From positions 868,001 through 932,000 of the forward strand of contig NZ_CP027786.1 of NCBI RefSeq assembly GCF_003795145.1: a DNA stretch of 64,000 bases, in the 5' to 3' direction. The stretch is from Tetragenococcus koreensis (GTDB taxonomy: Bacteria; Bacillota; Bacilli; Lactobacillales; Enterococcaceae). Made by a program: the position numbers and the translations under genes. Positions within the stretch are counted from its first letter, which is position 1. The number at the start of each line of letters is the position of its first letter. Below, one piece after another: positions 1 to 64,000 of the stretch. The notes under the pieces are model-generated. The model was not told the DNA's origin. It searched no databases and saw nothing but the letters and a program-made list of their open reading frames with translations.

Positions 1-1598
1 GCATGGGAGATACCTGCAATACCTGTAGCAAAAGTACGTTTTAAATCAGTATCCATCAATGCTAGTTGAGCTGCTTCATAAGAATACTTGTCATGCATAT
101 AGTGAATAACATTCAATGTATTTACATAAAGTTCAGCTAACCAAGCTAACATATCTTTGTATTTTTCTATAAAGTCATCATAATCAATAGAATCGCCAGT
201 TATTGGACGATATTTAGGCCCCACTTGTTTTTTCGTTTTTTCGTCGATACCACCGTTAATAGCGTAAAGAACTGCTTTACACAAGTTAGCGCGAGCACCA
301 AAGAACTGCATGTCTTTACCTGTAACTGTCGCAGACACACAACAAGCAATTGCCACATCATCTGAGCCCCAATTTTCACGTAATAAGTCATCATTTTCAA
401 ATTGGATAGATGAACTTTCTTTGGCCATTTTTGCTGCGAATGTACGGAAACCTTCAGGTAGATGAGAAGAGTATAAAACGGTCATGTTTGGCTCAGGAGC
501 AGGCCCCATATTTGTCAAAGTATGCAACAAACGGAAGTCATTCTTAGTTACTAATGAACGACCATCGATTCCCATTCCTGCAAGTGATAAAGTAGCCCAA
601 ACTGGAAATCCTGAGAATAATTCATTATATTCAGGCGTACGAGCAAATTTTACCATGCGTAGTTTTAAAACTAGTTGGTCGATTAACTCTTGTGCTTGCT
701 CTTCTGCAATTAAACCTTTGTCTAGATCACGTTGGATATAAATGTCTAAGAAAGCCGAAACCCGACCAAATGACATAGCAGCACCGTTTTGTGATTTAAT
801 AGCGCCTAAATAACCAAAATACAACCATTGAATAGCTTCTTGCGCTGTTTCTGCTGGACGAGAGATATCAAAACCATAAGAAGAAGCCATGGTTTTCAAG
901 TCATTTAAAGCGCGCAGTTGTTCGGTTACTTCTTCTCTTAGACGAATAACATCGTCTGTCATTGTTCTATTTCCTGTATTGGCTAAGTCATCTTGTTTTT
1001 GTTCAATTAAATAATCAATCCCATACAAAGCAACCCGGCGATAATCACCAATAATACGTCCACGTCCGTAAGCATCTGGTAAACCAGTAATAATTTTGTT
1101 AGAACGAGCACGGCGCATTTCTGGAGTATAAGCATCAAACACACCTTGGTTATGTGTTTTACTCCAATCGGTAAAGATTTTATCCATGTCTTCGTTAACT
1201 TCATAACCATTTGATTGCAAAGCATTATTGGCCATTTTGATTCCACCAAATGGTTGGAAAGCTTGCTTCAATGGCACATCCGTTTGTAAGCCAACAATTT
1301 TTTCTTCGTCTTTGTTTAAATAACCAGGTCCATGAGAAGTGACGGTTGATGGAATATCACTATCCATATCGTAGACGCCGTTACGTTCATGTTCTACTTC
1401 AAATAATTCTTGCAATTTAGTCCACAATTTGTCTGTGCTTTGCGCAATTGGTTCTAAAAACTTATCATCTCCGCGATATTCTGTGTAATTTTCTTGGATA
1501 AAGTCGCGTGTATTCACTTCGTGACGCCAAGTTTCTCCTTTGAATCCTTCCCAAGCAGTCGTGTTTACGTTTTCAGTATTATTTGTTACAGATGCCAT
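1..1598 (-). CDS. pflB: Formate acetyltransferase (pyruvate formate-lyase), 3' end outside window
   Basis: Converts pyruvate and CoA to acetyl-CoA and formate in anaerobic mixed-acid fermentation, a cytoplasmic glycyl-radical enzyme. I translated the minus strand from the ATG at 1596-1598, which follows a strong AAGGAGGAGC ribosome binding site. The reading frame stays open to base 1, about 532 codons of the roughly 740-760 usual for the family. The adjacent catalytic cysteines lie in IACCVSAT at about residues 419-420, and the N-terminal half carries the family stretches WEGFKGE and [14 protein letters not shown]. The C-terminal glycyl-radical loop lies outside the window, so integrity cannot be judged. 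The activating enzyme gene is not visible here. Transcription is probably from the promoter-like site at 1651-1678. Confidence 0.96.
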
Positions 1599-1650
1599 TT
1601 GATGCTCCTCCTTATTTTCTGTTCCCTAATGCAACAGCTTTACTGTGAAT

Positions 1651-1678
1651 AGTATAACACATATAGCTATTTTTGCAA
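1651..1678 (-). promoter_or_regulatory. Putative sigma-A promoter of pflB
   Basis: On the minus strand TTGCAA (1673-1678) and TATACT (1651-1656) are separated by 16 bases and lie about 55 bases upstream of the pflB start. Two operator-like sites overlap it. TGCAAGCACTTGCA (1674-1687) is a dyad resembling a CcpA cre site with CA instead of the central CG. CTGTGAATAGTATAACAC next to the -10 partly fits a Rex-type site. Both operator readings are inference. Confidence 0.5.
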
Positions 1679-1894
1679 GCACTTGCATATCGTTTTTTTA
1701 ACAATTCAGTTTAAAACATCGTTTTATTTTGAAATAAAAGCCTATAAATCAGCATAACCTTTTGTGATAAACGAATCAAGTTTTATTTTTAAAGAAAGAA
1801 AAATACTGCACAATCTCGATACTTGTCATTTTTTCTGTACTGGTACAGAAGGATAAAATTACAATAAAAAGTAATACAGAAGAGTTCAACTCAC

Positions 1895-1932
1895 AAAAAA
1901 AAGGGCTAAATCTGTGTTATTAGATTTAGACC
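1895..1932 (-). terminator. Rho-independent terminator of parC
   Basis: On the minus strand an 11-base arm (1922-1932) pairs with 1903-1913 with one mismatch and is followed by eight T. It begins just after the parC stop codon. The rest of the 1599-1941 gap holds only the pflB promoter region. Confidence 0.85.
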
Positions 1933-1941
1933 TTTTTACTA

Positions 1942-4392
1942 TTATTCTTCTATTTGATATTCAAATTTTTCTTGAACCTGTAACACTTTTCCGCCTTGTT
2001 TTTCATCTAACGCAAAAGAGCCATTGGAAGTACGATCACTAATTGGGTAGTGATTACTTTGTATTTCTACCTGTTGTCCTTTTTCATTGGTCAGGATTAA
2101 TGTTTTCTCTTGTCCATCTCCAATATAAATAATGCGATGCGGATTTTTCTTCAATTCTCTTAAAATCATAACGCCACGTTTCGCCCGGCTTAATTGACTT
2201 AGCTCTTGAGCAAGCATTCGTTTTACGCCTCCTCGTTGTGTCACAATAACCACTGGGTTATCGCCATAACTGTAAACCAAAAGGCCACTGGCAACTTCAT
2301 CATCTGCCTTAAGATTAATCGCTTTGACGCCACTGGCTTTGGAACCAACCACTGGAACTTCGGCTAACGCGTAACGTAATCCCATTCCTTTATAGGTTGC
2401 TAAAAAGACATCTAATTCTTCTGTAGGATCAATTAAATACACATTAACCAATTCATCGGTTTCCTCTTTAAATTTCATTGCAGTAACCGCTCGACTTTTA
2501 TACGTACGCCAAGGTTTAAATTCATCCATTCGAGTTTGTTTGATCATGCCCTTTTTGGTCATTAGTACAAAGTTCTTAGCAGGATCAAGTTCGCTATAAC
2601 TATAAACTGCTAAAATCGTTTCACCTGAGGAGAAATTCAAAATCGTTTGCGAAAGATGCTCACCTGTATCTTTCCATCTCAAATCAGGCAATTCAAAAAT
2701 AGGACGATAAATAATATTCCCCTTATTAGTCACTAATAACAAATGATCTAAGGTATTTAGCTGTTGACAAAAAACAATCTCATCCGTATCTTTCATTCCA
2801 ACTTCTTCAGGTTTAGAAGCACTAAAAGAACGTAAGCTACTGCGTTTAATGTATCCTTCTCTAGTAATAGCTGCCACAACATCTTCTGAAGGAACTAAAA
2901 CTTCTGTTTCAATCTTAATTTCTTCAATTTGATCTTCAATTCGGGTCAAACGTGGCGTGCTAAATTTCTTTTTAACTTGTCGTAGTTCTTTTTTAATGAC
3001 CCTTAATAGCTCGGCATCATCATTTAAAATCTTTTGCAATTCAGCAATATAAGCCGCTAATTCTTCAGCTTCTTTTTCTAGTTCAGTAATATCCGTATTT
3101 GTTAAGCGATACAATTGTAAATTAACAATGGCTTCAGCTTGTGCTTGAGTAAATTGATGTTGGATAACTAAATTGTTTTTAGCATCCTTTTTATCTTTAC
3201 TGGCACGGATGGTTGCGATCACTTTATCCAAGATAGATAAAGCCTTCATTAAACCATCGACAATATGTTGCCGTTTTTGTGCTTTGTTCAATTCGAATTG
3301 GCTGCGTTTCAAAATGACATCGCGTCGATGTTCAACATAGCTTTCTAAAATATGTTTCAAATTAACTTGGCGAGGACGCATGTGATCGATAGCGACCATA
3401 TTAAAACTATAATTTACCTGTAATTCAGTATTTTTAAATAAGTAGTTTAGTACGCCTTGCGCATTAACGTCTTTTTTTAGTTCAATGACCATGCGTAAGC
3501 CTGTTCGATCGGTTTCATCACGTACTTCGGCGATACCTTCGATTTTTTTAGCCAAACGAATCTCGTCAATTTTTTTCACTAATGACGCTTTGTTAACTTC
3601 ATAAGGAACTTCAGTGACCACAATTTGTTGCTTACCGCCTCGCAACGTTTCAAACTCTGTTTTTGAACGTAAAATGACTTTCCCTTTCCCAGTTTCATAG
3701 GCTTTTTTTATTTCTTCTTTGCCTTGTAAAATGCCACCTGTGGGAAAATCAGGCCCTGGAATAAACTCCATTAATTTGTCTAAAGAAGCATTAGGATGGT
3801 CGATTAAATATACCGTACCATCAATGACTTCTGCTAAATTATGTGTAGGGATTTCAGTCGCATAGCCGGCGGATATCCCAGTTGAACCATTAACCAATAA
3901 ATTAGGGAATTTTGCTGGTAAAACAGTGGGTTCTTTTTCGGTGTCATCAAAATTTAAAACCATATCTACCGTATCTTTTTCGATATCAGTTAGCATTTGT
4001 CCACTTAATTCTGATAGGCGAGCTTCAGTATAACGCATCGCAGCTGGCGGATCGCCATCCATACTTCCGTTGTTACCGTGCATTTCAATTAAAACATCAC
4101 GTAGTTTCCAGTCTTGGCTCATTCGCACCATAGCTTCGTAAATACTGCTGTCGCCATGGGGATGGTAATTTCCCATCACATTTCCCACAGATTTAGCGGA
4201 TTTCCGAAAACTTTTGTCGTGAGTGTTGCCATCATTGTTCATAGAAAACAAAATACGACGCTGTACAGGCTTTAACCCATCACGAACATCAGGTAAAGCA
4301 CGCTCTTGAATGATGTATTTCGAATAGCGGCCAAAACGATCGCCCATCACTTCTTCTAATGTTAACTCTTGAATATGACTATTTTGTTCCAA
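1942..4392 (-). CDS. parC: DNA topoisomerase IV subunit A
   Basis: Breakage-reunion subunit of topoisomerase IV, which decatenates daughter chromosomes together with ParE. The 816-residue length is normal. The catalytic tyrosine is Y121 in AAMRYTEARLS, and the quinolone-resistance region reads HPHGDSSIYEAM at residues 77-88. Ser82, Ser83 and Glu86 are the usual drug-sensitive residues. The C-terminal half carries the beta-pinwheel repeats. Translation starts at a TTG codon after AGAAGGTGA, 11 bases behind the parE stop, so the two subunits are co-transcribed and probably translationally coupled. ParC rather than GyrA is preferred because of the adjacent parE and the lack of a GyrA-box motif. 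Confidence 0.95.
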   Translation of the reverse strand: MEQNSHIQELTLEEVMGDRFGRYSKYIIQERALPDVRDGLKPVQRRILFSMNNDGNTHDKSFRKSAKSVGNVMGNYHPHGDSSIYEAMVRMSQDWKLRDVLIEMHGNNGSMDGDPPAAMRYTEARLSELSGQMLTDIEKDTVDMVLNFDDTEKEPTVLPAKFPNLLVNGSTGISAGYATEIPTHNLAEVIDGTVYLIDHPNASLDKLMEFIPGPDFPTGGILQGKEEIKKAYETGKGKVILRSKTEFETLRGGKQQIVVTEVPYEVNKASLVKKIDEIRLAKKIEGIAEVRDETDRTGLRMVIELKKDVNAQGVLNYLFKNTELQVNYSFNMVAIDHMRPRQVNLKHILESYVEHRRDVILKRSQFELNKAQKRQHIVDGLMKALSILDKVIATIRASKDKKDAKNNLVIQHQFTQAQAEAIVNLQLYRLTNTDITELEKEAEELAAYIAELQKILNDDAELLRVIKKELRQVKKKFSTPRLTRIEDQIEEIKIETEVLVPSEDVVAAITREGYIKRSSLRSFSASKPEEVGMKDTDEIVFCQQLNTLDHLLLVTNKGNIIYRPIFELPDLRWKDTGEHLSQTILNFSSGETILAVYSYSELDPAKNFVLMTKKGMIKQTRMDEFKPWRTYKSRAVTAMKFKEETDELVNVYLIDPTEELDVFLATYKGMGLRYALAEVPVVGSKASGVKAINLKADDEVASGLLVYSYGDNPVVIVTQRGGVKRMLAQELSQLSRAKRGVMILRELKKNPHRIIYIGDGQEKTLILTNEKGQQVEIQSNHYPISDRTSNGSFALDEKQGGKVLQVQEKFEYQIEE

Positions 4393-4403
4393 AGTCTCAC
4401 CTT

Positions 4404-6422
4404 CTATTTATCAAATAAATTCGTTTCTTCAAAAGACTCTTCGGGTGGCACTTGTTGTTCATCGGCAGTTTCAGCAGTCTCTAAAATACTGCCATCTTCT
4501 TCTAAACTAAACTGCACGTGAGACTCAATCCATTTTCTTCTAGGCGCTACTTTATCACCCATTAGTGTTGTTACCCGACGTTCTGCTTGAGCGGCATCAT
4601 CAATTCTGACACGAACCAAAGTCCGATGTTCTGGATCCATCGTGGTTTCCCACAATTGTTCAGCATTCATCTCGCCTAAACCTTTATAGCGTTGTAATAA
4701 GTAGCCTTTACCCATATCTTGAATAATCGTTTCAAGCTCCTCATCGGTCCAAGCATACTCTTCCACCCGTTTTTTACCACTACCTTTGGTAACTTTATAT
4801 AAAGGAGGCAAAGCAATATAAACCCTGCCAGCTTCTACTAAAGGCTTCATATAACGATAGAAAAAAGTCAGTAGTAAAACTTGAATATGTGCACCGTCAG
4901 TATCAGCATCTGTCATAATAATAATCTTATCATAGTTGCAATCTTCCAATGTAAACTCAGGTCCTACACCTGCACCAATCGTATAAATCATGGTGTTGAT
5001 CTCTTCGTTTTTCAAGATATCTTGCATATTTGCTTTTTCTGTATTGATTACTTTTCCTCGTAAAGGCAAAATTGCTTGGAATTTTCGATCGCGGCCTTGT
5101 TTAGCCGAACCGCCAGCTGAATCCCCTTCGACTAGGTATAATTCATTTTTTTGCGGATTTCTAGATTGTGCTGGTGTTAGTTTACCCGAAAGTAGTGATT
5201 CGCCTTTTTTCCTTTTTTTGCCATTTCTGCTATCTTCACGCGCTTTTCTAGCCGCTTCCCGAGCTAATCGTGCTTTAGTAGCTTTACGGATAAGCATTTG
5301 ACTCATATCACTATTTTCTTGCAAATAAAAAATTAACTGTTCACTAATCACATTATCAACGGCAGTTCTAGCCGCAGGCGTGCCCAATTTTTCTTTAGTT
5401 TGCCCTTCAAATTGCAATAAATTTTCAGGAATACGAACCGATAAAATAGCAGCTAACCCTTCACGAAAGTCACTGCCTTCTAAATTTTTATCTTTATCTT
5501 TTAATAAACCTACTTTACGAGCATATTCATTAAATGATTTTGTCAAAGAAGCTTTCATTCCTGCTTCATGGGTTCCGCCATCTTTTGTCCGCACGTTATT
5601 AACAAACGAAAGAATATTTTCGGAATAACCATCATTATATTGAAAGGCAAATTCTACTTCAATACCATCTTTTTCACCAAAAAAATAAGCGACAGGGGTT
5701 AAAGTATCTTTTTCCTCATTTAAATAGTCGACAAATTCTTTAATACCTTCTTCATAAAGGAACATTTCTTCTACTTTTTCTTCACCGCGTAAATCAGTTA
5801 ATGTAATCTTTACACCCTTTAATAAGAAAGCTGATTCACGAAGACGCTCTGCCAACATATCAAACGAAATTTTAGCAGCTGAAAAAATAGCTGAATCAGG
5901 TAGGAAATGTACTGTCGTACTATTTGCTTCTTTGGTTTTTCCGATTTTTTTCAATGTGCCATCTGGCTTACCGCCATTTTTAAATACTTCTTTATATTTA
6001 TAACCATCACGGACAATGGTCACTTCTAGCCAGCTGGAAAGGGCGTTAACAACGCTTGCACCTACACCATGCAGTCCACCAGAAGTTTTATAGCCACCTG
6101 CTTGACCAAATTTCCCGCCCGCATGTAGCACTGTGAAAATGACTTCCACGGTAGGAATCCCGGAGGCATGCATTCCTACTGGCATTCCCCGTCCGTAGTC
6201 AACTACTTGGATGCTGTTATCTGCACAAATAGTAACATCAATAGTATCGCCATAACCAGAAAGAGCTTCATCCACCGCATTATCCACGATTTCATACACC
6301 AAATGATGTAATCCGCGCTGATCCGTGGAGCCAATATACATTCCTGGACGTTTTCTTACTGCTTCTAACCCTTCAAGCACTTGGATTGAAGCATCATTAT
6401 ATTCATTGGTTTTTTTTGCCAA
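4404..6422 (-). CDS. parE: DNA topoisomerase IV subunit B
   Basis: ATPase subunit of topoisomerase IV. The GHKL ATP-binding Asn is in EIVDNAVDEAL at about residue 48. The TOPRIM metal-binding motifs are EGDSAGG and MTDADTDGAHI. I chose the TTG at 6420-6422, reading MAKKTNEYND, because AAGGAG lies eight bases upstream. A longer frame reaches a TTG at 6443 but would put the ribosome binding site inside the gene. The product is 672 residues. The first gene of the parE-parC operon, transcribed from a likely promoter at 6478-6505. Confidence 0.95.
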   Translation of the reverse strand: MAKKTNEYNDASIQVLEGLEAVRKRPGMYIGSTDQRGLHHLVYEIVDNAVDEALSGYGDTIDVTICADNSIQVVDYGRGMPVGMHASGIPTVEVIFTVLHAGGKFGQAGGYKTSGGLHGVGASVVNALSSWLEVTIVRDGYKYKEVFKNGGKPDGTLKKIGKTKEANSTTVHFLPDSAIFSAAKISFDMLAERLRESAFLLKGVKITLTDLRGEEKVEEMFLYEEGIKEFVDYLNEEKDTLTPVAYFFGEKDGIEVEFAFQYNDGYSENILSFVNNVRTKDGGTHEAGMKASLTKSFNEYARKVGLLKDKDKNLEGSDFREGLAAILSVRIPENLLQFEGQTKEKLGTPAARTAVDNVISEQLIFYLQENSDMSQMLIRKATKARLAREAARKAREDSRNGKKRKKGESLLSGKLTPAQSRNPQKNELYLVEGDSAGGSAKQGRDRKFQAILPLRGKVINTEKANMQDILKNEEINTMIYTIGAGVGPEFTLEDCNYDKIIIMTDADTDGAHIQVLLLTFFYRYMKPLVEAGRVYIALPPLYKVTKGSGKKRVEEYAWTDEELETIIQDMGKGYLLQRYKGLGEMNAEQLWETTMDPEHRTLVRVRIDDAAQAERRVTTLMGDKVAPRRKWIESHVQFSLEEDGSILETAETADEQQVPPEESFEETNLFDK

Positions 6423-6477
6423 AGTCAACGCTCCTTGTATCAATATTTTCTTCGATCAGTATTTACCTACACGAACT

Positions 6478-6505
6478 ACTATATCATACGCTAAAAGAAC
6501 AGCAA
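6478..6505 (-). promoter_or_regulatory. Putative promoter of parE-parC
   Basis: Minus-strand TTGCTG (6500-6505) and TATAGT (6478-6483) with a 16-base spacer, about 55 bases upstream of the parE start. Both hexamers are imperfect. Confidence 0.4.
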
Positions 6506-6510
6506 AAAAA

Positions 6511-6540
6511 AGAAGAAAAACCCCGAAATGAAGTTTTTCT
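6511..6540 (-). terminator. Likely terminator after the CoA-binding protein gene
   Basis: A-rich arm 6516-6524 pairs with 6531-6538 using G-U pairs, and T-rich tracts flank both sides. It could act in either direction. It lies between the stop of the 6.7 kb gene and the parE promoter. Confidence 0.45.
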
Positions 6541-6676
6541 TTAAAATCAGTTCTCCTAGTAAAGATTTATAACAAAACTTTAACCTAACAAGTTGAAGAA
6601 CAACTCTGTTCTAATATGGACATTATTTTATAAGTCTTATACTCTATTATTTGAAACATATAGCTCGAGATTTTTC

Positions 6677-7105
6677 TTATTGTTGATCTAATTTTCCTAA
6701 CTCAATTTTGATACAACGGTCCATCACGATGTCGTTGCGGCCCGCATCTTGCAATTTTTTCGCTGCGTCTTCACTTTCAATTCCTAATTGTGCCCAAAAG
6801 ACTTTAGCATTCGTTTCTAAGAAATCATCGGCAACTTCCGGTAAAAATTCGCTGCGTCTAAAAATATCGACAATGTCAATAGGTTCTGGCACATCTTGCA
6901 AACGAGCATATACTTTTTTGCCTAATATTTCTTGCCCCGCTAACTTCGGATTCACAGGAAAAATATTATAGCCATAGGCTTGTACTACTTTGGTTACCTG
7001 ATAACTTGTTCGCTCGGTATTATCGCTCAAACCGACAACTGCAACATTTTTCGCTTGTTTTAAATACCCTTGAATGGTTTGTTCATCTGGATTTTTAAAA
7101 GCCAT
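6677..7105 (-). CDS. CoA-binding protein, YccU family
   Basis: A 142-residue Rossmann-fold protein of the small CoA-binding family (PF13380 type). Visible marks are NVAVVGLSDNTERTSYQV near residue 20, the family's dinucleotide-type loop, and FPVNPKLAGQEILG around residue 55. The physiological role is not known for this family. The ATG at 7103-7105 (MAFKNP) is preferred over one nine bases upstream because AAAGGAG almost touches the upstream ATG. The gene appears to be a single transcription unit divergent from plsY. Confidence 0.85.
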   Translation of the reverse strand: MAFKNPDEQTIQGYLKQAKNVAVVGLSDNTERTSYQVTKVVQAYGYNIFPVNPKLAGQEILGKKVYARLQDVPEPIDIVDIFRRSEFLPEVADDFLETNAKVFWAQLGIESEDAAKKLQDAGRNDIVMDRCIKIELGKLDQQ

Positions 7106-7164
7106 TATTATCATACTCCTTTAAAAACTTATTGTTCTATTTGCGTCAGATCGATTAATTTAAG

Positions 7165-7193
7165 TTGTTGCTTTTGCGTTTTCATGCTAAAAT
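7165..7193 (+). promoter_or_regulatory. Putative promoter of plsY
   Basis: TTGTTG (7165-7170), 17-base spacer, TAAAAT (7188-7193), 30 bases before the plsY ATG. Confidence 0.55.
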
Positions 7194-7222
7194 GTTGCTA
7201 GTCTAACAAAAGGTTGGTTCTT

Positions 7223-7858
7223 ATGAAAACAATTGTACTAATAATTATTGCTTATTTACTAGGCTCCATACCTTCAGGTTTCTGGATTGGAAAAGCCTTT
7301 TACAAAAAAGATATTCGTCAGTTTGGCAGCGGTAATACCGGGACAACTAATACCTTTCGTGTGCTAGGAGTTAAAGCAGGTTTTGCCGTTTTCCTTGCTG
7401 ATTTATTAAAGGGAACACTAGCAACTTCTTTAGCCTACCTTCCTAATATCGAAGTTAATCCATTATGGTTTGGTTTATGTGCTATTTTAGGCCATGTTTT
7501 CCCAATTTTTGCTAAGTTTAAAGGTGGTAAAGCCGTAGCAACAAGTGCTGGAATGCTTTTAGGGTATCATCCGCTTTTCTTTTTTTATTCGCTAGCGATT
7601 TTTTTGATCTTACTATATATTACGAGCATGGTAAGCTTATCTAGTATGATCGCAGCGGTAATTATTACATTGTCTACTTTCATCCTGCCGTTTATTTTGC
7701 CCGCTCTATTGCCTGAACAAGATTGGTTATTATCCTGTATTGCGGTTATAGTTACTGTGTTTATCTTCTATTTACATAGACAAAATATTCAGCGACTCAG
7801 ACAAGGTACCGAAAGTCGTATTTCTTTCGGATTAAATAAAAAACCAAAAGAAAAGTAA
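7223..7858 (+). CDS. plsY: Acyl-phosphate:glycerol-3-phosphate acyltransferase
   Basis: Membrane enzyme that acylates glycerol-3-phosphate with acyl-phosphate to form lysophosphatidic acid, the first step of phospholipid synthesis. The 211-residue product has about five hydrophobic segments and all three family motifs: GSIPSG near the N-terminus, GSGNTGTTN around residue 40, and GHVFPIFAKFKGGKAVATSAG around residue 95, plus RQGTESR near the C-terminus. The ATG at 7223 follows AAAGG; an upstream TTG is less likely. A single-gene unit closed by a strong terminator. In other Firmicutes plsY lies next to parE, as it does here apart from one gene. Confidence 0.95.
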   Translation: MKTIVLIIIAYLLGSIPSGFWIGKAFYKKDIRQFGSGNTGTTNTFRVLGVKAGFAVFLADLLKGTLATSLAYLPNIEVNPLWFGLCAILGHVFPIFAKFKGGKAVATSAGMLLGYHPLFFFYSLAIFLILLYITSMVSLSSMIAAVIITLSTFILPFILPALLPEQDWLLSCIAVIVTVFIFYLHRQNIQRLRQGTESRISFGLNKKPKEK

Positions 7859-7890
7859 ACTTTGTGCAAAGAATGCACAAAGTTTTTTTA
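7858..7890 (+). terminator. Rho-independent terminator of plsY
   Basis: Perfect 11-base stem (7858-7868 with 7874-7884), five-base loop, followed by seven T. It overlaps the end of the convergent epimerase gene. Confidence 0.92.
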
Positions 7891-8763
7891 TTTGATTACA
7901 ATCGCGTATTTAGTATGGAATGTATCTTGTGCAGCTAGTTTTTGTATTCCTAATTTTCCTGTTAATTCACCTGTTGATTCTAATGTATCTGCAACACCCA
8001 CCCAAGGTTCAATGCAAACAAACGGAGATTCTTTCGGATAAGTTGACCAAATACCAACATAAGAAAAGTTTTTAAACGACAACGTAACTGAATGCTTGGA
8101 TTGTTCATTACGAATTGCAAAAGAATTTAACCCCTTTGTTTCATAAATCAAAGCATCATTTTCAAACAGTTCATGATTTAAAGCAATCGTCGTATTTGTT
8201 TGTCCTAAAGTTCGTTGTTCTAAATCAATTAACCCCTCTTTTAGCGGTAAATTGATTCTTGATTTCATTGGTGAAGGATCCACATAATAATCCGTAAATT
8301 CAAAAGAATCTTCTAAAGGCACGTTAAACGCTGGGTGACCACCAATGGAAAAATACATTTCATCATCAGCCGTATTTTTCACTTGATAGTCCACTGTCAA
8401 GCCATCACCGCCTAATGCATATCCAATAGTCAATTCAAAATCAAAAGGATACATTTTTTTCGTTTCTTCTGTACTTTTCAAACGAAAACTTACTGCGTCT
8501 TCTTTTTGGTCAATTAATTCAAATACCATATCCCTAGCAAAGCCATGTTGCGGTAAATGATAACTCTTACCTTTGTAGGTATAAGTATTAGCTTTTAACG
8601 AACCAACGATGGGAAATAACACAGGTGCGTGTCGCTTCCAGTATTTAGGATCAGCTTGCCAAATATATTCAATATCTGCATCTTTACGTTTTAAACTAGT
8701 TAGTTCAGCACCTTTTTCATCGAGCACTGCTTTTAAGTGATTTGTTTCGATTGTGATCCCCAT
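7888..8763 (-). CDS. Aldose 1-epimerase family protein (LacX-like)
   Basis: A 291-residue mutarotase-fold protein that most resembles the LacX/YeaD group of the galactose mutarotase superfamily. Family marks are LFPIVGSLK, PQHGFARD (His near residue 75), FSIGGHPAFNVP (His near 145) and CIEPWVGVADT near residue 262, which place the catalytic His and Glu. The sugar substrate cannot be told from sequence. There are no sugar catabolic genes nearby; codY lies immediately upstream on the same strand, 24 bases away, so it may be read through from the codY operon. Confidence 0.85.
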   Translation of the reverse strand: MGITIETNHLKAVLDEKGAELTSLKRKDADIEYIWQADPKYWKRHAPVLFPIVGSLKANTYTYKGKSYHLPQHGFARDMVFELIDQKEDAVSFRLKSTEETKKMYPFDFELTIGYALGGDGLTVDYQVKNTADDEMYFSIGGHPAFNVPLEDSFEFTDYYVDPSPMKSRINLPLKEGLIDLEQRTLGQTNTTIALNHELFENDALIYETKGLNSFAIRNEQSKHSVTLSFKNFSYVGIWSTYPKESPFVCIEPWVGVADTLESTGELTGKLGIQKLAAQDTFHTKYAIVIK

Positions 8764-8787
8764 CGCACATTCCCCTTTTCTTCTACC

Positions 8788-9573
8788 TTAGGCTTTATCT
8801 AATTCATTTTTAAAGCGATCATTTAAGACTTTCAGATAAGTCCCCTTCATTCCTAATGAGCGAGATTCAATGATACCTGCTGATTCAAGTTTTCGCAACG
8901 CGTTAACGATAACAGAACGTGTAATACCAATTTTATCTGCGATATTGGAAGCAGTCAAACGTCCTTCATCCCCCTCAAGTGCGTCAAAAATCGCTTGTAC
9001 TGCTTTTAGTTCACTATAAGAGAGTGTTCCAATCGCCATTTGCACAGCTGTTGTACTACGAACATCTTCTTCGATACTGCGCGATTGTTGATATAAGATT
9101 TGCATACCAACAACAGTAGCACTATATTCAGCTAATACCAAATCGTCCTCATTAAACGCTTGTTCAATACGAGACAAAATTATCGTACCTAACCGTTCCC
9201 CTGCACCAAAGATGGGGACAACCGTTGTTAAGCCGTTGGGATACACATCACGCAGCTCCACCGGAAAAGCGGTCATATCGTTTTCAATGGTGATATTTGC
9301 CTTCGTCATTTTCAATTGATCTACCATGTTCGTATAAGTTTCAGGAAATTGTTTTTGGACAAACATGTTTTTGACTCGTTCGTTATTAACATCCAATATT
9401 TCAGTAAATCCTAATACAGTCCCATCAGCGCTAATAATATAGGCATTACTATTTAAGATATCTCCTAATACATCAGCCATTTCTCCGTAGGGTAAGTCAG
9501 AACCCGTATTAAATGTATTATTTTGTTGCAATAATTCGTTGATCTTTCTGGTTTGTTCTAACAGTGTACTCAT
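8788..9573 (-). CDS. codY: GTP- and branched-chain amino acid-sensing repressor CodY
   Basis: Global regulator that represses amino acid uptake and biosynthesis when GTP and isoleucine are plentiful. The 261 residues show an N-terminal GAF ligand domain (1-150) and a C-terminal winged helix-turn-helix with the near-invariant stretch ITRSVIVNALRKLES followed by SRSLGMKGTYLKVLN. The AAAGGAG ribosome binding site fits the ATG. Last gene of xerC-hslV-hslU-codY, the order also seen in Bacillus and enterococci. Confidence 0.97.
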   Translation of the reverse strand: MSTLLEQTRKINELLQQNNTFNTGSDLPYGEMADVLGDILNSNAYIISADGTVLGFTEILDVNNERVKNMFVQKQFPETYTNMVDQLKMTKANITIENDMTAFPVELRDVYPNGLTTVVPIFGAGERLGTIILSRIEQAFNEDDLVLAEYSATVVGMQILYQQSRSIEEDVRSTTAVQMAIGTLSYSELKAVQAIFDALEGDEGRLTASNIADKIGITRSVIVNALRKLESAGIIESRSLGMKGTYLKVLNDRFKNELDKA

Positions 9574-9619
9574 TATTTTTCTCCTTTAAATGTGCTCAAC
9601 AGTCCCAATCCAACACTTT

Positions 9620-11026
9620 TTACAGAATATAGCGACTTAAATCCTTATTTTTGGCAATGTCAGATAACTTATCTTCTACATAAGCCTCGGTAACTGAAAT
9701 TTCACCCATTTGCATATCTGAAGCTTCAAATAACAAGTCTTCCAGTAATTTTTCTAAAATTGTATGCAAACGTCTAGCTCCGATATTATCAGTATCGCGA
9801 TTGACTTCAAAAGCAATATTGGCAATTTTTTCGATCGCTTCCTTCGTAAATGTCACGCTAACATTTTCAGTTTCTAATAAGGCAACATATTGTTTAACTA
9901 GTGCATTATTAGGCTCTTTTAGAATTTTAACAAAGTCATCAGCATTTAAATCGTTTAGTTCAACCCGGATAGGGAAACGTCCTTGTAATTCAGGAATAAG
10001 ATCACTTGGCTTAGACACATGGAACGCACCAGAAGCGATAAATAAAATGTGATCTGTTTGTAATGCGCCGTATTTGGTATTCACTTGAGAACCTTCCACG
10101 ATCGGCAGAATATCTCGTTGTACACCTTCACGCGAAACTTCACCAGACTGTTCTGATTTTGCAGTCACTTTGTCGATTTCATCAATAAAGATAATACCGC
10201 TGGATTCAGCCAGATGAAGCGCTTCGCTGTGAATATCAGCATCATTAACTAGTTTGCCTGATTCCTCTTGAATTAAGATTTCTCTGGCATCTTTAACTGG
10301 TAACGTCCGATCGATTTTTTTCTTAGGCGTCAATTGTGAAAAAGCATCACTCAAATCAATGCCCATTTGTTCTAACCCATTATTCATCATTGGGTTCTGA
10401 CCTTTTTCTTCTTCAACTTGAATCGTGACTTCGCGATTATCTAAAACACCTTTTTGTAGTTGTTCAAAAATCGCTTGCCGATTGCTTCTAATTTCATCAG
10501 TTAACTCTTCTTCAGGTTCTTCTGCTTCTTCAGGTTGTTGCCCTTGGTTGAACATGTTCATCATTTGTTCATAAGGGTTTTGGTTTTTCCGCTTTTCTTT
10601 TTTAATCCCCGGAGCTAAAGCTTTAGCTAAACGGCGGTTGGCCTTTTTTTCGGCTTGGCTATAAACACCGCTATACCGTTCTTTTTTCACAATTTGGATC
10701 GCATTTTCAACCAAATCACGAATCATCGACTCTACGTCCCGGCCTACGTAACCGACTTCTGTAAATTTCGTCGCTTCTACTTTTACAAATGGTGCTGAAA
10801 TAATTGTTGCTAAGCGCCGAGCAATTTCTGTTTTCCCGACACCAGTAGGACCAATCATTAAAATATTTTTGGGTGTAATATCTTGTTGCATCTTTTCATC
10901 TAATTGTAAACGGCGATAACGATTGCGCAATGCGACAGCTACAGATTTTTTTGCTTGATCTTGTCCGATAATATAACTATCTAATTCGTTTACAATTTCT
11001 TTAGGTGTTTTTTCTTGATTAGGCAT
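9620..11026 (-). CDS. hslU: ATP-dependent protease ATPase subunit HslU (ClpY)
   Basis: AAA+ unfoldase that feeds substrates to HslV. Walker A GPTGVGKT is at residues 59-66, Walker B in [11 protein letters not shown], and the C-terminal tail ends LSRYIL, the family's HslV-activating tail. The acidic insertion around residues 150-180 ([13 protein letters not shown]) belongs to the I domain. The ATG at 11024-11026 is three bases after the hslV stop; a longer frame begins inside hslV and is not credible. 468 residues, normal length. Confidence 0.96.
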
Positions 11027-11030
11027 AAAC

Positions 11031-11576
11031 TTAACATTCCTCCACATTAATGTCATGGTTAGTAAAAATACAAATATCAGCTGCAATGTTCAAGGCATTT
11101 TCAGCAATTTCTTTAGCCGTCAATTTTTCACTAGCATATTTACGCATAGCTCTAGCAGAAGCTAGTGCGAAATTTCCTCCAGAACCAATGGCTAAAATGC
11201 CATCATCAGGCGTAATAACTTCCCCTGTACCAGAAACTAATAACATTTCTTCTTTATTCATGACAATCAACATCGCTTCAAGTTTTTGCATTGAACGTTG
11301 AGTACGCCATTCTTGCGCTAGCTCAACCGCGGCTCTTTGTAAATTTCCATGATATTCATTTAATTTTTCTTCAAATTTTTCTTCTAGGGTAAATGCGTCC
11401 GCCACGCTTCCAGCAAAGCCAACAACGACTTCACCATTATAGATACGACGAACCTTTTGTGCCGTACCTTTCATGATAACTTGTTCGCCCATGGTTACCT
11501 GACCATCGCCAGCCATAGCAAATTTGCCATCTTTTTCGACTGCACATATAGTTGTTGAATGAAATTGTGATTCCAT
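11031..11576 (-). CDS. hslV: ATP-dependent protease subunit HslV (ClpQ)
   Basis: Proteasome-like threonine protease subunit that forms a double hexameric chamber with HslU caps. The short propeptide MESQFHS precedes the pair Thr8-Thr9 of TTICAV, where processing would expose the catalytic Thr. Further family stretches are [20 protein letters not shown] and [14 protein letters not shown]. Good AGGAGG ribosome binding site. Translationally adjacent to hslU. 181 residues. Confidence 0.96.
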
Positions 11577-11607
11577 TATAATTGTTCCTCCTAATTTTAA
11601 ATCAAGT

Positions 11608-12504
11608 TCATGCTCTTGGATGAAATTGTCGATAATTTTTTTGTAAATTTTCTTTAGTTACATGCGTATAAATTTGAGTCGTTGATAAATTAGCGTGTCC
11701 TAATAACTCTTGTACCGTTCGCATATCAGCCCCATTATTCAATAAATGAGTCGCAAATGTGTGGCGTAGCATATGTGGGTGAATTTGCGAATCCAAACTG
11801 CTCTTTTTAATCACTTGATTTAAGGCATACTCAATTCCCGTTGAAGTGATCCCATCACCCAAACGGTTAACAAAAACAAAAGCATGTTCTTTGTGATATT
11901 TTTCCATCAAAAAAGAACGCCCTTCAGATAAATACACTTCTAATGCTTCTTGTGCATACGCTCCAAACGGCACGTAACGATCTTTATTTCCTTTTCCGTG
12001 AATAAACAGTACACTATTTTCCCAATCAATTTGTTTAAGTGTTAATAATGCACACTCACTAACACGCAAACCAGAGCCATATAAGACTTCTAACAACGCA
12101 CGGTCTCTTTGCTGCAATGGTTTCGATCCTTGAACACTATCAAACAGTGCCTCAATTTCCTTTTCATAAAAAAAGCGAGGGAGTTTGACATTCTTTTTTT
12201 TCAAATGAATATAAGAAAAAGGATTTTCCTCTATCACTTCATGTCTCAATAGAAAATGATAAAAAGAACGCAAGCTGGCAATTTTACGACTGACAGTATT
12301 ACGACTATAATTTTTTTCGCTTAGTTCACTTAAATAAACCCGCACATCACGATGATCAATCTTCAAATAATTGGCATCACCGGAATTTTTTAGAAAAACG
12401 AAAAAATTATTAATATCTTCTTCATACGCTTCTTTGGTTTTATCGGAATAACCGCGTTCAATTAAGAGGTAACGATAGTATTCACTTGGCCAATCTTTTG
12501 TCAT
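11608..12504 (-). CDS. xerC: Tyrosine recombinase XerC
   Basis: Site-specific recombinase that resolves chromosome dimers. The N-terminal SAM-like domain (1-90) is followed by the catalytic domain with Arg in GSGLRVSE, the HxxR box in [14 protein letters not shown] and the nucleophile Tyr in TTQIYTHV near residue 280. The ATG at 12502-12504 ([10 protein letters not shown]) is preferred because AGAGGA lies eight bases upstream; the longer frame adds nine residues. 298 residues. First gene of the hslVU-codY operon. Confidence 0.93.
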
Positions 12505-12540
12505 CTTGCACATCCTCTGCTTACTATTCATTTAAAATGT

Positions 12541-12568
12541 AGCATAGAAGAATCAAAAATACAAACAA
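12541..12568 (-). promoter_or_regulatory. Putative promoter of xerC-hslVU-codY
   Basis: Minus-strand TTGTTT (12563-12568) and TATGCT (12541-12546) with a 16-base spacer, 37 bases upstream of the xerC start. Confidence 0.4.
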
Positions 12569-12674
12569 GTTGTCAGAATTTAATCAATATTTCAAAGTAT
12601 GTTCACAATTAAAAAAATTATGAAATTAATGCTTCCTCTTCTTATTATCAAGAATGTCTAAACTGTCTATAACA

Positions 12675-12717
12675 GAAAAAATTCCCACAAATGTCGTTTG
12701 ACATCATGGAAATTTTT
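12675..12717 (-). terminator. Rho-independent terminator of topA
   Basis: Minus-strand hairpin with an AATTTCC/GGGAATT outer stem and an ATGTC/GACAT inner stem, followed by TTTTTTC. It starts a few bases after the topA stop. Confidence 0.8.
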
Positions 12718-12721
12718 TCAT

Positions 12722-14800
12722 TTATTTTTGCACATCTTCCTTATAATCGCAATTAGAGCAAACGACTTGTTTGCCACCTTTTTTCTTTTTCTCTACCAAG
12801 TAATGATCACATTTTGGACAAGCGCGACCTACTGGTTTATCCCATGAAATAAAGTCACACTCTGGATAACGATCGCAACCATAAAAAATGCGATTCTTTT
12901 TCGATTTTCTTTCGATCACTTGTCCTTTTTGACATTTAGGACAAGTAACACCAATTTCTTTAACAATCGGTTTGGTGTTACGACATTCAGGGAAATTGCT
13001 GCAGGCGTAAAATTTCCCGTAGCGCCCTAATTTAATAACCATCGGGTGGCCACAAACATCACAATCAAAACCGGCTGGCTCATCCTTGATTTGGATCTTT
13101 TCCATTTTTTCTTCAGCAGTATCCAATTCCTTTTCAAAAGGCTGGTAAAAACGATCGATAACTTTGACCCATTCTTCTTTGCCTTCTTCAATATGGTCTA
13201 GATCTTCTTCCATCCCAGCAGTAAAGGAAACGTCGACAATTTCAGGAAAGAAATCTTCAATCAGATTGTTGACAATCTCACCCAATTCAGTTGGTTCAAA
13301 ACGCTTTTGCGCAAGTTTGACATAATAACGTTTTTGGATCGTCTGTAGAGTAGGAGCATAAGTTGACGGGCGACCTACACCATTTTCCTCCAAAGTCCGA
13401 ATCAATGTTGCTTCACTAAAACGAGCCGGTGGTTGAGTAAAGTGTTGGTTAGGTGTGATATCTTCTGATTGTACAACATCACCGGAAGCTAATTCTGGCA
13501 AAATATTTTCTTTGTCCTTTTTACCATCATCGCGTCCTTCAACGTACACTTCCATAAATCCTTTAAACTTAACTTTTGATCCATTTGCCACAAAGATAAC
13601 ACCGTTTTGGTTTAGCGTAGCCTTTACAGTATCAAGAATCGCTGGTTTCATTTGACTAGCAACAAAACGAGACCAAATTAACCGATACAACTTCATTTGA
13701 TCTTTATCTAGATATTTTTCAATCGATTCTGGAGTTCGCAGCGCACTAGTAGGACGAATTGCTTCATGGGCATCTTGTGCGCCTTGCGCGTTTTTTAATT
13801 TTTTATTACTGTGTGCAGCGTAACTTTTTCCATAGGTTTGTTCAATAAAATCAGTCACTTCTTGTTTAGCACTGTCAGCAATACGTTTGGAGTCGGTACG
13901 CATATAGGTAATTAGCCCAGTTGTGCCGCCTTTTCCTAACGAAATTCCTTCATACAATTGTTGAGCAATCATCATCGTTTTCCCAGTACGAAAATTTAAT
14001 TTACGTGCAGCTTCTTGTTGCAAATTACTAGTGGTAAAAGGAGCTGCGGGATTTCTTTTACGTTCTTTTTTCTCAACTTTTGTTACATCGTAATCTTTAC
14101 CTGATATACGTGAGGTAACTTCTTTGACCGCTTCTTCGTTAGGCAATTTTTTCTTTTTACCGTCAACGCCCCAAAAATTCGCTTTAAATTTTTTGCGTCC
14201 TTTTTTGAAGTTTCCATCAATACTCCAATATTCTTCTGGAGTAAAATTACGAATTTCTTTTTCTCGGTCAATAATCATTTTAAGTGCAACCGATTGAACA
14301 CGCCCAGCGCTTAGCCCTTTTTTCACTTTACGCCAAAGCATAGGACTAATGGAATAACCCACTAAACGGTCCAATATCCGCCGCGCTTGTTGAGCATCCA
14401 CTAAGTCTAGATCAATTGATCTAGGCTCTTTAAAAGCTTCTTTGACAGCATCTTTAGTAATTTCATTAAAAACCACTCGATTTTTATCATGCAGGTCTAA
14501 TCCTAAAATATAAGATAAATGCCAAGCAATTGCTTCCCCTTCTCTATCCGGGTCACTAGCAAGATAAACTTTTTCTGCTTTTTTAGCATGTTTTTTTAGA
14601 TCTTTGGTCACATCGCCTTTTCCGCGAATAGTAATATAATATGGTTCATAATTATTTTCAACATCAATTCCCATTTTACTTTTTGGTAAATCACGAATGT
14701 GGCCAACACTGGCTACAACTTTATAATTACGACCAAGATATTTTTCGATCGTTTTCGCTTTCGCTGGCGATTCCACGATCACCAAATATTTATAAGCCAT
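12722..14800 (-). CDS. topA: DNA topoisomerase I
   Basis: Type IA topoisomerase that relaxes negative supercoils. The TOPRIM domain shows [16 protein letters not shown] at the N-terminus and [10 protein letters not shown] at 81-90. The catalytic tyrosine is Y299 in LITYMRTDS. Three C-terminal C4 zinc ribbons are visible, beginning CDVCGHP, CPKCQKG and CPKCDHY. 692 residues, normal for Firmicutes. Starts with ATG after AAAGGGG. It follows dprA as in many Firmicutes but has its own strong promoter at 14875-14903. Confidence 0.97.
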
Positions 14801-14874
14801 TAAAAGGCCCCTTTCTTAAATGGATTTCTACTATATATAGTGCCATTTAATTTTCGAATAACAAATCGTAGCCT

Positions 14875-14903
14875 ATCATAGCCATTTGAAAATGGTTTGT
14901 CAA
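14875..14903 (-). promoter_or_regulatory. Strong sigma-A promoter of topA
   Basis: Minus-strand consensus TTGACA (14898-14903), a 17-base spacer and TATGAT (14875-14880), about 75 bases upstream of the topA start. Best promoter match seen in this part of the window. Confidence 0.75.
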
Positions 14904-14934
14904 GCAAGGAAACATAGCGCTCTTAAAAATTCCT

Positions 14935-15813
14935 TTAAAAATCAGTTAAATCTTCTAAGATGTCTTGCACCGAAATAACGCATTTAGCGCCATCTTGAAT
15001 AAGTCGATGACAGCCATCAGATTGTCCAGTTAAAATTTCGCCTGGAATAGCAAAAACGTCTTTGCCATAGTCCAATGCCAGTTGAGCTGTAATCAAAGAA
15101 CCACTGCGTTCTTTTGCTTCAATAACGCAGGTGGCTTTACTTAACCCAGCAATAATTCGATTACGCATAGGAAAATGATGTTTTTTAATCCCTGTACCTT
15201 GCGGATACTCGCTTAACACTAAGTGATTTTTCTTCATCTCGCCAAATAAAGCTGTCACTTCTCGTGGATAACAAATATCCAAACCACTGCCTACAACGCC
15301 AATAGTCGAACCGCCTGAACGAATTGCTATTTCATGACTTATACGGTCGACCCCTTTAGCTAGTCCACTAACTATGACAAATCGCCGCTTTACGATAGTA
15401 GGAAGTAATTTATGAAGAACTTGAGCAGAGTAATTTGTAGACTGCCGCGCACCTACAAAAGCCAAACGAGGATACTCTAACAGAGCAAGGTTTCCTTCAT
15501 AAAATATAACCAGTGGCGGATAAGGAAGCTCTAATAACTCTTGCGGATAATCTGGCGATAACCAAGTGACATATTGCTGGTGTTGCAATTTTTCTTGTAA
15601 CCAGTCATCACTAATTGACCGAAAACTATCACGAAACATTCCTTTGTACTGATTAATTTGAGCAATCTGAATCACATCTTCAGCAAAAAACTTTTCAGCA
15701 TGAAATTTTTCATAGAATTTCACAATCTTCCATTTGCCGATGAGCCCAATTCCCTTACAATAAGTCAGCTTTAGTACCATTTTTTCAATCATTGACAGTT
15801 CTTCGTAACGCAA
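14935..15813 (-). CDS. dprA: DNA processing protein DprA (Smf)
   Basis: Binds incoming single-stranded DNA and loads RecA during natural transformation. The Rossmann-like domain shows FVGARQSTNYS, VSGLAKGVDRISHE, GVVGSGLDICYP, FPMRNRIIAGLS and AKERSGSLITAQLALDYG, ending in AIPGEI. I chose a TTG start at 15811-15813 (reading MRYEELSMIEK) because GAGGGGG lies six to seven bases upstream. An ATG-started frame is 27 bases longer. The product would be 292 residues. Other competence genes are not in this window. Confidence 0.9.
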   Translation of the reverse strand: MRYEELSMIEKMVLKLTYCKGIGLIGKWKIVKFYEKFHAEKFFAEDVIQIAQINQYKGMFRDSFRSISDDWLQEKLQHQQYVTWLSPDYPQELLELPYPPLVIFYEGNLALLEYPRLAFVGARQSTNYSAQVLHKLLPTIVKRRFVIVSGLAKGVDRISHEIAIRSGGSTIGVVGSGLDICYPREVTALFGEMKKNHLVLSEYPQGTGIKKHHFPMRNRIIAGLSKATCVIEAKERSGSLITAQLALDYGKDVFAIPGEILTGQSDGCHRLIQDGAKCVISVQDILEDLTDF

Positions 15814-15872
15814 AAAAATCCCCCTCTTTCTTGTATTCATTAATAAATACGCAAAAAAAGGCGATTTCTTTT

Positions 15873-16640
15873 TTATAAATATTTTTTTATTGGTGCATAC
15901 GATTTTCGATGAATTGACGTAATCCCGTGTTCGGCTAACCCGGTCAAATGAGCCTGAGTGCCGTAACCAGCATTTCGGTCAAAGGCATAATAAGGGTACT
16001 GATTGTGGTACTCTTTCATCAAACGATCTCGATAAACTTTAGCAATAATACTTGCAGCAGCGATAGATACACTTCTTGCATCGCCTTTTATGATTTTTTC
16101 TTGCGGAATTGAAAGGTCTAATGACATCGCATCAATCAACAAATGGCCCGGTGCCATTGTCAAATTTTCAACCGCTTCGGTCATAGCAAGCTTGCTCGCT
16201 TGATAAATATTCACCTGATCAATTTTTTCAGCAGAAATTTCACCAATCCCAACTGCTACCGCTTGTTCTCGTATCTCATCAGCCAGCGCTAATCGTTTTT
16301 TTTCGCTTAATTGCTTAGAATCATTTAGCCCAAGGATAACGCTGTCTTCTGGTAGAATAACCGCTGCTGCCACAACTGGCCCTGCCAGCGGACCTCGTCC
16401 AACTTCATCAATGCCTGCAACCAAATGATGTCCATTTTTATAACATGAACGTTCAAAAGACTGCATGGTATAAAATTGTTCTTTTAATGCTTGTTCTTTT
16501 GCCAATCGTTTTTCTAATTGTAGCAAAAGTTTCTGCACGCCTTTCCGTTCATCTGCTTGCAATTGCGTAACGTAAGGATCTTCGATTGACTCAACCTCGA
16601 GCAAACGGGATTTTATCATAGAGATTGCTTCTTTTGCCAT
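15873..16640 (-). CDS. rnhB: Ribonuclease HII
   Basis: Removes RNA from RNA-DNA hybrids and single misincorporated ribonucleotides. The active-site stretch AGIDEVGRGPLAGP carries Asp78 and Glu79; further family marks are NDSKQLSEKKR, LLIDAMSL and KGDARSVSIAAASIIAKVYRD. The N-terminal extension of about 70 residues is typical of Firmicutes. Its ATG follows the rbgA stop codon with no gap, so the two genes are coupled. 255 residues. Confidence 0.95.
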   Translation of the reverse strand: MAKEAISMIKSRLLEVESIEDPYVTQLQADERKGVQKLLLQLEKRLAKEQALKEQFYTMQSFERSCYKNGHHLVAGIDEVGRGPLAGPVVAAAVILPEDSVILGLNDSKQLSEKKRLALADEIREQAVAVGIGEISAEKIDQVNIYQASKLAMTEAVENLTMAPGHLLIDAMSLDLSIPQEKIIKGDARSVSIAAASIIAKVYRDRLMKEYHNQYPYYAFDRNAGYGTQAHLTGLAEHGITSIHRKSYAPIKKYL

Positions 16641-17489
16641 TTACTCACCCATTTCTTCATAACGATCTAAGGTATATTTTCCCAGTTTGCCATCTCTTAT
16701 ATCATGGATAACACGCTGGCTACCTTTCTCATAATCTTCCTGAAAACCTTGCTTTTGAGTAATCAGCATTAACAAGTCCGGAGAGGGAAGTTGCAAGTCT
16801 TCTTGTGTTAGTTGATAACGTTTAGCAAGTTGTTCTGGATAAAATTGAATGAAAAAATCCAATCCATAAAGAGCGATGTCATCTTGATGAAACAATTGCT
16901 CTTTGATTGCCCCAGTCAAAGCAAGCTTTTTACCAATTTCTTGGTCTTCAAACTTTGGCCATAAAATTCCCGGCGTATCTAATAATTCCAGATCATTTTT
17001 GTAACGAATCCATTGTTGACCTTTCGTTACACCCGGACTATTTCCCGTTTTAGCCTTTTTTTTACCAGCCAATCGGTTTAACAAGGTTGATTTCCCTACA
17101 TTGGGAATACCGATTACCATAGCTCGGATTGCTCTAGGCTTTAGGCCCTTTTGCTGCTCACGTTGTAGTTTCTCCACTAATGCTTCTTTAGCCTTCGGTA
17201 AAATCGATTTGCTTCCTTTATTATCTTGCGAATTAATAGCTAGAACCGCAAATCCCTGCTTATTAAAATATGTTTCCCATTGTTTTGTTTGGGATGGATC
17301 AGCTAAATCAGCCTTATTGATTAATACCAGACGCGGTTTTCCTTGCAAAATTTGATCTAACATAGGATTTCTAGAAGAAATTGGCAATCGCCCATCAACT
17401 AATTCAAAAACAATATCAACAAATTGCAATTTTTCTGATACTTGACGCTTGGCCTTCGCCATATGGCCAGGATACCATTGGATGGTCAT
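16641..17489 (-). CDS. rbgA: Ribosome biogenesis GTPase RbgA (YlqF)
   Basis: Circularly permuted GTPase needed for late assembly of the 50S subunit. The order of GTPase motifs is permuted: the G4 motif NKADL comes first (near residue 58), followed by G1 GIPNVGKST (near 127), G2 and G3 LDTPGIL. 282 residues. SD AAGGAG and ATG fit. The promoter at 17563-17591 remains intact although an insertion sequence landed directly upstream of it. Co-transcribed with rnhB and probably dprA. Confidence 0.95.
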   Translation of the reverse strand: MTIQWYPGHMAKAKRQVSEKLQFVDIVFELVDGRLPISSRNPMLDQILQGKPRLVLINKADLADPSQTKQWETYFNKQGFAVLAINSQDNKGSKSILPKAKEALVEKLQREQQKGLKPRAIRAMVIGIPNVGKSTLLNRLAGKKKAKTGNSPGVTKGQQWIRYKNDLELLDTPGILWPKFEDQEIGKKLALTGAIKEQLFHQDDIALYGLDFFIQFYPEQLAKRYQLTQEDLQLPSPDLLMLITQKQGFQEDYEKGSQRVIHDIRDGKLGKYTLDRYEEMGE

Positions 17490-17562
17490 ATGAATCTACA
17501 CTCCTTGCTATAACAGCTCTTTTAAACACCTTTTCATAACATTTCCCTTAGGAACACTGTTT

Positions 17563-17591
17563 ATCATAAACTTTTTCTAGTAGTGTTTCAA
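17563..17591 (-). promoter_or_regulatory. Putative promoter of rbgA-rnhB
   Basis: Minus-strand TTGAAA (17586-17591), 17-base spacer, TATGAT (17563-17568), 74 bases upstream of rbgA. The insertion sequence begins only 16 bases beyond the -35, so the core promoter was spared. Confidence 0.6.
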
Positions 17592-17607
17592 TTCTTTTAA
17601 TTCTTGA

Positions 17608-19261
17608 GTATGTGTCAAATTTTCTGAGGTTGAATAAAAAAGAGGCGTTTTGGACAACCACTATTTATTTTTTGATCGTTCATAAGCCTCCCTTGCGGTC
17701 GGCTGGCCCCGTTACATATGATGGAAAAAAACCCTTTCCATCATAAGTAATGGGGAGTTGGATTTAATTGCTTAAGATTGTTCGAAAACTGGCCTAGCGG
17801 AGAACTCTTCGCATAGCCTTCCGCGATTTGTCCGCTAAAAGCTCCTTCATGCGAATAAAATTTCGGTTTTTTCTGAACAGCGCGTTTCATTTTTTTCCAC
17901 TTTTGTTCCCGCTCAACGTCCGCCTGAGGGCGTTCATCATATTGATTGAGCCATCCGTTAATTTCATGGTTTCGAAGACTATCAATCACTTGAATCATAG
18001 CGGTGGCGCCTGTCTTCGTCCATAATCGGCCTTGCCGTTTCATTCGATAGGTGATCTTTCGATGCGTACTTTCAATGGTGCCAATACAGGCTTTAGGATC
18101 TTGAATCCCTCGATCTTTCAGCGGACGTAAATAGGGCCAGTTCCGTATGAAATAAGCCGATAGAAGGCGCAGCTGCTCATTCGCTTTTTCTTCGTCTTCC
18201 TCGATCAAACTCTCCGCAGTATCTAAACACGTTTGGACTTTATCCCAATCATACTGTCGAAGGGCTTCCTGCATTTTCGGTTGAAGTTGGGGGACGAAAT
18301 ACAAACGCTCTTTGACTTTTCGCTGCACGTGATAGCGATCGCGGAAGTGCTCATGTCGTAAACAACCGAGCGCCAATTCGTCAAAGACCGCTTTTTCATA
18401 ACCTGAACCCCCATCACTGTTGGAAACCACAACCGTATCTCTCAAATCGTAATTCGCCTGGAGATAATGCATCATTTCTCGTTGGGCTTTTTGTCGATTC
18501 AGATCACTGATAAAATACGGGTGGATCAACGTCGAGCGTTGGCCATCTTTTTGCTTTCCTTCACACACTTGAAAACGATGAATTTCGAGGGATTGTTTTT
18601 TCTGTCCATGAATTTGCACACCGTCCCCTTCCAGATAAAGAAATGGCACTTTTTTCTTCTCTACAACCCCGTCATAACGTTCTTCACGCGTGCTTCTTGC
18701 TTGAATAAGTGTTCCGGTTTGAACAACTAACTGCTGGACATTTTGATGGCTCATACTCCACGACGTTAAACAATCAATGGCTTTGGCGACATGGCGATAG
18801 ACCATCATCGAACCTAACTCAGCGACGTTTCGCAGCACCAATGAACTATAACGGCTTCCTTTACGAATCCCTAAAAACTTATCGAGCGGGTAATAAATAT
18901 CGCCTGCCGCGTTTTTCATTCGTCTTCGATGGAAGGTCACGGTGCCAAAAAGAAAGGTCACCGTCCGGGAGCTTTTTCGATCACTTTGATAGCCTTGCGC
19001 TTTGGCTTCGATAAAAAGCTCATCATCTAACTGGCGAAAGGCCTCTTGTGCTAAGAAAATGATCAGTTGGGAAAAGAAGTGCATCATCGCCTTTTCTCGT
19101 CTTAAAAAGGAGGTTTCCTCCTTCATTACTTTAACTAAATCTGTTATAATAGACTCCATAAGAAACCGCCTCTGTTATTAGTGCCTGTCACAGCCCAATA
19201 ACTAGAGTAACGGTTTCTTTTTTATTCGTCTAGGGTTAACCTCAATAAATTTTACACTTAG
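17608..19261 (-). mobile_element. Complete ISLre2-type insertion sequence
   Basis: A 1654-base element with one transposase. Near-terminal inverted repeats GTGTCAAATTTTCTGAGGTT (left) and GTGTAAAATTTATTGAGGTT (right, reverse complement) match at 17 of 20 positions. The nine-base sequence AATTCTTGA flanks it on both sides (17599-17607 and 19262-19270), which fits the nine-base target duplication known for ISLre2. Placing the ends to match that duplication adds four weakly matching bases to each tip, so the exact tips are uncertain by about four bases. The transposase points toward rbgA. The element looks intact and recently inserted. Confidence 0.88.
17741..19159 (-). CDS. ISLre2-family transposase (UPF0236 type)
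   Basis: A 472-residue DDE-type transposase. Candidate acidic catalytic residues are in YLEGDGVQI, SNSDGGSGYE and GTIESTHRK. It is full length with no frameshift, and the inverted repeats surround it, so the element may still be mobile. The ATG follows a region with GAGGCGG. It is transcribed on the same strand as the neighbouring genes, so it might add read-through into rbgA. The assignment rests on remembered family features, not on a search. Confidence 0.88.
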   Translation of the reverse strand: MESIITDLVKVMKEETSFLRREKAMMHFFSQLIIFLAQEAFRQLDDELFIEAKAQGYQSDRKSSRTVTFLFGTVTFHRRRMKNAAGDIYYPLDKFLGIRKGSRYSSLVLRNVAELGSMMVYRHVAKAIDCLTSWSMSHQNVQQLVVQTGTLIQARSTREERYDGVVEKKKVPFLYLEGDGVQIHGQKKQSLEIHRFQVCEGKQKDGQRSTLIHPYFISDLNRQKAQREMMHYLQANYDLRDTVVVSNSDGGSGYEKAVFDELALGCLRHEHFRDRYHVQRKVKERLYFVPQLQPKMQEALRQYDWDKVQTCLDTAESLIEEDEEKANEQLRLLSAYFIRNWPYLRPLKDRGIQDPKACIGTIESTHRKITYRMKRQGRLWTKTGATAMIQVIDSLRNHEINGWLNQYDERPQADVEREQKWKKMKRAVQKKPKFYSHEGAFSGQIAEGYAKSSPLGQFSNNLKQLNPTPHYL

Positions 19262-19305
19262 AATTCTTGATACATGATTTTGTATTGCAATTTTGAATTT
19301 TTTCT

Positions 19306-19391
19306 AAAAAAAAAGGGATGTTGTACAAACTAGCCTTCTTTTGGGCAAAATGAAGGCTAGTCGCTCGTACTTCCCTTGTTTTTAAAAGTTC
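19306..19391 (-). ncRNA. Candidate small structured RNA with its own terminator
   Basis: Read on the minus strand, a 10-base perfect stem ACTAGCCTTC/GAAGGCTAGT (19352-19361 with 19329-19338) is enclosed by two more pairings, GTAC/GTAC and GGGA/TCCC, and followed by nine T. A promoter-like pair TTTACA (19420-19425) and TATAAA (19398-19403) with a 16-base spacer overlaps the lepB terminator. No ORF lies inside. The 5' part resembles 30461-30530. It may be a small RNA, or a leader whose downstream gene was displaced by the insertion sequence. Not a family I can name. Confidence 0.35.
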
Positions 19392-19408
19392 TTTTCCTTT
19401 ATATATAG

Positions 19409-19456
19409 TAAAAAAAGTTTGTAAAGTTGAATAAATCAGCTTTACAAACTTTTTAT
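19409..19456 (-). terminator. Rho-independent terminator of lepB
   Basis: Perfect 15-base stem (19440-19454 with 19412-19426) on the minus strand, then T-rich sequence. Confidence 0.9.
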
Positions 19457-20001
19457 CAAATAATTTTCATATGCTGTAGGGGATAATAAACAAAATGGGC
19501 AGTGCCGAGGATCTCATCCTCTGAAATCGCCCCAAAAGAGCGACTATCTTTGGAAAGACGACGGTTATCACCAATGACAAAGTAACTATCCTTACCCAAT
19601 TTTTTTACACCCATCAATTCTTCAAAATCAAAATCATAGGTATAAGGAATTGACTCATCATCTTCATATAGATTATCTTCTAAAAACGGTTCGTCTACTT
19701 TTTCACCATCGATATACAGCTGATCGTCTCTATAACTGACGGATTCGCCTGGCAGCCCGATAACTCGTTTGACATAGGTGCTACCATTAGGAAGATTGAA
19801 AACAACGACATCAAAGCGTTTGACACTTGATAAACGCTCAACTAGCACCATATCTCCTTGTGACATAGTATCTTCCATCGAACTTCCTTGGACTGGTATA
19901 GGAATCAACAAAAAACCACGAAGTAAAAGTGCCAGTATTCCAGCCGCAAATGAATATTTTATTATCAGCCAAAACCATTCGAAAAATCGTTCTTTATTCA
20001 T
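19456..20001 (-). CDS. lepB: Signal peptidase I
   Basis: Membrane serine protease that cleaves signal peptides of exported proteins. One N-terminal transmembrane segment (about 13-33) is followed by the catalytic Ser41 in QGSSMEDTM and Lys78 in STYVKRVIGLPGE. The box GDNRRLSKDSRSFG near the C-terminus is also conserved. 181 residues, a Gram-positive short type. The Shine-Dalgarno is weak. It lies 25 bases after the ctpA-like gene on the same strand and ends at a strong terminator. Confidence 0.95.
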   Translation of the reverse strand: MNKERFFEWFWLIIKYSFAAGILALLLRGFLLIPIPVQGSSMEDTMSQGDMVLVERLSSVKRFDVVVFNLPNGSTYVKRVIGLPGESVSYRDDQLYIDGEKVDEPFLEDNLYEDDESIPYTYDFDFEELMGVKKLGKDSYFVIGDNRRLSKDSRSFGAISEDEILGTAHFVYYPLQHMKII

Positions 20002-20026
20002 TTAGTCATCGATCCCGTCTGAATAA

Positions 20027-21439
20027 TCATTTTGTTAATTCTTCAATTGCTTTTTGATACATTGGGTCAGATTCCTGAACTTTTTCAACGACTGCTTGTT
20101 CAATAGCTGAGCTGGTTTCTTCATTTAGGCTACCGGTCGGTTCGATCTCATTATTTTCTTGGAAATCTTTCACCGCTTGCTCGGTTTCATCGTTAAACTG
20201 ATCACCCTTTGTTTCGTATTCCAAAGCTTGCAGGAATTTATTTAAGTTCTTACTGTCATCCGATTGATCGCCTTTTTCTAACTCTTCATCTTTAGGCAAT
20301 GGAGGCAAATAGGCATAATCAGGTAGATCAACTTCAGTCGTGGGTTCCACACCCTTTTCATTGATCCATTCCCCTTTGGGAGTCAGCCATTTTTGTACAG
20401 TCATTTTCACTTCACTATTATCGGAAAAATCACTGACGCTTTGGACAGTACCCTTACCAAAAGTATGGGTTCCAACAATTGGTACATCCGCCGACTCTTT
20501 TAAAGCAGCCGCAAAAATCTCTGAAGCAGAAGCACTATCTTTATCCACCAACACTGTTGTAGGTTCTTTTACTTTAAAGCCACCATCTAATTTTTCAGAA
20601 GCCTTACTTTCACCAGTAATTTCATCATCTGTTCCAAACTGAACAATTGTTTTACCATCTTTTAAGAACATGCTGGCCATTTCTTCTACTTGATCTAGAT
20701 AGCCCCCAGGATTTTGACGTAAATCGATAACAAAAGATTCAGCACCTTGTTCACGTAAATCTTTAATCGCATCTCTTAATTCCTGCGCTGTATTCTCGTT
20801 AAAGCTAGCAATTTCGATACTTCCTATAGCTTGATGATCTTCATCAAGCTCATATTTTAAGGATTTAAGCGGAATTGTATCACGTTTAATATCTACCTCA
20901 AAGGTTTCATCTTCACGTTCAACGGCTAATTTTACGGTTGACCCTTTTTTCCCACGAATCGTTTGCACTACAGAACTAAGATCTTTACCTTGCGTTTTTT
21001 CACCATCAACTTCTAATATTTTGTCGTTTGCCCGTAAACCAGCTTTTTCAGCCGGGCTATCTTTTACGGGTGCTTCAGAAACCTCTGGCAGATCATCTAT
21101 GAGGGTTAAGGTTGCGCCAATGCCTTCAAAATCGCCGGATAGCGAATCATTAAACTCTTCAGCTTCTTTTTCGCCTAGATACGAAGTATAAGGATCGCCT
21201 AAGGCATCTGTCATTCCTTCAAGTGCCCCTTCAATCAGCTGATCGTCGTCCACATCTTCATAATAATTTTCCTGAATATCGTCATATAAAGCATGAACCT
21301 TATATAAATCATTTCGTGAAAATGAAGAAGCTTGGAAAAACTCACTGGATGTAACCCAATAAACCAATCCACCTGATATAAGCGCCACGAGGACTAAAGA
21401 AACAATGTATTTACCAAACGATATCTTTTTATTTTTCAT
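20027..21439 (-). CDS. C-terminal processing peptidase, S41 family (CtpA-like)
   Basis: Extracytoplasmic serine protease anchored by one N-terminal transmembrane segment (about 8-30). A PDZ domain (about 95-190, with ADNDKILEVDGEK-like core) precedes the S41 catalytic domain; the catalytic Ser is in DKDSASASEIFA and the Lys in TFGKGTVQ. The C-terminus has a peptidoglycan-binding-like helical domain rich in Glu and Asp (FNDETEQAVKDFQ). I start at ATG 21437-21439 because GAGGTG lies just upstream. 470 residues. Likely substrates are membrane or wall proteins. Confidence 0.92.
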   Translation of the reverse strand: MKNKKISFGKYIVSLVLVALISGGLVYWVTSSEFFQASSFSRNDLYKVHALYDDIQENYYEDVDDDQLIEGALEGMTDALGDPYTSYLGEKEAEEFNDSLSGDFEGIGATLTLIDDLPEVSEAPVKDSPAEKAGLRANDKILEVDGEKTQGKDLSSVVQTIRGKKGSTVKLAVEREDETFEVDIKRDTIPLKSLKYELDEDHQAIGSIEIASFNENTAQELRDAIKDLREQGAESFVIDLRQNPGGYLDQVEEMASMFLKDGKTIVQFGTDDEITGESKASEKLDGGFKVKEPTTVLVDKDSASASEIFAAALKESADVPIVGTHTFGKGTVQSVSDFSDNSEVKMTVQKWLTPKGEWINEKGVEPTTEVDLPDYAYLPPLPKDEELEKGDQSDDSKNLNKFLQALEYETKGDQFNDETEQAVKDFQENNEIEPTGSLNEETSSAIEQAVVEKVQESDPMYQKAIEELTK

Positions 21440-21469
21440 GTAACACCTCAATTCCACTCGAAAGGGCAC

Positions 21470-21691
21470 TTACCGGTTATTTTCTAAATACTTTTGCCAA
21501 GTTTGATCAAAAATATCCATATTATTTAAGTAATCAACATTCATTTCCAAGTAATCAGAAATTTCTTCGTAACTATCGCTATGTTTAGGAAACTGAATAT
21601 CTTTGGTCGCATTATTGGCAAATACCTGTTCTTCATCAGAAGAATTCGGTCCCCTTAACGTCATCAAATAATGGTAGAAACTACGCTTCAT
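21470..21691 (-). CDS. YozE family protein (UPF0346)
   Basis: A 73-residue small acidic helical protein matching the YozE/UPF0346 SAM-like family, recognisable from [22 protein letters not shown]-like and YDEISDYLE-like stretches. Function unknown. The ATG overlaps the msrA stop as ATGA, so translation is coupled to msrA. Confidence 0.85.
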
Positions 21692-22203
21692 TTATCCCAG
21701 TTCTCCTTTATAAAAGCAGCTCTTTTAGCGTGGTTTCTAGCAAAATTACTAGGGTTTTTCTTATAAAAATCTTGATGGTACATTTCTGCCGGATAAAAAG
21801 TTTGCGCCGGTTCGATTTGAGTAACAATGGGTTGGTCAAAACGTCCACTTTCTTGTAAAGCTTGACGACTTTGTTCGGCAATTTCTTTTTGTTCTTCATT
21901 TAAATAATAAATGACTGGACGATAATTATCTCCCCGGTCTTGAAATTGACCAAAAGCATCCGTAGGGTCTGTTTGTCGCCAATAAAGTTCTACTAAATCT
22001 TTATAAGAAACCACTTCTGGATCAAAAATTATCTCAACAGCTTCTGTATGTCCAGTTGTTCCAGTAGTCACTTGTTCATAAGTTGGATTTTCAACGTGTC
22101 CTCCTGTATAACCAGACACGACTGAATAAATCCCAGGCTGTTCGTCAAAAGGTTGCACCATACACCAAAAACAGCCGCCCGCAAAAATTGCTCTTTGTTT
22201 CAT
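21688..22203 (-). CDS. msrA: Peptide-methionine (S)-S-oxide reductase
   Basis: Repairs oxidised methionine. The catalytic cysteine lies in [12 protein letters not shown] at residues 9-17 (GCFWC motif). [16 protein letters not shown] and [10 protein letters not shown] are further family stretches. 171 residues with no fused MsrB domain. Coupled to the yozE-like gene and just downstream of the YpmS/YpmR pair. Confidence 0.96.
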
Positions 22204-22213
22204 ATAATCACTC

Positions 22214-22858
22214 CTATTTTTCCTTGTCCTGAGGTAAGTATAAACTTACTTGGATGTCATCATCAACCAAATTGATTTTTTCTGCCTTTACAAATAAACC
22301 ATTTTCCATGCGAAACTGATCAAGTCGGACTAACACAGTCTCTTCATCTGGATTAAATTCAATCCATTTAGGAAATTTAAAACTTTTTTCGATCATTTTC
22401 ATTACCTGTTTTACAGGAAGATCTAAAGTCCCTATTGATAGACTATCTGCTTGTAGTTGCACATTGCCATCGTCTGTAACATAGGGATCAAAATATAAAT
22501 AAAAAGTAATTGGCGCGCCTAAAACTTTAAAATCACCGGTCAGCATCGCCTGGTTTTCCAATTGGAAATGATATTCTACATCAGAATCCTTCTGGTAATT
22601 TTGTAAATAAAAATCAATCAGTGCATTAATCTGTTCTTTATCGCTGTTAATCGATAAAACGGGTTCTCCTTCTCGCTGGACAATTGGCTGTGTATCATAT
22701 TGAATAACTTCTCTTTGTTGCGTAGCACGTAAGAAAAAAAAGCCAACCAAACCTACAATAATTCCTAATAGCGCAAGAAAAGCAACTTTCCATTTATTTT
22801 TCACAGCAAAAGATTTTTCTTTTTCTGTTTTTTTATGCTTTTGTTTTTGCTCTTTCAC
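22214..22858 (-). CDS. YpmS family membrane-anchored protein (DUF2140)
   Basis: A 214-residue protein with a lysine-rich cytoplasmic tail, one transmembrane segment (about 22-43) and an extracellular beta-rich domain. Matches the YpmS/DUF2140 family; function unknown. I choose the GTG at 22856-22858 because it overlaps the upstream stop as GTGA and AGAGGAG sits eight bases before it. The longer frame overlaps the upstream gene by 28 bases. Confidence 0.8.
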
Positions 22859-23748
22859 GATGCGTTCTCCTCTGTCAGCCAATCACTTTTGGTTGCATCA
22901 ATTCTTTTCATTACTTCTTGAGTAATCAATTGATAACCAATCGTATTAGGGTGGAAATTATCTTCTTCATAAAGTGCCTTATTTTTTACCGAGTCTAAAT
23001 TGTTTTCTTTCTGCTCTGCAGAGGAAGAAGTTTCTTCATCGGTGTTTATAGCTGCTTCATTTTCAGTACCTTTAGAAATTACTTCATTAATTGGTACAAA
23101 ATAAGCATTATCCTCTTTTCCAATAATCTCTTGCGTCCCTTCATCCCAATTTTCTATAATGGTTTGCATATCTTCAATTTCTGGAAAATTAACATAAAAA
23201 GGATTATACACGCCCAGCATATAAATTGTGGCATTTTCATTTAAGGAACGGATTTCATTCATTATTTCAGTAAGATTTTCTTGGTACTTTTCTAATGGAC
23301 GCTCAAACGAATCAACGGTTAGACCAAAAATATTCTTTTTAATGACTTTCATAATATCATTCCCTCCCGCTGTTAACGTAATAACATCTGAAGAAGCAAT
23401 ATCTGATTGCGTTTGATCATCTTCTTTGATACGCTGCAAAATTTGATCGCTACGCTCGCCCGCAACACCGTAGTTGTCTACCTCAACACTGCTAAGAGAA
23501 TAACCCTCTTGCAAAGAATCAGCCACAAGTGAGACAAAACCACCATTTTGAGTTGCATCACCTACACCTTCTGTCAAAGAATCACCGACAGCGGTGTAGT
23601 GAATCCGCTCCTTGGTTTCACTTTTAGTAACATTAGTAGCCGCTAACTTAGGCTGTGCTTTAGGCAGGCTTAATTGAAGAATGATAAAAGTCAAAAAAGC
23701 AATGACTACCACACTAAAAAATGGAATAAAAAACTTTTTACCCTTCAT
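22855..23748 (-). CDS. SGNH/GDSL hydrolase (YpmR-like lipase/esterase)
   Basis: A 297-residue exported SGNH hydrolase. The N-terminal hydrophobic segment (about 7-25) acts as an uncleaved anchor or signal. The catalytic Ser is in AVGDSLTEGVG, Gly and Asn of the oxyanion hole are in TAGGNDIM, and the Asp-His pair is in DNFHPNTIGY. An acidic low-complexity insert lies near residues 235-250. The natural substrate is unknown; in B. subtilis the homologue sits next to YpmS as here. Confidence 0.9.
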   Translation of the reverse strand: MKGKKFFIPFFSVVVIAFLTFIILQLSLPKAQPKLAATNVTKSETKERIHYTAVGDSLTEGVGDATQNGGFVSLVADSLQEGYSLSSVEVDNYGVAGERSDQILQRIKEDDQTQSDIASSDVITLTAGGNDIMKVIKKNIFGLTVDSFERPLEKYQENLTEIMNEIRSLNENATIYMLGVYNPFYVNFPEIEDMQTIIENWDEGTQEIIGKEDNAYFVPINEVISKGTENEAAINTDEETSSSAEQKENNLDSVKNKALYEEDNFHPNTIGYQLITQEVMKRIDATKSDWLTEENAS

Positions 23749-23870
23749 ACTGTTTCCTCTTTCTAACGACTACTCGTCATTTTGCTTGCAAACTTACATA
23801 CAGTTAGTTTATCAAAAATAATGAAAAAAACGTACTGATTTTCATTTTATTCACCAAATTTTAAAAAATC

Positions 23871-23905
23871 AAAAAGAAGAGCCATTCGTTGGCCCTTCCT
23901 TTCTT
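23871..23905 (-). terminator. Terminator after degV-family gene
   Basis: Minus-strand stem GGGCCA/TGGCTC with one mismatch and a purine-pyrimidine extension, followed by TTCTTTTT. Confidence 0.75.
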
Positions 23906-23910
23906 TTACT

Positions 23911-24762
23911 TTATTGAGCTTGTTCTGCATAATACATAATCGCGAATGCATCTTTTCCGGTATGTGTTGCAATAATTGGCGTCGTGTGCAATAAATAGAT
24001 TTCTAATTGTGGGAACAACTCTTGCAATTCATTTTTATATTTTTCACACTGTTCTTTGCCGCCTGCATAAGATATTCCTATTTTTTTCACAGTGGAGTTG
24101 TTTTTCAATTCACTTTTTAAGCGTTCAAACCATTTGTTGAAGGTTTTAGTTCCTCTTCCTTTTATAATAGGAAATAAATCACCGTTTTTAAATTCCATGA
24201 TTACACGCATACTCAATATACTAGATAAAAGACCTTTTGCGCGACTAATACGACCACCTTTAACAAGGTTTTCAAGTGTTGATACACCAATATATAATTT
24301 CGTATTTTGTAGCATTTGTTGAATTTCCGGAAGCACTTCTTCTGAGGTTTTTCCCTCTTGTGCCAATTGTGCAGCCCGTATTACTGCAAAAGCTAATGAT
24401 TGATCCGTTGTTTTTGTATCAATAACGGTCACCTTGCTTTTAGTTATATTGCTTGCTTGTCTAGCTGCATCGACAGTACCACTTAAGGTGTCAGACATAT
24501 GAATCGACAAAATTTCACTGCCGTCTGCTCCTAATTCATCATATAAATTAACGAACTCACCAATAGGGGGTTGGCTCGTTTTAGGTAATTTTTTGGCTTT
24601 TGCCATCATTTCCATAAAACGCTCGCCAGTAAGACTTTCATCGTCAGTATAAACAGTTCCATCTATCATTACAGAAAGAGGGATGATGTGAATGTCATAT
24701 TGATCCCTTAAGCTGGACTTCATCGTTGCCGAGGAATCCGTTACTATTTTTAATTTTGCCAT
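23911..24762 (-). CDS. DegV family fatty acid-binding protein
   Basis: A 283-residue protein of the DegV/FakB family, which binds acyl chains for the fatty acid kinase FakA. Marks are KIVTDSSATM at the N-terminus, SQPPIGEFVNLYDEL near 80, IHMSDTLSGTVDAARQA near 108, VIDTKTTDQS and the C-terminal HTGKDAFAIMYY. Which lipid is bound cannot be told. fakA is not visible here. The ribosome binding site GAAGGAG lies 14 or more bases from the ATG, an unusually long spacing. Confidence 0.92.
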   Translation of the reverse strand: MAKLKIVTDSSATMKSSLRDQYDIHIIPLSVMIDGTVYTDDESLTGERFMEMMAKAKKLPKTSQPPIGEFVNLYDELGADGSEILSIHMSDTLSGTVDAARQASNITKSKVTVIDTKTTDQSLAFAVIRAAQLAQEGKTSEEVLPEIQQMLQNTKLYIGVSTLENLVKGGRISRAKGLLSSILSMRVIMEFKNGDLFPIIKGRGTKTFNKWFERLKSELKNNSTVKKIGISYAGGKEQCEKYKNELQELFPQLEIYLLHTTPIIATHTGKDAFAIMYYAEQAQ

Positions 24763-24834
24763 AATTTCTGTTCACTCTCTCCTTCAGCTGTGTCCCCTTT
24801 TGCAAGTGAACAAAACCAAATCATTTCTTTAATT

Positions 24835-24843
24835 AGTATAACA
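24835..24843 (-). promoter_or_regulatory. Putative extended -10 promoter of the degV-family gene
   Basis: Minus-strand TGTTATACT about 75 bases upstream of the start. No good -35 at 17 bases, consistent with an extended -10 type. Confidence 0.35.
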
Positions 24844-24883
24844 GAATGAACGTGATTTTTCATCAAAAATAAACACTTAAAAC

Positions 24884-25951
24884 CTACAAAGATTCGACAG
24901 CTTGGATTGCGGAAAACACTTGCTCTTCTGTCACTTCTGGATCTATCATCCGGAAAGTATCCTCTTTAGCTGCCGCCTGTTTAATAACTGCAGCTAGCCC
25001 TTCTTCTGACACATCGCTAACATTCATTTGAGCTAATTTAGTAGGTAAGCCTATCATTTCATAGAAAGGATAGATGGCTCTGATTTCGTCAAAATCGTTA
25101 GTGTAAGCTAACTGAACTAAAATACCATAAGCCACTTTTTTGCCATGTAATGCATCATGCGTATTTTCCAAATAAGAAAGACCATCATGTACCGCATGCG
25201 CTCCTGCAGAACGACCATAACTTACAGCAAAACCACCTGTTTCACCAGCCAAAGCAATAATTGTATCCGTTACACGCGTAAAGGCAGGCGAAATTTCTTG
25301 TTGTTTTAATGATTTAATCGCATCTTGTGAGTCTTCTAATAAAATCGCGGCAATTTCTTTAGCACAAGCGATTCCTAAACGTGTGTAAGCAGACTTCTGA
25401 TCTTCTTCTAAAGTATTTGTGATCCCAGTAATTTCATACCATTTTGCTAATGTATCACCGATACCTGCCACAAAATAATCTACAGGTGTTGCTAGTAAAA
25501 ATTTCCAATCAACGAGCGTTAAATAAGGCGCGCGACTTTGAAATCCCATACACCTAAACGTACGGTTAGGATAGTAGACAGCCGTAATTGGTGTAAACGG
25601 AGCGCAATTTGAAATTAATGTTGGAACTAAAATAACATCACAATTTAAATTTTCTGCAGTTAATTTAGCTGTATCCATCACGCGACCACCACCAATACCA
25701 ACGATTACATCCGCTTGTTCAATTTGTTCAGCGATTTTTTGAGCGTTTTCATAGCTTGCGCTTCCATCATATCGATAGATGGGAAAATCAAGTTCACTTT
25801 GATAAAAGCCATTGAATACTTGATAAGAAATATCCCCTGTAATCACAGCTACTTGTTTAAATTTCGTTAAATAATTGGGTAAGTCATTTAATACGTCCGT
25901 TCCGCTCACATAACGATTTCCACCTGGACGTACTTCATCATTAATATTCAT
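24884..25951 (-). CDS. Iron-containing alcohol dehydrogenase, glycerol dehydrogenase-like
   Basis: A 355-residue NAD-dependent dehydrogenase of the GldA/HcxA-type branch. The NAD site shows GIGGGRVMDTAK near residue 95. The metal ligands expected for the family appear as Asp in GIGDTLAKW, His in AGAHAVHDG and His in ALHGKKVAYG. It could oxidise glycerol or reduce 2-oxo acids; sequence alone does not decide. Strong GGAGGAG ribosome binding site and its own promoter. It is divergent from the hemolysin III gene with an operator-like palindrome between them. Confidence 0.85.
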   Translation of the reverse strand: MNINDEVRPGGNRYVSGTDVLNDLPNYLTKFKQVAVITGDISYQVFNGFYQSELDFPIYRYDGSASYENAQKIAEQIEQADVIVGIGGGRVMDTAKLTAENLNCDVILVPTLISNCAPFTPITAVYYPNRTFRCMGFQSRAPYLTLVDWKFLLATPVDYFVAGIGDTLAKWYEITGITNTLEEDQKSAYTRLGIACAKEIAAILLEDSQDAIKSLKQQEISPAFTRVTDTIIALAGETGGFAVSYGRSAGAHAVHDGLSYLENTHDALHGKKVAYGILVQLAYTNDFDEIRAIYPFYEMIGLPTKLAQMNVSDVSEEGLAAVIKQAAAKEDTFRMIDPEVTEEQVFSAIQAVESL

Positions 25952-25983
25952 AGCACTCCTCCTAAGTAATTGAAAGTGGATTA

Positions 25984-26012
25984 AGTTTACAACTGTTTTT
26001 TTCTGAAGTCAA
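25984..26012 (-). promoter_or_regulatory. Promoter of the glycerol dehydrogenase-like gene
   Basis: Minus-strand TTGACT (26007-26012), a 17-base spacer and TAAACT (25984-25989). Confidence 0.6.
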
Positions 26013-26030
26013 TGTTGAAAACGCATTATA

Positions 26031-26047
26031 ATTGTAATTTTCACAAT
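26031..26047. promoter_or_regulatory. Operator-like inverted repeat
   Basis: ATTGTAATTTTCACAAT forms seven-base arms with one mismatch around a three-base centre. It lies upstream of the dehydrogenase promoter and about 75 bases before the divergent hemolysin III promoter. Spacing does not fit a Rex site. The regulator is unknown. Confidence 0.35.
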
Positions 26048-26121
26048 ATTCATTAAACTTATTTTTTTCTGTTGCTTGTATAAGGTTTCGTTAAAACACT
26101 TGTATCATTTAAGAAATATTC

Positions 26122-26150
26122 TTGAATAAAAAATTGTTTACGTGTATAGT
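26122..26150 (+). promoter_or_regulatory. Promoter of the hemolysin III gene
   Basis: TTGAAT (26122-26127), 17-base spacer, TATAGT (26145-26150), about 48 bases before the start codon. Confidence 0.6.
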
Positions 26151-26197
26151 CGAATTAAAGACAAACGGAGTGTTTTTTACTGAAAAGAGGGATGCTT

Positions 26198-26851
26198 GTG
26201 GAAGCTAAGAAATTTACACAAAAATATTTAATAACAAATGAAGTTTTTAATGCTATCACTCATGGAATTGGTTTTGGTTTAAGCGTTGCCGGCCTCGTCA
26301 TTTTGCTAGTCAACGGAACGCGCCTAGGCTCGTCTATACATATTGTATCTTATGCAATTTATGGTTCGATGCTGATTTTACTTTTCTTAACGTCTACCTT
26401 ATTTCATAGTCTGATATTTACTAAAGCAAAAAAGGTTTTCCAAGTTTTCGATCATGCTTCCATTTATTTATTGATCGCAGGCAGTTACACACCTTTTTGC
26501 TTGTTAAGCATTGGTGGGACTTTCGGCTGGGCATTATGCAGTGTGATTTGGTTATTAGCCATCGCGGGTATTGTCTATAAATCATGTACGTTGCACAAAA
26601 AAGAAAATGTCTCAAAACTTTCTACTTTAATTTATGTTTTGATGGGCTGGGCATGTATTATTGCCTTTCGTCCGCTGATCGACTCACTAGGTATTTCAGG
26701 AGCTCTGCTTTTAGCTAGTGGCGGCCTTGCTTATACCATCGGTTCCATTTTTTATAGCCTAAAAAATGTACGCTTCATGCATGTTGTCTGGCACTTATTT
26801 GTTATGCTAGGCGCTGGGTTTATGTACTTTTCAGTTTTATTTTTTACTTAA
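26198..26851 (+). CDS. Hemolysin III family / PAQR membrane protein
   Basis: A 217-residue integral membrane protein with about seven transmembrane segments. Family marks are the early NAITHGIGF, TSTLFHSL, FDHASIYLLIAGSYTPF and the C-terminal HVVWHLFVMLGA, with His residues that bind metal in PAQR proteins. Despite the name, a hemolytic role is not implied; bacterial members are linked to membrane lipid homeostasis. I choose the GTG at 26198 because AGAGGG abuts the upstream ATG. Monocistronic. Confidence 0.9.
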   Translation: MEAKKFTQKYLITNEVFNAITHGIGFGLSVAGLVILLVNGTRLGSSIHIVSYAIYGSMLILLFLTSTLFHSLIFTKAKKVFQVFDHASIYLLIAGSYTPFCLLSIGGTFGWALCSVIWLLAIAGIVYKSCTLHKKENVSKLSTLIYVLMGWACIIAFRPLIDSLGISGALLLASGGLAYTIGSIFYSLKNVRFMHVVWHLFVMLGAGFMYFSVLFFT

Positions 26852-26862
26852 AGTTCATTTAA

Positions 26863-26895
26863 AAAGACGAGAAGCCATGCTTCCCGTCTTTTTTA
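26863..26895 (+). terminator. Terminator of the hemolysin III gene
   Basis: AAAGACGGGAAGC-type stem with a short loop followed by TTTTTT; nearly perfect pairing. The segment 26894-26954 up to folA also contains a small GCGC-ttatt-GCGC hairpin that could serve folA. Confidence 0.85.
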
Positions 26896-26954
26896 TGGTC
26901 TCTATCGAACAATTTAAAACAATGCGCTTATTGCGCTATAATGCTCAAAAGTCT

Positions 26955-27443
26955 TTATACTTTCTCATAAATCTCAAATTGGTGTTTGTAGAGATTTTTT
27001 TCATCTACAACGCCCTCTTTTTTTTCTATTAATTTCCAGTGTGACCAATCAACGTCTGACATATACGTATCACCGGCAAAAACTTCATCGATTATCGTGC
27101 GATATAAATAGTCACAATAAGGTAAAAACAGTTGATAAATTTTTGATCCTCCAGCGATAAAAACTAGCTTTGTTTGCTGATTCGCTATATCAAGTACTTC
27201 TTCAATTGAATGCACCACTTGTACATTTTCAGCTGTATAAGAAGGATCTCTAGTTAAGACAATCGTTTCACGGTCCGGCAAAGGGCGAGCCCCCATGCCT
27301 TCAAACGTTTTACGTCCCATAACAAGGATATTTCCTACTGTCATTTTTTTAAAGTACTTCAGATCATTTGGTAAGCGCCAAGGAAGCTGGCCATCTCTTC
27401 CAATCATTCCATTTTTGTCTTGAGCCCAAATAGCTGCTAACAT
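26955..27443 (-). CDS. folA: Dihydrofolate reductase
   Basis: Reduces dihydrofolate to tetrahydrofolate, recycling the cofactor oxidised by ThyA. The 162-residue product starts MLAAIWAQDKNGMIG. The active-site acid is in PWRLPNDLKYFK, the NADPH site in LVMGRKTFEGMG and FIAGGSKIYQ. The ATG at 27441-27443 follows GGAGGT; the longer open frame reaches into thyA and is a shadow. Third gene of the ABC-F, thyA, folA unit. Confidence 0.96.
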   Translation of the reverse strand: MLAAIWAQDKNGMIGRDGQLPWRLPNDLKYFKKMTVGNILVMGRKTFEGMGARPLPDRETIVLTRDPSYTAENVQVVHSIEEVLDIANQQTKLVFIAGGSKIYQLFLPYCDYLYRTIIDEVFAGDTYMSDVDWSHWKLIEKKEGVVDEKNLYKHQFEIYEKV

Positions 27444-27459
27444 AAGGTTTGACCTCCTA

Positions 27460-28407
27460 TCATACTGCGATGGGTGCTTTGATCGCTGAGTGCGGTGCGT
27501 AATCTTCCAATTGAATATCTTCCATATCAAAATCAAATACTGAATTTTTTTCTTGATTTAACTTCAATGTTGGCGCCATCCGTACATCACGAGATAGTTG
27601 TTCTTTCATTTGCTCAAAATGGTTATTATACAAATGTGCATCGCCTAATGTATGAACAAATTCGCCTACATCTAAACCAGTCTCATGCGCAATTAAATGG
27701 GTCAATAACGCATAGCTAGCAATATTAAAGGGGACACCTAAAAATACATCGCCGCTTCTTTGATAAAGCTGACAACTCAACTTATTGTTATTGACATAAA
27801 ACTGAAACATAGCGTGACACGGCGGTAAAGCCATGCTGGGCACATCTTCAGGGTTCCAAGCAGTGACAATCATGCGGCGTGAATCAGGATTTGTTTTAAT
27901 TAATTCAATTACATTTTTAATCTGGTCGATAAAACTGCCATCGGTCGTTTCCCAATGACGCCATTGGTAACCATAAACTTTTCCCAAGTCCCCATACTTT
28001 TTGGCAAACTCATCGTCGTTTAAAATCTTTTCGCAAAATTTGTTAGCTTCCTTTTTATAAGCCTTATTAAAATCTTCATCTACCAAAGCACGACGACCGA
28101 AATCAGCCATATCAGGACCATGATAATCTTCACTTTGTACATAATGCGCGAATGCCCATTCATCCCAAATATGATTATTATGCTCAAGCAGAAAACGAAT
28201 ATTAGTGTCCCCTTTTAAGAACCACAGTAATTCGCTTTTAATCAAACCAAAAGGCACCCGCTTAGTAGTCAATAGTGGAAAGCCTTCACTCAAATCAAAG
28301 CGCATTTGATAACCAAAAATACTTTTGGTTCCCACACCTGTACGGTCTTTTTTTTGATTGCCTTCATCTAAGATTTTCCGACCTAAATCTAGATAAGCTT
28401 GCTCCAT
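27460..28407 (-). CDS. thyA: Thymidylate synthase
   Basis: Makes dTMP from dUMP with methylenetetrahydrofolate. The catalytic Cys is in [14 protein letters not shown], and the dUMP-binding segment [17 protein letters not shown] follows. The 315-residue length indicates the longer lactobacillus-type enzyme with an insertion in the small domain. It starts 18 bases after the ABC-F gene and is followed 16 bases later by folA, so the two folate genes are co-transcribed. Confidence 0.97.
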
Positions 28408-28425
28408 CGATACTTCCTCCTTTAT

Positions 28426-30306
28426 TTATGTGTACTCGCTTAAATATTCCCAACGTTCCATTTTATCAGATAATTCTTCTTCTTTTTGGTCGACTTCTTG
28501 CTGTAGTTCTTGCAGTTTAGTATAGCTATTGCTTTGTTGATTCATTTCTTCTTTTAACTGAGCAATCGACGTTTCTAATGAATCGATAACATCTTCAATG
28601 GTTTTCCATTCTTGTTGTTCCGCGTAAGTTAATTTTTTCTTTGTTTGTGGTTTTTCTGCAGTTTTTGGTTCAACCGGCTTTAGTTTAGATTGTGTCTTAG
28701 TAGCTGCTTTTTCTTGCCGATAATCATCGATTGAGCCTATATAACTATCAATCGAGCCATTTCCGTTAAAAATCAATAATTTCTCGGCCACTTTATCTAA
28801 GAAATAGCGATCGTGAGAAACCGTAATTACTGCACCCGAGAAAGTTTGCAAATAACCTTCTAAAATAGTCAAAGTATCGATATCTAAATCATTGGTTGGT
28901 TCATCCAAAAGTAAAACATTGGGTTGTCCAATTAATAATTTTAATAAATATAAACGACGTCTTTCACCACCGGATAATTTTCCAATTTTGGTTCCGTGCA
29001 TAAATCGAGGAAATAGGAACTGTTCAAGCATTTCTGCAACGCTAGTCGTTGTTCCATCACGTTGAGTAGCCTCTTCGGCAGCTTCTTGTAAATAACTGAT
29101 TATCCGCTTATCTTCGTCCATTGCTTCATTTTGTTGGGTATAATAAGCAATACGCACTGTTTCACCAACAATCAGTTCACCTGAATCTAATGGTAAGCGC
29201 TCTGCTAAAATATTTAACAGGGTTGATTTTCCTGCACCATTTTCGCCCGTAATACCTAAACGTTCTTTTGATTGGATCAATAAATTAAAGTGGTCTAGAA
29301 TTGTTTGTTGGTTTACTTGATAAGAGCCATCTTTAATCTCTAGAACTTTTTTGCCTAACCGTTTCGTCGCAAAGTCTAACTCTACTTGTTCATCCGTTTG
29401 AACTTGATGAAGATTTTCTTTTAAATCTTCAAAACGATTAATTCGCGCTTGTTGTTTAGTACTGCGCGCCTTGGCGCCTGCACGCATCCAAGCTAATTCT
29501 TGTTTATACAATTGTTTGCGTTTATTTTCTTGTTCTGCTTCGATTCTTTGACGCTCTGCTTTTTCTGCTACGTAAGTCTCATAATTGCCTTGATATTCAT
29601 AGAGTTTACCAAAAGACAATTCAAAAATACGGTTGGTTACATGATCTAAAAAGTAACGATCATGCGTTACCATCAAGACAGACCCTCGATAGCGAGATAA
29701 ATAATCTTCTAACCATTCAATTGCATCATAATCCAAGTGGTTAGTGGGCTCATCGAGCAAAAGTAAGTCTGGCTCGTCAATTAATACCTGCGCTAAGCCC
29801 ACACGTTTTTGCTGTCCACCTGATAAAGTTTCAACCTTTTTGTCTAAAGTTGAAATACCTAATTTTTGTAAAATGATTTTAGCATTTGTGTCGGTATTCC
29901 AAGCATCTTTTTCATTCATCGCTTCTTGTGCCGCAGCGTATCTATTCTGTGCTTTTGTTGATTGACTATCATTTTCTAATTCAAGCAAAGCTTGCTCATA
30001 CTGTTTTACCACACGCACTTGCTCATTTTCCCCTTGAAAAACTACTTCTAGTACATTTTGTTTAGGATCTAAAATGGTATCTTGTAATAAATAGCCGATA
30101 CGATAATCACTAGGATAATAAACATGCTGCTTATCTCCATCATCTGTTTCCAAACCCGCTAGTATCGATAACAAGCTTGTCTTTCCGGTACCATTAACAC
30201 CGATTAACCCAATTCGATCATGTTCATGGATAATAAATGAAATTTGATCAAAAAGTACTTTATCACCGTACGTTTTTGAAAGATCGCTAACTTTTAATTC
30301 TTTCAC
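28426..30306 (-). CDS. ABC-F family ATPase (Uup/YfmR type)
   Basis: Soluble translation-associated ATPase with two nucleotide-binding domains and no membrane segments. Walker A motifs are GVNGTGKTS and GENGAGKST, with signatures LSGGQQKR and LSGGERRR and Walker B regions ending LLLDEPTNHLD and LLLDEPTNDLD. A charged C-terminal coiled coil (about 545-626) is typical of the Uup/YfmR branch. The GTG at 30304-30306 fits a GGAGG eight bases before it; the longer frame would overlap the promoter-like TACAAT. Antibiotic resistance is possible in the superfamily but not indicated here. Confidence 0.9.
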   Translation of the reverse strand: MKELKVSDLSKTYGDKVLFDQISFIIHEHDRIGLIGVNGTGKTSLLSILAGLETDDGDKQHVYYPSDYRIGYLLQDTILDPKQNVLEVVFQGENEQVRVVKQYEQALLELENDSQSTKAQNRYAAAQEAMNEKDAWNTDTNAKIILQKLGISTLDKKVETLSGGQQKRVGLAQVLIDEPDLLLLDEPTNHLDYDAIEWLEDYLSRYRGSVLMVTHDRYFLDHVTNRIFELSFGKLYEYQGNYETYVAEKAERQRIEAEQENKRKQLYKQELAWMRAGAKARSTKQQARINRFEDLKENLHQVQTDEQVELDFATKRLGKKVLEIKDGSYQVNQQTILDHFNLLIQSKERLGITGENGAGKSTLLNILAERLPLDSGELIVGETVRIAYYTQQNEAMDEDKRIISYLQEAAEEATQRDGTTTSVAEMLEQFLFPRFMHGTKIGKLSGGERRRLYLLKLLIGQPNVLLLDEPTNDLDIDTLTILEGYLQTFSGAVITVSHDRYFLDKVAEKLLIFNGNGSIDSYIGSIDDYRQEKAATKTQSKLKPVEPKTAEKPQTKKKLTYAEQQEWKTIEDVIDSLETSIAQLKEEMNQQSNSYTKLQELQQEVDQKEEELSDKMERWEYLSEYT

Positions 30307-30329
30307 GATATCTTCCTCCGATCCATGCC

Positions 30330-30338
30330 ATTGTATCA
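30330..30338 (-). promoter_or_regulatory. Putative extended -10 promoter of the ABC-F operon
   Basis: Minus-strand TGATACAAT, an extended -10 match, about 27 bases before the start. The -35 is poor. Confidence 0.35.
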
Positions 30339-30460
30339 CAAAATAGTTGGTTTCAGTAAAAATTCTAAAACGAAAATTTTTGTTATTGTTGATTATTTTT
30401 TACTCGTAAAATAAGTCTAATTTTTAGATTAGTCCAAATCGACTATAAATAAGGAGGACC

Positions 30461-30530
30461 TTTGGAAAAGAAGACTGATCACTTCTACTTCCCTTGTTCT
30501 TAACAGACTCCCTTCATATATGATAAAAAA
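30461..30530 (-). repeat. Degenerate copy of the leader-like element at 19.3 kb
   Basis: Minus-strand sequence just after the PBP terminator shares the core AACAAGGGAAGTA with 19.3 kb, plus similar flanks: a TATATRAAGG stretch before it and a CTTC-TTTT-CCAAAG stretch after it. The two copies sit in the same position, directly downstream of a terminator. It lies in the 30307-30568 gap. Confidence 0.4.
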
Positions 30531-30561
30531 GCAGCGAACAGTTAAAAATTGTCCGCTGCTT
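30524..30561 (-). terminator. Terminator of the class B PBP gene
   Basis: AGCAGCG-type stem of 11 bases with one mismatch (30550-30560 with 30530-30540), then TTTTTT. Confidence 0.88.
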
Positions 30562-30568
30562 TCATTTA

Positions 30569-32701
30569 TTAATTATCTTTATACAAATCATAATAAGCGT
30601 CCATAACTTCTTTAGTAATTTTTTGGTTAGGTGTGCCTCGATCATCGCTTCGCCGAATTTGTGGAATTACCACAGCAAAAGCAATTTCTGGATCATCATA
30701 CGGGCCGTAGCTAACCATATTCAAGTTATCAACGCTAATTTCGTTACCATCTTCAAAAACTGACATTTCCGCAGTACCGGTTTTAGCTGCCAAATCCATT
30801 TTAGCATCAGCCAAACTTTTAGCGGTCGTCCAAGCGTTATTTTCATTTGCTACATCGTGGAAACCTTTTTGAATAGTATTTAGGTTTTCATCTGAAATAT
30901 CTACTTCATTCAGAACTTCGGTATCAATTTTATCTTTTTCTTCACCTAGGCCGCCTTCCTCATCATTATCATAAATTCCAGTAACTAAATGAGGACGAAC
31001 GCGTTTGCCGTCGTTAGCAACGGTTGAAACGTATTGAGCCAATTGCATTGGTGTGTACGTATCAAATTGTCCAAAAGATAAATCTAGAAGGTTCCCAGCT
31101 TGTCCATCAGCGTCACTCAACTCATCAACAGGTGTGCGTATTCCTGTCACTTCATCCGGTAAGTCGATACCTGTTTTAACTCCCATACCGTATTGAGCCA
31201 TAGCATCGCGCAATTGTTTATAAACGCCACCTTGGCTTTGAACGCCAGGAATAGAAACTGTGCCGCCATTATAATTAATACCTAACATTTTTAAAGTAAC
31301 TTGGATCATATAGGAGTTCGAAGAATATTCCAAGGCCTTTTGAGCAGACAAGTTTTGGTTGTTATTCCCATTTCTATTGAAAATAGAGGCCTTGTTATTA
31401 GAACCAGCTAAACGAACCGGCTGATCGTAAAGTACTTCGTTTCCTTGGATTGCCCCAGATTTCCAGCCAGCAGTCAGTGTACCTGCTTTGACAACAGAAC
31501 CTGGAGTAAAGGATTTCGTGTAGGTTCCAATCGCGTCTTCATCAATATCAGAAGAACCTGTCTCATGATAATAACCACTCAATGACAGTATCTCGCCTGT
31601 TTTCGGATCCATTGCCACAGCATAAATTCCAGGTGAATAGTTCGCCATACCATCATCAATTAACTCTTGATAATTGTCTTTAACAATTGTATCAACTTCT
31701 TGTTGAAATTCTGAGTCAATTGAAAGTTTTAAATTATCACCCTTTTTGCCTTCTGAAACAGTATTTTGGTTGACAATTTGTCCATTACGATCAATCGAAA
31801 CTTCGCTTTCTGACTTCGTTCCTTGTAAGACACTTTCATATTGTTTTTCTAAATAGCTTGTGCCGACACGATCATTACGAGAATAACCTTTGTCAACATA
31901 CTCTTCCTCTTCTTCAGCAGGTAGACCTTGTTCTTGCGTGGACACTTGTCCAATAACACTTTGTAATGGGTTTTCATCAGTGACCATCTTTCTAGTCCAG
32001 TCCATACCAGTAGAAACGCCTGGTAATTCTGTTGCACGTTCGGAAACACGCGCAATTTCTTCATTAGAAACATCACTGTTTTTAATATAATCAGTGGTTA
32101 ATTCTTGCGTACCGTTTAAACGCTGAAAGATCGTAGCCAATCTCATTTGATCATTATTAAAGTCAATTTCATCATCTTGAACTTTATCTACCAAAGCAGA
32201 ATATTCTTCTGATTCAGGTAAATTAGATTCTTTTTCGGACAGACGATCACGAGCAGCTTCAAGATGATCTTCATCAGCTAGCCAGAAATCTTTTAAATCA
32301 CGTTCTGTCAGACTATCGTCTACATCGAAATCAACCAGTTCATCTAATTTTTCTGCGATGTCCAATAAGTCTTGAGCTTCCATATCTAAACCTCTAGTAA
32401 ACGTAATGGCTGCTTCAGAATTATTTTGCACTAATGGTTCACCCTGTGAGTCATAGATCATCCCTCTAGGAGTACTTTGCTCAATTGTTCGTACTGAAGA
32501 TGCTTTGATTCTAGTTTCCATGTTCTCACTGTTGACAATTTGAAGGTTTCCTAATTGAACAACCAATGCAACAAATAAAATAAAGATCACCACAAACAGC
32601 ACATTTAACCGAAAAGGAACATGAGATCTTTTATATGTATGAATTTTTTCTTCACTCTCTTTTTTGGCAGAGTTTTTTAAATGATTACTTTTCTTGGGCA
32701 T
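30569..32701 (-). CDS. Class B penicillin-binding protein (monofunctional transpeptidase)
   Basis: Cross-links peptidoglycan at the outer face of the membrane. One N-terminal transmembrane segment (about 31-53) precedes the dimerisation domain with RGMIYDSQGEPL. The transpeptidase motifs are Ser402 in PGSVVKAG (SxxK), SSN in EYSSNSYM and KTG in AAKTGTAEM. The 710 residues include an acidic stretch around 110-200. By architecture it is an elongation-type PBP2 relative rather than FtsI, but I do not assign a symbol. Single-gene unit with own terminator. Confidence 0.92.
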   Translation of the reverse strand: MPKKSNHLKNSAKKESEEKIHTYKRSHVPFRLNVLFVVIFILFVALVVQLGNLQIVNSENMETRIKASSVRTIEQSTPRGMIYDSQGEPLVQNNSEAAITFTRGLDMEAQDLLDIAEKLDELVDFDVDDSLTERDLKDFWLADEDHLEAARDRLSEKESNLPESEEYSALVDKVQDDEIDFNNDQMRLATIFQRLNGTQELTTDYIKNSDVSNEEIARVSERATELPGVSTGMDWTRKMVTDENPLQSVIGQVSTQEQGLPAEEEEEYVDKGYSRNDRVGTSYLEKQYESVLQGTKSESEVSIDRNGQIVNQNTVSEGKKGDNLKLSIDSEFQQEVDTIVKDNYQELIDDGMANYSPGIYAVAMDPKTGEILSLSGYYHETGSSDIDEDAIGTYTKSFTPGSVVKAGTLTAGWKSGAIQGNEVLYDQPVRLAGSNNKASIFNRNGNNNQNLSAQKALEYSSNSYMIQVTLKMLGINYNGGTVSIPGVQSQGGVYKQLRDAMAQYGMGVKTGIDLPDEVTGIRTPVDELSDADGQAGNLLDLSFGQFDTYTPMQLAQYVSTVANDGKRVRPHLVTGIYDNDEEGGLGEEKDKIDTEVLNEVDISDENLNTIQKGFHDVANENNAWTTAKSLADAKMDLAAKTGTAEMSVFEDGNEISVDNLNMVSYGPYDDPEIAFAVVIPQIRRSDDRGTPNQKITKEVMDAYYDLYKDN

Positions 32702-32890
32702 GATAACATCCTTCCACCTCGAACTACTGATATCATTTTACCAAAAATTTCAAATTAAAAAAGCAAAATCACGGATTTGAAGAAATATTTATACAAAACA
32801 CAAAAATTGGCAATAAAAATCAATTTTGTTTCACGTAGCTTTAAACATTTTTTACAAAATAATGATTCTACACACTTTCCAGACATTTTA

Positions 32891-32908
32891 TTCACGAAAT
32901 TCCGTGAA
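32891..32908. repeat. Near-perfect palindrome upstream of the PBP gene
   Basis: TTCACGAAATTCCGTGAA has nine-base arms with one mismatch. On the plus strand it is followed by seven T, but no plus-strand gene precedes it. It lies between the LCP terminator and the PBP start, a position for an operator. The rest of 32702-32964 is AT-rich without a clear feature. Confidence 0.4.
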
Positions 32909-32964
32909 ACTTTTTTTGTGCTATCTCCAGTGTGGATAACTTTTTAAAAAGATCTTTTTTCTAC

Positions 32965-32998
32965 TAAAAAAGACCCATGCTTACATGAGTCTTTTTTG
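32965..32998 (-). terminator. Terminator of the LCP gene
   Basis: AAAAAAGACTCATG/CATGGGTCTTTTTT, 14-base stem with one G-U or mismatch and a four-base loop, on both strands. Confidence 0.9.
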
Positions 32999-32999
32999 C

Positions 33000-34277
33000 T
33001 TACTGATAATTCTCATTTATCATCCCGTCACCTAACCCTTGATCATATCCTGGATCATAGTTATTGGGTTGGTTATAATCTCCTTGCTGTTGGGATGATA
33101 TCTGAGGTTCCTCTGCTTGCTGTTCTTCTGCCAGCACCTCAGGGCCTTGTTCTTCTTGTGGTACTTCTTCTTCTTCTTGCTCAGTTGCTTCTGGATAACT
33201 TTCTGAGTTTTCATCATCTTGTGAATCTGGCACTTGACTATCATCATCAGACTCTGACTCGTCTGTATCATCATAGAATTGATTTCCAATAAATCCGTTT
33301 TGTGAATATTCATTTTGCGGGTCAATTTCCAATTCATCACTTGTTGGCAATTCTAATTGTCGTTTCAATTGATTTTGCAAATCCAGTAACTCATTCATAC
33401 CTAAAATTTGATAAGATATACCATTAATCATTTGACTTTCGCCTTGTAACTGCTCCTGCTCAACTTTTTCAAAAGAAGGATAATAATTACTTGCGATATC
33501 AAGCATATCATTCCAAGAAAGGTCCGTTTTAGAATTTTCCTCTACCGCATTTAAAATACTTCTATAATTACTTACGCTATCGATACTAACTAGTTTATCC
33601 ACGATTTTTGTAACAACTTCGCGTTGTCTTCTTTGTCGTCCGACATCGCCTTCTGGATCGTCTTTTCTCATACGCGCATAAGCTAGACCTGTTTCACCAT
33701 CAAGTTTAATCTTACCCTTAGGCACATGAACACCTTCTAAAGTAAAATCAATTTTGTTGTTTACTTCAATACCACCAACAGTATCAATCAGGTCATTCAT
33801 CCCTTGCAGATTAATCGTCGCATAGTGATCAATTGGGATATCCAACATTTTTTCCACTACATCCATAGAAAGCTCCACGCCGCCATAAGCATACGCATGA
33901 TTTAATTTATCAAAGGTTTGGCCATCGTCAAGCATATCGGCCATAATATCCCGTTCGAGACTGACAATGGTCGATTCTTCTTTTTTAGGATTGACAGTAA
34001 CAACCATCATACTATCGGTACGCGCAGGATCGTCTTCATCTTCTTCACGGCCTAAGCCGCCAGAGTCAATTCCCAATAATAAAATAGAAAAAGGCTCGCG
34101 ATCCGCAATACTAACTTCTTTGTCTCTCTTACTTGATCTTCGATTGATTTCTTCATTAATATTATTTATCGCACTGTTTGCATCATCTAAAGCCTGCATC
34201 CCGTATACAGTGATACCAGCAACGACTAAAGCGAGTGTCGTTAATATCCCCACGATAATTTTCTGATATAAACGCAT
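33000..34277 (-). CDS. LytR-CpsA-Psr (LCP) family glycopolymer ligase
   Basis: Attaches teichoic acids or capsule from undecaprenyl-linked precursors to peptidoglycan. The N-terminus has one transmembrane segment (about 8-28). The LCP domain shows ILLLGIDSGG, ARTDSMMVVTVNP, LERDIMADM and the arginine-rich ARMRKDDPEGDVGRQRRQREV, with Arg and Asp residues that bind pyrophosphate. The last 110 residues are an acidic, Gln/Asn/Ser-rich tail of low complexity. 425 residues. Located beside tagGH, consistent with wall teichoic acid attachment. Confidence 0.92.
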   Translation of the reverse strand: MRLYQKIIVGILTTLALVVAGITVYGMQALDDANSAINNINEEINRRSSKRDKEVSIADREPFSILLLGIDSGGLGREEDEDDPARTDSMMVVTVNPKKEESTIVSLERDIMADMLDDGQTFDKLNHAYAYGGVELSMDVVEKMLDIPIDHYATINLQGMNDLIDTVGGIEVNNKIDFTLEGVHVPKGKIKLDGETGLAYARMRKDDPEGDVGRQRRQREVVTKIVDKLVSIDSVSNYRSILNAVEENSKTDLSWNDMLDIASNYYPSFEKVEQEQLQGESQMINGISYQILGMNELLDLQNQLKRQLELPTSDELEIDPQNEYSQNGFIGNQFYDDTDESESDDDSQVPDSQDDENSESYPEATEQEEEEVPQEEQGPEVLAEEQQAEEPQISSQQQGDYNQPNNYDPGYDQGLGDGMINENYQ

Positions 34278-34368
34278 CCCACACCTCGTTTTCTCCTAAG
34301 AACATTTTATATAAATCTTGGCACAGTTCTTTTGGATTTACAACATCCCGTTTTTTTCATTACTAAAT

Positions 34369-34417
34369 TTTAATAAACCAAAAGAAATGAATATTAGTTT
34401 CTTAAACCTTTATTAAA
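34369..34417 (-). terminator. AT-rich hairpin at the end of tagG
   Basis: TTTAATAAA (34409-34417 read on minus) pairs with TTTATTAAA, with AAGAAA/TTTCTT pairing inside. It overlaps the tagG stop and lacks a clean T-tract, so it is a weak terminator call. Confidence 0.3.
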
Positions 34418-35222
34418 TGTAATCTACAAATTTCGCACGGAATTTCATGTGCAGGTGACTCCCTAATATCAGCATGGTCAATACGATTCCCCAAAATATC
34501 AAAGTATAAGTTGCTTTTTCAAAAAACCACTCGCGGCTTAAAAAGGAATCTCGAAAACCATCAATAATATAATAAATAGGGTTTAGCCTTAATATTTTCA
34601 CTGCCACATCTGGTAAATTGCGATTTTCAACATTTACAATAGCACCTGAGATATAAAACAAAAGCCGTATTGTGGACTGCAAGAAAATATGATAATCACG
34701 AATTAATACGGTAATGGTTGCATTCAACAAACCAAAGGCGAATAAAAAGGAGACCATGCAAATAAAATAATAAAAGTATTGAATCCAATAAACACTAGGA
34801 TTTATGCCAAAAAATAAAGCCGTCACAACAACAATTGCTATCATAGGAAAATATGAAGTAAGGTTACTGACAATGTTAGTTGTCGGCAATATGCTTACCG
34901 GAAATTTCATTTTAGAAACGAGTCCTATTTGTTTATAAATACTATTTGAAGCGCCCAAAATAGAAGAACTCATATAGAACCAAGCGGTAATCCCAATCAG
35001 CAACCATACGATAAAAGGAACGTCACCAACATCTTGTCCTTGCCTGAATCCGACACCAAAAACTAAATAATAGATCCCAATTTGAATTGCTGGGTTTAAT
35101 ATTTGCCACGCCAACCCTAAATAGTGACTCTGGTAATCCGCTTTATCTTCGTACCGCGACATTCGAAAGACCATACCGATATGTTCAAATTGCTCTTTTA
35201 TGACCGTAATAATCTCTTTCAC
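34413..35222 (-). CDS. tagG: Wall teichoic acid ABC transporter permease TagG
   Basis: Six-transmembrane ABC-2 permease that, with TagH, flips lipid-linked teichoic acid across the membrane. Visible segments include YLGLAWQILNPAIQIGIYYLVFG at the N-terminal third and RLNPIYYIIDGFRDSFL near residue 220, both typical of the TagG/RfbA group. A GTG start follows AAGGAAGAG. 269 residues. The tagH gene ends 27 bases upstream, so both are one operon. Confidence 0.92.
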   Translation of the reverse strand: MKEIITVIKEQFEHIGMVFRMSRYEDKADYQSHYLGLAWQILNPAIQIGIYYLVFGVGFRQGQDVGDVPFIVWLLIGITAWFYMSSSILGASNSIYKQIGLVSKMKFPVSILPTTNIVSNLTSYFPMIAIVVVTALFFGINPSVYWIQYFYYFICMVSFLFAFGLLNATITVLIRDYHIFLQSTIRLLFYISGAIVNVENRNLPDVAVKILRLNPIYYIIDGFRDSFLSREWFFEKATYTLIFWGIVLTMLILGSHLHMKFRAKFVDYI

Positions 35223-35249
35223 AAAACTCTTCCTTTTCTACAACAATAT

Positions 35250-36308
35250 TTACTTGAATACCCGCATGATTACGTCTGTCGGATGGGCAACTGAGTAAGT
35301 CAAAGACTTACCACTAAAAGATACTAGCATGCAAAAAACTGTTGCTAATAAGGTCACAACCAAAAGTAACCTGGTTGGAATCGTCATTTTATCACCAAGT
35401 GGCGTACGTTCCAATTTTTTAGCAAGTTGTTTGTTACTTAGATTCTGTTTCTGTAATTCTCCATCTTCAGGGGCTTGTTCTTTTAACTTTTCAAGCGTAA
35501 AGGACTTTTGCTCTTCTTTTTGGCGTTTTTGATAATTTCTTTGTTTTTTCTTGGGTAATTTTTTAAACCACCGAATAAACTTTTTGTAATGCTCCATAAT
35601 TTCTTCTGTAGGGCCAAATTCTCGGATATCACCATAATGCATCCAAATGGTTTTATCACACAATTTTTGTACTTGTTTTAGAGAATGGCTCACAAAAAAG
35701 ATCGTTTTACCTTGCGCTTTGAACTCTAAGATCTTATCGACACATTTTTGATAGAATGTATCATCTCCAACCGACAACGCTTCGTCAATAATCAAAATAT
35801 CCGGATCATTATGAACCGCAATCGAAAATCCTAAGCGTGAACGCATTCCGCTTGAATAGTTTTTGACAGGTTGGTTAATAAAATCGCCTAAGTCAGCAAA
35901 AGCGACAATATCATCAATTCGTTCATCGATTTCTTTATTGGTCATTCCCGACATCAACGCTTTAAGACGAATATTTTCCATTCCCGTCAATTGCTTTTTC
36001 AAGCCAGCGCCAATTGAAATAATCGAAGGCTCTCCATTGATTTCCATAGTCCCTGAAGTCGGCGGAATAATACCACTGATAATATTCGATAGCGTTGATT
36101 TACCTGAACCATTAATCCCAATGAGCCCAATCGACTCGCCAGCTTTAACCTCAAAGCTCACACCCTTTAAAGCCCAAAAACTTGGGATGCTACCATGAGA
36201 AAATTTAAAAAGCGATTTTATTTTGTCTGACTTTTTCTTATAAAGATCGTATTCTTTGGTAACTAATGTAGCTCGTACCTTTACATCATCGTTTTTCAAT
36301 TTATTCAT
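35250..36308 (-). CDS. tagH: Wall teichoic acid ABC transporter ATPase TagH
   Basis: ATP-binding subunit of the TagGH exporter. Walker [10 protein letters not shown] near residue 68, signature [12 protein letters not shown] near 148 and Walker [11 protein letters not shown] near 170. After the ATPase domain comes a Lys/Glu-rich linker (about 250-300), one transmembrane segment (about 310-332) and only about 20 external residues. B. subtilis TagH has a large extracellular domain at this point, so this is a short form. It precedes tagG. Confidence 0.92.
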
Positions 36309-36351
36309 CCATTCTTATCTTAACTGCTTTTTACTTAACAAAAACATTTAT

Positions 36352-36380
36352 ATCATAGCATATTTACTCTATGAAAAGAA
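36352..36380 (-). promoter_or_regulatory. Putative promoter of tagHG
   Basis: Minus-strand TTCTTT (36375-36380), 17-base spacer, TATGAT (36352-36357), about 45 bases before tagH. The -35 is weak. Confidence 0.35.
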
Positions 36381-36438
36381 TAACAAGTAAAAAACTAATG
36401 TTTAACTTAGCATTTTTTTAAAGAACGCCCATCACGCT

Positions 36439-36466
36439 AAAAAAGTCGAGGTTGCTCGACTTTTTT
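36439..36466 (-). terminator. Terminator of tagD
   Basis: AAAAAAGTCGAG/CTCGACTTTTTT stem with a four-base loop; symmetric, so it works on both strands. Confidence 0.9.
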
Positions 36467-36468
36467 AA

Positions 36469-36867
36469 TTAATTTAATTTTAAATCGTTTTTGATCTGTG
36501 TCGTTGAAACCTTAGGCGTTCTTGGTAGATACATCACAGTGACAGAAGTCTGTTCTTCGATAAAGTCAAATTCTCCTACCCAATCATCGCCCATGACAAA
36601 AGTATCGACATGATATTCTTCAACATCTGTCACTTTTTGGCCCCAGCCTTCTTCCGGAATCACTAGATCAACATAACGAATAGCTTCAAGTAACTGCTTA
36701 CGTTTATCATAATCAAAGTAGCACTTTTTTTGTTTTTCTTTCCAATTAAATTCATCTGTTGATAGTGCAACAATTAAATAGTCACCTTGTTCTTTAGCAC
36801 GACGTAACAAATTAATGTGACCATAGTGCAATAAATCAAACGTGCCATATGTAATTACTTTTTTCAT
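36469..36867 (-). CDS. tagD: Glycerol-3-phosphate cytidylyltransferase
   Basis: Makes CDP-glycerol, the donor for poly(glycerol-phosphate) wall teichoic acid. The nucleotidyltransferase motif HYGH is at residues 14-17 of TYGTFDLLHYGHINLLRRAK, and the signature RTPKVSTTQIK is near the C-terminus. 132 residues, the standard length. It supplies the substrate for the two glycerophosphotransferase-type proteins encoded at 54.7 and 61.1 kb. It has its own terminator, separating it from tagHG. Confidence 0.95.
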   Translation of the reverse strand: MKKVITYGTFDLLHYGHINLLRRAKEQGDYLIVALSTDEFNWKEKQKKCYFDYDKRKQLLEAIRYVDLVIPEEGWGQKVTDVEEYHVDTFVMGDDWVGEFDFIEEQTSVTVMYLPRTPKVSTTQIKNDLKLN

Positions 36868-36961
36868 ATCATTACCTCATTTATTTTTAATATATTGAAG
36901 ATACCAAAAAATTTAAAAAATAGCAACTTTACTTCAAAATGCTAAAATTTCGTTTCACAAT

Positions 36962-37444
36962 TTATTCTTTTTCAAAAACGTAATCCACCATTTGATAGCC
37001 ATCTCCGATATCTGTAATTTCTTCTTTTAGCAAAACAAATCCTAGATGCTGATAGACACTAATTGCCTGAGTGTTCCCTTGATTAACCCGTAAATGTTGC
37101 TTTACTCCATATTTCTCACTCAATTCATCAAACCAAGCAAAAACTTCTCTCATTAGCCCTTTATTACGATATTCACTAGTAATATAAATTTTACTTAAAT
37201 ATAGATAATCAGGCGTTACTTTATAAGCGGTGTAACCCACGTATTGGTTATCTAACACTAGTGCATAATAATTAACATCTGCATCAATTTCCTGCATGAT
37301 TAACTCTTTACTCTGATAATGTTCCAACATATATTCTACTTGATTACTGCCGATGATGGGAGTAAATACTTCGTGCCAAATTTTCACTAAAACTGGATAA
37401 AAGTTATCCAATTGGTCTTTTGATGTGATTTTCTGTCTTTCCAA
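36962..37444 (-). CDS. GNAT family N-acetyltransferase
   Basis: A 160-residue acetyltransferase. Motif A is YITSEYRNKGLMREVFAWF near residue 87, followed by LRVNQGNTQAISVYQHLGFVLLKEE, typical of the acetyl-CoA fold. The acceptor is unknown. A TTG start follows AAGGAG nine bases upstream. No operon partner is evident between tagD and sodA. Confidence 0.85.
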   Translation of the reverse strand: MERQKITSKDQLDNFYPVLVKIWHEVFTPIIGSNQVEYMLEHYQSKELIMQEIDADVNYYALVLDNQYVGYTAYKVTPDYLYLSKIYITSEYRNKGLMREVFAWFDELSEKYGVKQHLRVNQGNTQAISVYQHLGFVLLKEEITDIGDGYQMVDYVFEKE

Positions 37445-37480
37445 AACGACAAACTCCTTTGCGAAATCTTCCTATAGTAT

Positions 37481-37512
37481 AAAACCTCCCGCTTTTTTTT
37501 GCGAGAGGTTTT
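37481..37512 (-). terminator. Terminator of sodA
   Basis: AAAACCTCTCGC pairs with GCGGGAGGTTTT (37501-37512 with 37481-37492), one mismatch, loop of eight A on the minus strand. The second arm carries the T run. Confidence 0.75.
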
Positions 37513-37540
37513 ATCAATGTTTTAATAGAAACAGCAAGCT

Positions 37541-38149
37541 TTACTTCGCTGCTTCATAATTTTTATTTGCTTGTTCCCAGTTAACAATATTCCAAAAAGC
37601 GGCAATATAGTCAGGTCTTACATTTTTGTATTTCAAATAGTAAGCATGTTCCCACACATCTAAGCCAACGACCGGTGTTTGTCCATCTGTTAATGGAGAG
37701 TCTTGATTCGGCGTAGAAGTAATTTTTAATTTGCCATTATCCAACACTAACCAAGCCCAGCCAGAACCAAAGCGTCCAGTTGCAGCTGTCTTAAATTCAT
37801 CTTTAAATGCATCGAAACTGCCAAATTCTTTATCAATCGCAGCTTTTAACGCACCCGTTGGTTCGCCCCCACCATCAGGTGATAGAATTTTCCAGAAGAA
37901 AGCATGGTTAGCGTGTCCACCACCATTGTTTCGAACAGCCGTATAAACATCGTCGGGTACATTAGCCAAATCAGCAACTAAATCTTCTACTGACTTATTT
38001 CCTACTTCAGGATGTTTTTCAATCGCAGCATTTAAATTTGTCACGTAAGTATTATGATGTTTATCGTGATGCAAGTGCATTGTCTCTTCGTCAAAATAAG
38101 GTTCTAAAGCGTCATACGCATAAGGTAAATCTGGTAAAGTGTAAGCCAT
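37541..38149 (-). CDS. sodA: Superoxide dismutase, Mn/Fe type
   Basis: Cytoplasmic dismutation of superoxide. Ligand His27 is in [12 protein letters not shown], the second His in ANHAFFWK, and the Asp-His pair in [27 protein letters not shown] is also present. 202 residues with a good AGGAGG ribosome binding site. Mn or Fe preference cannot be decided safely. Monocistronic. Confidence 0.97.
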
Positions 38150-38232
38150 TTCTTTATTCCTCCTAAAATACTATTTATTACAATTTAAGACTATCAAAGA
38201 AAGCGATTTTATTCAAAACAAATGCATTTATT

Positions 38233-38664
38233 TTAAGGTAATTTTCGAAAAACCAAAAATTTGCTGAAAAAATAATTGGCCACACCAACTAAAATTTGCG
38301 TAAGGACTTTTGCTAAACCATTACCAAGTTGCACCCATTCTCTCAATAAATACATGCTGCTCATATCAATTCCTAGAGCAAACAAACGAAAAAACATAAA
38401 ACGTAGAAATTGCTTCCAATAAGCCCATCGACTAGCAGACTTCGCGTGAAAAACCCATAGCTTATTGGTTACAAAAGCAAATACATTGGCTAAAAACCAG
38501 GAAATAATTGTCGCTGTCATATAATGCGCATGAAAAACCCCCATACACAGAAAATGAACGATAATATTAACAACCGTCGCTAATTGCCCAAAAAAGAGAT
38601 AAGCGACAAATTCCCATAATCTCTTACGTTCCAACCAGTTTTTAAGATGACGAAAAAGTTGCAT
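38233..38664 (-). CDS. GtrA family membrane protein, copy 1
   Basis: Four-transmembrane GtrA-fold protein of 143 residues, thought to help flip polyprenyl-phosphate-linked sugars. Typical stretches are FVAYLFFGQLATVVN, FVTNKLWVF and VANYFFSKFLVF. An in-frame GTG lies six bases upstream, but AAAGGGAG is better spaced for this ATG. It directly follows a second GtrA-family gene with a 22-base gap, a tandem pair in the same orientation. Confidence 0.88.
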   Translation of the reverse strand: MQLFRHLKNWLERKRLWEFVAYLFFGQLATVVNIIVHFLCMGVFHAHYMTATIISWFLANVFAFVTNKLWVFHAKSASRWAYWKQFLRFMFFRLFALGIDMSSMYLLREWVQLGNGLAKVLTQILVGVANYFFSKFLVFRKLP

Positions 38665-38686
38665 TGCCACTTACTCCCTTTAAAAA

Positions 38687-39115
38687 TCAAACGTTTTTCG
38701 AGGTGAAAATCAGAAATTTACTAAATACATAATTGGCAACCACGATTATGGTCTGAGTAATAAGTTTTGCCAAAAATTCACCCATTTTAAAGACATCAAT
38801 AAAGAGCAGCATACAGCCCATATCAATGCCAAAAGAAACAATCCGGTAGAAGAAAAATTTTCCTAATTCAACTAAAAATTGCTTAGTACCAGTGGATTTT
38901 GATTTGAACACCCATTTTTTATTGGTTGCAAAAGCAAACAACACGGAAAGTATCCACGAAAGCGTATTTGATACGACAAGGTTCCAGCCTAATAAATTTC
39001 TAGCTAGAAAAAAGACAACAAAGTTCACTACAGTTGTCATTCCGCCGAAAAATAGATAAGTAATTATTTCTCGCAATTTTTTATCTTCTTTTATTTTTCT
39101 TATTAATTGTTTCAA
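38687..39115 (-). CDS. GtrA family membrane protein, copy 2
   Basis: 142 residues, four transmembrane segments, the same family signature as copy 1 (TYLFFGGMTTVVNF, FATNKKWVF, VANYVFSKFLIF). The two copies are clearly related but well diverged. Probable partners are the GtrB-like glycosyltransferase at 41.3 kb and one of the GT-C-like proteins at 51-54 kb. That link is inference. Confidence 0.88.
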   Translation of the reverse strand: MKQLIRKIKEDKKLREIITYLFFGGMTTVVNFVVFFLARNLLGWNLVVSNTLSWILSVLFAFATNKKWVFKSKSTGTKQFLVELGKFFFYRIVSFGIDMGCMLLFIDVFKMGEFLAKLITQTIIVVANYVFSKFLIFTSKNV

Positions 39116-39400
39116 TTTGCCACCTCACAATCCAGTATCATACCATTAATTCACGCGATTTAAAGTAAAAATATATATTTTTACTTTAATTATAACAAAC
39201 TACCTTTACTGGAACTACTACAGGCCACTCTTTTCTATTTTCTATAGTAATTCCTCTAATTATTCAGTCTCTGAACAAATATTAATAAAGACTAAAGCCT
39301 TTAAAAGAAGAAAAGTATGCTATGATGCAATTATAAACAACAACGTACTTTAACGGTTTCCTAAAAAATAAGGCAACAGCTAAAAAACGAATAATTCTTC

Positions 39401-39429
39401 TTGTTTTCTCACTTTTAGTTAGATAAAAT
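39401..39429 (+). promoter_or_regulatory. Promoter of the DUF1189 gene
   Basis: TTGTTT (39401-39406), 17-base spacer, TAAAAT (39424-39429), 40 bases before the ATG. The remaining 39116-39400 gap shows no gene; it should also hold the gtrA promoter on the minus strand. Confidence 0.6.
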
Positions 39430-39468
39430 GGAAGGTATGAATAAAACTAATATTAAGAAGGTTAACTT

Positions 39469-40266
39469 ATGACTTTGCTGCAGCTAGCAAAAAACTCAAT
39501 CATGCATTTTAATAAATTAAAGGATGCTAAAAATATTGGCTTTGGTAAAATCATTATCTATTTATTATTATTAAGTCTGATTGCAGCTATACCTATTACG
39601 CTACAAGTTCGAAATGTTTTTTCGGACATTCAGTCAGATGGCGCAGAAATTGCCGAACAGATTCCTGATTTCACCATTGAAGATGGTCAAATACAAACAG
39701 AAGAACAGCAAGGCTTTATTTATCAGACGGACTCGATCATTTTCACTTTCGATCCAGAAGGACAACGAACAGCTGATGACATTTCCACTGATATGATCGG
39801 TAACTTTTTAAGTGTAGGACTACTACAAAACGAAGCTGTTTTAAGTCTACAATCAAATGAAGCCACAGAATCCATACTTGGAGATAATCAATTTGAATTT
39901 TCTTATACTGATGAACAGTTTCAAAATTTATCAGGCGAAGAATTGCGTAATGAATTAAGTCAAAGTCAACTTCCGTGGTGGACGCCGTTAATGGTTTTAC
40001 TTGTTGCTACCTATCCTTCTTTTATTAACCTGATTGTTACTTTACTGATTGCATCCATTATTGCAAATCTATATAGTCGCATCCGTCGTGTTAAGAATCG
40101 GTTCTTGGATAATTTAAAAATAATGATCGCCAGCGCTACCTTACCGATCATTATAGGAGCAATTATCAATTGTTTTTCTGCAAGCTTTGACAGTACGACA
40201 TTTGTTGCCATTCTATCATTCTTTATCTTTACACAAGCGACCAAAAGCGCTAAAAAAATCGAATAA
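39469..40266 (+). CDS. DUF1189 family membrane protein
   Basis: A 265-residue membrane protein with one N-terminal transmembrane segment (about 27-45), an extracellular domain of about 115 residues rich in acidic residues and Gln, and three C-terminal segments (about 170-255). This order matches the DUF1189 family, sometimes called maltodextrin-operon MalA-like. Function unknown; no maltodextrin genes lie nearby. Short SD AAGAAGG. Ends at a strong hairpin. Confidence 0.75.
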   Translation: MTLLQLAKNSIMHFNKLKDAKNIGFGKIIIYLLLLSLIAAIPITLQVRNVFSDIQSDGAEIAEQIPDFTIEDGQIQTEEQQGFIYQTDSIIFTFDPEGQRTADDISTDMIGNFLSVGLLQNEAVLSLQSNEATESILGDNQFEFSYTDEQFQNLSGEELRNELSQSQLPWWTPLMVLLVATYPSFINLIVTLLIASIIANLYSRIRRVKNRFLDNLKIMIASATLPIIIGAIINCFSASFDSTTFVAILSFFIFTQATKSAKKIE

Positions 40267-40271
40267 ATTGC

Positions 40272-40304
40272 AGACATTTCCAATTGGTTGGAAATGTCTT
40301 TTGT
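40272..40304 (+). terminator. Terminator of the DUF1189 gene
   Basis: GACATTTCCAA (40273-40283) pairs perfectly with TTGGAAATGTC (40288-40298), followed by TTTTGTTTT. Confidence 0.88.
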
Positions 40305-40344
40305 TTTAAAGTATTGTATACTGGGACATAAAGGAGTGAATTTT

Positions 40345-41298
40345 ATGACAAAGTATATTTTATCTAATCGCCCATTTCGCGAAGAATTCGTGCAAAAAAT
40401 GAAAGATATCGATAGTGATTATCACTTTGTTCTAGAAGACGATTTAAACAGTAAAGAAGATTGGCAAAAAGTCGAAATTACGATTGGATGGCAAAAAAAT
40501 TGGAAAGAAAACTTATTATATGAAGGCACGCCCTTAAAATGGGTGCAGTCAATTTCGGCCGGGGTTGATTATCTACCACTAGATTTGTTTGAACAATACG
40601 GTATAAAGCTTTCAAACACCAGTGGCATCCACGCCCAGTCAATTGCTGACCATTTATTAGCAATTCTGTTCATGCAAAATCGTGGTATTTTTTCTGCTAT
40701 TCAAAATCAACAACATGCAAAATGGGCACTTGCAGATAATTATGCAGTAATGCAAGATCGGCGTATCTTGATTGTTGGTACTGGGAGGATTGGCCAACGA
40801 CTAGCAAGTTATTTGGATTTCTTTGCTGCTCAACCTATTGGCATCAATACCAACGGTCGGAAAATCGACCATTTCAAAGAAACTTATTCTTTAGACAAAC
40901 TAGATGAACAATCAAATACAGCGGATGTTGTTATCAATATTTTACCTTTAACAGATGACACGTATCATCTATACAATACGGAATTTTTCAAAAACTTGAA
41001 AGAAACAGCTACCTATATTAACGTCGGCAGAGGGGCAAGTGTTGATACTAAGGATTTATACCAAGCTTTACGCGCCAAAGAGATTGCTTACGCCGCTATT
41101 GACGTATTTGAAGAAGAGCCACTACCTGCAGATCATCCGTTATGGAATTTAGAAAATATTTTAATCACGCCACATATTTCTGGCTTTACCCCTCATTTTC
41201 AAAAGAAATTTATGGCTATATTCCTCACTAATTTTACTAGTTTCGCCAAAAACGAACAACTCGCAGAAAATGAAGTATCCCTTACTTTTGGATACTAA
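40345..41298 (+). CDS. D-2-hydroxyacid dehydrogenase family protein
   Basis: NAD-dependent dehydrogenase of 317 residues. The dinucleotide fold is at ILIVGTGRIGQRLA near residue 145. Catalytic marks are INVGRGASVD, IDVFEEEPLPADHPLW and TPHISGFTP, with the Arg, Glu and His triad of the family. The substrate (2-oxo acid) is unknown. The start at ATG 40345 follows AAAGGAG; the longer frame runs back into the DUF1189 terminator. Convergent with the GT2 gene. Confidence 0.88.
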   Translation: MTKYILSNRPFREEFVQKMKDIDSDYHFVLEDDLNSKEDWQKVEITIGWQKNWKENLLYEGTPLKWVQSISAGVDYLPLDLFEQYGIKLSNTSGIHAQSIADHLLAILFMQNRGIFSAIQNQQHAKWALADNYAVMQDRRILIVGTGRIGQRLASYLDFFAAQPIGINTNGRKIDHFKETYSLDKLDEQSNTADVVINILPLTDDTYHLYNTEFFKNLKETATYINVGRGASVDTKDLYQALRAKEIAYAAIDVFEEEPLPADHPLWNLENILITPHISGFTPHFQKKFMAIFLTNFTSFAKNEQLAENEVSLTFGY

Positions 41299-41338
41299 AA
41301 AAGAAAGATGATCCAACTTGGATCATCTTTCTTTTTCT
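41298..41338. terminator. Bidirectional terminator between dehydrogenase and GT2 genes
   Basis: AGAAAGATGATCC (41302-41314) pairs with GGATCATCTTTCT, flanked by A-rich and T-rich tracts on both sides. It overlaps the GT2 stop codon. Confidence 0.88.
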
Positions 41339-42264
41339 ATATCTTTTTCTGTTTCTTTTACAATATAAATCGGTCGTTTTTTGGTTTCCAGAAAGATTTT
41401 ACCGATATACTTTCCGATAATACCTAAAGATAGTAATTGTAATCCTCCCATAAATAGCACAATGGATGCTAATGACGGCCAGCCAGACGTTGGGTCCCCG
41501 AATAGTAACGCACGGATGACAATAAAAATTAATGCAATGATAGCTGCTATACAAGAAAGACCTCCGGTAAATGCGGCCAACGTTAAAGGAGCGTCAGAAA
41601 AATTTACAATGCCATCAATTGAGTACTTAAATAAACTCCAAAAAGACCATGAAGTTTTACCTGCAACGCGTTCACGATTCTCATAGGAAATATACTCTGT
41701 ATTAAAACCGACCCAACTAAATATTCCTTTGGAAAAGCGATTATATTCTGTCATAGATAGAATCGCATCCACCATCTGACGGGTCATTAGTCGAAAGTCA
41801 CGAGCCCCATCGATCATCTCCGTATCACCAAATTTATTAACCAACTTATAAAATAAGCGGGCAAAAAAACTACGAAGAACAGGTTCACCAACTCTGTCTT
41901 GCCGTCTAGTACCTACACAATCGATATCTGACGTCTCAAGACGTTCAATCATTTGTGGCAATAGCTCAGGCGGATCTTGTAAGTCAGCATCCATTACCGT
42001 AATTAAATCACCTTGAGTTGCTTGTAGACCTGCATATAATGCAGACTCTTTGCCAAAATTTTTTGAAAAAGAAATATAACGAACACGATCGGGCATTTTT
42101 CGATGTAATTCACGCAAACTTTGTAATGTATCATCTTTTGAGCCATCATTTACAAAAATATATTCAATCGAATGCGTGATCGACGAGGCAACTTTTTCAA
42201 CTTCCCTTACAAAATAAGGTAACGATTCTTGCTCGTTAAAACATGGAACAACGATGGACAGCAT
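41323..42264 (-). CDS. GtrB/CsbB-like family 2 glycosyltransferase
   Basis: A 313-residue GT-A fold enzyme that would make a polyprenyl-phosphate sugar. The N-terminus shows VVPCFNEQESLP, the metal-binding segment is MDADLQDPPELLP, and YNRFSKGIFSWVGF follows. Two C-terminal transmembrane helices (about 228-300) are typical of the YkoT/CsbB/GtrB group. With a GtrA flippase and a GT-C enzyme these proteins decorate teichoic acids or O-antigens in other bacteria. Two gtrA genes lie 2.2 kb away. Confidence 0.92.
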   Translation of the reverse strand: MLSIVVPCFNEQESLPYFVREVEKVASSITHSIEYIFVNDGSKDDTLQSLRELHRKMPDRVRYISFSKNFGKESALYAGLQATQGDLITVMDADLQDPPELLPQMIERLETSDIDCVGTRRQDRVGEPVLRSFFARLFYKLVNKFGDTEMIDGARDFRLMTRQMVDAILSMTEYNRFSKGIFSWVGFNTEYISYENRERVAGKTSWSFWSLFKYSIDGIVNFSDAPLTLAAFTGGLSCIAAIIALIFIVIRALLFGDPTSGWPSLASIVLFMGGLQLLSLGIIGKYIGKIFLETKKRPIYIVKETEKDIEKER

Positions 42265-42322
42265 ACAAAAACCTCCTACTTCTAATAAACATAATTTTCA
42301 ACCTAATCATACCATTTTACCC

Positions 42323-42357
42323 AAAAAGAAAGCGAGATTTAAAGCTCGCTTCTTTTT
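42323..42357 (-). terminator. Terminator of the split sulfatase-fold gene
   Basis: AAAAAGAAGCGAG/CTCGCTTTCTTTTT stem on the minus strand with T-tract. Confidence 0.85.
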
Positions 42358-42358
42358 A

Positions 42359-43658
42359 CTAATTATCAGCTTTTTGTTCAACATCATAATCAGAACCTTG
42401 CATTAAATACTTGTCATAGTAATCGGACCGTTTCGTCATTTCTTGGTCAAATTTTTCATAACCCATTTGTTCCATTAAAGTCTTTTTATCAGAAAACAAA
42501 TTTACTCCCAAACCAAGCTCATCACCGGGAATTTGGACATCTAAAGCAGCTAAAGTGGAAGGGTACATATCTACAGCACTGAATAAGCGATTATTATCTT
42601 TAAATTCTGTTTTGCCTGTATTTAAAAAGACATTGTAAATACTCCGTTGATAGTTTGGATCGATATCTTCGAAAAAGTCCTTATCCATTGTCAAATGGTC
42701 TCCTACTAACACAACGGTCGTATTATCATAAAATGGCTGTGTTTTCATCCATTCAATAAATTCACTAACTTTTTGATCGGAATCGTGAATCACATTGCTA
42801 TATTGGTCACCAAAAAGATCCGGTGTTTTATCTGTAGCGTAACCATCTTCAAAATGTGTGTCTGTTGTCAACATGGTAAAGTTAAAAGGTTCTTCTCTAT
42901 CAGCAATGTCAGTCAATGAATCTTTGGCAAAATCAAAGAGCTTATCGTCTTCATATCCCCACCATTCATAATAATCTTCAGGTATTAGTCCTTCTTCTTT
43001 CGCCCAATGATAATCACGAACTTCATAATTGCCATGTTGCTGAAAATACGCTTTTCTACCAGCATATTCAGCTTGCGAGCCAATAAACAACATTTGATTA
43101 TAACCTTCATTTTCTAGTACTTCACCTAAGCTATATACACCAGGGAAAAAAGCACCTGGTTCTTCTTTACCATAAGCATTGACATCTAAAACCCCATTAC
43201 TCGCTCTTAAAGGAGCACCCGAAGTTTGTGAGACCATAGAACTTGCCGTTTGATTCGCTCCTGGAATTTGCATCATCCCACCTAATTGACCAGAATCATT
43301 GTGGGAAAATTGGATTCCCTCATGCAAAGCCATATCAGATAACTCTGGAATGAGGTTTTCCTCTTCAGTTCCTCCAATACTTTTGTCGGCATAACTACTT
43401 TCCATCGATTCAAGATAAATATAAACTAAATTTCTCTTCTTTTTAGGAAACTGTAAGTCAACAGTGGCCGGATTAACATAGGAATCATCATAAACCTTCG
43501 TATCTTCAAAATAATATGCTTTAACATCTGCATAACCGATTTCTCTAATACCTAAGGACAATCCTGAAGATAATGTTAACACTCCCAAGAAAAGGAAAAT
43601 AGGTGATAAAAATTTTTTCTTTTTAATTGGTTTATCCTTTTTTAAAGTAATTTGGTGA
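42359..43658 (-). pseudogene. 3' fragment of a phosphoglycerol transferase (LTA synthase/MdoB-like) gene
   Basis: Codes for the sulfatase-fold extracellular domain of an LtaS/MdoB-type enzyme, about 430 residues. The first metal and nucleophile region reads IYLESMESSY and then NQTASSMVSQTSGAPL, and later metal-binding motifs include TTDTHFEDG and VVLVGDHLTM. The membrane half has been separated by the insertion sequence at 43659-45179. The frame continues into the IS to an ATG at 43705, so a truncated, anchor-poor product could be made. Reading resumes in frame from the 5' fragment if the IS and one seven-base repeat are removed. The rebuilt protein has about 616 residues. Confidence 0.9.
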
Positions 43659-45179
43659 CTCAAGTTTCGCATACCCAAAATGATGATGTCCCTTTGATAG
43701 AACAACGCTGATAGTAAAATAATGGTTCGCTTGACTTTTGTTCAAAGGATACAAAAAGAACTCCTTTTGTTTTATAATGGATTTAACGACAAATCTAAAA
43801 ACAAGGAGTTCTTGCTCTTATGATACACTTAAAAAACATCAAAAATCAATTACCAAATGAAATGAACGCAATTTTTTCTGAACTGAACGTCCTGAAATTT
43901 TTACGACAAACCTCTATTTGTAAGCAAAAAGGCTATTCTCCCGCCATTATTTTTACTTTTCTTTTCAGTTTAGTGTTTAAGGGCAAGACCTTGAACCAAG
44001 TCCTCAGCGGACGTGAAGCAGATCAATATATGAAGAAAGATACCGTTTACCGTTTGATGAACGATCCGCACAATAATTGGCGTAGCTTTCTGCTTCGTTT
44101 TAGTGCTTCTGTGATCGAAAAGATCCATCGATTAACAGATCCAAGTACCCATCTACGTACGCTTGTTTTGGATGACTCAACGTTCTATCGAAATCGAAGT
44201 CAGAAAGTGCCTGGTTTGGCGCGCCTTTGGGATCATGCTTTACAAAAAGGTTATAAAGGCTATCGCATGCTAACTTTAGGCTTTTCTGATGGGTACTCTT
44301 TTATTCCTATTGATTTTGGATTGCTTTCAGGCAAAAACCAAGTCAATCAAAAACAAGCGGAAAGTGATCAAAGAACGAGTGGGGCAAAACGCTTCAAAGA
44401 AGCCCAACGATCTATGCCTGATGTGGCCATTGAGATGGTGCAAAGAGCCCTTGATCAAGGCGTTTACGCCAGTCATGTGTTAATGGATAAATGGTTTACC
44501 TCTCCTAAAATGATCGATCGTTTGCATGATTTAGGCATCCATACCCTAGGTATGGCAAAAAATGGCAAAACCCAATATTTTTATCAAAGACGTTTATATA
44601 AATTAAGCGAACTCTACCAAAAGTCAATAAAGGAATACTGTCAAGAAGCCATCATTTCCTCTATTATTGTTCAGCCAAGCAGCGGGAAGAACCCCGTCAA
44701 AATCGTTTTTGTCAAAAATCGGAATAACCAAAGTGCTTGGTTAGCCCTTATGACAGATGACCTGACTTTGTCATCCCAAGAAATCGTGAAGACGTACTCG
44801 GTTCGCTGGGACATAGAAACGTTCTTTAAAGTTTCCAAATCTCTCCTTCATTTGTCACAAGAAACCCAAACGCGCAATTATCAAGCCTTGATTTGTCATA
44901 CCACCATTGTGTTCACGCGCTACATCTTATTAAGTTGGCAACAACGCTGTGCCAATGACGAGCGGACCTTAGGCGGCTTATTTTATGAACTTGCTGACCA
45001 AATAAAAGAACTTGACTGGTCGGTGGCTTTATTAGAACTAATGGACATTTTGCAAGCAGTCAGTGAAAAAGCGAGTCATAAACTACAAGACTTCATTGAA
45101 AGTCAACTACAGCTCTGGATCGATACGCTGCCCAATTATATCAAGGCTTATCTACCGAATTTGGTGTGCGAAACTTGAG
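43659..45179 (+). mobile_element. Complete IS4-family insertion sequence
   Basis: A 1521-base element bounded by inverted repeats CTCAAGTTTCGCATAC and CTCAAGTTTCGCACAC (reverse complement of the right end), 15 of 16 matching. The target duplication TTGGTGA lies at 43652-43658 and 45180-45186. One full-length transposase reads on the plus strand, opposite to the interrupted gene. The stop codon lies inside the right repeat. Confidence 0.93.
43820..45178 (+). CDS. IS4-family transposase
   Basis: A 452-residue DDE transposase. The YREK signature of the IS4 family is exact: Tyr, Arg, Glu and Lys at spacing 2, 3 and 6 in YSVRWDIETFFKVSK near residue 330. The first catalytic Asp is in TLVLDDSTFYRN and the second in HVLMDKWFT. 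No frameshift or stop, so it is probably active. Confidence 0.92.
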   Translation: MIHLKNIKNQLPNEMNAIFSELNVLKFLRQTSICKQKGYSPAIIFTFLFSLVFKGKTLNQVLSGREADQYMKKDTVYRLMNDPHNNWRSFLLRFSASVIEKIHRLTDPSTHLRTLVLDDSTFYRNRSQKVPGLARLWDHALQKGYKGYRMLTLGFSDGYSFIPIDFGLLSGKNQVNQKQAESDQRTSGAKRFKEAQRSMPDVAIEMVQRALDQGVYASHVLMDKWFTSPKMIDRLHDLGIHTLGMAKNGKTQYFYQRRLYKLSELYQKSIKEYCQEAIISSIIVQPSSGKNPVKIVFVKNRNNQSAWLALMTDDLTLSSQEIVKTYSVRWDIETFFKVSKSLLHLSQETQTRNYQALICHTTIVFTRYILLSWQQRCANDERTLGGLFYELADQIKELDWSVALLELMDILQAVSEKASHKLQDFIESQLQLWIDTLPNYIKAYLPNLVCET

Positions 45180-45737
45180 TTGGTGAGTTGCAAAAAAATA
45201 AATAATCATTACGCCAATGTTTGTAAAACAAAAAGCTGAAATCAATGGCTTAGCAATAAATTCTCTGATTTTTAAAGGATCTGTCCCACGCAGAGGTTGA
45301 CTCATAATATAAACGATCTGATCAAAGCGAACATTTCCCATATCGTGCATAGTCCAATAGCTGCTAGTATAAGCAAGACTACCTGTAAAAATAAAGAGTA
45401 TTAAAAAAATAAATGTAACCCATTGTGGCTTATTGAAGTAAGTACTCCGTATAATATAACCTCTATTTGAGATAATTATATACAATTGCAATAGACCAAG
45501 TATAACAAGAGCCGCAATAATACACATTACCATATTTTGCGGATTATTAATTGGAGAATATAGCAATGCTGGGGGATTCAATAATGCGCGATTAAATGCT
45601 CGCCATAAAAGAAACGATAGAAGAATGTATTCTCCACTTAATAAAAGAATATTTCGAATAACTTTTTTATTGCTTTTCGTTAAGAGGCTATAAGATAGCA
45701 GGATTAAAAAAATTAAAATAAGTAACATAAACAACAT
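45180..45737 (-). pseudogene. 5' fragment of the same phosphoglycerol transferase gene
   Basis: The first 186 codons of the interrupted gene. They encode five hydrophobic segments (about 1-18, 30-46, 69-92, 107-127, 165-183), the membrane domain usual for LtaS/MdoB-type enzymes. The ORF runs 12 codons into the insertion sequence before stopping at 45141. The junction FFATHQ continues with ITLKKDK in the 3' fragment when the element is excised. The catalytic domain is lost, so this fragment alone is non-functional. Confidence 0.9.
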
Positions 45738-45796
45738 CTTTCTTTATATATTTTTTTAAAATTATAACACAAAAAATGTTGATCATGTGGTTTCTA

Positions 45797-45838
45797 TAAA
45801 AAACCAAATGCATTTTTTAGCACTTGGTTTTTTATAGC
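45797..45838 (-). terminator. Terminator of the HesB-like gene
   Basis: ATAAAAAACCAA pairs with TTGGTTTTTTAT on the minus strand, around a 14-base interior that holds a TGC/GCA pairing. Confidence 0.75.
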
Positions 45839-46131
45839 TAATTTTCTGTAAAAATATATTTAGGTTCATCTAGTTTCTCATCATAATCGACGGTTAAATC
45901 ATAATTTTTAAAGAACCAATCATCTGCTTCTTCAGCAAAAAAATTTATTCCGTCCATTTCTTTTTCGATCATGGGATGTTCTGGACGATCAACCGACATA
46001 CCGATCGAAAAACCGTCATGTACTTGCGTACTTCCGTAAACTTTTCCGAAAAACTTAATTCCCATATCGGATTCTAAATCGATTTCTCTTTTAAACCAAC
46101 CTAGAGCTTCTGGCGTAATCGTTAAATTCAT
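45838..46131 (-). CDS. HesB/YneR-like protein lacking iron-sulfur cysteines
   Basis: A 97-residue protein of the YneR branch of the HesB/IscA fold. Marks are ITPEALGWFKREI, IKFFGKVYGSTQ and GFSIGMSVDRPEHP. It has no cysteine at all, so the cluster-binding role of true IscA proteins is not possible. Function unknown. It lies downstream of the KtrA-like gene and may be co-transcribed with it. Confidence 0.85.
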   Translation of the reverse strand: MNLTITPEALGWFKREIDLESDMGIKFFGKVYGSTQVHDGFSIGMSVDRPEHPMIEKEMDGINFFAEEADDWFFKNYDLTVDYDEKLDEPKYIFTEN

Positions 46132-46143
46132 TTAGTACACTTC

Positions 46144-46809
46144 CTATTCATTTAATTTTTCATCTAATTGGTCAACTTCCTCAGCATTACCTATAACTAG
46201 CAAATGGTCATTTTCGCGAACGACTTCTTCTGCTGCAGGAGAAGCAATAACGTCCCCATTACGACGACGAACAGCTACTACAGTTAGTCCAAAGCGTCGA
46301 CGAAAATCCATCTCTAATAAAGTTTTATTGAAGAACTTTTTATTTCTTACACGAACTTCTGCTAAAGAATACTCATCGGACAACTCAATAGAATCCAAGA
46401 TGTTGCTAGAAACCATCTTATGAGCAATTCGCACGCCCATATCACGTTCTGGATGAACAACTCGGTCTGCGCCAATTTTTTCTAAAACACGCGCATGGTA
46501 TTCATTATTGGCCTTAGCTAAAATATTTGGCACACCCATTTCTTTAACCATTAAAGTGACCAAAATACTTGCTTGGATGTCTTCACCAATGGCTACGATT
46601 ACCTGGTCAAAATTACGGATCCCTAGCGAACGTAATGTTGTCTCATCCTGAGCATTTCCTACAACAACGTGTGTCGCAATATCCATATATTCATTAGCAC
46701 GGTCTTCATTGCTATCAATAGCTAATACTTCTTGATCTGATTCTACCAAAGTTTGACAAATACTCCCACCAAAACGACCTAATCCGATAATAGCATAATT
46801 TTGTTTCAT
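46144..46809 (-). CDS. KtrA-like potassium channel regulatory subunit
   Basis: A 221-residue cytosolic RCK protein that gates a KtrB/TrkH-type potassium channel. The Rossmann core is IIGLGRFGGSICQTL near residue 7 and the C-terminal RCK_C domain follows residue 140 (RVRNKKFFNKTLLEMDFRR). No channel subunit lies in the window. KtrC-type cannot be excluded. Potassium uptake is a salt-stress function. Placed 11 bases after liaR, so it may belong to the lia operon. Confidence 0.88.
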   Translation of the reverse strand: MKQNYAIIGLGRFGGSICQTLVESDQEVLAIDSNEDRANEYMDIATHVVVGNAQDETTLRSLGIRNFDQVIVAIGEDIQASILVTLMVKEMGVPNILAKANNEYHARVLEKIGADRVVHPERDMGVRIAHKMVSSNILDSIELSDEYSLAEVRVRNKKFFNKTLLEMDFRRRFGLTVVAVRRRNGDVIASPAAEEVVRENDHLLVIGNAEEVDQLDEKLNE

Positions 46810-46820
46810 GATGTTCTCCT

Positions 46821-47450
46821 TTAGTTGATTAAATTATGCTTAAAAGCATAAATCGCAGCTTGTGTACGATCTTCAACTTCTAATTTTGATAATATATTCG
46901 ACACGTGCGTCTTCACCGTTTTTAAAGTGATAAATAATTCATCTGCAATCTCTTGGTTGCTTCTCCCTTCAGCAATCAACATCAAAACTTCCTTTTCACG
47001 AATCGTCAGTTCTTCATGTAGCTGGGCTGCTTCATAAGACTTGCGTTGACTCATTTTATCAGATACTTCAGATTCTAACACACGTTCTCCACGTTGTGTT
47101 GCACGAATTGCGTCTGCGATTTCAGCCGCGCTAGAAGTTTTCAATAAATAGCCTGCTGCACCTGCTTGCATTGCAGGATAAACTTTTTCATCATCGATAA
47201 AACTGGTAACAATCAGAATTTTTGCTGCTGGCCATTCTTTTAAGATAAGTTGGGTAGACTCAATCCCATCCATTTCATCCATAACTAAATCCATCAAAAT
47301 AACATCTGGGCGTAATTGGATCGCTTTTTCATAACCTTCTCGTCCATCTTCTGCTTCACCAATAACTTCAATATCTTCTTGAACCAACAAATAAGAAGAT
47401 ACCCCCAACCGGACCATCTCGTGGTCATCCACTAATAAAACACTTATCAT
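46821..47450 (-). CDS. liaR: Cell-envelope stress response regulator LiaR
   Basis: A NarL-type response regulator of 209 residues. The phosphoacceptor Asp54 lies in [11 protein letters not shown], and the C-terminal LuxR-type helix-turn-helix includes [25 protein letters not shown] near residue 145. The ATG overlaps the liaS stop as ATGA. With LiaF and LiaS it forms the three-component system that responds to lipid II-binding antibiotics and daptomycin. Confidence 0.93.
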
Positions 47451-48526
47451 TTTTTAAAGCCCTCCTTAATTAAAGGAATTTTTATTTCAATACTCGTCCC
47501 TTGTCCTTTAAAGCTAATGACTTTAACCGTTCCTCCAATAGCAGCAATCCGCTCACGTATATTGCGTAAACCATAACTGCCGGCTTTTTCTTTTTGATCT
47601 GGATTAAAACCGACCCCATCATCAACCACTCGTAATAAGATATTTTGATCAATCAAATGTAAATACACTTCTAGCTCATTAGCTTTGGAGTGACGTAAGG
47701 TATTTGATAATAGTTCTTGCACAACGCGAAATAACTGGTCTTCAATATGACGTGGAATTTTCAGATCTTCAATATCCCAAGTCAAAGAAAGTGTAATTTT
47801 CGTCTGCAGTTCGCGTAATAATTGTTCAATTCCCTTCTTCAAGGTCTTATCTTCCAAGTTGACCGGGCGTAAATGCAACAATAAAGCACGCATTTCAGAT
47901 TGCGAGGTGTTAATAATAGACGAAATCATTTGCAGTTGTTTTTGTTGCGTTTCAGAAATATCCGACCCTTTTGCTTGTTCCGTAACAGCCGACATCATCA
48001 TCATCGCAGCAAATAACTCTTGTGATACTGAATCATGCAATTCTCTTGCTAAGCGATGGCGCTCACTTTCAAGTATCTCTTCTTTTGTTTGACCATCGAT
48101 AGAAGGAGATCGAGTATTTAAAGCTTGTAGTTCACTTGACATATCCTTCATTTTTTCTTTAATTTGAAAAATATCTTGATGTATAGCAGTAAGCTCTTTA
48201 TTTTCATTTGTACCAACAATCGGACGAATTAAAAGCGGATCTTCCAAATTGCCGTTGACTAGTAAACGAATTTTTTCTGCTAGAGGCGTCATTTCTTTTT
48301 TTTGATAATAAGTGAGAGTAACAAAAGTAATGAGCCCGCATACAAGCGCAATCCCAACTACATAAAATATAATCGGCATATAAGCAATTCTCACTTGAAA
48401 TATTTGTAGCCACCATTGCTCTTGTTCTAATCCCAACATGTAAAAAGCCAAAATGATCAACATGGTAAAAAAAGCAAGCAGACTACTGAATGTGGCTAGC
48501 ATTTTTCGCGTTTTCCTAGCTGTCAT
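47447..48526 (-). CDS. liaS: Sensor histidine kinase LiaS
   Basis: A HisKA_3-type kinase of 359 residues. Two N-terminal transmembrane segments (about 11-31 and 50-72) enclose a very short extracellular loop, as in intramembrane-sensing kinases. The phosphorylated His164 is in [11 protein letters not shown]. The ATPase motifs are [13 protein letters not shown] and DDGVGFNP with GLRNIRERI. Its ATG overlaps the liaF stop. Confidence 0.93.
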
Positions 48527-49254
48527 ACCCGAAACACCTCAATATCACCAATTAGCGTATTTGTTACTAACTTCAAATGTCGTGAACTTTCACTATATTC
48601 TTTGCTATAAAGCGTGAGCGTTTCATTTCGTAATTTTGTCTCATAATCCTCAAATAAGACAGCGCCCATTAAAGCAGTATGTTCTAATTGTACACCAATC
48701 CCCGTGGGAATCAATATTCGTGTCCGCCCGATTCCCTTTCTAATAAGAACGATATTATCTTTTTTAGGTAAAATTGTATTCCCTAAATCAATGATCGTAT
48801 CCCCTGATAGCACGTTTAAATTAATGTCATCCCACTCATAAACATGGTCACCAATACGTTCGTTGCCTAACCATTGCTGTTTTTTCTTTTTACCATCATG
48901 ACTTTCAGACTCTTGTGTTTGAACCATAATCATTTGTTTCTTGTGCCAAAACGCATATTTAGAAAGATCAATACCTGAAATTTCAATCCCTTTGAGTCCT
49001 ATAAAAAGGATAGTAAAAACCAGCATAAGCCAAACTGCTGGATTGTTAAGCAAGCCAAACAAAATCAAAATAACTCCCAAAAATAATTTGAAGTTACCAG
49101 TTTTTAATTTTCTTTTGCGACGTAAAGCAAGGTAAATTAAAAAGACCCCTGAACCTATCAACAAGAGCAAAAATGGGTTTTGGATTGTTTGCCAAATAAC
49201 CATTAAAAATAATAAGCTCTCAATGACGAAAAAAAATCGTCCCGGTTTTTTCAC
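48523..49254 (-). CDS. liaF: LiaF transmembrane inhibitor of LiaRS
   Basis: Inhibitory membrane protein of the LiaFSR system, about 243 residues. Four N-terminal hydrophobic segments (within residues 1-95) precede a charged linker and a C-terminal beta domain (about 130-243) with GDTIIDLGNTILPKKDNIVLIRKG-like repeats and the end stretch [14 protein letters not shown] start at 49252-49254 fits GAGGTG; another GTG lies nine bases upstream. First gene of the operon. Confidence 0.9.
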   Translation of the reverse strand: MKKPGRFFFVIESLLFLMVIWQTIQNPFLLLLIGSGVFLIYLALRRKRKLKTGNFKLFLGVILILFGLLNNPAVWLMLVFTILFIGLKGIEISGIDLSKYAFWHKKQMIMVQTQESESHDGKKKKQQWLGNERIGDHVYEWDDINLNVLSGDTIIDLGNTILPKKDNIVLIRKGIGRTRILIPTGIGVQLEHTALMGAVLFEDYETKLRNETLTLYSKEYSESSRHLKLVTNTLIGDIEVFRV

Positions 49255-49329
49255 ATAATTCACCTCTTTTAATTTCTTCTTTTCTATACTTTACTACAAA
49301 GCAGCTTAGTACTCATCCGCCTTCCGGCT

Positions 49330-49368
49330 GAAAAAATAGGAATAAACCTGAAAGGTTCATCCCTATCT
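49330..49368 (-). terminator. Terminator of greA
   Basis: 14-base stem (49353-49366 with 49336-49349, one or two mismatches) with a three-base loop, followed by TTTTTTC on the minus strand. Confidence 0.88.
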
Positions 49369-49372
49369 TACT

Positions 49373-49855
49373 TTAGCTTTCTTTTACGCTAACAATTTTT
49401 ACTTGCATATTGCCATTTGGCGTTTCGATGGTTACTTGATCATTCACCTTTTTACCAATCAAGGCTTGTGCAATCGGTGAGTCATTGGAAATCTTCCCGG
49501 AGAAGGGATCAGATTCTGCACTTCCTACAATTTTGTATTCTTCTTCCTCTTCATCAGGCAATTCTTTGAATACAACTGTCTTACCAATGGACACTTCGTC
49601 TTTATCAACTTCATCACTATCGATAATCTGAGCAAAGCGCAGCATATTTTCTAATGTTGTAATACGTCCTTCAACAAAGGCTTGCTCATCTTTAGCTGAC
49701 TCGTATTCCGAATTTTCGGAAAGATCTCCGAAACCACGGGCAATTTTGATTCGTTCAATAATTTCACCGCGCTTCACTGTTTTTAATTCTTCTAATTCTT
49801 CTTCCAATTGTTCTTTCCCTTCTGGGGTCATTGGATAAACTTTTTCTTCTGCCAT
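49373..49855 (-). CDS. greA: Transcription elongation factor GreA
   Basis: Stimulates cleavage of backtracked RNA by RNA polymerase. The N-terminal coiled coil carries the conserved tip [17 protein letters not shown], with the acidic residues that enter the polymerase. The C-terminal globular domain shows [17 protein letters not shown]. The ATG at 49853-49855 (MAEEKVYPM) follows GGAG; the longer frame adds 26 residues. 160 residues. Confidence 0.96.
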
Positions 49856-49904
49856 TACTAAAATCTCCTTCATAAATTTTCTTTTGCTAGATGTTTTTCC
49901 AAAA

Positions 49905-49956
49905 GAAATAAATGGTAATCTTTTTAAGTCCACAAAAGATTACCATTATTTTTTTA
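49905..49956 (-). terminator. Terminator between mltG and greA
   Basis: AATGGTAATCTTTT (49911-49924) pairs exactly with AAAAGATTACCATT (49934-49947). A run of T follows on the plus strand and T-rich sequence on the minus strand. The position just after mltG suggests it terminates mltG. Confidence 0.6.
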
Positions 49957-49996
49957 AATTGTAAACCTAATTTCGGTTTTATTTTGTAAACGTTTT

Positions 49997-51172
49997 TTAG
50001 TCGTCCATATATTTTTCAATCAATTCGTTGTGTTCTTCGTAAGTCTCTGCATAATAAACATTACCGGTCGAGACATCCGCAACAAAGTAGTAATAATCAT
50101 TATCAGTTGGATTCAACACTGCATCAATTGAATCTTCGCTCGGGTTATCAAATGGACCAGGGCCATAGCCAGTATTTTGATATAAATTATATGGTGAGTC
50201 AACTTCAAGATCCTCGTAGGTAACTAATTCTTTATGTTCACCTAAAGCATATAATATAGAAATGTCAGACTGTAATGGCATATCTGCTTCTGTACGGTTA
50301 AAGAACACTTGAGCAATTTGCTTACGGTCTTCTTCTGTTACCCCTTCTTTTTCTACCAATGAGGCAACCGTCATTGTTTCTTGCACATTTAGATCAGAAT
50401 CATCAATGTCATCATAATAGTTTTCCATAATGGAATCAGTCGTTGCAACCATTTGCTGCACAAGTTCTTTCAAACTCATATCTGGTTGATAATCATAGGT
50501 TGCTGGGAATAAATAACCTTCCAAACGATAACGTACATCTTCAGCTTCAGCTGCATCGTTTAATAGCTCTGGATATTCCTCTTGCAACTCATTGAAAAAG
50601 TCATCGTCATTCATCAAATCAAGAAAATCGTCTTCACTAAACTCTGTTTGTTCGGAAATGTCTGAAGCAATTTCCTCAACATCATACCCTTCAGGAACCG
50701 CAATTTTCGCTTGATTAAGCGCACTTTCACCTTTTTTCAAACTATCAGCGATCTCATTGAGGGTCATGCTTGGTGAAAATACATACTCTCCTGCTTGAAA
50801 GCCGTCTTGGTTATTAAACTTCATATAATAATTAAAGACCATACCGCTATTAATAATATTTTCTTCTTCTAAAATTTCCCCAATCATTTTATTTGAAGAG
50901 CCATTAGGGATTGTTACCGAAATGGATTCTTCGCTATTGGGATCTAACGGTTTGATACTAGACTTCACATAATTATAAGTAGAAAAACCAAAGATCAAAC
51001 CTACAATCGCCAAGGCTAAAATAATGACTAAAACGATCTTACGCACGACTCTGTCTTCTTTTTTTCTACGGCTTTTACGTTTTTTTACATCTTTTGGTTT
51101 ATTATTGTTATTATTTGTCTTTTTATTTTTATTTGAAGTTTGGTTGTCTTCTGATTGGTTCTCGTCGTTCAA
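49997..51172 (-). CDS. mltG: Endolytic murein transglycosylase MltG (YceG)
   Basis: Membrane-anchored lytic transglycosylase that cuts nascent peptidoglycan strands. A Lys/Asn-rich cytoplasmic tail (1-45) precedes one transmembrane segment (about 46-67). The LysM-like domain and the catalytic domain follow, with the essential Glu in SLVEKEGVTEEDRKQIAQVFFNR and the signature SPYNLYQNTGYGPGPFDNPS. 391 residues. Upstream of greA, the usual order in Firmicutes. Confidence 0.95.
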   Translation of the reverse strand: MNDENQSEDNQTSNKNKKTNNNNNKPKDVKKRKSRRKKEDRVVRKIVLVIILALAIVGLIFGFSTYNYVKSSIKPLDPNSEESISVTIPNGSSNKMIGEILEEENIINSGMVFNYYMKFNNQDGFQAGEYVFSPSMTLNEIADSLKKGESALNQAKIAVPEGYDVEEIASDISEQTEFSEDDFLDLMNDDDFFNELQEEYPELLNDAAEAEDVRYRLEGYLFPATYDYQPDMSLKELVQQMVATTDSIMENYYDDIDDSDLNVQETMTVASLVEKEGVTEEDRKQIAQVFFNRTEADMPLQSDISILYALGEHKELVTYEDLEVDSPYNLYQNTGYGPGPFDNPSEDSIDAVLNPTDNDYYYFVADVSTGNVYYAETYEEHNELIEKYMDD

Positions 51173-51308
51173 AACAACGCCCCCCTAATTTGCTTGTTTC
51201 TAACTTGTCCTATTATACCTGAAAGTGTATCCAAATAAAATATTTTTTTCTTATTTTCTTTTCTCATATTTTAAATGATGAAGACTTCTGCACAGCATAA
51301 ACAAATCT

Positions 51309-52808
51309 TTACTGTTGCTTTTCCAACATTTTATCTAGTGAAGAATCATGGTAGCCAGTAATATTAAATATCGTATCTAAAGGAACGCCATGGTACACTT
51401 TTTGTCGATCACCTTGGACACTTCCATTTGGCGGTGTTAGGTCATGACCGATAAATTCATAAGGCAAACGTTTAATCTCTATTTCTTTTTGGTCTGATCG
51501 GATTGCTTGTTTTAACTGAGCGATCCGTTGGTTTTCTTCATACTTGTTGACTCCATGTAGCGCAATACAAAATAGAGCTAAACAAAGCCCAAGGGTTAGG
51601 GCTAATTTTTTAGTTAAATGACTAGCTAAGTCTAATTTTGTATGAATCACTAATTCAAATAAGGCTAAAGTTAAAAACACATAAGAAGTTAAAATATTTC
51701 TTGGACCAAAAGGAGTCACAACTAAAAAAGGAGCTAACAACATCAAGGAAATGGTTAAATAATTAAAAAAATAGCGTTTGCTAACAAATGCAATAGATGA
51801 CTTGCTAACCACGACGATTAAAGTTACTAAGAAAATAACAATTAAAAGCAATTCAAATATTAAAATAAACAATGGTTGTTGCTGCCAAGATATATTTAAT
51901 AAGTAACGTAAAATAAAATAACTTGAAGGCAAAAAATACAATACTAATTTTCCTAAGCCTTTGTTTTCAGTTAATAAGTACATCACAATAGTAAATAAAA
52001 ATAAAAGCAAAGCGTTTTGTTTAACGTACAATTCAGACCACTCTGTTAACAGAGTAGTAAAAAAAGAATGCATATCAACATTTGAAAAACCCCGCATATT
52101 ATTTTCAATATGGTAAGCGCTATTTGAAAACATGATAAATGCGCCCATAATAGAACCTAGCAACCAACTAAAATAAGGAAAAATATGGTCTTTGAAAAAG
52201 ATAGCACTTACTAAGCCAATAGTTGCTATCAAAACACTAGCAATAGTCATATTTTCAATAAAAAATTGACACAAACAAGATAAGATAAAAATGCTGCTTA
52301 GTGAAAGGATACTATTTCCGTTCTTTTTAACTAACCAAACAATCCATAACAATAGGAAAGTGGATGTATTATAATTAGCAAATCCAGCTAACCATCCATA
52401 CGTCTGACTATAAAAACTTACGGGTAAGAGTAAAATTACTAAAAAACAGTAGATATATGGAATTTGGCATTTCATAATCTTTCTCATGAAAAAAACAATC
52501 CCCGTATTCACTGCTGAATAGATAAGTAAACGAGCAATCATACTCCGTGTGATAATCATTTCGATAATATTACCAAAATACCTACCATTGTATTCATCAA
52601 ATTTGTTTGCAAGACGAGCCTGCCCGATATCTCCGCCCCAGGCCCAATCGTCTCCAGAAAGAATTAATAATGCGGCAACAACCAAGTAAAAAATAAAAAC
52701 ACTAAGCAAAAACAAAAAATTCCTTTTCTTTGTTATTACTGACTTTTCTCGTTTTTCTTCCCCTCTAACCAACCTACTGTTCGCCCCAACAACGGCTTTA
52801 TTTTCCAT
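51309..52808 (-). CDS. Multipass membrane protein, DUF6056/GT-C-like
   Basis: A 499-residue protein with about eleven hydrophobic segments. The first loop after the first segment has SGDDWAWGGDIGQARLANKFDEYNGRYFGN, with the acidic pair expected in GT-C glycosyltransferases (DDW and following D). It resembles the DUF6056 group of surface-polymer loci; I cannot name the sugar or substrate. It sits 27 bases downstream of a second large membrane protein in the same direction, so both are probably one operon. Confidence 0.65.
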   Translation of the reverse strand: MENKAVVGANSRLVRGEEKREKSVITKKRNFLFLLSVFIFYLVVAALLILSGDDWAWGGDIGQARLANKFDEYNGRYFGNIIEMIITRSMIARLLIYSAVNTGIVFFMRKIMKCQIPYIYCFLVILLLPVSFYSQTYGWLAGFANYNTSTFLLLWIVWLVKKNGNSILSLSSIFILSCLCQFFIENMTIASVLIATIGLVSAIFFKDHIFPYFSWLLGSIMGAFIMFSNSAYHIENNMRGFSNVDMHSFFTTLLTEWSELYVKQNALLLFLFTIVMYLLTENKGLGKLVLYFLPSSYFILRYLLNISWQQQPLFILIFELLLIVIFLVTLIVVVSKSSIAFVSKRYFFNYLTISLMLLAPFLVVTPFGPRNILTSYVFLTLALFELVIHTKLDLASHLTKKLALTLGLCLALFCIALHGVNKYEENQRIAQLKQAIRSDQKEIEIKRLPYEFIGHDLTPPNGSVQGDRQKVYHGVPLDTIFNITGYHDSSLDKMLEKQQ

Positions 52809-52835
52809 TAATACGTTCTCCTTATAAGTTCAACC

Positions 52836-54629
52836 CTAGTAAAAAAATGAGGTATGTTTTCGTATCATTTTCACCAAAACAAAAGCCAACATTATTCCTA
52901 TTGTACCAAGTTTAATCACTAATAGTAATTGCGTACTTACCATCGGATCGTATCCAATAACTAGTTTATTTGTCCCTCTCTTAGATTGAACAACAGGGGC
53001 TCCTAAAGTCGTTTTTTGTATTTGTGTCGGATTATAGTGTTTTCCATTAAAATTAATCTGGCTTCTTTCATAAACAACAGCCGGAAGTACGACGTCTCCA
53101 TTATTACTACCTTCCCAGGTCAGTACAAGTCTATTTTCATCGTCCACTGTCTTTGTTCCATTAAATTTATTATTAACTACTTGCTCATCGTACATCTTAT
53201 AACCATCCTGCTCAATCAATTCTTCTTGCGTTGTGTTATTTAGTAATGGTAAATAATCGGGAGTAGGCTTATCGATGACTTTAAAAGCATCTTCATATCT
53301 TCCGCTAGTAAAACCTCCACGAATCTCATCAGGATCTTCTGTCATAGCCCATGGACCATTATTTCCTGCTGAAGTAGGGTTATCTGTTTCCCAAGCTTCA
53401 GCCTTTTGTAGCACTTCTAAGTTAACATTTGAGAGTGTCAAAAACGAAATCATGCACAAAAATGAATAAATAATTTTTTTCTTGCTTTTATCAAAGTTTT
53501 TAGTTATTTTTCCTAAGGATAATGCAAAACCAATAAGAAGAAAAACAAAGGCAATTAAAGCAAATCTCCTAGGAAATTGAATGACTTGAACAAAATTAGT
53601 GTAAAGCGAAATGTCTTCCCAAGGCAAAAAGTTAGTAGAAAGAACTAAGAAAAATGTGCCGACAATTGTTAGCAATTTTTCTAAAGTAGAATTGTTTTTC
53701 CAATTAAAGACTAAATAAAAAATTTGAAACAACATTATACAAGAAAAAATCATACCTAATTCTGAATAAGTATTGTCGCCCATAGTAAAACGCATAGTAT
53801 AGGATAAGACATCTTCAAAAAACTTAGGGTACACTAGCTCATTTGAAAGATAAACATCTATAAAACCGACTAGCGTATTAATATTCAATAAAATGGTAAG
53901 TAAAACAGCAATAAAAAAATTTTTTAGCATTTCTCCTTTGTGTTTAGCTCGCAAAAAACCAACAATATAAAATGGAATACTTGAAAGAATACCAAGAAGC
54001 AGTGTTAAATTATGCAAAAAACCGACGCTTGTTACAGCGAGTGTTAACTCTATTGGTTTTATTGGTCTTTCTGGATGTTTAATCACTCTTATAGCTGGTA
54101 TATAAATAAAAGGAATAAACGCAGCGCCCCAACTCGTCATATTTTGTGACAACGCATAATAAGAGACCATAGAACTACTCATATAAAGAAGAGAAATAAA
54201 AATCGAAAACTTATAATTAACCAACGCTTTTCTAGCCAGAGAGAACATTGCTACACCCGCGGTAAAAAAGCAAAGAAATGAGGACAATAACTGGTACCGA
54301 AACCAATTTTTGGTTATAAACATTAATAGCCCTTGTAAATATGCAAAATCAGGGCCATATAGAGCATTAACGATTCTACCTGATTGATTAAAGCCAAAGA
54401 GAGATTGAAAATAATTAAAATCTCCAGTTTTTATTTGCATATAAGCTTCATAGAAACGATTAAAATGAAACATCATATCGTTTCCAAGTATAATACTATG
54501 TTTATAAAGTTGAGGTGATATCATTAAAAAAGCTGCCAAGGCAAAAATAAATAATGCACTAAAGATTTGCTTTTTTGATGAATATTCTTTTTCTTTGTTT
54601 ACATCTTGATTTTCCCTTAAAACTTCCAC
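52836..54629 (-). CDS. Large multipass membrane protein, YfhO/GT-C-like
   Basis: A 597-residue protein with about thirteen hydrophobic segments in the first 410 residues and a soluble C-terminal domain before a final transmembrane segment (about 565-587). The first loop has LGNDMMFHFNRFYEAY, an Asp-containing motif placed like those of GT-C enzymes such as YfhO. I infer transfer of a lipid-linked sugar to a surface polymer on the outer face of the membrane, but the acceptor is unknown. A TTG three bases upstream is an alternative start. Confidence 0.6.
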   Translation of the reverse strand: MEVLRENQDVNKEKEYSSKKQIFSALFIFALAAFLMISPQLYKHSIILGNDMMFHFNRFYEAYMQIKTGDFNYFQSLFGFNQSGRIVNALYGPDFAYLQGLLMFITKNWFRYQLLSSFLCFFTAGVAMFSLARKALVNYKFSIFISLLYMSSSMVSYYALSQNMTSWGAAFIPFIYIPAIRVIKHPERPIKPIELTLAVTSVGFLHNLTLLLGILSSIPFYIVGFLRAKHKGEMLKNFFIAVLLTILLNINTLVGFIDVYLSNELVYPKFFEDVLSYTMRFTMGDNTYSELGMIFSCIMLFQIFYLVFNWKNNSTLEKLLTIVGTFFLVLSTNFLPWEDISLYTNFVQVIQFPRRFALIAFVFLLIGFALSLGKITKNFDKSKKKIIYSFLCMISFLTLSNVNLEVLQKAEAWETDNPTSAGNNGPWAMTEDPDEIRGGFTSGRYEDAFKVIDKPTPDYLPLLNNTTQEELIEQDGYKMYDEQVVNNKFNGTKTVDDENRLVLTWEGSNNGDVVLPAVVYERSQINFNGKHYNPTQIQKTTLGAPVVQSKRGTNKLVIGYDPMVSTQLLLVIKLGTIGIMLAFVLVKMIRKHTSFFY

Positions 54630-54726
54630 CAAAATTCTCCTTTATGAATTTAAAGCTTCTATAACTAAAAACCTTTAACATCATTGAGCAACAAATCATT
54701 CTCAAAATTTTCAAGAAGTCTTTAAA

Positions 54727-57700
54727 TTAATTTTTAAAAAACTTTTTATAAACTTTCTCAGCACGGTTAGGGCCGTCTAAAGGAACAAATCGGTTTTGAA
54801 AGGTTTTATATTTTTCGCCATAGACATCCCAATATTTTTCCTCCTTAGCAATTGTCCGACATAGATTTGAAGTGTTTTTTACAATCGGACCAGGGGCTTC
54901 TTTTTCTAGATCGAAGTAAAAACCGCGCATATCATCATACTCATCCAAATCATAACAATAAAAATAAACAGGCTTATTGGTGTTCATATAATCAAACATC
55001 ACAGAAGAATAATCTGTTACCAACATATCAGATGCTATCATTAGCTCTTGAATATCTGGGTATTTTGAAACATTAATAATATTGGGTCGAAATTCTTCTG
55101 GTATTTTCAATTTACTGGCAACGACTACATGTTCTCTAACTAATAAAACATAGTCATCTCCCAAGCGACGCTCAAAAATTCGAAAGTTAATTTTATTTTT
55201 CATAATAAACTTTTTTCCCTTTTTTTGATTGTCACGAAAAGTTGGCGCATAAAGGATAACCTTTTTATCTTCAGGAATACCTAGCTTGTGTCTAATATTT
55301 TCTTTTCGTTCTTTTAAATCGTCGGTATAGAAGATATCATTTCGTGGATAACCCAATTCTAATATCGGTCCATCATACAAAAAAGCAGAACGAAATGCTT
55401 CTGTAGCATATGGTGAAGGAGAAACCAATGCGCTCCATTGTTTTGTCGCATGCGTCACTCGAGCTAAATACCCCTCATCTCTTCCTGCAATTTGATCTTG
55501 ATCATGCTGCATTTTTTTCAGAGGCGTGCCGTGCCAAGTTTGCAAATAGTGTGTCTGCTTAGGCTTCGTCAAATACGTAGGGAAATTTTGGTTATTGACC
55601 CAATATTTACTGGTAGCTAGGTATTTATAATAACTAGGCGATAACCGCTTAATAATTTTAGTACTTGGATTTACTTTTAATGGTGCGTTATTGTTCATAA
55701 TCCAAATATAATCAAAGTCTTCACCATTTGCTACCATCTTTTCGTAAATCATGCGTGGACTATCTTCATATCTCTTACCCACTCCACTTTCAAATACGAC
55801 TTGTTTATCGTTAATTGTTCCAAAATGACTTAAAGATTTATAAAAAAGTTTCATCGTAGGAAAATAATATCTGGAACGTCTGAAACGAGAAAAGACCTTC
55901 AATGCTAATGGGTCATTCCTAAAGAATTTTTTTACTTTATTTTGTTCAGGAATATTCTGAATCGCTTCAAATATGCGATCGTTAGACTTACGATCACGAA
56001 ATTTGATGAATTTATCGGCTTTTTCGATATACTCATCTTCCATTTTAAAATTGTTTTCCCCTACTTTAAATAAATTTTCAATTACTTGATCTTCATCAAA
56101 CGCAATATCTCCTGGTAATTCATTATCCAAATCCAAGTGAGAAGGGTTTTTTCCCAAAAATCGATTACGATCAAATTGATAATAGACAACTGGCTTATGC
56201 AAGAAACTAAAGTCAAAAGCAACACTTGAATAATCAGTTAGCATAAACATACTTTCTTTAATTAAGTCTTGGACATCACGATCTCCTTGTTTGACAATAG
56301 TAACAGGTGCATTATCAAAATAATGTACGTAATCTTGCATATTAGGGTGAAGACAAAAAATTAATTCCATATCATATTTCTCGGAGAAATCTTTTAAACG
56401 CGGATCAAAAAGTAACTCTTCATAACGCTTAAAATAATTACTTTCTTCAAAAATCTGATTATTCGTGATCCAATCACGCCACGTAGGAATAATCAAAACC
56501 TGCCTTTTTAATGGAAGGTCGTTTTTAAATAACGACTCAAAACGCGCTAATCCAGTGGCGACTACTTCATCATCATGATATCCCATATCCACAATAGCAA
56601 TTTGGCGTTCTTTTTCAGAACTTGTAATAAACAAATCCGTATAAAATTCGTTGACCCATTTCGCATAGATTGGCGTAATATTTTTTGTCCCAAATACACC
56701 ATGTTGCAAAAAGATTTTTTTTGCTGAAATATTTTTAATATATTCTCTACTACGGATCGGATACAAAGAATCAGGATGGTGTGTGCCACAAATATAATCA
56801 GCTTGTATTACTTTTTCAAAATGTTCCTTAGAGCCAAAATCAATAACATTACCAAAAGGAGCAACATGTTTACGTTCTGGTGAATCTTTTTGAATCACAT
56901 AGTATGCATCGATCTCAGGATGAACGGTACGCAAATACTTGAAAAAATGATACCCATTATCTTGAGCTTTATAAGAACGTTCCCCCACAATCCACACAGC
57001 ATGATCTTTTGCTTGTTTTTTAACGCTTTTCCAGTTCTTCTTGTGTTGGCGAAAATAATCATAGGCTTCTTTTTCATACTGATTGTAAGTTAATGACAGA
57101 TTGACACCTTTTAAAGTAAAGTATGGCACTGCTGAAAGCCATTTACTAGTTTTTTCCGAGAAAATAGCCATTTCGCCTTTCATGAAATAGTTCGTGAGAA
57201 ATCTCGGATTACCAACACGAAATCTTACAGGGTGATCAGTCCCCTTTAATGTTAAAACAAAGAAAAAGTCGATACTTAACTCTTCAGTTTTTGCTAGATT
57301 TTCCAGGTATTCTTTTATTTCTATTATAGGTAAGCACCATTTAAAATGATGTCTACGTGCAAAAGAATTTTCTTTTTGATTCTTGTTTTGCATAATTGAA
57401 ACAGGGAAACTAATGGACTGGTCTCCGCCTCTTTCAACCATTTGAATTTCCCCATGATCAATATCAAAAAAGCGAGTGGTTAAGTTTCCTTGTAACATTA
57501 ACTTGGTTTCTGTAACCTTGATTTTAGAAATTGTCTTTCTTAAATAGTAATGTCCATTAGAAAGTTCTTTATTTACTAAAAGAGCCAAAGCACCTTTTTT
57601 GGTAATATAAGGAACAAAGAGTAAATTGTTCCTTTCATCTATCACATGTTCTAAGTTAGATAATGACCAATTTTTTTTATTTAGTTTGAGTATTTGAGTC

Positions 57701-58095
57701 ATACGCTTAACCATATTAGAATTCTCATTATATTTTAGATACTGTGCTACAATAGTAAACTTATAAGAATTTGCCGCAGAATTATTTTGTTCCTCATCAT
57801 TTGTATCAATTTCATTATTTTCATTATTTTCATTTTCTTCACTATTTACGTTCATTACATTTTCTTCATCTAATAGTGCCGAATCCTCTTTTTCATTCAA
57901 AAATTCAGCAAAATCATTTAAAGAACAGGTGAACTTATAAAGGAAATATCCATCATATTCTTCATAAGATAGAAGTTGAAAATAAAAATGAGTATCTCCC
58001 CGTTTTAGGGATACTGTGTATTCATAAGCTGTTTTTTTACTGGTAAATTCAATTATTAGGTTGCTTTCTTCTACTAGATATTTTAAGTTATTCAT
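54727..58095 (-). CDS. Double-headed CDP-glycerol glycerophosphotransferase family protein
   Basis: A 1122-residue protein with two glycerophosphotransferase-type (TagB/TagF-like) domains in one chain. Residues 1-345 form a beta-rich N-terminal region with an Asn/Glu tract at about 70-112. The first domain (about 365-735) shows FLQHGVFGTKN, CLHPNMQDYV and LTDYSSVAFDF; the second (about 755-1120) shows LQTWHGTPLKKM and VTDYSSVMFDY. The His and Asp of these motifs are catalytic in TagF. The second ATG is preferred over one six bases upstream because GGAAGGA touches the first. CDP-glycerol would come from TagD. No transmembrane segment. It could also transfer ribitol phosphate or other polyol phosphates. 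Confidence 0.85.
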   Translation of the reverse strand: MNNLKYLVEESNLIIEFTSKKTAYEYTVSLKRGDTHFYFQLLSYEEYDGYFLYKFTCSLNDFAEFLNEKEDSALLDEENVMNVNSEENENNENNEIDTNDEEQNNSAANSYKFTIVAQYLKYNENSNMVKRMTQILKLNKKNWSLSNLEHVIDERNNLLFVPYITKKGALALLVNKELSNGHYYLRKTISKIKVTETKLMLQGNLTTRFFDIDHGEIQMVERGGDQSISFPVSIMQNKNQKENSFARRHHFKWCLPIIEIKEYLENLAKTEELSIDFFFVLTLKGTDHPVRFRVGNPRFLTNYFMKGEMAIFSEKTSKWLSAVPYFTLKGVNLSLTYNQYEKEAYDYFRQHKKNWKSVKKQAKDHAVWIVGERSYKAQDNGYHFFKYLRTVHPEIDAYYVIQKDSPERKHVAPFGNVIDFGSKEHFEKVIQADYICGTHHPDSLYPIRSREYIKNISAKKIFLQHGVFGTKNITPIYAKWVNEFYTDLFITSSEKERQIAIVDMGYHDDEVVATGLARFESLFKNDLPLKRQVLIIPTWRDWITNNQIFEESNYFKRYEELLFDPRLKDFSEKYDMELIFCLHPNMQDYVHYFDNAPVTIVKQGDRDVQDLIKESMFMLTDYSSVAFDFSFLHKPVVYYQFDRNRFLGKNPSHLDLDNELPGDIAFDEDQVIENLFKVGENNFKMEDEYIEKADKFIKFRDRKSNDRIFEAIQNIPEQNKVKKFFRNDPLALKVFSRFRRSRYYFPTMKLFYKSLSHFGTINDKQVVFESGVGKRYEDSPRMIYEKMVANGEDFDYIWIMNNNAPLKVNPSTKIIKRLSPSYYKYLATSKYWVNNQNFPTYLTKPKQTHYLQTWHGTPLKKMQHDQDQIAGRDEGYLARVTHATKQWSALVSPSPYATEAFRSAFLYDGPILELGYPRNDIFYTDDLKERKENIRHKLGIPEDKKVILYAPTFRDNQKKGKKFIMKNKINFRIFERRLGDDYVLLVREHVVVASKLKIPEEFRPNIINVSKYPDIQELMIASDMLVTDYSSVMFDYMNTNKPVYFYCYDLDEYDDMRGFYFDLEKEAPGPIVKNTSNLCRTIAKEEKYWDVYGEKYKTFQNRFVPLDGPNRAEKVYKKFFKN
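57809..57840 (-). repeat. Short tandem repeat in the Asn/Glu tract
   Basis: Nine-base units of the type CATTATTTT occur about three and a half times with small changes. They encode the ENNENN run of the 1122-residue protein. The unit is a multiple of three, so copy-number change would not shift the frame. Confidence 0.6.
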
Positions 58096-58213
58096 TGTCA
58101 TTTCCTTCCAATACCGGTTGATTTATTTATATGAAAATAAGCTATATTTGCATATAATCGATTCAACTTAAAAAATAGCAAAATAATTTAACAAATTAAA
58201 AATTACTTCTATT

Positions 58214-59026
58214 TTAGACCAATACAACTAATGGCTCTAAGTTCATAACCTTTTTTAAAAAAGATTCAATTTCAAAATGATTAGTAAAAGTAGGTCTTTG
58301 TTGGATAGTGTCTTGCCATTTTGTTAAATTTTCTGGATTATTAAAAACGTAAAACGAGGAGTCTTTCATATAGAATTTATTCTTTTGTGTATCCTCCTCA
58401 GTAAAAAAATGTGAAGATTGTCTATCCCAAAAAATATTATCTTTTATTTTTTTCACTGGATTTCCCGCATTGGTACTATTTGTTTTTATTTTTTTAGCAA
58501 CAATTGAACCTAACCCTATAATTGAACCAGAACCAATATATGAACCTTTTAGGATGGAAGAATCTTGCCCAATCCAAACATGGTCGCCTATAATAACGTT
58601 TTTACTTTCATTGATCCGTCTCTGGTTTTCATCATACATCATATGAACATCAGAGTTACGTATCCAACATCCCGAAGAAAACATTACATCTTTTCCCACA
58701 ATTATATCCTTTGCCTCAGAGGCTATAGCCGTCAAAGGCTTATTAAAAGAACAACCCTCATTTAAAAATATGAGTGAATTATTATATAACGTAACCTTCA
58801 TTTCGATTTTATCATTTTTAGTTTTTCCTATATATAATACGGAATTATCTCCATGAAAAGTTACAGTAGTGTTTTTTAATTGTGCGTCTTTGTCTAGAAA
58901 AACGTAATTATTCTCTCCTTTAAAAATTATCTTAGAGTTACTAAATTGAATATTGTTAATTTCTTCAGTTACGATAGAATTATTTCTTAAATATTCTTTT
59001 TCTTTCAGTGCTGTTATTGTATCCAT
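58214..59026 (-). CDS. Hexapeptide-repeat acyltransferase
   Basis: A 270-residue left-handed beta-helix protein. Irregular hexapeptide repeats begin near residue 35, and the acetyl-CoA-binding type core VIIGDHVWIGQDSSILKG, IGSGSIIGLGSIVAKKI and NAGNPVKKIKD lies around residues 145-200, resembling WbbJ/CapG O-acetyltransferases. The ATG at 59024-59026 (MDTITALKE) follows GAGGT. Probable role is O-acetylation of the surface polymer. It stands between the double-headed transferase and the pyruvyl-transferase-like gene. Confidence 0.85.
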   Translation of the reverse strand: MDTITALKEKEYLRNNSIVTEEINNIQFSNSKIIFKGENNYVFLDKDAQLKNTTVTFHGDNSVLYIGKTKNDKIEMKVTLYNNSLIFLNEGCSFNKPLTAIASEAKDIIVGKDVMFSSGCWIRNSDVHMMYDENQRRINESKNVIIGDHVWIGQDSSILKGSYIGSGSIIGLGSIVAKKIKTNSTNAGNPVKKIKDNIFWDRQSSHFFTEEDTQKNKFYMKDSSFYVFNNPENLTKWQDTIQQRPTFTNHFEIESFLKKVMNLEPLVVLV

Positions 59027-59218
59027 CTCATACCTCACATATATTTCAACGAAATTAAAAATGATCATTTAGTTTTTGAAAGAGTCACTTTTATTATTTT
59101 TGTTTTTAATTTCCACCATAAGCCTTTTTTGAAATTTTTCTAGCAAAGTAATTACTTAATAATTATACCATCAAGCGTTAGGTTTGGATAATTTTTGCTA
59201 GATAAGAAAAAGCTTAAA

Positions 59219-59392
59219 TTAATCGTTCGGTGTAGTAAAACCATAGAGTAAAAACATCGTAAATAAACCAAAATGACTAAGCCAAATTTTAGCAGAGAAA
59301 TTCACGTTAGCTTCATTTCTGTGTAATTTTAAATAAATATTAACTGCGTTCGGAATTTTCTTAACAAAAATAACAAATTTTTTACAAAAAAC
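59219..59392 (-). pseudogene. Possible relic ORF of a membrane protein
   Basis: After a stop codon the minus strand stays open for 57 codons without an ATG or a ribosome binding site. The end reads WLSHFGLFTMFLLYGF followed by TTPND and a stop, which looks like a terminal transmembrane segment. It may be the remnant of a polymerase or transporter of this polymer locus. The 59027-59535 gap otherwise holds only the terminator at 59411-59463. Confidence 0.25.
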
Positions 59393-59410
59393 CTACTTAC
59401 AAACAGTAAA

Positions 59411-59463
59411 AATAAAAACGAACTATTTATACCTATCTTTGAAGATAGTGTATAAATAGTTCG
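59411..59463 (-). terminator. Long-stem terminator of the pyruvyl-transferase-like gene
   Basis: CGAACTATTTATAC (59419-59432) pairs exactly with 59450-59463, extended by a TATCTT/AAGATA pairing near the loop. On the minus strand it is followed by TTTTTATTTTTAC. Confidence 0.85.
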
Positions 59464-59535
59464 ACTTACAAATGATAAACTACTTTTTGCACAAATATCA
59501 TTCGTCAAAAAATAGCATATCATATTACTTTAAAC

Positions 59536-61056
59536 TCATTTTTGTCCGAAATTACGCAACGGCTTCGTTAATTTCCACGATTTTGAATTCTCCATAGTTT
59601 GAACTTTAAGAGTTAATTCTTCATTTTGTCTATTTTTTTCGTTCAGTTCCTCAGTCTTTTTCTCTAAATCATTCTTTAATTTAGATGCAGCTTCATTTTT
59701 TTCATTTAGTTCTTTGGACTTTTCATTCAAATCATTCTTCAACTTAGAAACAGCTTTAGTTTTCACTTTAAGTTTCTTACCGTTATTATTTTTTTCTTTT
59801 TCTTGTTTCGTTACGATGATATCGAAGTTTTTTTGTAATCTTTCAGTCATTTCTTCAGCGTCACAAGAAGTTATAGGAATAAGTGGTTCCTTCAAATTAA
59901 CTTGTTCAAGCTTTCCATCAAATGGTGTTTTCAAGCCTTTTGAATTATAATGATAAACATTTTCAATGCCATTCTTGTCTAAAAAGTTAATAAAGTTATC
60001 GTAATTTCTTTTTTGATTTTTTTCAACTGAATGAACATCTACTTTTCCCAATAACTCTTCTAATTTCATGTCTTCGCGTATTTCGTTAACAGGAACACGT
60101 GGGAAATTATGATACTCTGTTAGTTCCCTCATTCTTGCGTCAATTGGGATAGCTATGCTTGGCGTACCTGCAAGAATTGGTGCAACATTGCCGTGCAGTC
60201 TCGTTCCAATACTTAAATCAATTGTTCCCATGTGATCAATCCAGGAAGGAGCCGACAAGAAAAATTTCACTTGGTTATTCTTATATACAGCAGAGTTCAA
60301 ACTATTAGGATAGTTGCTAACCTTTGAGTTAATTGCCGCCCCTAAAGAAGGAGTACCAGAATAAGTCAATATCATCTCGTCTAAGTCTTGTGGCGTAAAT
60401 TCTAAATTCTTATACTGACCCGAAAGGTCATTTAAGAATTTTAACACTTTTTGATCTGCTGTAGGTGTCATATTTATACTTATTGCAGAATTATTATTCA
60501 ATTCGGTATCTCGAATTTTTATATTATCCCCAAAAGTATACATTGAAGGGCAACCAATTACCATATGATCTCTTCCTTCCTTAAAGCCTAAATAAGAAAG
60601 ATAGTCAGAAGTAATTTGTCCTCTTAAGCCCAAAATATTTGACTTTTCCAACACAGCACTGACAAAATGTTTCACGTCGTTATCAAAAGGTCTCTCTTGC
60701 TTAACGTTGGGTTCATAAGGAAAAGCCATTCCCATACCAACAACAAATACAGGAATTTTAAGTTTTTCTATTAAAGCTGTATATCTCTTAAGGGTGGGAA
60801 TAAAACTTGGACGAATCGCATTCGCTAATGGAATAACATATGAATCATAAGTTTCATTGATCATATCAGCATCAGCCGGGTCTGCCCGATAATAATCAGC
60901 AGTTAATTCTACATTTTCCGTAGTCAAATTTCTAAAAACGCTATAGGCGTACATTAAATTACCCACATTGTTTCCAATTGCATTTCTTTTAATCATTTCA
61001 TCTGCGCTGAAAGTATCTAACGGCGACATTCCAGCTCTTACAAGAACTTTTTTCAT
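59536..61056 (-). CDS. Polysaccharide pyruvyl transferase family protein with coiled-coil tail
   Basis: A 506-residue protein. The pyruvyl transferase domain (about 1-350) shows NNVGNLMYAYSVFRNL near residue 28, PVFVVGMGMAFPYEP and the signature IGTRLHGNVAPILAGTPSIAI near 283. After residue 410 comes a Lys/Glu/Asn coiled coil with two 21-residue repeats (residues 436-477), and the tail ends NSKSWKLTKPLRNFGQK, a motif also seen at the ends of Gram-positive wall glycosyltransferases. Pyruvate ketals on wall polymers add negative charge. Whether the donor is phosphoenolpyruvate here is inferred from the family. Confidence 0.82.
   Translation of the reverse strand: MKKVLVRAGMSPLDTFSADEMIKRNAIGNNVGNLMYAYSVFRNLTTENVELTADYYRADPADADMINETYDSYVIPLANAIRPSFIPTLKRYTALIEKLKIPVFVVGMGMAFPYEPNVKQERPFDNDVKHFVSAVLEKSNILGLRGQITSDYLSYLGFKEGRDHMVIGCPSMYTFGDNIKIRDTELNNNSAISINMTPTADQKVLKFLNDLSGQYKNLEFTPQDLDEMILTYSGTPSLGAAINSKVSNYPNSLNSAVYKNNQVKFFLSAPSWIDHMGTIDLSIGTRLHGNVAPILAGTPSIAIPIDARMRELTEYHNFPRVPVNEIREDMKLEELLGKVDVHSVEKNQKRNYDNFINFLDKNGIENVYHYNSKGLKTPFDGKLEQVNLKEPLIPITSCDAEEMTERLQKNFDIIVTKQEKEKNNNGKKLKVKTKAVSKLKNDLNEKSKELNEKNEAASKLKNDLEKKTEELNEKNRQNEELTLKVQTMENSKSWKLTKPLRNFGQK
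59626..59751 (-). repeat. Two 63-base repeats encoding the coiled coil
   Basis: The repeated unit encodes SKLKNDL-x3-x-ELNEKN. The two copies are adjacent, in frame and diverged at several third-codon positions. Confidence 0.75.
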
Positions 61057-61137
61057 AATTTAAATACTCCTATTTAATCTAAGTTTATAAACTAGCCTTC
61101 TTGTACAAAAAACTCGCAATAATTTTATTTATAATAA

Positions 61138-63633
61138 TCAATCGCGATAATTAATCATTTTAGTAAATTCTTCCATGGCATAATTGTCATACTTTTGTAT
61201 ATCAAAATCGTGGCTTGATTTCATTTCACCAGAAAGAAATTTTTTCATACCATTTAACAAACCATCAACACTATTTTCAACAATATCTCCGTACTGGCTG
61301 TTATCTCCCAATACTGATCTATTTCCCTCAATATTCGTTGCAATAACCGGTTTGTTCAAAGCAATTGCCTCTAATAATGTCATCGGTTGTCCTTCATGAT
61401 TGGATGACAACACAAAACAATCGCATTTATCCAATAATTCTATCGCTTTATTCGTCTGCCCAGTAAAAATGACGTTATCTTCTATACCTAAAGATATTGT
61501 TTCTGCCTTTAAGGTCTTTTCAAGTTCACCAGAGCCGACAAGGTACAATTGGTGAATTGGCCCTTCTTCTCTTAGTAATAAGGCAAATGCCTGCAGTAAT
61601 TTTTCTTGGTCTTTTTCAGGTGAAAGTCTACCAATATTAATGAAATTTTTCCCTTTAATTGTTGGCGCAGTGATGGCAGTAGCATTCACTCTACCATGAT
61701 CTCGCTGATCATTAATCAACAACATATTCTCATTAAATATTGCAGTTTTTTCTAATGAAGGCTCGCTACGATGCATAAATAAGGAGTCCGGGTCTAAAAC
61801 GTTAGGAATATAGACAAACTGATTCTCTTCAGTATACTCACTTAAGTTAGCCCTATTTAATTCTAGTGTTTTTTCACCCACAGCAGCAATAAAATCAAAA
61901 AATTTGTACAAAGAAAATATCCTGGTTAAATTTTTAGAATGAACTTTTTTGCCACCGACTACTTTTAGTTTTTCAGCTGCCATATCATTATGCTGGTAAA
62001 TAATTCGATTAGGAAACCCGGAAAAAGCCATCATAAACGTCCAAAAAGGAACATAACCACTGAAATCAATACCCACTTCTATATTGATATCGCCTAATAA
62101 TCTTTTCCATTCTTGTTGTACAACTTCTTTATAAAAGTCTACATTTTCCACTTTTGAATAATTCATGAAACGGTTATAACGAACCCATTCATAAAAAGTT
62201 AAATTCATTCCTCCACCACGATAAGCCATATGCACATTTGGTGAGAGTCGTTTAATATTATCTTCAAAAGTTTTATTTCCTCTACTTTTATCAATAATAA
62301 TTAAATTATATTTATCATAAGGAAAAAGTTTCGATAGATTAATTGCTGATGTTGTTACTCCATTGTTTAGAAACGCTCCCGCATACATTACAATATTGGA
62401 CTTTTTATTATTATAATCTTTTTCTACGACGCTTTGTTTAGCTAAAAATATATGGGCAACATAATCTTTAATAACTGAACCATTATCATAATGTGTAAAT
62501 TGTTTCTTGTATCTTTCAACCTGTACTTTATATCTATTCACAATTGTGTTACTTTCTGTGATATTTTTAGAAACATCCTCAGCGCTATAACAAATGCTGC
62601 CAGGTAAATTGTCTAAATCTAAATAAACACCACGTTTTTCTAAATACTCATCTTTATCATATAGATAAAAAATAATCGGTTTATCGGTAACTAGAAAATC
62701 AAAAAAGATACTGCTGTAATCTGTTACTAATATATCAATATAATGTAATAGTTCATCAGTGTCTACCCAATTAGGGATTAGTGTAATCCCTTCAAAATCC
62801 ATACCTTCTATATATTTATACACTAAAGGGTGGACCTTTACCAAAAATTCATATTCATCTATGTTAATATTCTCGACAATATCATTAATACTCTGAACAA
62901 TTTGAAAAACGATATCATCCACTTTGCCTACTTCACCCCGCCAAGTAGGGGCATAAAGAACAAGTTTTTTGTTTCCTTTTAATATGGAAAAGTTGCTTTC
63001 TAAAACTTGGCTTTCATAGAAAATATTATCAATCCTAGGATAACCATTTTCTAATACTTTTCCAGTATAAATATCATTTATATCATGAGAATAAACGATT
63101 TTTTCTGAAGTAAATTCATTTGGTGATAGTATGTAATCCGTTTGTAGAAAGTTTCTTTGCAGATTACTGTGTTGTGTAATCGAGCCTTCCATATCTTTGC
63201 CTAAAGTCTTTAAAGGGGTGCCATGCCAAGTATTCACATATACTTGTTCTTCTTTTTTTAAGAAATACGGCGGAAAGCTCACGCTATTAATTAAATATTT
63301 AGCAGTAACTAAATAATAGAAATACTTTTTAGTATGAGTTTTAACAAATTCAACGTTAGCAAACTTTTTATAATAGTTATAGTATCCATTATCTTCATAA
63401 TTGTTTAAAACCCAAATATGTTTCATATTCTTATATTCAGGATTGTTCACTAAATATTTAAATATTGCAAATGGATTATCTGTCATTCCTTTTCCATGAA
63501 AAGATTCGTATAAGATAATATTATTTTTGACATCGTATTTCTTGAAAGCTTTTTGATACTCAACCTGTCTAGAAAAATTAATGTTCCCCATTTTCTTTCT
63601 ATAATTTCTTATAACTTTTTTAACGTCTGGCAC
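61138..63633 (-). CDS. Fusion of glycerophosphotransferase-type domain and GT4 glycosyltransferase
   Basis: An 831-residue protein that joins two transferases. The first part (about 1-390) is TagF-like with YVNTWHGTPLKTLGKD, LVKVHPLVYKY and LVTDYSSIFFDF. The second (about 410-831) is a GT-B, family-4 glycosyltransferase with INIGRLSPEKDQEKLLQAF, LYLVGSGELEK and the EX7E-type segment SNHEGQPMTLLEAIALNKPVI. I choose the GTG at 63631-63633 because AGGAG is placed upstream of it; an ATG 48 bases earlier lacks one. Together the domains could add a sugar and a polyol phosphate to one growing chain. The donors are unknown. Confidence 0.85.
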   Translation of the reverse strand: MPDVKKVIRNYRKKMGNINFSRQVEYQKAFKKYDVKNNIILYESFHGKGMTDNPFAIFKYLVNNPEYKNMKHIWVLNNYEDNGYYNYYKKFANVEFVKTHTKKYFYYLVTAKYLINSVSFPPYFLKKEEQVYVNTWHGTPLKTLGKDMEGSITQHSNLQRNFLQTDYILSPNEFTSEKIVYSHDINDIYTGKVLENGYPRIDNIFYESQVLESNFSILKGNKKLVLYAPTWRGEVGKVDDIVFQIVQSINDIVENINIDEYEFLVKVHPLVYKYIEGMDFEGITLIPNWVDTDELLHYIDILVTDYSSIFFDFLVTDKPIIFYLYDKDEYLEKRGVYLDLDNLPGSICYSAEDVSKNITESNTIVNRYKVQVERYKKQFTHYDNGSVIKDYVAHIFLAKQSVVEKDYNNKKSNIVMYAGAFLNNGVTTSAINLSKLFPYDKYNLIIIDKSRGNKTFEDNIKRLSPNVHMAYRGGGMNLTFYEWVRYNRFMNYSKVENVDFYKEVVQQEWKRLLGDINIEVGIDFSGYVPFWTFMMAFSGFPNRIIYQHNDMAAEKLKVVGGKKVHSKNLTRIFSLYKFFDFIAAVGEKTLELNRANLSEYTEENQFVYIPNVLDPDSLFMHRSEPSLEKTAIFNENMLLINDQRDHGRVNATAITAPTIKGKNFINIGRLSPEKDQEKLLQAFALLLREEGPIHQLYLVGSGELEKTLKAETISLGIEDNVIFTGQTNKAIELLDKCDCFVLSSNHEGQPMTLLEAIALNKPVIATNIEGNRSVLGDNSQYGDIVENSVDGLLNGMKKFLSGEMKSSHDFDIQKYDNYAMEEFTKMINYRD

Positions 63634-63727
63634 TAAATTCACACTCCTACTAAAATTATGCGCTCTATTTAATTTTATCATAAATAACTTTCATGCACAG
63701 GTTATTCATAGAATTTTATTGTTCAAA

Positions 63728-63865
63728 TTAATAAAGAATAAGCAAACATAATTTCCAAATCTTTCGCAAGAAGCGCTTTTTAATTCCAGGAAAGCGATCG
63801 TTCCCCCATTCCACTAAGAAAAACTTTACACCAAAAACGAAAAACAGCCAGACAATAGGAACTAT
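63728..63865 (-). pseudogene. Possible relic ORF of a membrane protein
   Basis: A minus-strand frame of 45 codons directly after a stop codon, with no usable start. It reads IVPIVWLFFVFGVKFFLVEW, then an Arg/Lys-rich segment ending LLILY before the stop. The hydrophobic-then-basic pattern resembles the end of a multipass membrane protein. It may be a deletion remnant. The other bases of 63634-63967 show no feature I can support. Confidence 0.22.
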
Positions 63866-63967
63866 CTAACTGCTTGACTTGATCCAAAATTTTTGAACGC
63901 TACAGCAAAAGAACAAAATGATTTATCTTTTAAGTAAACAAGTTTTAAAAAATAACTTCATTAACAG

Positions 63968-64000
63968 TTATTCACGATAATCGAGCATCCTAGTAAATTT
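63968..64000 (-). CDS. C-terminal end of a second GT4-type protein, cut by the window edge
   Basis: The ten last codons read KFTRMLDYRE and then a TAA stop. The fusion protein at 61.1 kb ends EFTKMINYRD, so six of ten residues match, with an identical stop position. A paralogous glycosyltransferase almost certainly begins beyond the window on the same strand. Confidence 0.6.
   Translation of the reverse strand, partial: KFTRMLDYRE

Follow-up and report, generated by a model that had tools for sequence, protein, structure and literature searches.

Tetragenococcus is a salt-loving lactic acid bacterium. From in silico work, Wakinaka et al. reported a tagAB/tarF locus of T. halophilus for wall teichoic acid (WTA) in 2022; in the available text, the locus of strain WJ7 includes tarIJL and a pyruvyltransferase, and Cps3D-like genes are not mentioned (PMC9045211). 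Cps3D of Actinobacillus pleuropneumoniae serotype 3 is a bifunctional polymerase of a poly(galactosyl-glycerol phosphate) capsule (PDB 8QOY; PMC11666461). According to the accessible part of that report, Cps3D elongates a linker of glycerol phosphate that is the product of TarB/TarF-like enzymes, and needs its TPR domain for extending poly(glycerol phosphate), this domain being found in most, not all, members of the TagF-like capsule polymerase kind (PMC11666461). For the teichoic-acid decoration of EPA in Enterococcus faecalis V583, the available text proposes LicD-type transferases and Wzx/Wzy (PMC7188991).

The window (the whole 64-kb stretch of DNA that was analysed) reaches into a WTA locus of 13 genes and 24.5 kb, all on one strand and flanked by asnS and mltG-greA. 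Six consecutive open reading frames on the minus strand, as are all features given below in window positions, are the distal part of this locus. The preliminary description had found all six and described their kinds correctly; the 847-aa gene exists as it had stated but ends on the right at 63681, not 63633. It had reported no priming TagA inside the window, and the TagA-like gene indeed begins outside it, 3.8 kb past its right end. Extension to the right, which it had proposed for TagO/TagA and further genes, gave genes resembling TarF, TagA and TarB, in one row with the six, from 2.6 kb past the edge; the TagO-like gene lies elsewhere. Two further Tetragenococcus genomes (G001 and G009) have the row from asnS-tagAB to mltG-greA on a single contig, and another three have it in pieces. 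Tetragenococcus plasmids match the small contig of the genome over part of its length, at most 64% (T. osmophilus).

Like the T. halophilus locus, as far as its published account goes, this one holds tagA, tagB and tarF homologues together and includes a pyruvyltransferase (there in WJ7), and in both cases tagGH lie beside an LCP gene; WJ7 differs in having tarIJL, whereas no tarI was found here (PMC9045211). The EPA decoration of V583 is similar in its sugar-polyol-phosphate chains, one of them proposed in the available text to start from a TagA/TagB product, and dissimilar in its proposed LicD-type and Wzx/Wzy proteins, no such Pfam family being matched among the 13 locus proteins (PMC7188991). 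An EPA- or Cps-type locus was considered and tentatively set aside: no Wzx flippase or Wzy polymerase was recognised by Pfam among these 13 proteins, but three of them are membrane proteins having no family above cut-off.

Locus enzymes were assigned with Pfam and NCBIfam models. Glyphos_transf was above cut-off in both the TarB-like protein (best model TarB, 152.1; equivalog cut-off 500) and the TarF-like protein (best model TarF, 404.9; equivalog cut-off 550). The TagA-like protein scored 172.1 bits with the WecB/TagA/CpsF model (cut-off 69) and 206.5 with TarA (equivalog cut-off 350), so that none of the TarA, TarB and TarF equivalog cut-offs was reached by a locus protein. A 757-aa enzyme is TagF-like (E 1.4e-109 to the S. 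epidermidis TagF entry 3l7i). The two multi-domain glycerophosphotransferases of the preliminary description were borne out by Glyphos_transf matches in the 847-aa protein and in the 1124-aa protein (54727..58101), which contains two Glyphos_transf stretches and a TarS_C1 domain. In L011, L014 and L015 the 1124-aa gene has a frame break close to the N-terminus; phase variation was considered and rejected, as the breaks held no telling repeat. The pyruvyl-transferase-like protein (506 aa; 59536..61056) belongs to the polysaccharide pyruvyltransferase family (PS_pyruv_trans, 49.5 bits; cut-off 25.3), and the O-acyltransferase (284 aa; 58214..59068) is a Hexapep protein, nearest the polysialic acid O-acetyltransferases NeuO/OatWY (PDB 3jqy, 2wlc; residues 42-235, E 8.4e-31). 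These relatives act on capsule polymers, a point in favour of the WTA route proposed below. A simple hydropathy scan, used for counting membrane segments, gave none in the 284-, 506-, 847- and 1124-aa proteins.

Genes for CDP-glycerol supply, export and attachment lie elsewhere in the window, as had been noted before. TagD, the glycerol-3-phosphate cytidylyltransferase (36469..36867), scored 209.7 bits with TIGR01518 (cut-off 165.4); the TagH-like exporter ATPase (35250..36308) scored 312.5 bits, just under its cut-off of 320; the TagG-like membrane subunit (34413..35222; Pfam ABC2_membrane) was named by its position beside TagH, and an LCP-family ligase is at 33000..34277. The genome contains one MnaA-family gene, away from the locus, and two PF00953 genes, one of them MraY; the other, without the MraY signature, was taken as TagO-like from its family, place and missing signature. 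TarI was not found in the genome, where the sole IspD-family match was a GlmU-like protein, and ribitol WTA by TarIJL was rejected for this genome. In the NCBIfam scan, which covered the TagA-like protein and six glycerophosphotransferase proteins other than the 834-aa one, the best TarL score was 114.5 against a cut-off of 1000.

The preliminary description had reported no polymerase, which is misleading, as glycerophosphotransferases of this kind are polymerases. The 847-aa protein (61138..63681; Pfam Glyphos_transf and GT4) aligned with Cps3D (PDB 8QOY, E 2.2e-128) in two stretches, the best covering residues 42-635. Its 834-aa tandem paralogue has its last 33 bases in the window (63968..64000; full gene C1:931968-934472), and its residues 29-830 aligned with Cps3D chain residues 375-1139. 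Both proteins are homologues of Cps3D, combining Glyphos_transf and GT4 in one chain with likeness along the chain and keeping the three cited catalytic motifs, WHGTP, R-x4-K and EX7E. In the 21 proteins compared, WHGTP and EX7E were each present in all, R-x4-K in 19, and a loose pattern for the second active-site histidine in only 3. TarB/TarF-like enzymes adjoin the pair as CpsA/CpsC adjoin CpsD in the accessible part of the Actinobacillus report. The differences are a Gram-positive host, a base that is poly(Kdo) there, by the same partial account, and expected to be lipid-linked GlcNAc-ManNAc here, and the TPR domain, for which no Pfam match was found in either protein; the 834-aa alignment opens past the TPR part of Cps3D. 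Because of the close resemblance to a Gram-negative capsule-building enzyme, the pair are good candidates for the sought enzymes building sugar-containing WTA. That the 847-aa protein is like Cps3D had escaped the preliminary description and is the more interesting point; for this protein and its neighbour we did not find it in print.

The probable product of the locus half under study is a glycerol WTA of type II, with sugar in its backbone. Gene content, gene order, homology, the kept motifs and the finding of no TarI are read directly from sequence; from these we infer the enzyme activities and the sequence of their steps, as well as the sugar and the polymer itself, as follows. TagO- and TagA-like enzymes would make lipid-linked GlcNAc-ManNAc, to which TarB- and TarF-like enzymes would attach a short linker of glycerol phosphate. 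Next, the 847- and 834-aa enzymes would alternate glycerol phosphate, from the CDP-glycerol of TagD, with sugar, from a nucleotide sugar, giving a sugar-glycerol-phosphate backbone that would be O-acetylated by the 284-aa enzyme and probably pyruvylated by the 506-aa enzyme in the cytosol. TagGH would export the polymer and the LCP protein link it to peptidoglycan. A second chain, of plain polyol phosphate, may come from the 757-aa TagF-like and the 1124-aa enzymes. In favour of this reading are the TarF-, TagA- and TarB-like genes in the row, the supply, export and attachment genes and the MnaA-family and TagO-like genes in the genome, the Cps3D homology with its three motifs, the GlmU-like protein as sole IspD-family match, the extension by Cps3D itself of a linker from TarB/TarF-like enzymes, and the presence of TagA near such polymerases in 15 of the 31 regions sampled in other Bacilli.

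The preliminary description had proposed that the six genes may form an undescribed surface polymer locus of their own, a reading that would suit their unusual set of modifying enzymes. We regard it as very improbable, because the adjoining genes are WTA genes, the right flank already contradicting a stand-alone locus, which was thus ruled out, and because the available text on T. halophilus describes the equivalent locus, in print since 2022 (PMC9045211). The acylated, pyruvylated, sugar-containing teichoic-acid-like polymer that it had expected does fit the families present; only "undescribed" fails for the locus. The polymer could instead be a capsule, bound loosely and exported by the WTA machinery, and not a teichoic acid linked to the wall. 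Cps3D and the polysialic acid O-acetyltransferases, the nearest enzymes that have been characterised, are capsule enzymes, and TagA was missing from all 13 regions within genus g31. As it was missing too from 3 of the 18 regions outside that genus, being found in the other 15, Cps3D-like enzymes need not go together with WTA, which also weakens the type II WTA proposed above. TagA-, TarB- and TarF-like genes are nevertheless interleaved in the row here, and elsewhere in the genome there is a cps-like cluster of its own, with a polymerase of the EpsG family; we consider the capsule improbable.

An ordinary poly(glycerol phosphate) WTA made by the 757-aa enzyme, with the Cps3D-like enzymes contributing no more than branches or short blocks of sugar and glycerol phosphate, is unlikely but the strongest of these alternatives. 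The TagF-like enzyme is present and could make the chain alone, and the 847- and 834-aa fusions lack the TPR domain that Cps3D needs; against this, the 834-aa protein resembles a backbone polymerase over its full length, motifs included. A type II WTA is further weakened by the unreached equivalog cut-offs, by the rarity of the second-histidine pattern, and by the distribution of the 847-aa protein, matched at E 1e-80 in only 3 of 9 genomes of the genus, one match (in G009) being cut. Taken beyond this genus, and more tentatively than the type II WTA proposed here, Cps3D-like fusions, in three lineages, could be the so far missing enzymes that polymerise the backbone of type II WTA in part of the Bacilli; in one of these a GW domain inserted in the glycosyltransferase half would hold the primer in the cytosol, as the TPR domain does in Actinobacillus.

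Promoter scans gave 65 predictions (shuffle mean 70.7) and 74 (70.4), and terminator scans 5 (5.1) and 8 (5.6); these counts are close to those of shuffles and are therefore used for no claim about operons. The window had no Rfam match. Through this locus, a genus known from food fermentation by lactic acid bacteria provides concrete polymerase candidates, for which a characterised enzyme can serve as model and the prediction is clear. In T. halophilus, ribitol WTA has been shown to act as a phage receptor, and differences in the distal part of the locus may therefore bear on the phage sensitivity of soy-sauce starters.

The preliminary description had also seen no flippase in the window, which contains two GtrA-family membrane protein genes (38233..38670 and 38687..39115). 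The two proteins, of a family of flippases for lipid-linked sugars, may serve outer glycosylation. A GT2 with C-terminal membrane segments (41323..42264) is a candidate maker of the lipid-linked sugar, which, once flipped by GtrA, may be added outside the cell by the GT-C-like proteins. Of these two membrane proteins, the 598-aa one (52836..54632) has 10 membrane segments by the hydropathy scan and the 499-aa one (51309..52808) has 11; their GT-C-like identity is plausible by topology only, and neither protein had a Pfam family above its cut-off or matched a PDB sequence. The 598-aa protein matched no Pfam family, the sole match of the 499-aa protein was DUF6056, under cut-off, and the predicted structures were poor (mean pLDDT 38.5 and 37.2, respectively). 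The 598-aa protein shares 30% identity with a 577-aa protein at the opposite end of the locus. The family of the 598- and 499-aa proteins is large.

Open reading frame calling and Pfam family assignment confirmed the order and kind of the six genes of the preliminary description (window 51309-64000; 499, 598, 1124, 284, 506 and 847 aa). These genes are the distal end of a longer row on the minus strand. The window covers 868001-932000 of contig C1, in a genome that comprises 2.73 Mb in two contigs. The gene for an 834-aa paralogue adjoins the 847-aa gene upstream, with its final 33 bases inside the window. Past the window follow, in order, genes for TarF-like (392 aa), TagA-like (248 aa) and TarB-like (384 aa) proteins, and then for a GT4 protein (494 aa), a GT2 plus TagF-like protein (757 aa), a 577-aa membrane protein and asnS. 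The wall teichoic acid (WTA) row comprises 13 genes (C1 919309-943802) and is flanked by asnS and mltG-greA; these flanking genes were named by eye and are presumed to be asnS, mltG and greA.

The genome also encodes the remainder of a WTA pathway. Genes for TagD, TagH-like, TagG-like and LCP proteins lie in the window. The genome contains one MnaA-family gene and two PF00953 genes; the MraY signature is present in one of the latter and absent from the other, which is taken as TagO-like on this basis. TarI was not found in the genome, where the sole IspD-family match is part of a GlmU-like protein. Near TagD, the preliminary list had omitted a pair of GtrA-family genes at 38233-39115, as well as a GT2 gene at 41323-42264 whose product has C-terminal membrane segments.

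For the 284-aa protein, the nearest relatives are polysialic acid O-acetyltransferases (3jqy, E 8.4e-31), and this homology supports putative acetylation of a polymer. Pfam scored the 506-aa protein above the cut-off for polysaccharide pyruvyltransferase; it had no solved-structure relative at E 0.001. No Pfam family or PDB match was found for the 598-aa protein, whose large membrane-protein family was matched in 64 of 105 Enterococcaceae genomes and 15 of 17 genera. Structure models of the 598- and 499-aa proteins were too poor to use, so their description as GT-C-like rests on predicted topology. Two copies of the 598-aa family occur in this genome (window 52836-54632 and, in a separately fetched stretch, L009:11069-12802), at opposite ends of the WTA row.

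The locus had been proposed as undescribed. Its kind is already known: Wakinaka et al. 2022 (PMC9045211) described WTA genes of T. halophilus in silico and reported that resistance to phage phiWJ7 arose from tarIJL mutations. According to a 2023 paper from the same group (PMC10269466), phage sensitivity is also decided by a separate cps locus. Equivalents were found in T. halophilus Tet1 (G002) and T. solitarius (G003), where genes for D-ribitol-5-phosphate cytidylyltransferase and TarL (1068.6 and 1093.9 bits, respectively; cut-off 1000) sit between the pyruvyltransferase gene and asnS. These ribitol genes, together with the printed locus, place the window's version as a variant without ribitol genes. 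Overall, we judge this to be an ordinary WTA locus whose core is a variant, and this core makes an open biochemical question testable.

A genus search covered nine genomes, the window's own included. All five named loci found for the 598-aa protein came from Tetragenococcus, with best segments 72-80% identical to it. Five genomes were read for the locus comparison (G001, T. halophilus DSM 20339; G002; G003; G004; G009), and a complete asnS-to-mltG row on a single contig was present only in G001 and G009. The 598- and 1124-aa proteins have relatives in all five, the 1124-aa frame being broken in G001 and G004. A counterpart of the 284-aa protein was found in four (none in G009, and in G003 its frame is broken). 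The 499-aa protein has counterparts in G003, G004 and G009, and a pyruvyltransferase is encoded in G001, G002 and G003. Cps3D-like genes were present in G001 (long form, 1129 aa) and G009 (cut). Between species, the central part of the locus thus varies and the mltG-side end recurs. The G009 gene (L046:9713-12826) is 86% identical to the 847-aa protein and stops after approximately residue 609; next to it, on the opposite strand, lies a transposase-like gene. In T. halophilus DSM 20339, two TarF-/TagA-/TarB-like sets lie in one stretch (L036:14248-17318 and L038:3437-6546; Pfam was run on the first). Relatives of the 1124-aa gene at L011:6475-9905, L014:586-4023 and L015:6496-9921 are frame-broken in the N-terminal part and open in the catalytic part.

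By alignment, the 847- and 834-aa fusions are homologues of Cps3D, the bifunctional poly(galactosyl-glycerol phosphate) capsule polymerase of Actinobacillus. Two stretches of the 847-aa protein, with 42-635 as the best, matched the Cps3D crystal structure (8QOY; E 2.2e-128), and the 834-aa protein matched it at E 3e-128 (residues 29-830 against chain 375-1139). The two copies are 76-82% identical in their enzyme parts and 44% in the linker. Both contain WHGTP, R-x4-K and EX7E, which were equated with the cited Cps3D catalytic residues because of the alignment of the 834-aa protein with 8QOY and the residue spacing. Motifs were compared in 21 proteins, namely the two fusions plus 19 relatives, each 700 aa or longer, encoded in the first 17 fetched regions. 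WHGTP and EX7E were present in 21/21 and R-x4-K in 19/21 (misses: G317_839 and G069_785). For a second histidine, a loose pattern matched only 3/21, a low count that may reflect the pattern itself. No TPR domain was found in either fusion. No report of a Cps3D-like polymerase in a Gram-positive WTA locus was found in the available portions of open-access PubMed Central literature, including PMC5974469, PMC11666461, PMC7188991, PMC7301860 and PMC9045211.

Fusion matches occurred in 13 of 105 family genomes (E 1e-80) and in 20 of 398 genomes sampled across the class (E 1e-60). Regions of 16-20 kb were fetched around 31 matches: 20 from all 19 other matching class-set genomes (one further match in G492 was left out) and 11 from ten of the 12 other matching family-set genomes. 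The remaining two, G005 and G009, were read in the Tetragenococcus comparison; G005 has the same contig coordinates as G001. A TagA-like gene (at least 100 bits) was present in 15/31 regions, comprising 15/18 outside one genus (g31) and 0/13 within it. As a 20-kb stretch is less than 1% of a genome, the former figure is far above chance; the latter indicates that the link is not universal. The misses outside g31 were G236 and both G099 regions, and one of these three has TarF-, TagG- and TagD-like genes. Eight regions also contained asnS or mltG-greA, the same chromosomal place as the window's locus. At least two fusion-type ORFs (best match one of the window genome's own fusions; the broken pair of G061 was excluded) occurred together in single regions of G112, G317, G054, G050, G051, G053, G055, G058, G069 and G099b. 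In a tree of 32 rows, which omits some fetched proteins (e.g. G353, G448, G492, G335, G378, G387, G220, G064 and G069), the two fusions fell in a short-form clade with G009, G061, G112, G122 and G054. Seven g31 rows formed a second short clade, and the 18 long rows lay on one side of a branch with support 91/96.

The long forms, 1013 to 1212 aa in the set scanned, have additional sequence ahead of the GT4 domain's C-terminal half. Pfam placed a GW match in this sequence in 11 of 12 long forms, the miss being the 1013-aa protein of L096, and in none of the six short forms scanned (847, 834, 830, 841, 853 and 850 aa), the two fusions included. GW-bearing enzymes were located at L037:12265-15651, L064:7969-11556, L071:14526-17867 (a match that barely passes, 22.5 against a cut-off of 21), L078:8789-12424, L080:8912-12451, L086:7472-11005, L091:7500-14309, L092:10486-14109, L093:7416-10787 and L099:8055-11324. 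No paper describing GW domains in enzymes of this kind was found in the portions of open-access PubMed Central available. GW domains are teichoic-acid-binding modules of surface proteins. Since the host enzymes should use cytosolic CDP-glycerol, a natural guess is that GW would hold the primer, as the TPR domain does in Cps3D.

Elsewhere in the genome, a separate capsule-like cluster (L029:198-4133; C1:2367500-2372500) encodes an EpsG-family protein and a GT2. An interrupted sulfatase-family gene, which we take to resemble lipoteichoic acid synthases, lies at window 42359-45737. Aligned with an intact relative of 619 aa (L048), its pieces of 198 and 448 aa correspond to residues 17-199 and 186-615, respectively, and a transposase gene (43820-45178) lies between them on the opposite strand.
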